Positions 1-32,191 of a stretch of 32,191 nucleotides of DNA are shown here, piece after piece. Both the position numbers and the translations under genes were made by a program. Origin of the DNA: Helicobacteraceae bacterium (GTDB taxonomy: Bacteria > Campylobacterota > Campylobacteria > Campylobacterales > SZUA-545); NCBI GenBank assembly GCA_031286325.1, contig JAITUT010000015.1, positions 1 to 32,191 of the forward strand, read 5' to 3'. The notes under the pieces were generated by a model. The model was not told where the DNA came from. It did not search any database and saw nothing but the letters and a program-made list of their open reading frames with translations. How positions within the stretch are numbered: position 1 is the first letter of the stretch; each line of letters starts with the position of its first letter.

Positions 1-981
1 GAAGCCCGCCATAGAGCGCACGAACTTTTCCTGCACATCGCGCGGCAGGCTTGTCGAAAGCCCGTTCAAATAGTATTCGTTCGCCTCGCGGCTCATCGGC
101 TCGACGAAAATTTGGTGGCTCGCGCGATCGGCAAAACGGCTGATTTTGTCCTCAATGCTGGGGCAATAGCGCGGACCCGTCCCTAGAATTTGTCCCGTAA
201 ATAGCGGCGCGCGATGGAAGTTGCCGCTGATGATTTCGTGGGTCGCGGCGTTTGTGTAGGCGAGGTAACACGGCAATTGCCGCGGGGCGAAATTTCGCGT
301 GTGAATACTAAACGGCTTCGGATTTTCCTGATTTGCCTGCCGCTCAAGCGCGGCGAAATCAATAGATTTCGCATCAACGCGCGGGCAAGTGCCAGTTTTG
401 AGCCGCCCGATCTCAAAACCCAACGCGCGAAGCTGTTCGGCGAGATTTATCGAGGGCATTTCGCCGATTCGCCCCATTTTCAAACTCTTTTCGCCTATAT
501 GCACGAGTCCGTTTAGGAATGTGCCGCCGCACAAGATCGCCGCTTTCGCGCGGTATTCTATGCCAAGCCGCGTAATCACGCCCGCGACCCAGCCGTTTTC
601 TACGATCAATTCCTCGATTAAATCCTGCGAGATCGTGAGATTTTCCAGACGCAGCAAAAGATCGCGCGCCGCGATCGGATAGGCGTCCATATCGATTTGT
701 ACGCGCGTGCCGCGCACCGCCTCGCCCTTGCTTTCGTTCAAAACGCGGTATTGCAATGCGGCGGCGTCCGTCAAAACGCCCATCGCGCCGCCTAAAATAT
801 CGGCTTCTTTCGCCAGATGCGACTTGCCCAAGCCGCCAATCGCGGGATTGCAACTGATCGCGGCGATCTGCGAAATTAGCGGCGTAACGAGAAGCGTTTT
901 CGCGCCCATTTTAGCCGCGATCGCCGCCGCCTCTACCCCCGCGTGCCCGCCGCCGGCGATGATAATTTCAAATGTTTTCAT
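1..981 (-). CDS. mnmG: tRNA uridine-34 carboxymethylaminomethyl modification enzyme MnmG (GidA), N-terminal 327 residues
   Basis: MnmG, with MnmE, adds the carboxymethylaminomethyl group to wobble U34 of certain tRNAs, using FAD and a folate one-carbon unit, in the cytoplasm. The reading frame is open from ATG at 981 to the window edge, so the C-terminal part is missing only because the window ends. Visible motifs are the FAD dinucleotide-binding GGGHAGVEAA (about residues 10-19), CNPAIGGLGKSH (about 44-55), LNESKGEAVRGTR, GRLKTGTCPR (about 194-203) and CYLAYTNAAT (about 258-267). All are diagnostic of the family. It is the last visible gene of the leftward operon with thiE and metH. No strong ribosome-binding site precedes its ATG, and its start overlaps the end of the small ORF upstream by 14 nt, so translational coupling is possible. 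The family call is very secure. Confidence 0.97.
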   Translation of the reverse strand, partial: MKTFEIIIAGGGHAGVEAAAIAAKMGAKTLLVTPLISQIAAISCNPAIGGLGKSHLAKEADILGGAMGVLTDAAALQYRVLNESKGEAVRGTRVQIDMDAYPIAARDLLLRLENLTISQDLIEELIVENGWVAGVITRLGIEYRAKAAILCGGTFLNGLVHIGEKSLKMGRIGEMPSINLAEQLRALGFEIGRLKTGTCPRVDAKSIDFAALERQANQENPKPFSIHTRNFAPRQLPCYLAYTNAATHEIISGNFHRAPLFTGQILGTGPRYCPSIEDKISRFADRASHQIFVEPMSREANEYYLNGLSTSLPRDVQEKFVRSMAGF

Positions 982-1342
982 TTCGCGGTTTTCTAATAGT
1001 TTTTGCCCAAAATTTCGGTGAAATAACACGCGCTAAAGTCGCTGAAAACAACGTTTTTACGCGCCTTTCTTTATAGTAACGCAACCTGATTTTCGCCGCT
1101 AAAACGCTCGCTAAATACGCGCTCTTCTTAGATCGCAGAAAATTTTTACGCTTTTCGCGGAGTTTCAAAGCGGATCGCGGCTCAATTTCTCCCGCTAGGT
1201 CAAAACGCCGCTTTTCCGCCGTCAAATCGCAACCGCCGAACGATCCGAACGAAAATCCGCGCCGCGCCGCATAGCGCAAAGTACGTTCAACCGCCGCGAT
1301 CCCAATATGGCGGGTTATACCGATTGAAAGAAACTCTCTCAT
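968..1342 (-). CDS. Small basic protein of unknown function between metH and mnmG
   Basis: This 124-codon frame starts with an ATG that shares an ATGA overlap with the metH stop and ends 14 nt inside mnmG. That is the same coupling seen between thiE and metH. Codon choice (GCG for Ala, CGC for Arg, AAA for Lys) resembles the neighbouring real genes. The product would be strongly basic, rich in Arg and Lys, with no signal peptide, no cysteine motif and no family I recognise. Against it, Arg-rich spurious frames are common in this genome, and I cannot name a homologue. If it is not a gene, 982-1338 is an otherwise unexplained gap of about 355 bp inside an operon. Confidence 0.38.
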   Translation of the reverse strand: MREFLSIGITRHIGIAAVERTLRYAARRGFSFGSFGGCDLTAEKRRFDLAGEIEPRSALKLREKRKNFLRSKKSAYLASVLAAKIRLRYYKERRVKTLFSATLARVISPKFWAKTIRKPRNENI

Positions 1343-4300
1343 ATCGCGAAATACCTCGCTTCAGGGTGGCGGCAGAAGATCGCGCAAGTCGACGCCTGAG
1401 GCGACATTAAAAAACTCTCCGACAAAGCCGCGCCGAACTCGTCGGGGCGCAAAAGGTCAAAAATTTGTTTGTTTAACGCCAAATCGGGACACGCAGGATA
1501 GCCCGGCGCGTAACGAACGCCCTTGCCGCCCGCCATTTCCTTTGACAAAAACTCGTGCGCGATGATCGCGCCCGACTCCGCTAGCTCGCCCGATAACGCG
1601 CTTACAAAGTGATAATCCTCGTATTTGCGCTCGGCGTTGAGCTCTTTCGCGTAAGTATCAAGACGCGTTCCAGAGCTTGCGAACAAAAACCCCGCCGCGT
1701 CAATTTCATTCGCCGAAAAATAGTCGGCGATCGAGCGGCGATCCTCTTTTCTTGATCGCGGGAATTTGAGCTCCGCGATCAAATTCACAACGTTTTCGTC
1801 GTAAATTTCTACGATCTCGCTTCCCGATCGACGTTTCGCGGGGAAAATTCCCGCGATCACTACGGGCGTTAAAAGTTTTTCGCCGATCAACTTCGTTTTT
1901 AAGCGGTTAAAGATCGGCTCTATTTCGTTTTTGAGCGTCGTTTCGTATTGCCTTTTATCGCGGGCGGCAAAGCCCCAGCGCGTTTTAAACAAAAGGTTCA
2001 AATTCAGGCGATCAAACGTCTCTTCGGGGGCGATTTGCAACACGCGCCGCCCGTAAAAGTTCGGCTTTTTCAGATCAAAAAAGTCTAGTTCGGGTGGGAG
2101 ATCGCGCCCTGATGTCTCCTGTGCGGAGGGCGAAACGTTTTTATTAGAAACCCTCGCGTCCGCAACGGCGGGAGATTGCGAATCAACCTCGCAATTACGA
2201 GAAGCTCCGATCGCCGCGTTCTTTTTCGCGATCAAAGACGTTTTTTTCAGCGTCCCGCTCGCCAACTCGTTCAGCGCGTTTATGGCGTCAAAGGCGTCGC
2301 GGCAATAGACGACTGGCGCGTCATAGAGCGGCTGGCAAAACTCGGCGACAAAATTTTTATTTAACGCCGCGCCGCCCAGCAAAACAGGGATTTTTAGCCC
2401 GTCCGCTTGCATTTGCGCGAGGTTTTCCGCCATAATTTGCGTGGATTTCACAAGCAAACCGCTCATTCCGATCGCGTCCGCGCTATGCTCCGCCGCCCTG
2501 CGCGCAAACTCCTCATACGACGTTTTGATCCCGATATTCACGACATCAAACCCGTTGTTCGACAGCAGAATATCCACGAGATTTTTCCCTACGTCGTGGA
2601 CATCGCCCTTGACGGTGCCAATCACGATTTTGAGGCGCTTTGCGCCCTCTTTGCGCGGCAGAAACGGCGCGAGCGAATCTACCGCCGCCTTCATCGCCTC
2701 CGCGCCGCGCAACACGAACGGCAGTCGCATACGCCCGTCTCCAAAACGCTCGCCGATCTCTTTCATCGCTCCGATCAAAAGTTCATTTACAATTTTTTCG
2801 GGCGCGATCCTCTCTTTCGCGGCGAGGACTTTTGCTATCAAAGCCTCTTTCTGCCCGCTAATTAAAAAATTTACGATCTGATCTTCTTCGCTCTCATTGG
2901 CCGCGATCGCGGTTGTTTCGGCGAGAGGATTTTTGCCTTCAAAATGCGCGATAAACTCAAAGAGCGCGTTCTCTTCGCCCGACAAAAGTCGCTCGCACAT
3001 CGCGAGGTCTTTAAGCGCGATCTTTTCAGGCGGCACGATAGATCGCGTATTCACGATCGCCATCGTCAAGCCGCGATCAATCGCTTGGCGCAAAAAGACG
3101 CTGTTTAAAAGTTCGCGCGAATAACCTTTAAGCCCGAACGAGACATTAGAGACGCCCAAAGACGCGCCGACTTTTTTGTATTTTTCGCGCAACGAGGCGA
3201 TCGCGCTCAAAGTCTCCCGCGCCGAAAAGCGGTACTCTTCATCGCCGCTCGCGATCGTGAAAGTCAGCAGGTCAAAGACTAAATCGCCTTCGTCCAGCCC
3301 AGCCGCGATCGCGAGATTTCGCATTCTTTCGGCAATTTCTAATTTTTTCGCCGCGCTTTTTGCCATTCCGCTTTCGTCAATCGCGAGGCACAAAAGCGCC
3401 GCGCCGTGCTTTTTCGCGATCCGCGCCACCGCGTTAAACTTCGCCTCGCCGTCCTCCAAATTCGCGGAGTTTATGATCGCGCGACCGCCGAACTTTTTCA
3501 GCCCCGCCTCAATCGCTTCGGGCTTTGTCGAGTCAATCATCAAAGGAAGCGGCGCGGCGAGGGCGAATTTGCCCGCCAAAATCGTCATATCGTAAATCTC
3601 GTCGCGCCCCGCGAAACCAACCGAGAGATCAAGCGCGTCCGCGCCGCTTGCGATCTGCTCGTTCGCCACCGCGAGCGCCTTTTCGTAATCCTCCGAGAGC
3701 AAAAGATCACGAAACGCCTTGCTGCCTGTGGCGTTCGCGCGTTCGCCTACTAGGAGGCAAGGCGTTTTGGCGATCGGCGTCGCGTTAAAAAGCGAAGTTA
3801 AAAAATGACGTTTTGCGTTTGTGTTTGCGCGCGGCGTTTGAGAGTTTAGGCGATCCGCAAGAGCTTTAATGTGCGCGGGGGTAGTGCCGCAGCAGCCGCC
3901 CGCGAAACAAACGCCGTTATTCGCCGCGATTTCCGCTGTAAGGTCGGCAAACTCGCTCGCGCCCATTGGATAAAGCGTCTTGCCGCCGATATTTTGCGGC
4001 AACCCAGCATTGGCGTGAATACTGATATTTTTCTGGGAATTTTCAGCGAGAGTTTTAATATGCCGCGCCGCGAGGTCGGGTCCCACGCCGCAATTTAGCC
4101 CGATTGAGAGGAGATCGTAAGGCGACAAAATCGCGGCGAGGGTCTGCGCGTCCGTGCCGATAAGCATCGCGCCAGCGCTCTCAATCGTCGCGCTGACCAT
4201 TATCTCCGCGCTTGCGCCAGTCTCGCGCTTCGCGTTGTTAATTCCCGCGATCGCCGCTTTAATTTGCAACGGGTCTTGGCAGGTTTCGAGGAGAATTATC

Positions 4301-4743
4301 TCCGCGCCAGCATTGATCGCGCCCCGCGCCGCCGAGCGATAACCCGCCGCCATTTCGTCAAAATTTATATGCCCCAAACTCGGCAGCTTCGTGCCCGGAC
4401 CCAGCGAAGCCGCGACAAATCGCGGTTTTTCTGGAGTGGAAAATTTCGCGCAACACTCTTTTGCGATCTTAACCGCCGCCGCCGCCAATTCTTCGGCGCG
4501 TTCGGCTATGCCAAATTCCTCCAAAACCCAAGGCAAAGCGCCGAATGAATTGCTCTTTAAAATATCCGCGCCCGCGGCGAGATATTCCGCGTGGATTTCG
4601 GCGATCAGATCGGGTTCGATCTCGTTCAAAAGTTCGGCGCAAGAGCCAGCCGCCTCCAACTTTGCCGCGCCTTTCTCCGCGATCAAAGTACCCATCGCGC
4701 CGTCTAAAATTAAATATCGTTTTTTGATGATTTCCCGTATCAT
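1339..4743 (-). CDS. metH: Cobalamin-dependent methionine synthase MetH
   Basis: MetH transfers a methyl group from 5-methyltetrahydrofolate to homocysteine through cobalamin, making methionine in the cytoplasm. All four modules are visible in 1134 residues. The homocysteine domain has zinc ligands in LNCGVGPD (about residue 215) and GGCCGTTP (about 282-284). The folate domain begins at VGERANATGSKAF. The cobalamin domain carries the DXHXXG motif in GDVHDVGKN (about 712-720). The SAM-dependent reactivation domain has RYAPGYPACPD near residue 1078 and ends in HPEARYFAI. The protein is slightly shorter than E. coli MetH, and the shortening is not in a catalytic motif. I chose the ATG at 4743, which gives an ATGA overlap with the thiE stop, over an in-frame start eight codons upstream that would run deeper into thiE. 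It sits in a leftward operon thiE-metH-ORF-mnmG, a one-carbon and cofactor grouping. Confidence 0.97.
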   Translation of the reverse strand: MIREIIKKRYLILDGAMGTLIAEKGAAKLEAAGSCAELLNEIEPDLIAEIHAEYLAAGADILKSNSFGALPWVLEEFGIAERAEELAAAAVKIAKECCAKFSTPEKPRFVAASLGPGTKLPSLGHINFDEMAAGYRSAARGAINAGAEIILLETCQDPLQIKAAIAGINNAKRETGASAEIMVSATIESAGAMLIGTDAQTLAAILSPYDLLSIGLNCGVGPDLAARHIKTLAENSQKNISIHANAGLPQNIGGKTLYPMGASEFADLTAEIAANNGVCFAGGCCGTTPAHIKALADRLNSQTPRANTNAKRHFLTSLFNATPIAKTPCLLVGERANATGSKAFRDLLLSEDYEKALAVANEQIASGADALDLSVGFAGRDEIYDMTILAGKFALAAPLPLMIDSTKPEAIEAGLKKFGGRAIINSANLEDGEAKFNAVARIAKKHGAALLCLAIDESGMAKSAAKKLEIAERMRNLAIAAGLDEGDLVFDLLTFTIASGDEEYRFSARETLSAIASLREKYKKVGASLGVSNVSFGLKGYSRELLNSVFLRQAIDRGLTMAIVNTRSIVPPEKIALKDLAMCERLLSGEENALFEFIAHFEGKNPLAETTAIAANESEEDQIVNFLISGQKEALIAKVLAAKERIAPEKIVNELLIGAMKEIGERFGDGRMRLPFVLRGAEAMKAAVDSLAPFLPRKEGAKRLKIVIGTVKGDVHDVGKNLVDILLSNNGFDVVNIGIKTSYEEFARRAAEHSADAIGMSGLLVKSTQIMAENLAQMQADGLKIPVLLGGAALNKNFVAEFCQPLYDAPVVYCRDAFDAINALNELASGTLKKTSLIAKKNAAIGASRNCEVDSQSPAVADARVSNKNVSPSAQETSGRDLPPELDFFDLKKPNFYGRRVLQIAPEETFDRLNLNLLFKTRWGFAARDKRQYETTLKNEIEPIFNRLKTKLIGEKLLTPVVIAGIFPAKRRSGSEIVEIYDENVVNLIAELKFPRSRKEDRRSIADYFSANEIDAAGFLFASSGTRLDTYAKELNAERKYEDYHFVSALSGELAESGAIIAHEFLSKEMAGGKGVRYAPGYPACPDLALNKQIFDLLRPDEFGAALSESFLMSPQASTCAIFCRHPEARYFAI

Positions 4744-5357
4744 TTCGCCTCTTGTTTTATTTCGCAAATTCGCGTAAATTCACGCGCGGTTTTTTCTACA
4801 TCTAGAGCTTCCCAAAGCGCGGTGATTACGGCGATCAAATTCGCTCCTTCGCGCGCGAGCGGTTCAGCGTTTTCTAATGTAATCCCGCCGATCGCGCACT
4901 TTGGAATTTTGAAATTTTCGGCGAAAATTTTATGATCTTTCAAAACTGGCGCGTTGGGTTTGGTTCGCGATCTAAAACACGCGCCGAAAGAAACATAACT
5001 CGCGCCGTGTTTTTCGGCGAATTTCGCGCGATCTAAATCGTCGTAACACGAAACGCCTATGATCGCGTTATCGCCCAAAATTTCGCGCGCTTTTCGCAAA
5101 CTTTCATCGCCGCCGCCAATATGCGCTCCGCAATTTAATTTACGCGCTAAATCTACGCGATCGTTTATCACAAATTCCGCATTATATTTCGCGCACAAAT
5201 CGCGCAATTTTTCCGCGATCGAAAGCAAATCGCGATCGCTTAAATTTTTCTCGCGCAGCTGGTAAATTTTCGCGCCGCCCTTTAAGGCTTTTTCGGCGAT
5301 AATCGGTGAAATGTTCGCGCCGCCGATCGCGTATAAGGAATTAAGTATGTTTTTCAA
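4740..5357 (-). CDS. thiE: Thiamine-phosphate synthase ThiE
   Basis: ThiE joins the hydroxymethylpyrimidine diphosphate and thiazole phosphate moieties to form thiamine phosphate in the cytoplasm. The 205-residue length is normal. Family motifs are present: YQLREKNLSDRDLL, FVINDRVDLARK, a GAHIGGGDE loop that replaces the usual G-V-H-L-G-Q-x-D, IIGVSCYD (normally I-I-G-x-S), and CAIGGITLENA near the C-terminus. The best start is TTG at 5357 with AAGG about 8 nt upstream; no ATG lies nearby in frame. The stop overlaps the metH start as ATGA. The gene begins immediately beside the palindromic repeat block at 5360-5643, so its promoter must lie in or beyond that block or be embedded in it. Confidence 0.94.
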   Translation of the reverse strand: MKNILNSLYAIGGANISPIIAEKALKGGAKIYQLREKNLSDRDLLSIAEKLRDLCAKYNAEFVINDRVDLARKLNCGAHIGGGDESLRKAREILGDNAIIGVSCYDDLDRAKFAEKHGASYVSFGACFRSRTKPNAPVLKDHKIFAENFKIPKCAIGGITLENAEPLAREGANLIAVITALWEALDVEKTAREFTRICEIKQEAK

Positions 5358-5359
5358 AG

Positions 5360-5643
5360 ACGAGCCTTATTGCCGCCGCAAAGCGCGGCGAATTTGCGTG
5401 CGACGACGCTTGCGGCGTTACTGCGTAGGTTTCCAAACAGACGGCGTTTAAGAGCTACGAAACCCAAGCTAAAGCCTTATGTTCCCGTTGCGCTCGCGGT
5501 AGCGAAAAGGAGCGCAAGCGAAGTTGAGCGGTAGCGAGTAGCGCAACGGGCGCAAATTGCCCAGCAGGGCTGAACGGCAATTTGCGAGGTTTCCAAAGGC
5601 AAAGCCTTTGGTCGCAAGCGGGAACTTTGCTCCCGCGAGAAGT
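5360..5643. repeat. Host palindromic repeat mosaic with four consecutive hairpins
   Basis: This non-coding block lies between thiE and the prophage. The first part (about 5362-5435) matches the repeat inside the MATE gene at 18219-18293 (GCCTTATT, CCGCCGC, AAGCGCGGC, TTGCGGCGTTACTGCG). Then come four inverted repeats in a row: 5484-5494 with 5540-5550 (11 bp, perfect), 5551-5561 with 5576-5586 (11 bp, perfect), 5593-5600 with 5604-5611 (8 bp, 3-nt loop), and 5618-5623 with 5631-5636 (6 bp). The last two hairpins recur at 17115-17163 and 18323-18372. It looks like a dispersed repetitive extragenic palindrome or a structured transcript. Its function is unknown. Confidence 0.75.
5623..5643 (+). 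repeat. Candidate attL: 21-bp direct repeat at the left prophage boundary
   Basis: The 21 bp here are identical to 17084-17104 at the other end of the AT-rich phage block. They start AACTTTGC and end GAGAAGT. Base composition switches from host-like to AT-rich directly after this copy. A second shared word, GCTGAACGGC, occurs at 5569-5578 and 17042-17051. Because both copies belong to a host repeat family, the identity could be independent of integration. No tRNA gene is visible at the site. Confidence 0.42.
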
Positions 5644-5706
5644 TTTTGAAAGGAAAGTCTGTAGAAGTATCTGCCTAACGAAGGCTCTCTATATGGGCAT
5701 TTGTCG

Positions 5707-5726
5707 TGGTATAAATCTGGTATAAA
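5707..5726 (+). promoter_or_regulatory. Paired TGGTATAAA motifs at the left prophage end
   Basis: Two identical 9-bp words TGGTATAAA lie at 5707-5715 and 5718-5726, 11 bp or one helical turn apart, inside the phage end. This spacing suits binding of a protein to one face of the DNA, for example integrase arm sites or a repressor. The function is an inference from spacing only. Confidence 0.25.
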
Positions 5727-5770
5727 CACCCTAAACCCCTTCTGGACTGTTATCATACCAAATTATAGGT

Positions 5771-5776
5771 TATAAT
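5771..5776 (+). promoter_or_regulatory. Possible -10 element for the rightward phage gene series
   Basis: A TATAAT hexamer in very AT-rich DNA lies 76 bp upstream of the first phage gene. No convincing -35 box is seen. The gene itself has a strong AGGAGGG ribosome-binding site at about 5839-5845. This would be the only obvious promoter for the whole rightward set. Confidence 0.35.
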
Positions 5777-5851
5777 TTGTTAACTACTATGTGTATGAAT
5801 TATGAGAGTTATTAAATTTGGTAGTTAGAAAAGGATATAGGAGGGCGAGAA

Positions 5852-6844
5852 ATGGCTCTAAATTTTAGTAGTATGACCACAGCACGACTTTTAGACTTAA
5901 TATATGCTTGGTATGTAGAACAAATTCCACCATATAAAACTGTAAATACAGGGTCAACCTTAAAACCAATTTTGGTGGAAGTAGCGCGAACCGAATCTGA
6001 CTATAGACTAACAGCGTTAGATATTCTTGCAAGTCTAACTGCTATAACAGACTTTCCATATATAATTGGTGTCGGCGAATCAACAGTAGAACAGATGAAA
6101 ACTATCGCTGTGTCTTTGGGTATCTCTCATTCATCTTTATCCATTACTAGTGGAACTCATATCACAAATCAAATTGTAAGTCAGTTCAAAGCTTTAGAAA
6201 CAATAATAAATAATAAAGTGAGTGAATTACAGACAACAGCAGATATATTACACATTGCTTATCCCTCTAAGATTGACCCGTCTGACTTAAAAGCGTTAGT
6301 GGATAATCGTCAGATGATAGACATTTGGGATATAGAAGAACAAATGCTTGAGTATTTAAGACTTGAGGAGTTACAAGCTCTCATTATTGGTTTGGAGATG
6401 AAACCCCTCTCAGGTGAGAGTTTATCGTCTTTAGTGTCTAGAATAAACGGAATGATTGTCAAATTAAAAATAGACGCGAATGAACTTGATATTACTATAC
6501 CTTCTATTATTAAACCAATGTGGTTCAAAAAATCAATAGATGACGAACGAAACCGATTAGCCGCAGTTGAAGCGGAGAGAATAAGATTAGAGGAATTAAA
6601 AGATAGAGCGGACGAACTAGGACTAACATATCCACCAGACATTACAGCGGTAGAGTTGGAAGCTATGATTGCGGCTGAGGAAAAGAGACTAGCGGAATTG
6701 AATAATGGCGGTAACGGCAATAGCGGTGGAACAGATAAGCCCGATCCAGACCCTACAATACGAACTGGCGTATGTCATTACTACGGCAATGGTCTTAATT
6801 CTACTAGCGGTGTTAACAACAATATATTCGGATATGGAGGCTAA
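5852..6844 (+). CDS. Phage protein of unknown function with HeH/SAP-like repeats and a glycine-asparagine-rich tail
   Basis: This 330-residue protein has a strong ribosome-binding site (AGGAGGG, 6 nt before ATG). I recognise no enzyme. Three degenerate motifs of the form hydrophobic-x-I-x-(Y/I)-P-x-x-I-x-x-x-x-(L/F) recur near residues 131-148 (IAYPSKIDPSDLKALV), 214-231 (ITIPSIIKPMWFKKSI) and 260-278 (LTYPPDITAVELEAMI). They resemble the short helix-extended-helix (HeH/LEM/SAP-like) fold used by some phage proteins. The last two are linked by a charged helix rich in E, R and A. The C-terminus (about 283-330) is Gly/Asn/Asp-rich and ends in NNNIFGYGG. It has no signal peptide or TM segment. 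Its place directly before the lysis genes could suggest a role in lysis, head decoration or tail structure, but no catalytic motif supports an endolysin. Confidence 0.8.
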   Translation: MALNFSSMTTARLLDLIYAWYVEQIPPYKTVNTGSTLKPILVEVARTESDYRLTALDILASLTAITDFPYIIGVGESTVEQMKTIAVSLGISHSSLSITSGTHITNQIVSQFKALETIINNKVSELQTTADILHIAYPSKIDPSDLKALVDNRQMIDIWDIEEQMLEYLRLEELQALIIGLEMKPLSGESLSSLVSRINGMIVKLKIDANELDITIPSIIKPMWFKKSIDDERNRLAAVEAERIRLEELKDRADELGLTYPPDITAVELEAMIAAEEKRLAELNNGGNGNSGGTDKPDPDPTIRTGVCHYYGNGLNSTSGVNNNIFGYGG

Positions 6845-6925
6845 ATGATTGTGATAGAGGCTTTAATTCAGTTTATAGCAATAGTGGCTCTATTGAAGAT
6901 ATTAGCAATTATACAGGGTGTATAA
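6845..6925 (+). CDS. Very small hydrophobic peptide (26 residues)
   Basis: The ATG follows the previous stop directly (TAA then ATG). The 26 residues, MIVIEALIQFIAIVALLKIL and then AIIQGV, form a single membrane-spanning segment. It lies just upstream of the XhlA-like holin gene, so a role as a small lysis or antiholin-like peptide is possible. No ribosome-binding site of its own is clear, so it would depend on coupling to the upstream gene. It may instead be a chance frame. Confidence 0.35.
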   Translation: MIVIEALIQFIAIVALLKILAIIQGV

Positions 6926-6942
6926 ATAGACAGGGGGTTAAA

Positions 6943-7308
6943 ATGGAAACAAAGACTAAAACACCAGAAGAACGATTGGAGATACTTGAAGATAGACAAG
7001 ATATTGTAATCCAAGATATTATAAGGATAAAGGCTGACATAAACAGCATAGAGTATAAGTTAAACTCAATGAATACGGCTATTACAAATGGTTTTAATAA
7101 TATAAGAGTAGAGATGAAAGAGATGACTAAGGCTATGTCTGATATGAAGGATAGGATAGACCATAAAATGTATGAGTTGGATAAAACCTATTCCGTATCG
7201 TATTCCGTTTTAGCTACAAAAGTGTTCTTTGGCGTATCAATCTTAGGGACTATCGGCTCTGCTCTTGTAGCTTGGCTAGTATCTACATTCACGAAAGGCG
7301 TCCATTAA
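6943..7308 (+). CDS. XhlA-like hemolysin/holin family protein
   Basis: This 121-residue protein has an N-terminal coiled coil (about residues 8-80, with regular I/L/M spacing in DIIRIKADINSIEYKLNSM and following) and one membrane segment near the C-terminus (about 88-112, TKVFFGVSILGTIGSALVAW). This is the architecture of the XhlA family, small membrane proteins that work with a holin and endolysin in phage lysis cassettes. AGGGGG lies a few bases before the ATG. It is followed within 2 nt by a second membrane protein and then by overlapping spanin-like genes, which supports a lysis role at the inner membrane. The call rests on architecture and context rather than on a long conserved motif. 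Confidence 0.65.
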   Translation: METKTKTPEERLEILEDRQDIVIQDIIRIKADINSIEYKLNSMNTAITNGFNNIRVEMKEMTKAMSDMKDRIDHKMYELDKTYSVSYSVLATKVFFGVSILGTIGSALVAWLVSTFTKGVH

Positions 7309-7310
7309 CA

Positions 7311-7610
7311 ATGAAAGAGTTTTTCAAACAACTTATTATCGCTAATTCAGGCAAGTCCTCAACAAGGTTTATCAATCTCGTAGGGTCGTTTCTGTTAGGG
7401 TTTGTAATACTTCTAATGCAAGGGTTTATCTGCTATTTAATCATAGACAGGAGCAATCTAGACTACCTTAAGACAGCCTTAGAGTATCAGGCGTATTTTT
7501 ATTCAATATTCGCGGCAACAACGGTAGGCGGTTACTCGCTCAACAAGTTCTTTACCTCTAGACACCCCGCTAAAGTGGTGGAGAAGGGTTTGCAATGTTC
7601 GAGCAGATAA
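7311..7610 (+). CDS. Two-TM membrane protein, candidate holin
   Basis: The product is 99 residues if the ATG at 7311, two bases after the previous stop, is used. A start 13 codons upstream would overlap the XhlA-like gene. Two hydrophobic segments, about residues 22-46 (FINLVGSFLLGFVILLMQGF) and 65-84, are separated by a short polar stretch (IDRSNLDYLK). The ends are basic or polar. This is the size and topology of a class II holin or a phage membrane partner protein. The C-terminal 16 nt overlap the next gene. No family motif is decisive. Confidence 0.55.
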   Translation: MKEFFKQLIIANSGKSSTRFINLVGSFLLGFVILLMQGFICYLIIDRSNLDYLKTALEYQAYFYSIFAATTVGGYSLNKFFTSRHPAKVVEKGLQCSSR

Positions 7611-7957
7611 TTAGAGCTTCCATTGTTGTATCCTTGCTTGTCATCGCTATACTCTGCTGTTATATCGCCCATTTAACTAATGTCAATAGCGAATTGGAGA
7701 ACGAGCTTAAAGTATGTCAGAATAATTTGGCTATGGAGCGATCGTTAAATAGCAAATTACTTAAAGAAAGAGACGATGAAACCAACGAATGTATCTCAAA
7801 ATTACAAAAAGAGAATGAAAAGGTATTGCAAGCTCAGGAAATTATCGCTAGAATTAACGCGAAAAACGTCATTAAATTAGGTGATACGAAATGCAATGTG
7901 TCATTAAGCGAGGATAACTATATTTTAGGAAAATTAAATGAGCGGAACACTCGCTAA
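7595..7957 (+). CDS. Rz-like inner-membrane spanin
   Basis: This 120-residue protein has an N-terminal signal-anchor (about residues 7-27, ASIVVSLLVIAILCCYIAHL) followed by a periplasmic alpha-helical coiled-coil region (about 30-90, SELENELKVCQNNLAMERSL and following) that is rich in N, E, K and L. This is the i-spanin layout. AAGGG lies 8 nt before the ATG. The end of the gene overlaps the following lipoprotein gene by 20 nt, typical of Rz/Rz1 pairs, which fuse inner and outer membranes at the last stage of lysis. A C-terminal segment (GDTKCNVSLSEDNYIL) may pair with the partner. The call is by architecture. Confidence 0.6.
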   Translation: MFEQIIRASIVVSLLVIAILCCYIAHLTNVNSELENELKVCQNNLAMERSLNSKLLKERDDETNECISKLQKENEKVLQAQEIIARINAKNVIKLGDTKCNVSLSEDNYILGKLNERNTR

Positions 7958-8210
7958 AACTCTAAAAATTATGGGTATAGTAACTCTCATAGCAGTTTAT
8001 CTCCTTACTGCTGTCGGGTGTTCCGCTCCAAGCCCTAACTATGTGTATATTGACAAGAATTGCACAAAGTTTGACGAAGCTATAAAGGTAGAATGGAAAC
8101 CAGTAAGATGGGTAGTAATTCACACAGAGGGTATATCGTATTACGCTACGCCAGACGGAGAGACTTTACTAATGAACTTAGCTGTTATGAGAGGCAAGAA
8201 TGGACAATAA
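7938..8210 (+). CDS. Rz1-like outer-membrane lipoprotein spanin
   Basis: This 90-residue protein has a lipoprotein signal peptide: basic start, hydrophobic core (IMGIVTLIAVYLLT) and a lipobox AVGC with the cysteine at residue 28. The mature part (about 62 residues) has a Pro/Ser-containing start (SAPSPNY) and then a short charged domain. The 5' end is nested in the i-spanin gene and the 3' end overlaps the portal gene by 11 nt. It would be the outer-membrane half of the spanin complex. The lipobox -3 residue is Ala rather than Leu, which is tolerated but not ideal. Confidence 0.55.
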   Translation: MSGTLAKTLKIMGIVTLIAVYLLTAVGCSAPSPNYVYIDKNCTKFDEAIKVEWKPVRWVVIHTEGISYYATPDGETLLMNLAVMRGKNGQ

Positions 8211-10563
8211 ACCAAAAAAAATGACAAAAGAGTCTATATTAGCTATAGCGAAAGCCGACCTAACATCAACACAAACTCTTAGGAAAGAGCACGATACTTC
8301 TTTGAAGCAATACAGAGACGAGTATTACGGAAAGTTGTATGGGAACGAACACCCCCACAAATCTAAAATAATATCAAAGGACATACGCAGACAATCTGAA
8401 TGGCAAATTCCTAGTTTGGTTGATCCATTTGTCTCCACTTCCGACATATTTAAGATTGCTCCCGTTGGTAAAGACGATAGAAATGCCGCAAGACAAAAGG
8501 AGATACTGTTAAACACACAATTCTGTAGACAATTCAACAGGTTTAATTTCCTCACTACCGCTATAAAAATCGCCGATATAGAAGGCAGCGTAATAGTTCA
8601 GTTGGGGTGGGATTACCAAGAAAACTCTAAACGATTTACGAGATATGAGTTTATACTAGAAGATAACTCGCGAGTCAGCGTAGAGAGATACCAAGCCTTA
8701 CTCAATCAGAGCAAGCGAGAAGCCGAGATGATGGCTAACGAGATAGAACTAACTATGTTTAGAGAACGACAACAATTACAAGCACAGTTTCAACAGACAA
8801 CGCAACAAGCCCAACAACTACAAGCGCAAATGCGACAAGCCCAACAAGAGGGTAACGAAGAAGCTCTACAACAGCTGTCCCAGCAAGCTCAACAAATTGA
8901 ACAGGGCTTACAAGAAATGCAACAAGAACTACAACAACCAGTAGTTAAACCCGACAACTTCAATATGCCTATGCCTTTGGCGTTAGTAAGACAAGAAATA
9001 GAAGAAATAGAGGTATTAGTCAATAAACCAACAGCGAAAGTATGTAGGAATGAAGATGTGTTTATAGACCCTACTTGTCAAGGCGATTTAGATAAAGCCC
9101 AGTTTGTAATCAACAGGTATGAGACTGATTTATCCTCTTTGAGGTTGGACGGAAGATTTACTAACCTTGACAAAGTGGAAGAAGATTTAACCGATAGCAG
9201 TAACGACCCAGACGGATTTGAGACGCCAGACCACACGCATTTTAAGTTCTCAGATAAGACGCGCAAGAAAGTAGTAGTGTATGAATATTGGGGGAATATA
9301 GATTGGAATGGCGATAAAATTGCCGAACCGATAGTATGCGCTTGGGTAGGAGATGTAGTAATCAGGTTGCAGAATAACCCATACCCCGACAAAAAACACC
9401 CATTTATCCTATGTAAGTTCATAGAAACCCCTTTTAAGGTGTATGGCGAAGGCTCTGGCTCTTTAATAAGCGATGAGCAGAAGGTTAAAACCGCTTTGAA
9501 GCGAGCGTTAATCAATTATATTGCGGCTGGGACAGAGGGACAGATGGGTATTAAACAAGGAGCGTTAAGCCCAGATAATGAGAAGAAGTTCCTTCGTGGT
9601 GATAACTTCTCGTTTAACGGTAGCTCAAACGAGATATTCTTTTTTGGAAACTTCAATCAAATACCGCCGTCAGTATGGAACTTCTATAGTTTAATCACTA
9701 ACGAGATAGAGGCTATATCTGGGGTTAAATCGTTCGCTGAATCTGGCATATCAGGAAAAGGTTTAGGCTCTACGGCGACAGGAGCTAGAGGAGCATTGGA
9801 CGCTACAGCGTTAAGAAGGCTGCATTTGGTAAGAAACATCAGCGAAAATCTTGTTAAACCAATAGGTAGAAAGTGGTTGGTGTATAGCGCGGAGTTCTTA
9901 GACGATACGACTTTTATTCGTTATACGGACGAGGAAGTAATAGCGGTAACAAAAGATATGTTATCGGGCGAGTATGACATAGACATAGCCGTATCAACAG
10001 CCGAAGATAACGCTATGAGAGCGCAGGATTTATCGTTTATGTTGCAGACGACAGGTAATTCGCTACCGTTTGACTTCACTCAAATAATTCTAGCGGACAT
10101 AGCGAAACTATATAAAATGCCCGATTTGGCTAATAAAATAATGACATATACGCCTAAACCCGATCCAATGCAACAGAAGTTGCAAGAAACTCAACTCGCG
10201 TTACTTGAAGCTCAAGTAAGGAACGAACAAGCAAAAGGAGCGGAGAATGAAATAGATGTGAGCCTCAAACAAGCGAAAGCTGAGAAAGAGGCGGCAATGG
10301 CTAGGAAAATTGGCTCTGAAAGCAACCTACTTGACGATGAGTATTTAACTAAACAGATGGGAGAGACTATTGACCCTCTCAAAGTCCAAGAAATGCAGAA
10401 TAAGTATGACATAGAACAGGCGAAAGTCTTAAACGATATGAATTTCAAGCAAGAAAAGATGGATAGAGACGATCGTCAGAGAGAACTTGATAGAGAGGTT
10501 AAAGCGAGCGATACCTACTTAAAGCACAGACTAGAGGCGTTAAAACAGCATAAAGGATTGTAA
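8200..10563 (+). CDS. Phage portal protein (podovirus type)
   Basis: The portal is the dodecameric ring at one vertex of the head through which DNA enters and leaves. The 787-residue length and the order of conserved blocks fit large podovirus/P22-like portals: an N-terminal block with EWQIPSLVDPFVSTSDIFKI (about residues 68-87), a core with YEYWGNIDWNGD, HPFILCKFIETPFKVYGEGS (about 404-423), then NEIEAISGVKSFAESGISGK (about 503-522) and GARGALDATALRRLHLVRNI. The C-terminal 120 residues form a long charged helix, the expected barrel region. An unusual Gln-rich coiled-coil insert spans about 187-247. It starts 11 nt inside the o-spanin gene. Base use matches the other phage genes. Confidence 0.85.
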   Translation: MDNKPKKMTKESILAIAKADLTSTQTLRKEHDTSLKQYRDEYYGKLYGNEHPHKSKIISKDIRRQSEWQIPSLVDPFVSTSDIFKIAPVGKDDRNAARQKEILLNTQFCRQFNRFNFLTTAIKIADIEGSVIVQLGWDYQENSKRFTRYEFILEDNSRVSVERYQALLNQSKREAEMMANEIELTMFRERQQLQAQFQQTTQQAQQLQAQMRQAQQEGNEEALQQLSQQAQQIEQGLQEMQQELQQPVVKPDNFNMPMPLALVRQEIEEIEVLVNKPTAKVCRNEDVFIDPTCQGDLDKAQFVINRYETDLSSLRLDGRFTNLDKVEEDLTDSSNDPDGFETPDHTHFKFSDKTRKKVVVYEYWGNIDWNGDKIAEPIVCAWVGDVVIRLQNNPYPDKKHPFILCKFIETPFKVYGEGSGSLISDEQKVKTALKRALINYIAAGTEGQMGIKQGALSPDNEKKFLRGDNFSFNGSSNEIFFFGNFNQIPPSVWNFYSLITNEIEAISGVKSFAESGISGKGLGSTATGARGALDATALRRLHLVRNISENLVKPIGRKWLVYSAEFLDDTTFIRYTDEEVIAVTKDMLSGEYDIDIAVSTAEDNAMRAQDLSFMLQTTGNSLPFDFTQIILADIAKLYKMPDLANKIMTYTPKPDPMQQKLQETQLALLEAQVRNEQAKGAENEIDVSLKQAKAEKEAAMARKIGSESNLLDDEYLTKQMGETIDPLKVQEMQNKYDIEQAKVLNDMNFKQEKMDRDDRQRELDREVKASDTYLKHRLEALKQHKGL

Positions 10564-10667
10564 TGGATTTGAGTTGTATAGAAGACGATGTGATTAGGAA
10601 AGAGTATGAGAGGAACATTAAATTGGGAGAGGCTCTCAATAATTTGAAAGATAATTATCAGACCTAA
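10563..10667 (+). CDS. Small ORF of 34 residues between portal and terminase fragment
   Basis: The ATG overlaps the portal stop (TAATG), giving MDLSCIEDDVIRKEYERNIK and then 14 more residues, a charged helical peptide. It may be a genuine small phage protein or the fused remnant of a deleted neighbour, because the next frame is a terminase scrap lacking its own start. I recognise no family. Confidence 0.35.
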   Translation: MDLSCIEDDVIRKEYERNIKLGEALNNLKDNYQT

Positions 10668-10977
10668 TACCAATAAAATGGTGAGGTTTAGCGGGGTAGT
10701 TCCGTTGTTCAAGCAGCAGAAGATATTCTTCCCAACAGAGTTTAAGGATATGCCAATGATGAAAGAAGCTATAAACGAGATTTCATTCGCCACAGCTTCA
10801 GGCTTTAAGTCTAAGCACGATGATTTCATAGACACTATATCAATGTTGCAGTTTATTGAGGCTTGGAAACCGTATCCCGTTAAAGAAGAACCTATTCAAC
10901 AAAGTGATTATAATTATTACTTCGGGGACGATTTAGAGACAAGAAGGTTAGAAGAAAGAAAATCTACTGTGTTTTAA
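10648..10977 (+). pseudogene. Large terminase subunit, C-terminal nuclease-domain fragment
   Basis: The frame has clear similarity to the end of phage large terminases: KMVRFSGVVPLFKQQKIFFP, then a ...EI.FATASGFKSKHDDFIDTI segment that carries the conserved D-D-x-x-D of the RNase H-like nuclease domain. Similarity reaches upstream of the first ATG (10678) to a stop at 10645-10647, and no ribosome-binding site precedes that ATG. The ATPase domain, several hundred residues in a full terminase, is absent everywhere in the window. This is therefore a 5'-truncated gene, most likely left by a deletion that joined the region after the portal to the end of terminase. A short, separately translated nuclease domain is possible but less likely. 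Confidence 0.75.
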
Positions 10978-10990
10978 GTTAAGGACGACA

Positions 10991-12085
10991 ATGAAGCTAA
11001 AATATCTACTTGATATACTCAGAGCGGGAGAGTTAAAAAACTACTCAGATTCCGATCACGCCCAAAGCGATAAGATAGTATCCCAGCATATAAATTTAGG
11101 TCTTATAGAACTCGCTAAACGTTTTCAATTTTGGTATAAACAGGTGATTATAGACGCATCAGACGGAGAGATATTTTATAAGTTACCGAAAGATTTTCTA
11201 AATTTAGTATCAGTATTTAACTCTGATGGAAAACCAGTAGGAATAAACGAGGAAGGTTGGATTAACTCTGTGTTCCTCACATCTAAAAACATACTACAAG
11301 TTCCGTTCGCTACTGAGTTTATATCTGTTGTTTATAGAGCCTCTCCTCAAATTAGAGAAGAACATTGGACTGAAGATAGAGAAGAACTACACTTGATAAA
11401 CGCTAATTGGTTAGATGAACAGAGATTAGCTACTGGAGACCTTACGAGAACATTTGATTTTCCGAATATGAGTGTCAATATAGCTGCGGCTTCTTCTTAT
11501 TGGACAACCAATCTGGTAGTAAATGGTGTATCATATATGGATATAGATATTGGCGCCAGTTTTACCACAGACGAATCGCGTAGTCGTAAAATGCTTATAT
11601 CTGTATATGGTGATGGGGTTATTCTACCTATAGAGTATGAAAGTAAGGGTTATATAGCCGATTACTCCGCTAAGCGCGTGGATATTTCTTCGTTATTTCG
11701 TAACGATTCTGACGAAATATCAGTCATTAGGCTTGAAAGTGTTGATGGTGAGGGTTTTACTAGTTCAGATGGCTCAGATAGACCTACGATTAGCTGTAAG
11801 TTTTACAATATAGAAAACATAATAGAAGTAGGCGAATTAAACTGCGAGGTGATGATCCCTGACGCTCTTATAGAACCTCTTGGAGCGTATGTGGCTTGGA
11901 GAGCGAGTATGGCTAATATGGCTGTAGTTCCTAACGATAGTAAAACAATGTTTCAGTTCTTTGAGCAGACTTGTCAGAGGGTTAAAATGGATACCAGCGT
12001 TACCTCAGAAGGGTTGTGCTCGCATAGATTGTTCGCTGTTAAGAGAAAAGGTTATGACACACCTGTAAATTGGGAGGAATACTAA
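10991..12085 (+). CDS. Head-tail adaptor (connector) protein with an inserted domain
   Basis: The two ends look like a podovirus head-to-tail adaptor, the ring docked under the portal. The N-terminal part is helical (LINLGLIELAKRF-type segment, about 33-46), then DGEIFYKLPKDFLNLVSVF (about 58-76) and FISVVYRASP (about 110-119). The C-terminal part is MIPDALIEPLGAYVAWRASM (about 288-307). In simple adaptors these blocks lie close together. Here about 160 residues (126-286), rich in beta-type sequence (VSYMDIDIGASF, RKMLISVYGDGVILPIEY), separate them. An insertion exposed on the connector, perhaps immunoglobulin- or carbohydrate-binding-like, is inferred. It lies 13 nt after the terminase fragment and shares TAATG with the next gene. 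Confidence 0.65.
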   Translation: MKLKYLLDILRAGELKNYSDSDHAQSDKIVSQHINLGLIELAKRFQFWYKQVIIDASDGEIFYKLPKDFLNLVSVFNSDGKPVGINEEGWINSVFLTSKNILQVPFATEFISVVYRASPQIREEHWTEDREELHLINANWLDEQRLATGDLTRTFDFPNMSVNIAAASSYWTTNLVVNGVSYMDIDIGASFTTDESRSRKMLISVYGDGVILPIEYESKGYIADYSAKRVDISSLFRNDSDEISVIRLESVDGEGFTSSDGSDRPTISCKFYNIENIIEVGELNCEVMIPDALIEPLGAYVAWRASMANMAVVPNDSKTMFQFFEQTCQRVKMDTSVTSEGLCSHRLFAVKRKGYDTPVNWEEY

Positions 12086-12933
12086 TGAGTATGATGAATG
12101 TAACGAACGTCTTTCACGGCAGGAATAAAGAGAAGTGGGATATTTTAGAGCAAGTAGCGAAATTAAGCGGTAAACTTGAAGGTTTTACAGACGAGCAACT
12201 TAAAGCGTTTTTAGAGGGTTTGAGCAATATCGTTAAAGCTGGCGGTATCTTGAAGCAATTAGAGAACTTTGAGATATTTGTAGAGCATTTAGAGGACGGA
12301 GAACACCCATTTAGCAGAATGGACGGCAATAAACTTATTATTGGTATTCCAGCAGGTAGAGACGGTAAGGACGGCGAGAACGCTTTACCTATAGGGTTAA
12401 GGCTCGTGTATGACTCAAACACGGGGGACTTATACTATAAGAATGTATATACCGAGATTGATATAGACGATACTATAGAATTAAATACTAGGTCTAGAGT
12501 TGATTCTTTGGAGGCTTGTTGCGCCGAAGGCAAGGTGAAACTCGCTGATTTAGACGCGAAAGACGAAGAACACGAAGAAACACTAACAAACATCTTAGAA
12601 GCGTTAAATAGCCATAATGAATTGCTAGAGCTTCATAATCAGAAACTTGAACAACACACTAGAGAGCTGAACAATCAACAACGAAGGTTACGAGAGCATA
12701 GAGCAGAGCTGAAATCGCATAAAAACGCGCTGGATAATTACCAAACGACATTAAGCGAACACGAGGAGAGACTAAGCGATACTCAACTTGTCTTGAACGG
12801 TCATCAAGAAGGGTTAGATAACCATACAACAGAACTAAGCGGCATACAACTTACGCTGAATGAGTATCAAGACAAGATTGTCGCGTTGGAGACGCAGCTA
12901 GCGGAAGTCATAGAAAGATTAAACGAGGTGTAA
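12085..12933 (+). CDS. Phage coiled-coil structural protein with a collagen-like Gly-X-Y stretch
   Basis: The ATG at 12085 overlaps the adaptor stop, with GGGAGG just upstream, giving 282 residues. The N-terminal part is helical. A short collagen-like run GRDGKDGENA occurs at about 92-101. The C-terminal half (about 158-280) is one long coiled coil built of imperfect 14-residue units, seen as recurring H-N-x-x-L, H-x-x-x-L and L-x-x-H-x-x-x-L spacing. It is rich in H, N, Q, E and L. Such proteins form trimeric shafts or linkers of tail fibres. It lies directly before the large tail-fibre gene, so a proximal-fibre or hinge role is inferred. No enzymatic motif is present. Confidence 0.7.
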   Translation: MSMMNVTNVFHGRNKEKWDILEQVAKLSGKLEGFTDEQLKAFLEGLSNIVKAGGILKQLENFEIFVEHLEDGEHPFSRMDGNKLIIGIPAGRDGKDGENALPIGLRLVYDSNTGDLYYKNVYTEIDIDDTIELNTRSRVDSLEACCAEGKVKLADLDAKDEEHEETLTNILEALNSHNELLELHNQKLEQHTRELNNQQRRLREHRAELKSHKNALDNYQTTLSEHEERLSDTQLVLNGHQEGLDNHTTELSGIQLTLNEYQDKIVALETQLAEVIERLNEV

Positions 12934-12934
12934 T

Positions 12935-15913
12935 ATGGCAGATTTGAAATTTGTAACTAATTTGGCGGGTATAGTCAGGGCTTGTCTTGAGAGATATATG
13001 GTAGAGCAGTTCCCTAAATTCAAAGAGGAGACTCAGGAGAAAATTCTAAAGTATATGGAAGATAATAAAGAGAACTTCCGTTCTCGCGTCAAAGGCGACA
13101 AAGGAGATGACGGTCTTAATATCAAAACTATTAAGTGGATTAGCACTACCGATCCGTTAAACAGACAAGCAGTATCAGGCTATACAGATACTTACTCAGT
13201 CATCGCCGCTGATGATTCTGTTCTTGGGAATATCAAAATCCACAACGGTAAAGACACTCTCGTAGATGATAACGGTCAGGTGCATATCAATAACTCTACT
13301 GAAATTCAAGGGAATTTTCTGTTGAAGGGACTGTGGGCTTTCTTAGAGGTTGAGGAGTTCTCATTATCTACTCAATGGGTGAATTTGAATATGTATAAAG
13401 AGGAGAAACCGTTTGAGGGTGGTATCCGCTTCAATACAGACGCTAATGGCGATGAGTTCTTCGCAAGACTTACATATAAACAGGCAACCGACAGCTGGTA
13501 TATCACAAAAGACGGTCAAGACGTTCTTATAATGTGCGGCGGGTTGGATACTTACAATGAAAACGGCTTCGTAGTAGTTGACAAAGACAATAGAGAGTTA
13601 TCAAGACTACAAGGGCAAGGTATAGCCTATCAAGACAAACGAGACGACACAACTAAAGCTATTGACGATACCAATAATCAAAGCAAGTTTCTAACAGCGG
13701 GAGATACTCCAGACGCTATTCCACAGTTCAGAAACCTACGGAAAGCAGAAGTCTTTACAGCGTTGGACGTTACTACGATTGTAGAAGAAGCGGAGATTAT
13801 TAGCGAGGACAAAACTCTTAAAACTCGCGTATTACACAGCGATAAAGAGGGAACTCACACAGAGACTATTACTCAAATTCCTTTGGCTAAGAGCGGTTCT
13901 TTCAACGGCGATGGGTATGAAGGAGACACAGACGGATTATTGAGCAAGGAGAGAAGCAGACAGATAGATGTTATGCAGAGCGAACTTAATGTAGTGAAAA
14001 GATTGCCTAAACGCTATCCTGTTAGGATTGGATTGCCTCCTGACGGTGGATTTACACAAGAACAATTGAATGGTTTCTATCAAGAGCTTGTTGATACTGG
14101 TAAAGCTCCAGAGACTATCGCTGATGGAACTGTATTAGACAACATTGACGAGGAAGAAGGCGGTTCGTTTGGCGTAGAGTATATGTATTACGCGACAGTA
14201 GACCAATGGATAAACAGAGGTATCTCCACTATCACATTGCCTACTGAGACTGCTCTTGGAGGAGTATTCACTTCTAACGAGTATCTTAAGGGCGAGTGTT
14301 CAGCAGGAGTTATATCTATCAACGGGCTGTCTGATAAGTTGGATAGTATTGACGAAAAGAACGATGAGCAAGACCAGAAGATAACTGATATTGAGGCTAA
14401 TATAGACGAGATTGAGGACAATGTAAGCGGCTTGACTGATAGGATTGATGTTGTGGAGAATACTATAACCACTATAGGAGGCAACATTACTAATTTTGTT
14501 CCAGCTCTTGTAGTTGACAAAGACAATCCTAATAACCGCAGTTATATTTATAATTCAGCACAAATGGCATTTCTCAATAATGAAACCGAACGCCCGTCCC
14601 ATACCTCAAACTCAGCCGTAGTTGCGGCGCCCAGTTCCGTCTTTCTTGCCTACTATCTTAGTGGTATTGACGGTGAGAGGTCTAATATGGTTACAGTAGA
14701 CGGCTATAAAACACGCTTCAACATTTATCATAAAGAAGATGGCGTAGTTACAGAGAGATACTGCACAATAGGAACAACCTACGGCGAATCAAACGATATT
14801 GTAACTAAGAGAGAACTAGACGCAGCAATAATGGGAGTCTCTCAAGGTATTGACGGTAGTAGCGGTAGCGGCACCACTGATTATGGGCAACTAACCAATA
14901 AGCCTAGTATAAATGGTGAAGAACTAGTTGGCGATAAGAGCTCTGACGAACTTAATCTTGTTCAGAGCGATATTAGATACGGACACGAGTTAAATGGGAG
15001 TTTTAACGGCACAGTAAGTAGTATTTCTAGACACTTACAAGGGACGACTATTAGCGCAAGTAAAACAATTAATGGGACTGAAACGTCAAGTTCGCTATTT
15101 GTATATAAGGAGGCGATACAGATTTTCACTAAATATAGAGTTTCTGATTCTAATGACGACCAAAACTTAAGCAGAAATTACATTTTTAGTCCTAGCTTTG
15201 GTAGTAATGACGATGTAACTACAAAGAAAGATGTTGATGGAATGATAACCGAAGGTGTTAGGTCGGCAGTTCAAGAGGCATTACAGACTGCTGGATATGT
15301 TCCAACAGGACTGGTCGCTCCAAGCGGGGTTGATCAAGACGGTTATTATCCGACTACTATGATAGTTCACGACCAAAACAGTAGCATAGGAGTTAAAACA
15401 GGAAATATAAACCAATCAACGCCTGAAGCTACTATCCTTATGGAAGTATCACAGCCTCTCAAAGTTTTCTATACTGAAGATGATAACTCTCTTATTGAGT
15501 ATAAATTTGATGGTAAATGCGCGTTTGAGAAGCATAGTTGGGACGGTAATAGTTGGTTTAGCGGCGATAACAGCGTAGTTCAGGCAAAAGACCTAAATGA
15601 CGCCTATCAGAAGTGCGTAAAGAAAGATCACATACGCGGTAGTGAGGAATCAGGCAACTATTCTTACTATCACATCAGCCCATTAGGAGACGGTGGTGGT
15701 CTCGGTATTGAAACGGGTAGGTATTGGGACGATGGTGAGACTCATTTCAGTAGAGAGATGACGATAAGAGCAGGAAACGGTGATGACGACAACGGCTACA
15801 GATACGACAGCGACATACCTATTAAGAAAGACATAGATCAGATCGTAGCGGGGCTTAATCAGAGGATTGATACGTTAATGCAGATGATAGAGCAACTTCA
15901 GGCTAACCCATAA
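12935..15913 (+). CDS. Phage tail fibre protein
   Basis: This 992-residue modular protein starts 1 nt after the previous stop. It has a short N-terminal helical attachment region, a collagen-like KGDKGDDG at about 53-60, long repetitive beta-rich sections, a coiled coil at about 463-515 (LDSIDEKNDEQDQKITDIEA and following) and the tail-fibre signature YGQLTNKPSINGEELVGDKS at about 646-665. Three repeated modules close with a related motif: NDIVTKRELDAAI (about 620), NDDVTTKKDVDGMI (about 758) and DSDIPIKKDIDQIV (about 958). The C-terminus is a trimerising-type helix (LNQRIDTLMQMIEQLQANP). It should form the receptor-binding fibre. The 3' end overlaps the convergent integrase gene by 11 nt. 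Confidence 0.85.
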   Translation: MADLKFVTNLAGIVRACLERYMVEQFPKFKEETQEKILKYMEDNKENFRSRVKGDKGDDGLNIKTIKWISTTDPLNRQAVSGYTDTYSVIAADDSVLGNIKIHNGKDTLVDDNGQVHINNSTEIQGNFLLKGLWAFLEVEEFSLSTQWVNLNMYKEEKPFEGGIRFNTDANGDEFFARLTYKQATDSWYITKDGQDVLIMCGGLDTYNENGFVVVDKDNRELSRLQGQGIAYQDKRDDTTKAIDDTNNQSKFLTAGDTPDAIPQFRNLRKAEVFTALDVTTIVEEAEIISEDKTLKTRVLHSDKEGTHTETITQIPLAKSGSFNGDGYEGDTDGLLSKERSRQIDVMQSELNVVKRLPKRYPVRIGLPPDGGFTQEQLNGFYQELVDTGKAPETIADGTVLDNIDEEEGGSFGVEYMYYATVDQWINRGISTITLPTETALGGVFTSNEYLKGECSAGVISINGLSDKLDSIDEKNDEQDQKITDIEANIDEIEDNVSGLTDRIDVVENTITTIGGNITNFVPALVVDKDNPNNRSYIYNSAQMAFLNNETERPSHTSNSAVVAAPSSVFLAYYLSGIDGERSNMVTVDGYKTRFNIYHKEDGVVTERYCTIGTTYGESNDIVTKRELDAAIMGVSQGIDGSSGSGTTDYGQLTNKPSINGEELVGDKSSDELNLVQSDIRYGHELNGSFNGTVSSISRHLQGTTISASKTINGTETSSSLFVYKEAIQIFTKYRVSDSNDDQNLSRNYIFSPSFGSNDDVTTKKDVDGMITEGVRSAVQEALQTAGYVPTGLVAPSGVDQDGYYPTTMIVHDQNSSIGVKTGNINQSTPEATILMEVSQPLKVFYTEDDNSLIEYKFDGKCAFEKHSWDGNSWFSGDNSVVQAKDLNDAYQKCVKKDHIRGSEESGNYSYYHISPLGDGGGLGIETGRYWDDGETHFSREMTIRAGNGDDDNGYRYDSDIPIKKDIDQIVAGLNQRIDTLMQMIEQLQANP

Positions 15914-16994
15914 TCCCATTCAATAGCTCCGATACCGCGTTTCTCTTAATTTTACTCGCTGGTTTCACATACCTCTCTGTCATAGATAGAGAGGAGTGAT
16001 CCATTAACTCTTTTATTATAAAGGGAGACACTCCATTATTAGCCAAGTTACTACCGAATGAATGTCTTAGAGAATACGCTACTATCTTATTCTTTCTATC
16101 GTCCTTGTGTATGCCTCTTGGTATGTTGAATAGCGTATCAAGGCGCTTTTGTAGCTTTTTCGGTTGAGTGTTTCTGTCCTGTGGTTTATCCTTATTACCA
16201 ACTACATAATGGTATGGTTTTATATGTCTAATCATACTTATTAAGATTTCACAGACTTTATCGTCAAAGTAGGCATAGTATCCTCGTGATACCTTATGAT
16301 TTTGCAGTCTTATAGTCCTAGTTGCGAAGTCTATATCCATTGGTCTAATGGACAACACAGTCGCCACTCTAGCTCCTGTTGCAATGGACAGCAGGGTAAA
16401 CAGATATAAGTCATTGTTGTATCTCACAGTATTTAATAGTTCATTACACTCCTCTAAACTCAATACTCCTACTCTTTTATTGTCTATTTTTCTTTTCTTA
16501 ATATTTGCGAGAGGGTTCTTGTTAATTACTCCTTTTTTAATAGCATAGTTATAGACAGACTTTGCGAGCGTTATAATGTGATTTATGGTCGTGTTGGATA
16601 GTCTCTTTTCCTTTTCTCTTAATATCGTTTCTAGCATAGTTTCTGTGATACTGTGAGCGGGGTATTTAAGAAGCTTAGATAAGTGTTTAGACCTGTATAT
16701 ATCGTGTTTCACATCTTTTTTTGTATAGGCATAATCTAGATACGATTTAAGAATGTCGCTAAATAGTAGGGATTTCTTTAGTGTTGGTGTTTCACCGCGT
16801 CTGATTAGATGTAGTTTTTCATTTCTTAAGTCTCTACAATACGCTTCTCTTATACCTGATGAGTATGTTCCAACCCTTTCTAGCACTTGTTTCTTGCCTA
16901 TACGATATTTAATATAGTAGGTGGTCTCTCCGTCCTCTGATTTACGCTTATATACCCCAGCAACGCTGGTCTTGACTAGGTTTGTTGAACTCAT
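15903..16994 (-). CDS. Tyrosine recombinase (phage integrase)
   Basis: This 363-residue integrase catalyses site-specific integration and excision between attP and attB. Catalytic residues are visible: Arg in ATGARVATVLSIRPMDID (about 209), the box II segment AYSLRHSFGSNL (about 308-319, Tyr in place of the usual His before L-R), DHSSLSMTERYVKP with the second His (about 332) and the nucleophilic Tyr (about 341). The N-terminal third holds a SAM-like DNA-binding domain (DILKSYLDYAYTKKDV). It is transcribed opposite to all other phage genes, with its 5' end facing the right attachment region, the normal place for attP. The ATG at 16994 is 15 bp from a TATAAT. Confidence 0.93.
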   Translation of the reverse strand: MSSTNLVKTSVAGVYKRKSEDGETTYYIKYRIGKKQVLERVGTYSSGIREAYCRDLRNEKLHLIRRGETPTLKKSLLFSDILKSYLDYAYTKKDVKHDIYRSKHLSKLLKYPAHSITETMLETILREKEKRLSNTTINHIITLAKSVYNYAIKKGVINKNPLANIKKRKIDNKRVGVLSLEECNELLNTVRYNNDLYLFTLLSIATGARVATVLSIRPMDIDFATRTIRLQNHKVSRGYYAYFDDKVCEILISMIRHIKPYHYVVGNKDKPQDRNTQPKKLQKRLDTLFNIPRGIHKDDRKNKIVAYSLRHSFGSNLANNGVSPFIIKELMDHSSLSMTERYVKPASKIKRNAVSELLNGIMG

Positions 16995-17008
16995 AGCGTT
17001 ATACCGCT

Positions 17009-17014
17009 ATTATA
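17009..17014 (-). promoter_or_regulatory. Candidate -10 element of the integrase promoter
   Basis: TATAAT on the minus strand ends 15 bp before the integrase ATG, flanked by small inverted repeats (TAGCG/CGCTA at about 16994-17009 and ACTAC/GTAGT at 17014-17028). The -35 region would fall in the hairpin at 17029-17051. A short or nearly leaderless transcript is implied. The inverted repeats could be operators. Confidence 0.4.
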
Positions 17015-17028
17015 CTACTATGAGTAGT

Positions 17029-17051
17029 GCCGTCCAGTTCTGCTGAACGGC
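17029..17051. repeat. Inverted repeat at the right prophage end
   Basis: GCCGTCCAG and CTGAACGGC form a 9-bp stem with one mismatch and a 5-nt loop. It sits exactly where AT-rich phage DNA gives way to host-like DNA. Part of it (GCTGAACGGC) is shared with 5569-5578 at the left end, so it may belong to the attachment region or to the host repeat family. Confidence 0.5.
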
Positions 17052-17083
17052 TTACAGGGGCAACGCCGCTTGCCGCAAGCAAA

Positions 17084-17104
17084 AACTTTGCTCCCGCGAG
17101 AAGT
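17084..17104 (+). repeat. Candidate attR: 21-bp direct repeat at the right prophage boundary
   Basis: Identical over 21 bp to 5623-5643. It lies about 90 bp from the integrase start, outside the phage gene block. The same caution applies as on the left: the sequence is part of a dispersed host repeat. Confidence 0.42.
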
Positions 17105-17114
17105 AATTAGCGAT

Positions 17115-17163
17115 CCAAAGGCAAAGCCTTTGGTCAAAGCGGCGGCTTTGCCGACGCGAGAAA
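17115..17163. repeat. Copy of the host double-hairpin repeat
   Basis: The 19-bp palindrome at 17115-17133 (8-bp stem CCAAAGGC/GCCTTTGG, AAA loop) is identical to 5593-5611. It is followed by a second palindrome, GCGGCGGCTTTGCCGACGC, and GAGAAAT, which matches the layout of the copies at 5612-5643 and 18344-18374. It lies just upstream of the HIT-protein gene. Confidence 0.75.
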
Positions 17164-17178
17164 TAAAAAAGGAATGTG

Positions 17179-17535
17179 ATGTTTTTCAAAGACGATCACC
17201 TATATTTCGAATGGCACGAGTCTGAAATTCCGTGGGTTAAAATTTTCACCCGCGAGCCGTTTCGCGAAATTAGCGATTGTAGCGAAAGCGCGCTAAACGC
17301 CCTGTGGCACTCGGCGATCGCGGTTGAGATCGCGATGCGCGAATTTTACGCGCCGAAAAAGATAAATATCGCGAGTTTCGGCAACCAATTAGAGCGCGTG
17401 CATATTCACATTCAAGCGCGTTTTGAGGACGATAGTTTTTATCCTGAATCAATGTGGGGCGTTAAACGGCGCGAGGGGGCGATCCGCGATCTCAAAAGAA
17501 AAGAATTTGAGCGATTTTTGATCGCTAGACTTTAA
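17179..17535 (+). CDS. HIT (histidine triad) family protein
   Basis: This 118-residue protein carries the histidine-triad signature FGNQLERVHIHIQARFEDD and then FYPESMWG. This is the proteobacterial subfamily whose consensus is G-N-x-x-x-x-L-H-x-H-x-x-x-R followed by a W-G-containing end. His75 and His77 are present, but the third triad position is Gln79, and the nucleophilic middle histidine is kept. HIT proteins are nucleotide hydrolases or transferases acting on AMP-linked substrates; the substrate here is unknown. The start is ATG at 17179 with AAGGA upstream. The gene overlaps the convergent MATE gene by 11 nt. Confidence 0.82.
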   Translation: MFFKDDHLYFEWHESEIPWVKIFTREPFREISDCSESALNALWHSAIAVEIAMREFYAPKKINIASFGNQLERVHIHIQARFEDDSFYPESMWGVKRREGAIRDLKRKEFERFLIARL

Positions 17536-19048
17536 TTTTTTTCCATTTGCCGCGTTTGAAAATTATCCACAGCCAGAGTCCGCGCAGGATTGTCTCAAAG
17601 AGCGTTACGAGCCAGATGAGCCAGATGTTTTCAAAGAGCAGGGCGAGGGCAAACGCCGGCAAAACGCGGAAAATCCACATTGAGAGAAAGTTGACGATAA
17701 GGCTCGTTTTGGTATCGCCCGCGCCGCGCAGAGCGCCGCTTAAAACGAAACTAATTCCCAGCGGGATTTGCGAAAATCCTACGCAGATTAAGTAGCCGCT
17801 CGCCGCGTCAATCGCCGCTAAATCGCGCGTGAAAATCGTCGCGAGCGGGGCGGCGAAAATCACCATAAACACGCCCGCGATTCCCATACAAACGCTCGCT
17901 AAAAACGCCGTGAAAAGCGCGTCTTTTTCCGCTTCGCTTGGGTTTCCTTCACCCAGCGCGCGCCCAGTAAGGCTCATCGCTGCGATCGTAAAGCCGATTC
18001 CGGGCATAAAGGCGATGCTTTCGACCCGCAAACCCACTTGATAACCCGCCATTACCTCCGTGCCGAAGTCGCTGATAATGCGCATAAACGCGAGAAACGA
18101 GCCGAATAATAAAAGCCTTTCGAGTCCAGCGGGAAAGCCGACCTTTAAGCCGCGTATGAGCAGGTCAAGATCAAAAAAAACGTTTCGGGCGCAAGAGGCG
18201 GCTTTGACGGCGCGAAAAGCCTTATTTCCGCCGCGAAGCGCGGCAAAATTTGCGCGCGGCGACGCAGTAGCCGCTTGCGGCGTTACTGCGGAGTTTAGCG
18301 CAGCGGCAAATTTCGTGGGTTTCCAAAGGGCGAGCCCTTTGGTCGTAGCGGCGGTTTTGACGGCGCGAGAAGTTAAAAGCGCGATCGGTCGCTTTTTAAT
18401 CAAAATAAAAAACAAATATCCAAGCGACTCCAAATAAAACGCGATCGCGGTCGCCGCCGCCGCGCCCGCCACGCCGAACGCCGCGATCCCAAGAGGCTCA
18501 AAACCAAAAATTAAAATATAACTCAAAACGACATTGATAATGTTGCAGTAAATTTTGATCACAAGCGGACGTTTGATGTCCGCCGCCGCCGAAAAGAGGC
18601 TAAACGCGATTTGGTTTAACATCATTGCTGGAAGCGCGAACGAGAGCGCGAAGAGGTATGAAGCGCCAAGTTCGGTTACGCGCAAGTCGCTCTCCATCAG
18701 CGCGAAAGGCGCGGCGGCGAACGCGCTCATAGCGGCAAACATTGGGACGCTTAAAATTAAAACGGCGATCGTGAAAGTCGTGAAAACCCGCGCCGCGTTT
18801 TCAGGCTCTTTCGCGCCGAAAAATCGGCTCATAAGAGCGTTTGAGCCGATGTAAAAAACGCCCATTAAAACATAAAAAAGCCCGGTAAATTGTAGCGCGA
18901 CCCCGATCGCGGCGGTAGCGGCGACCTCCAAAAACCCGACCATAATGAAGTCGATTAAGACTTGCGTCATATCCACAAACGCGCCTAGCGCGGCGGGGAG
19001 GGCGAGGGAAGTTACGCGGCTGGCGCGATCTTTACAAAAAAAGGGCAA
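17525..19048 (-). CDS. MATE family multidrug/sodium antiporter containing an in-frame repeat insertion
   Basis: This 507-residue protein has about twelve membrane segments and the two-fold layout of MATE exporters (VDMTQVLIDFIMVGFLEVAA near the start, FPAGLERLLLFGSF in the second half, SGALRGAGDTKTSL near the end). These export cationic drugs or metabolites using a sodium or proton gradient. The cytoplasmic loop between TM6 and TM7 is expanded by about 55 residues (about 226-284, low-complexity A/T/R/K-rich). This stretch is encoded exactly by the palindromic repeat at 18197-18372. The frame stays open, so the protein is probably made with the extra loop. No other defects are visible. It ends tail-to-tail with the HIT gene. 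Confidence 0.9.
   Translation of the reverse strand: MPFFCKDRASRVTSLALPAALGAFVDMTQVLIDFIMVGFLEVAATAAIGVALQFTGLFYVLMGVFYIGSNALMSRFFGAKEPENAARVFTTFTIAVLILSVPMFAAMSAFAAAPFALMESDLRVTELGASYLFALSFALPAMMLNQIAFSLFSAAADIKRPLVIKIYCNIINVVLSYILIFGFEPLGIAAFGVAGAAAATAIAFYLESLGYLFFILIKKRPIALLTSRAVKTAATTKGLALWKPTKFAAALNSAVTPQAATASPRANFAALRGGNKAFRAVKAASCARNVFFDLDLLIRGLKVGFPAGLERLLLFGSFLAFMRIISDFGTEVMAGYQVGLRVESIAFMPGIGFTIAAMSLTGRALGEGNPSEAEKDALFTAFLASVCMGIAGVFMVIFAAPLATIFTRDLAAIDAASGYLICVGFSQIPLGISFVLSGALRGAGDTKTSLIVNFLSMWIFRVLPAFALALLFENIWLIWLVTLFETILRGLWLWIIFKRGKWKKIKV
18197..18372. repeat. Palindromic repeat inserted in frame in the MATE gene
   Basis: Two 23-bp near-identical segments (21 of 23 match; GGCGG.TTTGACGGCGCGA.AAG) at 18197-18219 and 18350-18372 are 153 bp apart, exactly 51 codons. 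Between them lie a segment homologous to 5362-5435 (18219-18293) and the hairpin at 18323-18342 (9-bp stem CCAAAGGGC/GCCCTTTGG). The same units occur at 5360-5643 and 17115-17163. The spacing in a multiple of three explains why the coding frame survives. Confidence 0.8.
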
Positions 19049-19107
19049 AATAGTTCCTTCAATTTCAAAGCCGTTATTCTATATTATTTTAGGTTTAGGG
19101 GGCAGTT

Positions 19108-19206
19108 ATGGACTTTGCAGGCACGATCGTATGGATTTTGACCGCGCTTGTTTTTATCTACATTATTCGCGGTTATCATCGCCAGAAAATGGGAATTAAA
19201 AATTAG
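19108..19206 (+). CDS. Single-pass membrane microprotein (32 residues)
   Basis: ATG at 19108 is preceded by TTTAGGGGGCAGTT, a good ribosome-binding site. The product, MDFAGTIVWILTALVFIYII and then RGYHRQKMGIKN, has one hydrophobic helix (about residues 5-20) and a basic tail, so it would sit in the inner membrane with the C-terminus inside. Size and layout resemble small accessory subunits of membrane complexes, but no specific partner is visible. It is followed 12 nt later by another small ORF with a strong ribosome-binding site. Confidence 0.6.
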   Translation: MDFAGTIVWILTALVFIYIIRGYHRQKMGIKN

Positions 19207-19218
19207 GCAAGGAGCAAG

Positions 19219-19356
19219 TTGAGCGCGATCTCGCGCTTATCAAAGCAAATTCGCTTGAATAATGCCGCGCATTTTTTCTTAGTCGGCTACAAAAAACGTC
19301 AGTTACAGCCAGAACGTTACGCGCGATATGTCCTAAACTTTGTTCAAAATAGTTGA
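19219..19356 (+). CDS. Small ORF of 45 residues with a TTG start
   Basis: AAGGAG lies 5 nt before TTG at 19219. The frame encodes a basic soluble peptide (MSAISRLSKQIRLNNAAHFF then LVGYKKRQLQPERYARYVLN and a short end). Its codons look host-like (GCG, CGC). It follows the membrane microprotein by 12 nt, so the two could form one transcript. The assignment rests on the Shine-Dalgarno sequence and context. No family is recognised. Confidence 0.45.
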   Translation: MSAISRLSKQIRLNNAAHFFLVGYKKRQLQPERYARYVLNFVQNS

Positions 19357-19381
19357 CTAAAAATATGTAAAATGATAAAAT
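19353..19381 (+). promoter_or_regulatory. Sigma-70 type promoter upstream of the transglutaminase-like remnant
   Basis: TTGACT at 19353-19358 and TAAAAT at 19376-19381 are separated by 17 bp, a near-consensus promoter. It lies 27 bp upstream of the ATG at 19408. It overlaps the stop of the 45-residue ORF. Confidence 0.6.
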
Positions 19382-19407
19382 AGTAAAAATTCATTGGAGA
19401 TAAATTT

Positions 19408-19677
19408 ATGAAATTAGAACCGCAATACTCTGATTTTATGCCATATCTTGAAGCCGACGATATTATTGATTTTGGATATAATGTTTCATCTGAAATTACA
19501 AATTTATCCTATGATATTATCGCCAATTCAACCGAAGTATTTGCCAAACCTGATAAGAATATTGTGAATACTCTTAAAAACAGCCAAACAGTTGATGAAT
19601 TGTTGAAAAATCTTCCAACATCATTATATATATATATATATATATATAGAATAAGGGTCTTGACGCGAATAACATAA
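19408..19677 (+). pseudogene. 5' remnant of a transglutaminase-like protein gene ending in a (TA)12 tract
   Basis: The N-terminus, MKLEPQYSDFMPYLEADDII followed by DFGYNVSSEI, resembles the start of small transglutaminase-like (cysteine-histidine) domain proteins, which begin with a K-L-x-P-x-x-x-x-F-x-x-Y-L-x-x-D-x-I-I-D/N-F segment. The catalytic Cys/His/Asp region that should follow is missing. The frame runs into alternating TA (19625-19648, encoding Y-I repeats) and stops at 19677. The promoter and ribosome-binding site (GGAG, 8 nt) are intact, so a short product may still be made. The TA tract could slip, but no downstream frame continues the domain. The identification is from N-terminal similarity only. 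Confidence 0.5.
19625..19648. repeat. (TA)12 dinucleotide microsatellite
   Basis: Twelve uninterrupted TA units lie inside the reading frame of the transglutaminase-like remnant. Tracts of this kind mutate by strand slippage. The two-base unit would shift the frame with each change. Confidence 0.9.
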
Positions 19678-19784
19678 AACCTACGCGTTTTTTGCGCTAG
19701 ATCTCGTCAATATTTTATATAAAAACATTTGCTCCTTCGTTTGATCGCGGACAAAAACCCGCGATCAAACGAAGATTAAATAAA

Positions 19785-21650
19785 TCAAATCGCGCGTTCC
19801 AAAATGCGCGATAATCTTTCGCCGAAATCAGCGGGGTTTTTGATCGTTAATCCCGCCGAAAGCTGCGCTTGATCCAGCAAAATAAACGAAATATCCGCGA
19901 TCAGCGATTCGTCTTCTAACGATCCGATCTTCTCAATAATTTTGTGCGTAGGGTTTAACTCCAAAATCGGCTTAACTTCGGGCAAATTATCCATACCCAT
20001 TAGCTTAAAAGTCTGTTGCATTTGCGCCGTCGGATCGTTTTCGTCTATCACCAGATACGCCGCGCTTTCACCCAGCCGCTTGCTGACTTTCACATCTTTC
20101 ACCGCCTCGCCAAGCGCCTTTTTGACCTTTTCTTGCGCGGGTTCGGCGGCTTTCATCGCATCCTCGCTCTGCGTTTGGGGCAAATCCTCGTCCGCGCCGC
20201 TGCGATTTATCGCCTTGATCGCCAAGCCCTTGTAGTCCGCGATCTGACCTAGCACAAACTCGTCAATCTCGTCGTCCATAATCAAGACTTCAATTCCCTG
20301 CGCCTTGTAACTTTCAAGGAGCGGCGAGTTGCGCAAAATCGCCTCGTTAGCGCCCGAAATGTAATAGATCGCCTTTTGATCGGGCTTCATTCGCGCTTTA
20401 TAATCCGCGAAGCCCGCGAAACCCTCAACCGCGCTGCTTTTGTAGCGTACGAGCTCTAGCAACTCCTCGCGATTGGCGTAATCTTGATACAAGCCCTCTT
20501 TTACGCACCGCCCAAATTCGCGCGAGAAAGCGGCGAATTTTTCTAAATCCGCCGCGAGTTTCGTAATTTCGGCAAGAATTTTTTTGACGGAGGCGGATTT
20601 AATGTTCGCCAGAATTTTGTTCTGCTGCAAAATTTCGCGGCTCACATTGAGCGGCAAATCCTCGCTGTCTATCACGCCGCGCACGAAGCGCAAATAAACG
20701 GGCAAAAGCTCTTTGTCTTTGTCGGTGATAAAAACGCGTTTCACATAGAGTTTCACGCCGCCTTCGTAATCCGCGCGGAACAAGTCCATAGGCGCTTTCG
20801 CGGGGATAAAAAAGAGCGTGGTGTATTCCATCGCGCCCTCCGCGTGAGTGTGGATTGTCGCCATTGGTTCGCCGCTGTCGTGGCTGAGCGCGTGGTAAAA
20901 CTCCTGATATTCTTCGGGTTTGATCGTAGATTTTGCGCGCTTCCAGAGGGCGGTCGCGGCGCCGATTTGATCGCGCTTGGCGGTTTTGCCCGTCTCGTTG
21001 CCCTTGTCGTCGTGTTCGGCTTGCTCGTAGTTCAAGAAAATCGGGAACGGAATGTGGTTTGAATACTTTTTGATTGTGCTTTCGAGCGTCCAGCGGTTGG
21101 CGAACTCTTTGGCGTCATCTTTGAGCGCGAGGCGGATCGTGGTGCCGAAAGTTTCGCGGCTCGCCTCCTCGATCGCATACTCGCCCTTGCCGTCGCTAGA
21201 CCACTTCCACGCCTTTTCCTCGCCGGCTTTGCGCGAAATGACGCTGATTTCGTCCGCAACCATAAACGCCGAATAAAATCCCACGCCGAATTGTCCGATC
21301 AAATTTGAATCGCGCTTGTGATCGCCGGTGAGTTTGGCGACAAAGTTTTTCGTGCCGCTTTTGGCGATCGTGCCCAAGTTTTCGACGAGGTCCTGATCGT
21401 TCATTCCGATACCGCTGTCGCTGATTTCGAGCCACTTGCGATCCGCGCCGTCAAAATTGATCTCAACGCGCGGCTCAAAGGCGATCTGTTTGTAGCCGTC
21501 GTCGCTGACGGTTAGGAATTTGAGTTTGTCCAGCGCGTCGCTGGCGTTGCTGATTAACTCGCGCAGAAAAATTTCTCGGTGCGAGTAGAGCGAGTGGATC
21601 ATCAGATCCAAGAGTTGATTTACTTCGGTTTGGAAAGAATGTTTAGACAT
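19785..21650 (-). CDS. htpG: Chaperone protein HtpG (Hsp90)
   Basis: This cytoplasmic ATP-dependent chaperone homodimer has 621 residues, the normal length. The N-terminal GHKL ATPase domain shows ELISNASDALDKL, DSGIGM and GQFGVGFYSAFMVADE; the middle domain includes LYVKRVFITD and RFVRGVIDSEDLPLNVSRE; the C-terminal dimerisation domain follows. The start MSKHSFQTEVNQLL at 21650 has AGGAG 5 nt upstream and is preferred over a start 19 codons upstream. An extended -10 (TTTTGCTAATAT) lies at 21682-21693. It is transcribed away from the SPOR-protein gene. The strand downstream is non-coding and shows no clear T-run terminator. Confidence 0.97.
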   Translation of the reverse strand: MSKHSFQTEVNQLLDLMIHSLYSHREIFLRELISNASDALDKLKFLTVSDDGYKQIAFEPRVEINFDGADRKWLEISDSGIGMNDQDLVENLGTIAKSGTKNFVAKLTGDHKRDSNLIGQFGVGFYSAFMVADEISVISRKAGEEKAWKWSSDGKGEYAIEEASRETFGTTIRLALKDDAKEFANRWTLESTIKKYSNHIPFPIFLNYEQAEHDDKGNETGKTAKRDQIGAATALWKRAKSTIKPEEYQEFYHALSHDSGEPMATIHTHAEGAMEYTTLFFIPAKAPMDLFRADYEGGVKLYVKRVFITDKDKELLPVYLRFVRGVIDSEDLPLNVSREILQQNKILANIKSASVKKILAEITKLAADLEKFAAFSREFGRCVKEGLYQDYANREELLELVRYKSSAVEGFAGFADYKARMKPDQKAIYYISGANEAILRNSPLLESYKAQGIEVLIMDDEIDEFVLGQIADYKGLAIKAINRSGADEDLPQTQSEDAMKAAEPAQEKVKKALGEAVKDVKVSKRLGESAAYLVIDENDPTAQMQQTFKLMGMDNLPEVKPILELNPTHKIIEKIGSLEDESLIADISFILLDQAQLSAGLTIKNPADFGERLSRILERAI

Positions 21651-21681
21651 AAAAGCTCCTTTGGCGGATTTTGAAAGCCGT

Positions 21682-21699
21682 ATATTAGCAAAAGTTGAT
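21682..21699 (-). promoter_or_regulatory. Extended -10 promoter of htpG
   Basis: The minus strand reads ATCAACTTTTGC followed by TAATAT, a TG-containing extended -10 element 32 bp before the htpG ATG. The 12-mer ATCAACTTTTGC recurs upstream of the flavoprotein gene at 32043-32054, also next to a -10-like TAAAAT. No heat-shock CIRCE palindrome is seen. Confidence 0.45.
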
Positions 21700-21782
21700 A
21701 TAAACACACTAAATCTTTTGATCGCAAACTAGCGCTCGTCGATCGCGATTGCCAAAGATCGCGCTCAAAAGAACAAAATATG

Positions 21783-21788
21783 TAAAAT
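21783..21788 (+). promoter_or_regulatory. Possible -10 element of the SPOR-protein gene
   Basis: TATGTAAAAT gives a TAAAAT hexamer preceded by TG, 30 bp upstream of the ATG at 21818. No -35 box is evident. Confidence 0.35.
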
Positions 21789-21817
21789 TCGCGGAGATTT
21801 TTGTAATTGGGGGATTG

Positions 21818-22306
21818 ATGAGGTCTTTTATTGCGGTTGTAATTTGTTTGGGAGTCGCGGCGGCGAGCGCGTTTGCTGATAATTTTATAGAAGATTCGGC
21901 TTGGACGAACACGGGCGTTACAATGCCCAAAACGCCCCTGCCGCCAATAGAGTCTGTGGAGCAAGCGATCTCGCAAGAACAGGTGATTACCCCCGATATT
22001 CCGCCCGATTTCCGCGCCGCCCCCGCGCAACGATACGCGCCGCCCCCTCGCGCCGAGCAACCGCCCGTAATGGCGGGCTCTAAATTGGAGTTTTGGGTGC
22101 AAGTCGGCGCGTTCGCCGACCTTGCGAACGCGAACAGCCTCGCGAGTAAAATCCGATCGCAAGGCTACAATTCGCGCGTTTTTCCAAGCGATCTAAACCG
22201 CGTGGCGGTTGGACCATATTTGACGCGCGATCAAGCCGAGCGCGCGCGCAACGCGATCAGAAGCATTAAGCCTGACGCGTTTTTGACGACCGGCGATCGG
22301 CTGTAA
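21818..22306 (+). CDS. Secreted SPOR-domain protein
   Basis: The product is 162 residues from the ATG at 21818 (GGGGGA upstream). A cleavable signal peptide is present (MRSFIAVVICLGVAAASAFA, cleavage after A-F-A). A Pro-rich linker (about 40-85) follows, then a SPOR domain (about 90-160) with WVQVGAFADLANANSLASKI and then VAVGPYLTRDQAERARNAIR. SPOR domains bind peptidoglycan stripped of side chains at division septa and other remodelling sites, so this protein should act in the periplasm. It is too short to carry a lytic enzyme domain. An in-frame ATG at 21749 would place a charged stretch before the signal peptide and is rejected. Confidence 0.85.
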   Translation: MRSFIAVVICLGVAAASAFADNFIEDSAWTNTGVTMPKTPLPPIESVEQAISQEQVITPDIPPDFRAAPAQRYAPPPRAEQPPVMAGSKLEFWVQVGAFADLANANSLASKIRSQGYNSRVFPSDLNRVAVGPYLTRDQAERARNAIRSIKPDAFLTTGDRL

Positions 22307-22500
22307 AGGTAGTTTAAGCGCGAGCAACGCCGCCTTAGCATAATGCCAAACGCGCCGCTAAGAGGATATTGGACTTTGGGGGACAACCTCAAGGAACATT
22401 TTGCATTGGTTCGCTTAACAGACGAAATAGAATGTTTTTTAACGCATGTGAGATTGCTACCGCCATTGCGCAAAACCGCACGTTATCTGTCGTTTTTTCT
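22307..22500. other. Short non-coding junction between host DNA and the AT-rich island
   Basis: No gene is visible. Host-like sequence (to about 22345) gives way to AT-richer DNA. It contains a 35-bp fragment (22450-22484) related to the repeats at 25553-25623 and 25829-25899. Confidence 0.6.
22450..22484 (+). repeat. Fragment of the 71-bp island repeat
   Basis: The segment GCTACCGCCATTGCGCAAAA, then CCGCACGTT, aligns with the end of the two longer copies at 25553-25623 and 25829-25899 with few mismatches and in the same orientation. It lies 16 bp beyond the 3' end of the methyltransferase gene. Confidence 0.55.
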
Positions 22501-24414
22501 TTAAACAACTTTAAACACAATATTTTCCAGTTGATTTTTAAATTCTTGTTTCAATTCAAACGCTTTTTTGATTTGGTTACTAATGATCTCTTTTTCACCA
22601 TTAAAAGGTATATAAATTTTAATATTTGCCAAATCGATATCCGAAACATTGGGAATTGCCGCTCCTGTGCGGTACATAAACATTTGTTTTAAAAATTCTT
22701 CGGTATGCAAGTAATATAGAAGATAGTAAGGGTCAATTTTGCAATTTCGCAAAACACGAAAACCGTTTGTGCAAATACATCCTTCGTATTCTTTTGAAAC
22801 AAATGCTGTTGCGTGTTTTTTTGTGCCGACAGAATTTCCCGCAATAGCAGTGATAATATCACCCTCTTTGAGTTCATAACTTGCCCGGCTTGGCAATTCA
22901 TGAACGCTATAAGTGGTTGAATTTATGATTTCAAACGAAAGGGTGTTTATGTCGGAAAGCTCCACATATTCAACGGTTTGTTTTACATTTTTAAGTTTTG
23001 GTGATTTGAATTTTACAATATCGCAAAGTTCTCCTAATCTTACCGTTTTACCATTTTTCAATACTTTTGCAAAAACCTTGTTTTCGGGCGAATAAAAATC
23101 AAAATCAAATCTACCTTTTAATTCTTTGTAATTTATTGAAAATGAATTATTTGCTGTTGCAACGCCTGTTTGTTGGAACAGCCTATATTGTTCTGCAACT
23201 TCGCTAAAATTTTCATCTAAAACCGCCCGATTATTTATTTTTAGAATTTGTCCGTATGAGTCTTTTTTATAAACGGGCGTTCCATTTTTATTACCTTGAT
23301 AACCAAGTTTAGTTACTTTTCCAAAAAATACAGGGTACTCTTTTTCAATATTTTGTGTATCTTTTTCTAAAAACAAAATAGAAGTTTTTACACCTGTTCC
23401 ATACGGAATAAATGTTTCCTGTGGCAATTTTATAACGGCTAATAGCTTGGATTTCTGTTTGATATAAAAACGCAAATATTCCAAACTCGGATTTTCAAAA
23501 TTGCCGTTTGGCAACACAATGCCCATTCGTCCACCCTCTTTCAACAATTTCAAACAACGCTCAATAAACAGGATTTCAGCGTTTTGTGTCGTTTGCAACG
23601 TTTTTGTTTTGCAAAACTCATTTTCGCGCTTTGCCCATTTGTAACCCAAATCAAACTTTGAAAAGAGTTCGGAGTCTGTAATTTTTGCACCAAAAGGCGG
23701 ATTTGCCAAAACCAAATCAAATGCATTATTCAAAGTTTCAAAATTTTCTAATGAATTTAAACAGAACACATTAGTTTTTACATTTGCTTCTAAAAGCAAT
23801 TTCATTTTTGCAATTCTCAAAATGCTTTTATTTATATCAAAACCAAACACATTTTCAGAAACAACATTTTGAAATTTAATATTTTGATTCTTTTTTTGCA
23901 AATATTTTAACGCCGACATCAAAAAACCGCCACTGCCGCAGGCAGGGTCTATAATTTTTTCATTTGGTTTTGGTTGCATCATCTCAACGCAAAAATCAAT
24001 CACAGGTTCGGGCGTAAAAAACTGACCTTGACGCTCTTTTTCGTGGTGGGAAAGGAATTTTTGAAACGCCAAGCCTTTGGCATCTTGCGAAGAATCAACA
24101 AGCGAAATATTTTGTAATTTATTAGTTATAAAATGGACAGCACTTTCGGAAAGTCTAATTTTCTCGTCTATTTCAAAAATTTCGGGAAAATCTTTTTTGG
24201 TTTTTTCAAACAATTCTGTAATATTTTGCTCTGAAAACAGATTTAGATTATTGTTCTCGTCAAAAATTTTGACAAACAAAAATTTAATAAACTCTTCAAG
24301 TGCTTGTTGTGGCGAAAGTCCATCGTTTGCGTAGATATAATCATGAATTTCTTCAAACCTGCGCAAAAGATTATCTTGTTTTGAAAGCGGTATGTCAAAT
24401 AACATAGTTTCCAT
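22501..24414 (-). CDS. Fused N6-adenine DNA methyltransferase and specificity (HsdM-HsdS-like) protein
   Basis: The 637-residue protein joins an HsdM-type methyltransferase to one HsdS-like target-recognition half. An N-terminal helical domain (about 1-125) is followed by QGQFFTPEPVIDF (motif X, about 129-141), DPACGSGGFL (AdoMet-binding motif I, about 156-165) and NPPFG (catalytic motif IV, about 238-242). Residues about 435-637 look like a single target-recognition domain plus coiled helix (RLGELCDIVKF, ending in KKAFELKQEFKNQLENIVFK). It should methylate adenine in a host-protective sequence and also provide specificity. Its start overlaps the nuclease gene stop (TAATG), so the two are coupled. 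Base composition is much lower in G+C than in the flanking host genes, suggesting transfer. Confidence 0.9.
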   Translation of the reverse strand: METMLFDIPLSKQDNLLRRFEEIHDYIYANDGLSPQQALEEFIKFLFVKIFDENNNLNLFSEQNITELFEKTKKDFPEIFEIDEKIRLSESAVHFITNKLQNISLVDSSQDAKGLAFQKFLSHHEKERQGQFFTPEPVIDFCVEMMQPKPNEKIIDPACGSGGFLMSALKYLQKKNQNIKFQNVVSENVFGFDINKSILRIAKMKLLLEANVKTNVFCLNSLENFETLNNAFDLVLANPPFGAKITDSELFSKFDLGYKWAKRENEFCKTKTLQTTQNAEILFIERCLKLLKEGGRMGIVLPNGNFENPSLEYLRFYIKQKSKLLAVIKLPQETFIPYGTGVKTSILFLEKDTQNIEKEYPVFFGKVTKLGYQGNKNGTPVYKKDSYGQILKINNRAVLDENFSEVAEQYRLFQQTGVATANNSFSINYKELKGRFDFDFYSPENKVFAKVLKNGKTVRLGELCDIVKFKSPKLKNVKQTVEYVELSDINTLSFEIINSTTYSVHELPSRASYELKEGDIITAIAGNSVGTKKHATAFVSKEYEGCICTNGFRVLRNCKIDPYYLLYYLHTEEFLKQMFMYRTGAAIPNVSDIDLANIKIYIPFNGEKEIISNQIKKAFELKQEFKNQLENIVFKVV

Positions 24415-25379
24415 TATCCATCGATTATTAGATTTCTATTATCAATTTGCATATCATATTCATTAACAGCGTTTTCAGTTAACAATGTTGCATAAACATC
24501 AGCAAAATTATCAAACCATTCGTCAGTTAAACCCAATTTTAAAGAGCCGTCTGTTTGCGGAAAAACAAAGCCCATAATGTAATTTTGCTGTAAATGTTCG
24601 GCATCTTCGCCCGAAGATTCCAATTGATTTGGATTTGCAAAAACAAACTTGTGTTCATCAAAACGCAGTACAATATCAATTGAAATAGCGTTAAATTCGT
24701 TTTTTCGCGGCGTTGCTTGTGTTCTTTCGCTCGAACCCGAAACGCCAGAAACAAAGTGAGTTTCCAGTACTCGAATTTTAGACATCAGATATTCGAGCCT
24801 TTCATTTATCATATCGCCAATTTCATCGCGAGAATAAACACTCAATGCTGTTATTGCGCGTGATTTATCGGTTTCTCTTGTGCGGTTCTGTTTGTTATAT
24901 TTTTGAATTTCTTCGTAATCGTAAAGAGATTCTTTGTATTCATTCAAAAATTTAGGCAAATTGGCTGTTATCCAATCAATATTTTGTTTTTCAATGTCTT
25001 GTGATTTATCAATCCACGGTAATTTTTCAGAATGGGCATATAAAAACTTTTTCAGATTGTCATAATTGTATAGTTTGTGCCATTTTTCTGAGTTTGATTT
25101 TACGCCTTTCGACTCTAAAACAAACCATTCGTTTGTGTCATTTTTGCGGAAATAAAAATCACCGTGGTGATTGGAGTGTTTTTTGCCTTCCCATTTTTCG
25201 CGAATACGCTTTACTTCGTAATCCAAATTTTCCAAGTGTTGCTTGAGTAGTAATTCTGTGATAGAGCCATTTACATAGCCTTGTGCATTTGGACTCATTT
25301 TCAATGCAGCTAAAAATACCTCCAAAGTTGTTTTGAAAGTTTTAAGTACAAATGCTTCTAATTTTTGAAATATTGTCAT
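24414..25379 (-). CDS. Restriction endonuclease subunit, PD-(D/E)XK type
   Basis: This 321-residue protein is encoded directly upstream of, and overlapping, the methyltransferase-specificity gene. A PD-(D/E)XK active site is visible: GDFYF with Asp74, then 14 residues, then LESKG with Glu89 and Lys91, plus an upstream helix glutamate (Glu42 in GSITELLL). The rest (about 150-321) is helical then beta-rich and may handle dimerisation or contact with the M-S partner. No ATPase or helicase motifs are present, so it is not a type I HsdR. The pair thus resembles a two-subunit type II system with separate R and fused M-S. The nuclease role is inferred from this motif and the neighbour. It starts with ATG 29 bp from a Bacteroidota-type -7 box. 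Confidence 0.78.
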   Translation of the reverse strand: MTIFQKLEAFVLKTFKTTLEVFLAALKMSPNAQGYVNGSITELLLKQHLENLDYEVKRIREKWEGKKHSNHHGDFYFRKNDTNEWFVLESKGVKSNSEKWHKLYNYDNLKKFLYAHSEKLPWIDKSQDIEKQNIDWITANLPKFLNEYKESLYDYEEIQKYNKQNRTRETDKSRAITALSVYSRDEIGDMINERLEYLMSKIRVLETHFVSGVSGSSERTQATPRKNEFNAISIDIVLRFDEHKFVFANPNQLESSGEDAEHLQQNYIMGFVFPQTDGSLKLGLTDEWFDNFADVYATLLTENAVNEYDMQIDNRNLIIDG

Positions 25380-25407
25380 ATATTTATTCTTTGTTGTTTA
25401 TAGGTTG

Positions 25408-25415
25408 CAAAGATA
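25408..25415 (-). promoter_or_regulatory. Bacteroidota-type -7 promoter box (TATCTTTG) for the restriction-modification operon
   Basis: The minus strand reads TTGTATCTTTGCAACC, matching the TAnnTTTG -7 consensus used by the primary sigma factor of Bacteroidota, placed to give a leader of about 20 nt before the ATG at 25379. The -33 TTTG box is not clear. Host promoters in this window look different (TAATAT/TAAAAT). Confidence 0.55.
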
Positions 25416-25552
25416 CAATTTTTCTTTGGAATAAATGTCTGAAAATTTGAGTTTCCAATTTGTTTCATTTTCCGCTGTTCTGTTCCAAAATGATAGATAA
25501 CGTCCAGCGGCTTTGCGCTGTGGCGGCTTCCACTGAGATTGCATCGGCGTAC

Positions 25553-25623
25553 GGGCGGGAGCTTGCAATTAAGCATTGCCGCATCTGCGGGATTACCGCC
25601 GCCATTTCGCAAAATCGCCCGTT
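25553..25623 (+). repeat. 71-bp island repeat, copy 1
   Basis: By my alignment 58 of 71 positions match the copy at 25829-25899 without gaps. Conserved cores are GCAATTAAG, TCTGCGGGAT and CGCCCGTT. A third, partial copy lies at 22450-22484. Confidence 0.75.
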
Positions 25624-25682
25624 GCGCGAAACCATACTGTGTTGCGCCGCGCATTATGATCTCCTTAATAAAGACGATAGAG

Positions 25683-25735
25683 AATTTTACAGAATTAAAG
25701 CTTAAGCCAAACAGCGAAATTTCTCTAATAATTAA
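25683..25735 (+). repeat. Direct repeat upstream of the 4Fe-4S gene block (left arm)
   Basis: It starts AATTTTAC, contains AAAGCTTAAG and ends TAATAATTAA. The same words occur in the same order at 26442-26486, on the other side of the DUF4405-like gene, with an 8-bp gap. Confidence 0.55.
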
Positions 25736-25828
25736 GTTATGGCAACCAAAAACAAATAAAACAAACTAAAACGTTTATACTCCGTAACTTTGCGACGGAG
25801 TTTTTGACCTTTGCGTATTAAGCGAGCG

Positions 25829-25899
25829 GGGCGGGAACTCGCAATTAAGTACTGCTCCGTCTGCGGGATCACTACCGCCATCTCGCGAAACCGCCCGTT
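25829..25899 (+). repeat. 71-bp island repeat, copy 2
   Basis: Partner of 25553-25623, same orientation and length, about 82% identical by hand alignment. It lies just beyond the 3' end of the 4Fe-4S gene. Confidence 0.75.
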
Positions 25900-25935
25900 A
25901 GCTGCCGGCGTTTTTCGTGTTTCACATTCTTAATT

Positions 25936-26403
25936 TCATATTATTTTGTTTGTTTCAACGAAAACTCCGTAAGGACAAATCTGAATACACTTTTTACAAC
26001 CAATACAATTTGCGCCGTTTCGGATTATAATATGTTTGTGCCACAAAAAGCTGACTTTGCCTATCACCTGTTTAGGACAAACATTGATACATTCCCAACA
26101 GGCTTTACAGTTTTTCGTATTTGTCAAAATGATGCTTTCTCTATTTTTCGGGTTAATCCGCGTTTCATTATTTTTGCCTATCCAATAATGTTTCAATACC
26201 CTCCAATTGTAAACGATATGATAAATACCAACAACCATAAATATCGCTCCAAACAACACATGAATGTGCAACCAATTATGGCTTGTTTCCGTTCCATGCG
26301 TTACATGAATATAAACTGCGCTAGTCGGCATCATAATAAAAGTTGCCAAAAGCATTAACGAAACGATTTTTCGTTTGTTGACTGTTTTTGTTATTGTTTC
26401 CAT
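25936..26403 (-). CDS. DUF4405-like membrane protein with a C-terminal 2x[4Fe-4S] ferredoxin domain
   Basis: The 155-residue protein has two membrane segments (about 12-32 and 46-66) carrying several histidines (His33, His36, His42, His46, His48, His62) placed as possible heme ligands. A cytoplasmic ferredoxin domain follows with two C-x2-C-x2-C-x3-C-P clusters: Cys99/102/105/109 (CKACWECINVCP) and Cys133/136/139/143 (CIGCKKCIQICP). This suggests electron transfer between a membrane quinol or heme pool and a soluble partner. The start is ATG at 26403 with AAGGAAAAG upstream. Base composition is AT-rich like the restriction genes and unlike trpF next door, so it was probably acquired. The DUF4405 assignment is from its two-TM, histidine-rich layout. 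Confidence 0.75.
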   Translation of the reverse strand: METITKTVNKRKIVSLMLLATFIMMPTSAVYIHVTHGTETSHNWLHIHVLFGAIFMVVGIYHIVYNWRVLKHYWIGKNNETRINPKNRESIILTNTKNCKACWECINVCPKQVIGKVSFLWHKHIIIRNGANCIGCKKCIQICPYGVFVETNKII

Positions 26404-26441
26404 TTTTCTTTTCCTTATTTGTTTAACGTTTAAAACTCTAC

Positions 26442-26486
26442 AATTTTACCAAACCAAAGCTTAAGTAAAACCTCTTTAATAATTAA
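26442..26486 (+). repeat. Direct repeat beyond the 4Fe-4S gene block (right arm)
   Basis: It matches 25683-25735: AATTTTAC, AAAGCTTAAG and TAATAATTAA in the same order and orientation. Together the two arms bracket about 700 bp including the ferredoxin gene. Confidence 0.55.
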
Positions 26487-26563
26487 ATAAAAGATATTTA
26501 GAAAGGGCGAGACGCGGGAAAATTTGGTCGCTAAATTTTTAGCAACCGTCGCGGAGGCTAAAA

Positions 26564-27160
26564 CTACAATAATTTAGCGGCGGCAGAGAGGAATTTTTTA
26601 ATTAACTCGCGATCTTTTACGCCTCGCGCGCTTTCAACGCCGCTTGAAACGTCTACGCCGTAGAAGCCAAACGGCGCGAGATCGGCGAGCGTTTCAGCGC
26701 GAAGCCCGCCCGCTAAAATCACCTTGTTGTTTTCAGCGAAACCCTGAAACCACTCTAACGGCAATCGTTTGCCTTCGCCGCCGTAACCGTCTACGAACGC
26801 GTCTATCAAGCGGTATTCGCCCGAAAATCGCGACAAATCCGCTTGCGATCTAGCCCGAACGACCTTCAAAACGGGCGTTTTGATCGCGGCGTAAAAATCC
26901 TCGCTTGCTTCGGCTTGAATTTGCGCGATCCCAAGCCCCGCAACGCGGCAGATCGTATCAATTTCGGCGGGAGTTTGCTCCACAAATAACCCCAAACGTT
27001 CGGCGAAAGGCGGCAATCTCCACACGATTTCAGCCGCTTTTTCAGGCGCGACGAGACGCGGCGACTTGCCGTAAAAAACAAAGCCGATCGCGCTCGCGCC
27101 GTATTCAATCGCGCACAAAGCGTCCTCGTATTTTGTGATCCCGCAAATTTTGACGCGCAT
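26564..27160 (-). CDS. trpF: Phosphoribosylanthranilate isomerase TrpF
   Basis: TrpF isomerises N-(5-phosphoribosyl)anthranilate to the carboxyphenylamino deoxyribulose phosphate in tryptophan synthesis (cytoplasm). The 198-residue TIM barrel starts MRVKICGITKYEDA with the catalytic Cys6. It shows GASAIGFVFYGKSPR, then GLFVEQTPAEI, DAFVDGYGGEGK (catalytic-Asp region and phosphate loop) and ILAGGLRAETLAD, and ends with GVDVSSGVESARGVKD. All are family hallmarks. Its ATG overlaps the rpe stop (TAATG). It is the last gene of the leftward series that starts at 32015. No other trp genes are nearby. Confidence 0.96.
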   Translation of the reverse strand: MRVKICGITKYEDALCAIEYGASAIGFVFYGKSPRLVAPEKAAEIVWRLPPFAERLGLFVEQTPAEIDTICRVAGLGIAQIQAEASEDFYAAIKTPVLKVVRARSQADLSRFSGEYRLIDAFVDGYGGEGKRLPLEWFQGFAENNKVILAGGLRAETLADLAPFGFYGVDVSSGVESARGVKDRELIKKFLSAAAKLL

Positions 27161-27804
27161 TAGACTTTGAGGCTTTTGATCGCCGCGCCGCGATCTTTCG
27201 CGCTGAAAATATAATTTCCCGCCACCGCGATCCGCACCCCCGCGTCGCGAAGCGCGGCAATGTTCGCGCCATTCACGCCGCCGTCAACCTCAATCAGGCA
27301 CTTCGCGTTTTTGCGCTCAATCAGATCGCGCAGGCGGCGCGACTTTTCCAGCACATTCGGGATAAATTCCTGCCCGCTAAAACCCGGATTCACGCTCATT
27401 AAAAGTACCATATCAAGGTCGTTTAGCAAATACTCAATCGCGCTCTCGCTCGTGTGCGGGCAAAGCGCGATCGCGGCGCCTACGTCAGCCTTTTTGATCG
27501 CGCTTAGCAAGCGGTGCGGGTGCTTTTCTTCCTCAATGTGAAAACTCAAAAACGCAGGTTTTAACGGCAAAAAAAGTTCAGCGAAAAACGAGTTGTTTTG
27601 TACCATTAAATGAATGTCAAGCGGCGTCGATCCAGCCGCGCTTTGCGCCGCTTTCACGACTACCGGACCAATAGTCAAATTCGGCACGAAGCGTCCGTCC
27701 ATAACATCTATATGAATGTAGTCCGCGCCAAGCGCGATTACGCTTTCAACCTCTTTGGCGAGACAACCAAAATCAGCGGATAAAATACTAGGCGCGATCA
27801 GCAT
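27160..27804 (-). CDS. rpe: Ribulose-phosphate 3-epimerase Rpe
   Basis: Rpe interconverts ribulose 5-phosphate and xylulose 5-phosphate in the pentose phosphate pathway. It has 214 residues, normal length, with MLIAPSILSADF at the start, HIDVMDGRFVPN (metal ligands His31 and Asp33), DIHLMVQN, LLMSVNPGFSGQEF and EVDGGVN (ligand Asp in the phosphate-binding half). I chose the ATG at 27804, which gives the canonical N-terminus. The frame extends 24 codons upstream into the preceding gene, but those residues are not family-like. GGGG lies 6 nt before the start. It is in an operon with trpF (1-nt overlap). Confidence 0.96.
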   Translation of the reverse strand: MLIAPSILSADFGCLAKEVESVIALGADYIHIDVMDGRFVPNLTIGPVVVKAAQSAAGSTPLDIHLMVQNNSFFAELFLPLKPAFLSFHIEEEKHPHRLLSAIKKADVGAAIALCPHTSESAIEYLLNDLDMVLLMSVNPGFSGQEFIPNVLEKSRRLRDLIERKNAKCLIEVDGGVNGANIAALRDAGVRIAVAGNYIFSAKDRGAAIKSLKV

Positions 27805-27820
27805 AAATTCCCCATAAATT

Positions 27821-28297
27821 CTAAAATTTTTCCACCAACGTAGCTTGTTTGTAGAGCGAGTTTTTTTGCCGCTCAATTACAAACGCGCTCGGCGAGTGGT
27901 CAATGTTAAACCTGCGCACATAACTTAAAAGCGTGTTTATTCCCGCGGTTAAGCAGATCACGCGCGACTTCGCCCCCGAAAAATCGTCGCAGCTTTCGCG
28001 ATTTTGCGCTAAATCGATCGCTAAAATTGTGAGGTTTCGGCGATTGTTAATGCGCTTTGCGATCGCGCTTGCGCTCTCTTGCGAACTGCTGAAAATGAGC
28101 GTGATGTACGCCTCGTCTTGCGGAGCGAAAATTTCGCTTTGGCTGTATAAAACCGCCTGCGAAAAGTCTATAAAGTTAAAGCGCGAGAATTTGTAGTTGA
28201 AATACGCGAAAGCTATGCCCACCATCGCCGCCGCGAAAAAAGACGCGAAAAACCGCATCTTGTTTTTCACAAAGACGACGGGGCATTTGAAATTCAC
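27821..28297 (-). CDS. Membrane-anchored thioredoxin-like protein of unknown function
   Basis: This 158-residue protein has a signal-anchor at about 15-35 (RFFASFFAAAMVGIAFAYF). The rest is predicted outside the membrane, with a thioredoxin-fold look: YITLIFSSSQ, then NLTILAIDLAQN, and NTLLSYVRRFNIDHSPSAFV near the end, where a cis-Pro would sit. There is no CXXC active site; the two cysteines (about 103 and 114) are far apart, so redox activity is doubtful. The start is GTG at 28297, with AGGGA 6 nt upstream. An ATG 13 codons downstream is an alternative. It lies 8 nt after trxA and 16 nt before rpe, so it is cotranscribed with them. Confidence 0.75.
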   Translation of the reverse strand: MNFKCPVVFVKNKMRFFASFFAAAMVGIAFAYFNYKFSRFNFIDFSQAVLYSQSEIFAPQDEAYITLIFSSSQESASAIAKRINNRRNLTILAIDLAQNRESCDDFSGAKSRVICLTAGINTLLSYVRRFNIDHSPSAFVIERQKNSLYKQATLVEKF

Positions 28298-28305
28298 GAT
28301 CTTCC

Positions 28306-28623
28306 CTAAAGGAGTTTGTTCAACTTCTCTTCAAAAGCGGCGCGGGTTTGCACGCCGATTATGGAATCCACCTGCGCGCCGTCTTTCAAGAGGACGATCG
28401 TAGGGATTGAGCGGACGCCGTATTCGGTTGCGAGATCGCCGTTTTCGTCTACATTTACCTTAAAGACTTTCACCTTGCCCGCGAACTGCTCCGCGACCGC
28501 GTCGATCGTGGGGGCTACCATTCTGCACGGTCCGCACCAAGGCGCCCAGAAATCCACCATACACACGCCGCTTTGCGTGTTTTCTTTGAAGTTTTGCCCG
28601 TTTAATTCAATTGCCGCGCTCAT
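28306..28623 (-). CDS. trxA: Thioredoxin
   Basis: This 105-residue soluble thioredoxin has the active site WCGPC (Cys30, Cys33) in VDFWAPWCGPCRMVAPTIDA. The cis-Pro lies in RSIPTIVLLKDG, and a Gly (GVQTRAAFEEKL) follows at the usual place. It reduces protein disulfides with thioredoxin reductase. AAGGAG lies 6 nt before the ATG. It is 71 bp downstream of sdhB, so it could have its own promoter in that gap, and is closely followed by the membrane thioredoxin-like gene. Confidence 0.96.
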   Translation of the reverse strand: MSAAIELNGQNFKENTQSGVCMVDFWAPWCGPCRMVAPTIDAVAEQFAGKVKVFKVNVDENGDLATEYGVRSIPTIVLLKDGAQVDSIIGVQTRAAFEEKLNKLL

Positions 28624-28694
28624 TTTGTCTCCTTTGCTGAAAAATGAAGAGCGATTGTCGCGAAAATTAACTTAAAGAAAATTCGCGCGCGAAA

Positions 28695-29648
28695 TCAACT
28701 CTCAATCCTAGACGACGACTTCATAAGTTTGCGCAAACTCGCGAGATCGTCAATTGATTTGGCGGAAAATTTGAGTTTGCCGCGTTTTAACATAGCGAGC
28801 GCCTCGCGCCAATGCTTTAACGCGCCCATTACGCCGAGACTCGCCGTGATACTCGCGCTCTCGTCAAGCCTGCCGCAAATTTCCACGCTCTCTTTGAAAA
28901 ACTTAGCGTGCCGCGTCGCGACATTATCCGCCGCCGCCTCGCGCGTGAAGCTCAGTTGCTTTAATTTCGCGATCTTTTCCACCGGCGCGACATCTTTCGG
29001 GCAAACCGCCCTGCAGACGTAGCACTTTACGCAATCCCACGCGCCGCCGCCGATCTCGCCCGCCGCCGCGAGCCGCTGGTGTTCGGCTAGATCGCGAATG
29101 TCCGCCGTAAAACGCCACGACTTTGCCAGCGCGGTCGGACCCAAATAACGCTCGTTCGCTTTTACGACGGGGCAGCTGTAAAAACACGCGCCGCAAGCTA
29201 TGCAAGCGTCCGAGCCGTCAATGCGCTCTAAGGCGGCGATCGGCACGTGGTATTCGGACTTTGGCGCGGGGTCGATCGGCGCGTCTAACCAAGGCGAAAC
29301 CGCGCGGTATTTCTCCCAAAAGCGGTCGTTATTTACGATCAGATCGCGCTCGCAGAGCTTCACATCTAACGGATCAAGGCGCAAAACTTCGCCGTAACGA
29401 TCCGCGAGGGCGAAAATGTTCGCTTTGCACGCCAAAACCGCCTCGTTATTGACTTTCAGCGCGCAGCTGCCGCAAATTCCGTGTCGGCACGATTTGCGGT
29501 ATGCGATCGTAGGATCAAAATCCGCTTTAATACGCTCTAGCGCGTCTAACAAAACTTCGCCGCGCGAAATTTCAAGGGTAAATCGCGATCGGCTCGGCAA
29601 CACGTCAAATTCGGGATTGAAGCGGAAAATTTCAAATGTAATTTCCAT
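28695..29648 (-). CDS. sdhB: Succinate dehydrogenase/fumarate reductase iron-sulfur subunit, type-E-like
   Basis: This 317-residue protein passes electrons between the flavoprotein and the quinone pool. It carries a plant-type [2Fe-2S] domain (Cys54, Cys59, Cys62 in CRHGICGSC and Cys74), a [4Fe-4S] site (Cys149/152/155/159, CIACGACFYSCP) and a third site CVKCYVCRAVCP with four cysteines (206/209/212/216). Classical SdhB/FrdB has three cysteines there and a [3Fe-4S] cluster. The extra Cys209 points to a second [4Fe-4S] cluster as in type-E enzymes of Campylobacterota and some archaea. The C-terminal extension (about 220-317) makes it longer than classical SdhB (about 240). Its start overlaps the sdhA stop by 1 nt (TAATG). 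No anchor subunit follows. Confidence 0.93.
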   Translation of the reverse strand: MEITFEIFRFNPEFDVLPSRSRFTLEISRGEVLLDALERIKADFDPTIAYRKSCRHGICGSCALKVNNEAVLACKANIFALADRYGEVLRLDPLDVKLCERDLIVNNDRFWEKYRAVSPWLDAPIDPAPKSEYHVPIAALERIDGSDACIACGACFYSCPVVKANERYLGPTALAKSWRFTADIRDLAEHQRLAAAGEIGGGAWDCVKCYVCRAVCPKDVAPVEKIAKLKQLSFTREAAADNVATRHAKFFKESVEICGRLDESASITASLGVMGALKHWREALAMLKRGKLKFSAKSIDDLASLRKLMKSSSRIES

Positions 29649-31375
29649 TAGTAACTTCTCTTTTGCGGTTTGTGATCGCCAATGTCCACAGGGGCGTAGG
29701 CGACTTTGACCTCGCCGTTTTTATCAAGCGCGGCGAATGTGTGGCGCAGAAATTTCGCGTCATCGCGATCTGGAAAGTCCGTGCGGTAATGCGCCCCGCG
29801 CGACTCCTCGCGGCGCAACGCGCCCTCTACGATCAACGCTGAAAAATCAAGCATATGCCCAAATTCCAGAGCCTCGAAAAGCTCGGTGTTGTAGCGCGCG
29901 GATTTGTCGGTTAAACGCGCTTTTTTGAAACGATCGCGAATATCTTTTATGATTTCTTTTTGCTTCGCGAGCCTCTCCTGATCGCGGAAAACGCCGACGT
30001 TTTTCGTCATAGATTTTTGTAACTCGGCGCGCAGTTTCGCCACGCTTTCGTTGCCGTTTTGGGTCAAAAGGCGATCTACCTCCGCCATAAATCCCGCCGC
30101 GTCGCTTTTATCGGCGTTTTTTAGCGTCAAATTCGCCATATCTTTCGCGATCGTCTCGCCCGCCACGCGCCCAAAGAGCGCGGCTTCTAAAAGGCTGTTC
30201 GCCCCCAAGCGATTCGCGCCGTGCACGCTCACGCACGCGCATTCGCCCGCCGCGTAAAAGCCCTCCACGATCGCCGCCGTTTCGTCGCGCTTGACCCGCG
30301 CGTCAATATCGGTGGGAATCCCGCCCATACTGTAATGCGCTGTGGCGCGGATCATAACGCGATCTTTTACCATATCAAGCCCTTGAAAAGTTATCGCGAG
30401 ATCGCGAAGTTCGGGCAATTTCGCGGCGATCAAATCTTCGCCCAAGTGCGTTAAATCAAGCCAAACGGCGTCTTTATTTTCACCTGCGCCTCTGCCCTCC
30501 GCGATCTCGGTTTCGATCGCGCGGCTGACGACATCGCGGGGCGCTAGCTCCATTTTTTTAGGCGCGTAGCGGCTCATAAATCGCTCGTTTTTGGAGTTAA
30601 AGAGCCTGCCGCCTTCGCCGCGAGCCGCCTCGCTGATTAAAATGCCGCTTGGGTTTAACCCCGTCGGGTGAAATTGCACAAACTCCATATCTTCGAGGCT
30701 CAAGCCGCGCCGAAGCGCGATCGAGAGGGCGTCTCCCGTATTGGCGTGGGCGTTGGAGTTGATTTCGTAGCAACGCGCGTAACCGCCCATCGCGAACAAA
30801 ACGGCGCGGGCGTTGAATACCGAGAATGCGCCGTCTTTGATCTTCATCGCCGTTATGCCATAAACCTTGTTGCGATCAGCGTCAAATAGCAGATCGCCCA
30901 CGAAAAATTCCTCGCAAAACTCCACCCCCAAGCGGTCGGCTTGCTCGTAAAATGTTTGTAGGCAGGTTAAGCCCGTGCGATCTTTGGCGTAGCAGGCGCG
31001 GGGTTTGGATTGTCCGCCGAACTGGCGTTGGGCGATTACGCCGCTTGATTCGCGCGAAAAGACCGCGCCCATATTTTCAATGTAGCGGATCGTCTCGGGG
31101 GCGCGATCGCAGAGGAGTTTGATCGCGCTTTGATCGCCTAAATAATCGCCGCCTTTGACGGTGTCGAATTCGTGCGATTTTGCGTCGTCTTCGCGCAAAG
31201 CCGCGTTAATACCGCCTTGCGCCGCCCCGCTGTGGCTTCTGAGCGGGTGGATTTTGGAGATCACGCAGATTTTTAACCCCGCTTTTTTGCACTCAATCGC
31301 CGCCGCGAGTCCCGCGAGTCCCGCGCCCACGATCACAACGTCGTATTCGTAAATGTTTGGAATGTCGCAAGTCAT
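29648..31375 (-). CDS. sdhA: Succinate dehydrogenase/fumarate reductase flavoprotein subunit
   Basis: This 575-residue flavoprotein interconverts succinate and fumarate. The FAD-binding [16 protein letters not shown] is at about 13-28. His48 in SHSGAAQGG is the residue that links FAD covalently. FVQFHPTGL, then [10 protein letters not shown] with an active-site Arg, [12 protein letters not shown] and [14 protein letters not shown] follow in the family order. There is no Tat signal, so unlike the periplasmic MfrA of Campylobacter it should face the cytoplasm. The start is ATG at 31375, 7 bp after the stop of the flavoprotein gene, with AAGG further upstream. It is cotranscribed with sdhB. Confidence 0.96.
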
Positions 31376-31382
31376 AAAAATT

Positions 31383-32015
31383 TTACCTTATGAAGTTCGT
31401 CCAGACGCTCTCTTCGCGTTTTGGGAGCGGCACGCCCGCTTTGATCGCGGCGTCTTTGCAACGCAGGAAATACGCCATATTTTGCGCCAAAACGCGCATT
31501 GTTTGCAAGCCTTCAAGGTCTTTTTCGACGTCTTGCGCGTTCGCGCCGAAGACAATGTTCCAATAGCGCGATGAAATTACGGGCATTTGCGAGATCGTGA
31601 AGTATTTGTTGAGTTGATCTATCGCCGCGGTCGATCCAGCGCGCCTTGCCGCCACGATCGCCGCGCCCGGTTTCAAATAAAAATCGTTGTGGTCGCCGAA
31701 CGCGTCTGAATAAAAGAGGCGATCTAAAAACGATGAGATCGCGCCGTTAGCGCCCGCGTAATAAACGGGCGAGCCAAAGATGAAGCCGTCCGCGTTTTTA
31801 GCGAGGGGGCGGAACTCATTGACTTTGTCGTCATAGACGCAACGCGAGTTTTTCGCGCAGAAGCGGCAGGCTTTACAGCCGCCTATCGGCTCGCTACTCA
31901 GCCAAAAAATTTCGCTCTCCACACCCTCTTTAGCGAGGGTTTTTGCGATCTCAACCAAGGCTCTGTTGGTAGAGCCGTCCGCGCGCGGACTGCCGTTTAC
32001 CATTAAAACTTTCAT
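31383..32015 (-). CDS. NAD(P)H-dependent FMN reductase / flavodoxin-like oxidoreductase
   Basis: This 210-residue protein of the NADPH-dependent FMN reductase and iron-sulfur-flavoprotein group has [20 protein letters not shown] with the FMN phosphate loop (about 8-17), the cysteine segment [20 protein letters not shown] (about 46-65) and [20 protein letters not shown] (about 74-93) for flavin binding. Such proteins reduce quinones, nitro compounds or iron complexes; the substrate here is unknown. The four cysteines could be redox-active or bind a cluster, but the spacing differs from a standard ferredoxin motif. AAGGAT precedes the ATG at 32015, and an extended -10 lies further upstream. It heads the leftward series that includes sdhA. 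Confidence 0.88.
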
Positions 32016-32035
32016 TAGTATCCTTTTGGAGGCTG

Positions 32036-32054
32036 ATTTTACGCAAAAGTTGAT
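32036..32054 (-). promoter_or_regulatory. Extended -10-like promoter of the flavoprotein/sdhAB series
   Basis: The minus strand reads ATCAACTTTTGC, CG, TAAAAT. It shares the exact 12-mer with the htpG promoter region. The hexamer is 21 bp upstream of the ATG at 32015. Confidence 0.42.
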
Positions 32055-32081
32055 TTAGGGCGAAAGGAAGTCAAACACAAA

Positions 32082-32112
32082 TCGCCCCTCTAGCGGATCG
32101 CAAGAGGGGCGA
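32082..32112. terminator. Strong GC-rich hairpin, possible bidirectional terminator
   Basis: TCGCCCCTCT and AGAGGGGCGA form a perfect 10-bp stem with an 11-nt loop. Neither strand has a long T-run after it, so it may be a weak or factor-dependent terminator, or a boundary element for a gene beyond the right edge. Confidence 0.45.
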
Positions 32113-32120
32113 AAGGAGTT

Positions 32121-32138
32121 GTTAGCCGTTAGGCTAAC
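32121..32138. repeat. Short perfect hairpin
   Basis: GTTAGCC and GGCTAAC form a 7-bp stem with a GTTA loop, 8 bp after the GC-rich hairpin. Its role is unknown. Confidence 0.5.
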
Positions 32139-32141
32139 CTA

Positions 32142-32191
32142 AGAGACTTTTGCTACTGCAAGAGCCTCAAAGGATTAGAGACTTTTGCTAC
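32142..32191 (+). repeat. Two copies of a 15-bp word with a 35-bp period at the window edge
   Basis: AGAGACTTTTGCTAC occurs at 32142-32156 and 32177-32191 and is cut by the window end, so a longer tandem array may continue. The word contains ACTTTTGCTA, also part of the htpG promoter motif. Confidence 0.55.

Follow-up and report, generated by a model that had tools for sequence, protein, structure and literature searches.

The MATE-family transporter gene described here very probably contains an in-frame copy of a short, mosaic hairpin repeat, non-autonomous and amplified in this lineage, whose in-frame copies would be survivors. The DNA examined (the window, 32,191 nucleotides) is contig C51 in a draft MAG that totals 2.05 Mb in 96 contigs and is 98% complete. 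The gene and its insert are located as follows.

17525-19048, minus strand: MATE-family transporter gene (507 aa, TTG start, frame open across the repeat; from the list of open reading frames).
18179-18370, minus strand: in-frame insert of 192 bp or 64 residues (approximately S227-F290 of 507 aa), delimited by alignment of MATE proteins and by pLDDT, with borders uncertain by a few codons.

The gene product is matched by Pfam MatE (PF01554) in two stretches (E = 7.7e-51). In MATE homologues the end of the first half (KKRPxxxLL) leads directly to the start of the second (FDxxLLxRG), whereas the protein of this genome carries 64 extra residues between them (example of the encoded peptide: FAAALNSAVTPQAATASPR). 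Orthologues came from six further genomes of the genus, from three species in a second genus of the family and from elsewhere in the order; one same-genus gene was truncated by a contig end, with the insert site still covered. This comparison was one of two tests set beforehand that could have refuted the original prediction, the other being the search for further genomic copies (below), and neither refuted it; no counterpart of the insert was found in any orthologue covering the site, at the level of genus, family or order. The loop is likewise absent from solved MATE structures, which align to residues 6-220 (best match NorM) and 295-502 (best match Aq128) and have about 14 residues between these stretches, against about 75 in the protein here.

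The structure predicted from 18 sequences had a mean pLDDT of 85 and a fold matching solved MATE structures. Over most of residues 228-289, which link two confidently predicted six-helix halves, pLDDT was below 50, and the insert is predicted to be a disordered segment on a confident fold. An addition to the cytoplasmic loop between the halves had been proposed; the location agrees, and the size, put at about 50 residues, is 64. Extra residues in the 499-aa MATE protein of another genus were considered as the same insert and rejected as a different, unrelated loop difference. In that protein (L061:4965-6461) the surplus amounts to about 39 residues, which lie mostly in two other loops and are unrelated to the hairpin repeat.

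The repeat was originally noticed as a pair of 23-bp segments (18197-18219 and 18350-18372), which indeed match at 21 of 23 positions, 153 bp apart, and the MATE frame runs through the whole stretch without a stop, as had been stated. The two segments were thought to bracket the unit. Both proved to be copies of hairpin 1, one forming the left end of the element and the other an extra partial copy past its right end. The single palindromic unit envisaged did not hold up: the element is a mosaic chain of about four hairpins, and a full copy is laid out as TTAAC-TTCTCGCG-H1-TTGCGA-H2-AAACC-H3-H4-TATAGGTTT. Two models were used for searching. Model R1 (hairpins 1 and 2, the core) was built from an alignment of 18 copies; model R2 was built from 16 copies, all outside genes, the in-gene copies being omitted to avoid circularity. 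The parts of the MATE copy are listed below.

About 18216-18372, minus strand, plus about 36 bp of an extra partial copy: element proper, with left end TTCTCGCG and right end AATAAGGCTTTT (comparison with genomic copies; BLAST).
18306-18376, minus strand: conserved core, comprising the flank TTAAC, hairpin 1, linker and hairpin 2 (R1, 84.6 bits; R2, 76.9 bits, E = 9e-16).
18343-18369, minus strand: hairpin 1 (H1), with a stem that is imperfect in the MATE copy and shows compensatory change across the family.
18323-18342, minus strand: hairpin 2, CCAAAGGGCTCGCCCTTTGG, a perfect stem (sequence, family covariation and fold).
18244-18315, minus strand: hairpin 3, CGAAATTTGC ... GCAAATTTTG, with a variable interior (sequence and fold).
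18228-18243, minus strand: hairpin 4, CCGCGCTTCGCGGCGG (sequence; position matches other copies).
18190-18219, minus strand: hairpin 1 again, as a second and partial copy that forms the right-hand member of the 23-bp pair (21/23 identical to 18350-18372).

Tandem partial copies also occur at other sites of the genome. Strong compensatory change is seen in both hairpin 1 and hairpin 2. In the alignment of 18 copies, which is sequence-based and not fitted to structure, 89% of the stem cells pair, against at most 57% when the partners are slid by one base, and double-sided changes occupy 34 cells versus 11.9 in shuffles. Among 98 distinct copies aligned to the model, an alignment that leans to structure, 221 such cells were counted versus 73.6 in shuffles. 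Stem sequences vary between copies, and the loop and linkers are kept. The structure claim rests on this covariation and not on energy, because the MATE copy alone folds no better than its shuffled versions (z about -1, insignificant). Some copies carry small extra hairpins nested in hairpin 1 (L186:8343-8450, L109:1056-1148 and L154, C28:43297-43387), which suggests that one hairpin module was inserted into another.

The presence of the unit in non-coding DNA of the window, also part of the original prediction, was borne out at four places.

5363-5431, minus strand: non-coding partial copy of the right-hand part (BLAST, 78% over 69 bp, E = 2.5e-12).
5577-5646, minus strand: non-coding copy of the core (R1, 81.4 bits; R2, 82.3 bits).
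17042-17107, minus strand: non-coding copy in tandem with the next (R1, 32.4 bits; R2, 32.0 bits).
17110-17167, minus strand: non-coding copy directly upstream of a HIT-domain gene (R1, 50.5 bits; R2, 48.5 bits).

A 17-bp direct repeat, ATGTTTTTCAAAGACGA, bounds an 11.8-kb stretch of the window (5347-17191), within which a tyrosine integrase is encoded (15903-16994, minus strand; PF00589). This stretch probably represents an element integrated at the 5' end of the HIT-domain gene (17176-17535), and hairpin repeats are located just inside both of its ends.

Throughout the 2.05 Mb genome, R1 gave at least 113 matches at E <= 0.01 and at least 131 at E <= 0.5, which provides the more than 110 other copies sought in the genome-wide check. 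A 394-kb sample chosen without regard to the repeat held about 22 matches near E <= 0.01, or about 115 per genome. The MATE copy ranks third-best of the 113 by score, and its BLAST matches to other genomic copies reach E = 7e-16, far beyond chance. R2, built from copies outside genes, recovered all four in-gene copies: those of MATE (at the score listed above), a permease (69.6 bits), a methylase/helicase (65.1 bits) and BioF (45.7 bits, E = 4e-8).

The six other genomes of the genus contain 0-2 copies each, and one species of another genus contains 10. Of 120 genomes of the order, nine gave one or more matches at E <= 0.001; three of these nine belong to a single genus of another family and have up to 14. 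The repeat has undergone lineage-specific amplification, and the sharp difference in copy number among congeners suggests that it spread recently. Phage records and viral contigs gave no match to the element. A 76-bp stretch 79% identical to it is present on a Campylobacter jejuni plasmid, between annotated genes.

Placement was determined relative to genes called by a simple codon-usage gene caller. Of the 113 copies, 106 (about 94%) are intergenic, five lie inside a called gene and two overlap one. The left end of the repeat clusters at gene borders, either adjoining a stop codon or shortly before a start codon. Among copies scoring more than 40 bits, 24 of the 41 with a gene start as left neighbour lie 8-20 bases from that start, and 11 of the 31 with a gene end in this position fall within -4 to +3, some of them supplying the stop codon.

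Four of the 113 copies are assigned to genes. Those in MATE and BioF were established through orthologues without the segment; the other two, in a CysT-like permease and a methylase/helicase, are considered probable. In BioF (C53:19666) the repeat lies in the opposite orientation and adds 40 residues before the GTLGKAFGS stretch. This segment has no counterpart in the aligned relatives, and the matches of the other listed relatives skip the same residues; it is predicted to be disordered, on a confidently predicted fold. A second full BioF was not found in the genome. The MATE copy is near the consensus and probably young; the BioF copy is eroded. The repeat is N-terminal in the permease (C44:47182), whose relatives begin further downstream, and translation of the repeat is uncertain because a later TTG start is possible. 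In the methylase/helicase frame (C55:60878; 2356 residues) the repeat stands between domains of a protein for which close relatives to compare are lacking. Two further short matches to repeat modules occur in this frame (L185:13388-13419 and L185:15530-15552) and may be chance or older inserts.

Other candidates were rejected. A 28-bit match in a U32 peptidase (C23:1406), one of the five copies inside called genes, was attributed to chance, the matched residues resembling ordinary conserved U32 sequence. N-terminal read-through frames (e.g. C33:27805, C45:13597 and C71:7955) were dismissed because an ATG start follows the element. BLAST of coding frames in the DNA stretches examined revealed no additional clear in-gene copy.

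As the genome is a draft MAG of 96 contigs and repeats are common breakpoints, an assembly artefact or chimera at the repeat was considered. It is extremely improbable: the two halves of MATE stand on either side of the repeat with order, orientation and frame preserved, those of BioF do likewise, and a chimera that restores one gene would not be expected twice. The insert might also have been selected as a useful new loop in MATE (and BioF), for example as a regulatory or binding segment. Its composition (11 K/R and zero acidic residues) fits a cytoplasmic loop and the reading frame is intact; this composition, however, stems from the repeat itself, the insert is predicted to be disordered, and unrelated proteins carry the repeat in both orientations and therefore share no common peptide. 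Selection for such a function is considered very unlikely.

The favoured explanation is the survival of in-frame copies of an amplified repeat. Copies pile up mainly between genes, by stop codons or just before start codons. A copy whose length is a multiple of three and which lands at a permissive surface site would leave a working gene with a disordered insert, while copies that shift the frame or fall at sensitive sites would presumably be lost. Movement by insertion is what we infer, since the comparison is with species of about 60-72% protein identity rather than with an empty site in the same species. The insert-bearing proteins are presumably made and working.

At least one of the six frames is open in 44 of 51 full copies, which follows from a repeat rich in G+C and poor in stops. 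The element has 1.47 stops per frame versus 1.79 in shuffles, a modest depletion, and in-frame survival is therefore largely a matter of composition. For the same reason insertion aimed in frame is not favoured; the in-frame copies would owe their presence to surviving selection.

The element has what characterizes a small dispersed hairpin repeat with in-frame copies, namely many copies, lineage-specific amplification and conserved pairing. Its behaviour resembles that of the Rickettsia palindromic elements (RPE), as had been suggested at the outset. RPE are 105-146 bp long, have terminal inverted repeats and were reported in 19 reading frames (Ogata et al. 2000, as reviewed in PMC2229807), and a guanylate kinase with an RPE insert was shown to be active (PMC2229807). 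Both are short hairpin repeats that occur intergenically as well as in frame within genes for conserved proteins, which tolerate them. That the element is a true RPE, acquired by horizontal transfer or by descent, is nevertheless highly improbable. No terminal inverted repeats were recognized by inspection (the ends, TTAACTTCTCGCG and TATAGGTTT, are non-complementary, the right one being less sharply defined than the left), several hairpins stand in series instead of one long stem, and searches outside Rickettsia found matching copies only in Campylobacterales. The two also differ in phylum and in the number of in-gene copies, here 4 of 113.

Other non-autonomous repeats are also comparable. 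RPE, ERIC, YPAL, RU-3 and the 107-bp NEMIS are described as having open frames, and in-frame fusions are on record (PMC2229807); the group of ERIC, YPAL/RU-2, RU-3 and the 107-bp NEMIS/Correia shares with the element open frames and, in several cases, in-frame fusions (PMC2229807). Most of these are described with terminal inverted repeats, target duplications or both, whereas neither was recognized here; inspection of the occupied MATE site alone showed no obvious target-site duplication. The lack of recognized terminal inverted repeats likewise distinguishes the element from MITEs. No Rfam family matches it.

Membership of the REP/REPIN family, with movement by a Y1 (RAYT) transposase, is unlikely, though less so than the other alternatives. 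REPs are units of 20-40 bp that bear a GTAG or CGTC tag and are associated with tyrosine (Y1) transposases; they are placed within 20 bp of gene ends, and in several species they also occur in genes, where clusters of them encode 43-82 residues (PMC3733652). Intergenic hairpins near gene ends, paired stems and occasional in-gene copies are thus common to both, and the other-genus genome that contains 10 copies encodes a Y1 transposase. The units of the element are longer, however, and neither tag is present at its conserved left end, where the profile over 77 copies reads TTAAC TTCTCGCG. Y1 transposase (PF01797) is absent from its own genome (draft, 98% complete), from the six congeners and from the other-family genomes with 1-14 related copies. 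As terminal repeats, tag and own Y1 transposase were all wanting, the element is assigned to the general kind only.

Related hairpin repeats of Campylobacterales (TTAACTTCGCAG-H1-TTTGCGAC-H2) agree with the element in left end, H1 loop, linker and H2 layout. Those of another Campylobacterales family (L229-L244), at 1-14 copies per genome, differ in the right-hand part. Among the related repeats checked, no copy is clearly in a gene. No transposase partner for the element was identified. Conceivably, the four-hairpin unit functions as a structured RNA or single-stranded DNA element that has undescribed machinery of its own, common to Campylobacterales, for mobility or processing, and its in-gene copies may be cut or skipped at the RNA level; we regard this as very unlikely, and retain in-frame survival of an amplified, non-autonomous repeat.

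The open-licence papers searched yielded no description of a comparable element in Campylobacterota. The REP surveys PMC3733652 and, from 2025, PMC12306157 had no Campylobacter passage that was found, and Helicobacter is mentioned only as a tabulated count. The phenomenon is not as exclusive as had been supposed, because in-frame repeats have been described in ERIC, NEMIS and YPAL (PMC2229807) and in REP (PMC3733652). A known but rarely seen phenomenon is thereby extended to a new bacterial group, and Campylobacterota joins the few bacteria whose proteins are described as having taken up small repeats. The genome offers a natural system for the origin of protein segments, since it combines a probably young copy in MATE with an eroded one in BioF, and sister species supply orthologues free of the insert.

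What the first reader, a model, noticed from the sequence alone, without database searches (positions are those of the whole stretch)
22501..25415. Two-gene restriction system with a Bacteroidota-type promoter in a different host
The R gene is preceded by TATCTTTG at the correct distance, matching the TAnnTTTG -7 box of Bacteroidota, and both genes are far more AT-rich than the flanks. The host promoters seen here differ. This points to recent transfer across phyla. If the promoter is poorly read in the new host, expression may depend on other signals.
Basis: partly seen in the sequence, partly recalled or inferred. Interest (0 to 1): 0.5.

Follow-up and report, generated by a model that had tools for sequence, protein, structure and literature searches.

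The report
Transferred restriction system on a cassette
A relative of Campylobacter appears to have picked up a two-gene DNA-cutting defence system from the gene pool of gut Bacteroidota, probably as an integron-type gene cassette that still carries its old promoter but now also sits behind a promoter of the new host.

Summary
R (24414-25379, -) and M (22501-24414, -) overlap by one base, have 32-34% GC against 52-56% for host genes, and TATCTTTG lies 28 nt before the R start codon. The host is Campylobacterota by rpoB. None of 396 other sampled genomes of its phylum has R. The nearest R proteins (81-85%) are in Bacteroidales MAGs, probably from termite guts, and DNA homology with one of them runs through the promoter box. 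The box precedes R in 10 of 18 Bacteroidota relatives and 1 of 32 others. Transfer across phyla is well supported; "recent" and a single direct donor are not, since the nearest M is from a spirochaete MAG. A Chitinophagaceae relative holds the same pair between two complete attC sites. No integron integrase was found in the host genus. A host-type promoter and ribosome site lie upstream, and its reading frame ends on the R start codon. Function, target and transcription are untested.

The parts
22501..24414 (-). M: N6-adenine DNA methyltransferase (N6_Mtase, NPPF) with one C-terminal type-I-S-like target-recognition domain
   Evidence: Pfam PF02384 5.4e-44; structures of type I M proteins over 110-353 and S subunits over 456-621; alignment of 19 M proteins
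24414..25379 (-). R: 321-aa putative restriction endonuclease, PD-(D/E)xK fold, no family in the libraries searched
   Evidence: no hit in Pfam, PADLOC, NCBIfam or PHROGs; E42, D74, E89, K91 invariant in 35 rows; AlphaFold2 pLDDT 87.5, VIA Z 11.8 to I-Ssp6803I, 7.7-9.1 to Hjc
25408..25415 (-). TATCTTTG, Bacteroidota-type -7 box; predicted start about 25403
25432..25435 (-). TTTA, weak candidate for the -33 element (consensus TTTG)
   Evidence: read from the sequence against the consensus
25493..25629 (-). attC_B: attC-like hairpin 113 nt before the R start; its GTT (25501-25499) would be the left end of the RM cassette
   Evidence: top window hit of two covariance models built without window rows: 12.8 bits E 0.13, next 12.3 and 17.4 bits E 0.018, next 11.1; fold (not more stable than shuffles)
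22447..22492 (-). attC_A: 5' half of an attC-like site just after M; AGATAAC at 22488-22482 is the complement of GTTATCT at the other end
   Evidence: repeat family D1 and inverted pair I9; motif scan; homologous to the attC 5' half after M in L013
25829..25907 (-). attC_C: 5' half of a third attC-like site, after the ferredoxin gene
   Evidence: 82% identical to attC_B over 71 nt (D2)
25637..25735 (-). host-type leader: TGTAAAAT promoter-like box, AAGGAG ribosome site and ATG (25654), reading towards R
   Evidence: matches five other places in the host genome; three of the genes behind them were scanned and all three are TPR proteins; alignment
25376..25654 (-). 92-codon open frame from the host-type start codon through attC_B to a TGA that overlaps the R start codon (ATGA)
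   Evidence: open in 90 of 5000 shuffles with the frame kept
25936..26403 (-). AT-rich 4Fe-4S/DUF4405 gene, possibly a second foreign cassette
   Evidence: Pfam, GC 0.344, lies between attC_C and another leader copy
26442..26486 (-). second copy of the promoter part of the host-type leader, before the ferredoxin gene

Best explanation
A two-gene type II-like restriction-modification system: M probably methylates adenine at a site read by its own recognition domain, and R, a PD-(D/E)xK nuclease, probably cuts the same site when unmethylated. The operon is an integron-type gene cassette from the gene pool of gut Bacteroidota that carried its own Bacteroidota promoter into a Campylobacterota genome. 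There it ended up behind the promoter and ribosome site of a host TPR-gene leader, from which it may be transcribed through attC_B, with translation of R, then M, coupled by overlaps (ATGA, TAATG). Shown by sequence: the genes, the host phylum, the nearest relatives, the shared promoter box, the attC-like repeats and the leader copies. Inferred: cutting, methylation and common target, entry as a cassette by an integrase supplied in trans or with a larger piece of an array, and which promoter works now.
For: Transfer: rpoB; 1 of 397 phylum genomes, the host itself, has R; R clade with three Bacteroidales MAGs, 100/100; M in a clade of five, 100; composition; flanks belong to the genus (HtpG in 5 of 6, TrpF in 4 of 6 other genomes). 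Promoter. Host promoter. Nuclease and methyltransferase.
Against: No integron integrase over cut-off in any of 7 genomes of the host genus. attC_A and attC_C lack their 3' halves. The first attC model put attC_B first by only 0.5 bits, E 0.13, and the hairpin is not more stable than shuffles. The inverted pair I9 at the ends is one of 34 such pairs in that 5.3-kb region. The motif patterns were written after seeing the window and L013. My own attC scorer did not separate most loci from shuffles. End complementarity of 4 or more is only a little more frequent in true flank pairs (6 of 46) than in swapped ones (157 of 2070). The core letters do not fully fit the textbook RYYYAAC/GTTRRRY (recalled). 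The open frame was noticed after the fact. Foldseek gave no hit at E 0.001 or better for R. No methylation, cutting or transcript data exist here.
Confidence: 0.58

Rival explanations
1. Plain horizontal transfer of the operon from a Bacteroidota (transformation, phage or plasmid) with no integron step; the attC-like repeats are local hairpins of another origin.
Against: attC_B is the best window hit of both relatives-only models; downstream homology with L013 runs into its attC; ends are complementary; the motifs are absent from 5 shuffles of 681 kb.
Confidence: 0.27
2. The immediate donor was a gut spirochaete (or another phylum) that had it from Bacteroidota.
For: M of L053 (Spirochaetes MAG) is the nearest, SH-aLRT 99; L060 (Planctomycetaceae MAG) lies in the same clade. 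Their R were too broken for the R tree, so that tree cannot speak on them.
Against: DNA homology with L053 stops at the R start codon and it lacks the TAnnTTTG box, while homology with L010 (Prevotellaceae) runs through the box; the R pieces of L053 are 67-73% identical, those of L060 82%, against 85-86% for L009.
Confidence: 0.2
3. Assembly or binning artefact: a Bacteroidota piece joined to a Campylobacterota contig.
For: The genome is an assembly of 96 contigs with no 16S found, and the island is AT-rich.
Against: Host genes on both sides of the island in one contig, host-type leader copies inside the region, completeness 98 and contamination 0.04; protein divergence of 15-20% from the nearest sampled copies.
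Confidence: 0.06
4. TATCTTTG is a chance match and the operon has always been read from other promoters.
For: 22 TAnnTTTG in the window; weak -33; 1.2% chance in shuffled upstream; a host-type promoter exists upstream.
Against: 10 of 18 Bacteroidota relatives against 1 of 32 others have the box; homology with L010 through the box.
Confidence: 0.12

Closest known systems
Type II systems with a type I-like methyltransferase and half-S recognition (AhdI/type IIH; recalled, no call)
   Same: N6-adenine M of type I kind with one recognition domain, separate nuclease
   Different: M and recognition domain fused; R is in no family searched; target unknown
RM.BsaXI (8w0p) and type I HsdM/HsdS structures
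   Same: M core and recognition-domain similarity
   Different: no nuclease fused to M; R is 321 aa, too short for an HsdR-type translocase
MADS MAD2 methyltransferase (NF047738)
   Same: related M core, 307 bits
   Different: far under the cut-off of 720; M also matches MAD5 weakly, R matches no MADS model
I-Ssp6803I homing endonuclease / Hjc resolvases
   Same: PD-(D/E)xK fold match to the R model
   Different: sequence identity 8-15%; fold only
Restriction-modification cassettes in Xanthomonas integrons (PMC12444791, passage seen)
   Same: defence genes carried as integron cassettes
   Different: here a Campylobacterota without integrase, and a cassette with a promoter of another phylum
Integrons shared between bacteria and archaea (PMC9668308, passages seen)
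   Same: cassettes and CALINs crossing large taxonomic distance
   Different: no restriction system described in the passages seen

Membership tests
Type II-like restriction-modification system | adenine methyltransferase motifs with a recognition domain | tested here: met
   PF02384, NPPF invariant in 19 rows, S-like C-terminal domain
Type II-like restriction-modification system | adjacent nuclease with catalytic residues | tested here: met
   PD-(D/E)xK fold and invariant E42, D74, E89, K91; activity not tested
Type II-like restriction-modification system | R and M act on the same sequence | not testable with these tools
   needs methylome and digestion
Bacteroidota sigma-ABfr promoter | -7 box TAHHTTTG | tested here: met
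   TATCTTTG 25415-25408
Bacteroidota sigma-ABfr promoter | -33 box TTTG | tested here: not met
   TTTA at 25435-25432
Bacteroidota sigma-ABfr promoter | transcript start 5 nt after the box | not testable with these tools
   no RNA data
Integron gene cassette | attC with paired arms between AAC and GTT | tested here: inconclusive
   attC_B E 0.13 and 0.018 in relatives-only models; stability not above shuffles
Integron gene cassette | left end complementary to the inverse core of its own attC | tested here: met
   GTTATCT / AGATAAC (I9); own pair scores 4, reached by 1 of 90 swapped pairs
Integron gene cassette | complete attC at the 3' end | tested here: not met
   attC_A has only its 5' half
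Complete integron | IntI integrase | tested here: not met
   0 of 7 genus genomes over cut-off
MADS | MAD2 equivalog score | tested here: not met
   307 of 720 bits

The most novel reading that the evidence does not exclude
A promoter-carrying restriction-modification cassette that moves through integron arrays among many phyla, keeping a phylum-specific promoter as a trace of where it last lived. In this Campylobacterota it was captured behind a host leader outside any integron, so that a foreign defence system is now translated by coupling to the start of a host gene.
Probability: 0.35. Interest if true: 0.65.

Novelty: new variant of a known kind. Interest (0 to 1): 0.48.

Why it matters
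A restriction system must be expressed in the right order in a new host, yet Bacteroidota promoters differ strongly from those read by ordinary sigma-70 (passage of PMC6847099). A cassette whose old promoter and new host promoter are both visible makes it testable how a defence system stays alive when it jumps between phyla. It would also add a Campylobacterota to the traffic of integron cassettes, and it points to an unannotated nuclease family (54 loci) paired with conserved recognition domains, a possible source of new restriction enzymes.

Tried and rejected
Integron integrase in the host genus: none over cut-off. The tyrosine recombinase 15903-16994 scores 38 bits against a cut-off of 265 for IntI. 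Further attC_B copies in the host genome: none convincing at E up to 10 (next best E 0.13 over 21 nt). attC_B against plasmids: no match. R in phages: none; in viral contigs: none; in plasmids: one, a Thermus plasmid with the same operon. A coding reading of the 71-nt repeat was given up: in 30 relatives' genomes its module was found well only at this locus (other hits fall in the leader part or have E 0.08 or worse). My anchored hairpin scorer and the all-loci end-complementarity test did not discriminate and are not used as support beyond the window and L013. 16S for naming the host: not found, so rpoB was used. HtpG alone was misleading for the host phylum (60-61% to spirochaetes, 56% to Campylobacter). 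R against PHROGs: no family. Fold search: families not listed are not excluded. Sigma-70 consensus scan: 12 found, 13.4 expected, no help. Papers holding integron, restriction-modification, cassette, Treponema and phyla together: 0.

Rows dropped: R tree 46 of 56 rows (240 aa or longer; L053 and L060 are among those left out), M tree 49 of 54 (500 aa or longer; L009 is left out, its M frame breaks after 37 residues). In the promoter count the window, L008, L052, L056, L060 and L062 are left out; four loci of unnamed phylum count as 'others', and the single positive among the others (L050) is one of them. L056 is Bacteroidota and has the box.

Full report
Observation. The two genes, their overlap and the TATCTTTG box are as described. 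R has GC 0.340 and M 0.324, against 0.519-0.556 for seven host genes in the window. TAnnTTTG is common in the window (22 sites), so I tested it by relatives and not by the motif alone.

Host. The window is contig C51 of a 2.05-Mb assembly (98% complete). Its rpoB is 81% identical to a same-genus genome, 68% to the Campylobacter MAG that holds L052, 47% to a Nitrospiria and 41% to a Bacteroidales, so the host is Campylobacterota. Its habitat is not known from any call. R is absent (E 0.001) from the 396 other genomes sampled in the phylum. Flanking HtpG is found in 5 of 6 other genomes of the genus at 72-77% and TrpF in 4 of 6 at 62-64%, so the contig is the host's own. In three same-genus stretches of 9-10 kb around TrpF only TrpF and its neighbour were found of 15 window proteins sought; R, M and the ferredoxin gene are not there.

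Relatives. One scan of genome contigs gave 54 loci (159 pattern matches, 55 confirmed). They span bacteria of many phyla and two archaeal genomes; most are MAG contigs, so single assignments may be wrong. A Thermus plasmid has the same operon. In the R tree (46 rows) the window joins L009, L010 and L011, all Bacteroidales MAGs, with support 100/100. In the M tree (49 rows, quick method) it pairs with L053, a Spirochaetes MAG (99), inside a clade with L010, L011 and a Planctomycetaceae MAG, L060 (100). L053 and L060 have broken R and are not in the R tree. Sample codes Gsp477 (L060) and Kf353 (L041) are termite metagenomes (passages of PMC11707648). The codes Nc350, Cd354 and Th196 look like the same kind of series, so that L009-L011 and L053 are probably from termite guts; this is inference. 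Campylobacterales MAGs from termite guts exist (passage of PMC9137090). The only campylobacterial relative (L052) has R at 43% with an M-like gene on the other strand.

Promoter. A TAnnTTTG box within 60 nt of the R start is present in 10 of 18 Bacteroidota loci and 1 of 32 others (Fisher 3.8e-5; loci are not independent). DNA homology with Prevotellaceae L010 extends about 47 nt upstream of the R start and includes TATCTTTG in both; with spirochaete L053 it stops at the start codon. The box therefore came with the genes, most simply from a Bacteroidota. The consensus -33/-7 TTTG/TANNTTTG, revised to TAHHTTTG, was read in passages of PMC6847099. The window's -33 region has only TTTA.

Cassette. 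Three related repeats lie around the operon. Read in operon direction, attC_B (25629 to 25493) ends in GTTATCT before the operon, and attC_A begins with AGATAAC just after M: the complementary ends expected of an integron cassette. By itself the inverted pair is one of 34 in that region, so it counts only for its place. In Chitinophagaceae L013 the same operon lies between two complete attC sites within an array, one 150 nt before R and one 18 nt after M, and homology between window and L013 runs on into the attC after M. A covariance model from five attC of L013 and L046 ranks attC_B first in the window, narrowly (12.8 bits, E 0.13; runner-up 12.3). A model from 14 attC of relatives ranks it first clearly (17.4 bits, E 0.018; runner-up 11.1). 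Neither contained window rows. By eye, L018, L022, L033, L038, L047 and L058 also show cassette-like ends; this was not scored, and over all 46 loci with both flanks the ends are complementary only slightly more often than swapped ones (6 of 46 against 157 of 2070 at 4 or more). True IntI occurs in 2 of 21 relatives' genomes, those of L033 and L046, and in 0 of 7 of the host genus. So the window holds at most an integrase-less remnant: one full and two half attC. Insertion of cassettes into ordinary genome sites (attG) is described in a paper that I saw only as an entry in the reference list of PMC11389934.

Expression in the new host. A leader at 25735-25637 shares a TGTAAAAT box, AAGGAG and ATG with five other places of the host genome, with small differences. 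Three of the genes behind these were scanned and all three are TPR proteins. A copy of the promoter part also precedes the ferredoxin gene. From the start codon at 25654 a 92-codon frame runs through attC_B and ends in TGA overlapping the R start (ATGA). Shuffles keep it open in 90 of 5000 with the frame fixed, about 0.6% with frame choice; this was noticed after the fact. I infer that the host promoter can serve the operon, with coupling of R and M; no RNA data exist here.

Proteins. M has a type I-like N6-adenine domain and one S-like recognition domain, so it probably reads a split palindrome as a dimer (inference). R has no hit in Pfam, PADLOC, NCBIfam or PHROGs. Its model (pLDDT 87.5) matches I-Ssp6803I at Z 11.8 over 144 residues and Hjc resolvases at 7.7-9.1 (the tool warns that Z of 7 to 8 is common for models without a clear match), with invariant E42, D74, E89 and K91 over 35 sequences. 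Foldseek alone gave nothing at E 0.001 or better.

Known or new. Restriction systems among integron cassettes are known in Xanthomonas (passage of PMC12444791), and cassette traffic between domains is known (passages of PMC9668308). What I did not find in the listings of my searches is a restriction cassette carrying a phylum-specific promoter into Campylobacterota; most subscription papers are not in that library. I rate it a new variant of a known kind.

Noticed in passing
5852-16994: Phage-derived module with an SU10-type portal (8200-10563), an adaptor match just under its cut-off (10991-12085) and a tyrosine recombinase (15903-16994), GC about 0.36-0.42.
   Followed up: no
25936-26403: AT-rich 4Fe-4S/DUF4405 gene between a half attC and a copy of the host-type promoter; perhaps a second captured cassette.
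   Followed up: partly
L064:1420-1516, L065:1268-1299: Two of the host leaders are followed by a perfect 5-bp repeat (19.4 and 6.4 copies) right after the start codon; a length change would shift the frame, so these genes may be phase-variable.
   Followed up: partly
L033-L038, L040, L045-L051, L058: R is 52-65% identical to the window's, but M only 33-37%; R is the better conserved partner, the reverse of what is usual.
   Followed up: no
L025, L053, L054, L055, L059, L060, L061: R is truncated or frame-broken while M is intact in the assemblies, as in decaying restriction systems; assembly errors are possible.
   Followed up: no
L052:1-2015: A Campylobacter MAG has a distant R (43%) with an M-like gene on the opposite strand.
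   Followed up: no
19788-21707: HtpG is closer to Treponema and spirochaete MAGs (60-61%) than to a Campylobacter MAG (56%), yet shared in the genus (72-77%); an older transfer is possible.
   Followed up: partly
L018, L022, L032: A second subclade of the same R-M pair in a Treponema and two Bacteroidales MAGs (L018 and L022 share the sample code Cd354); L018 and L022 have GTTATG/CATAAC-type ends by eye, perhaps Treponema-type cassettes.
   Followed up: partly
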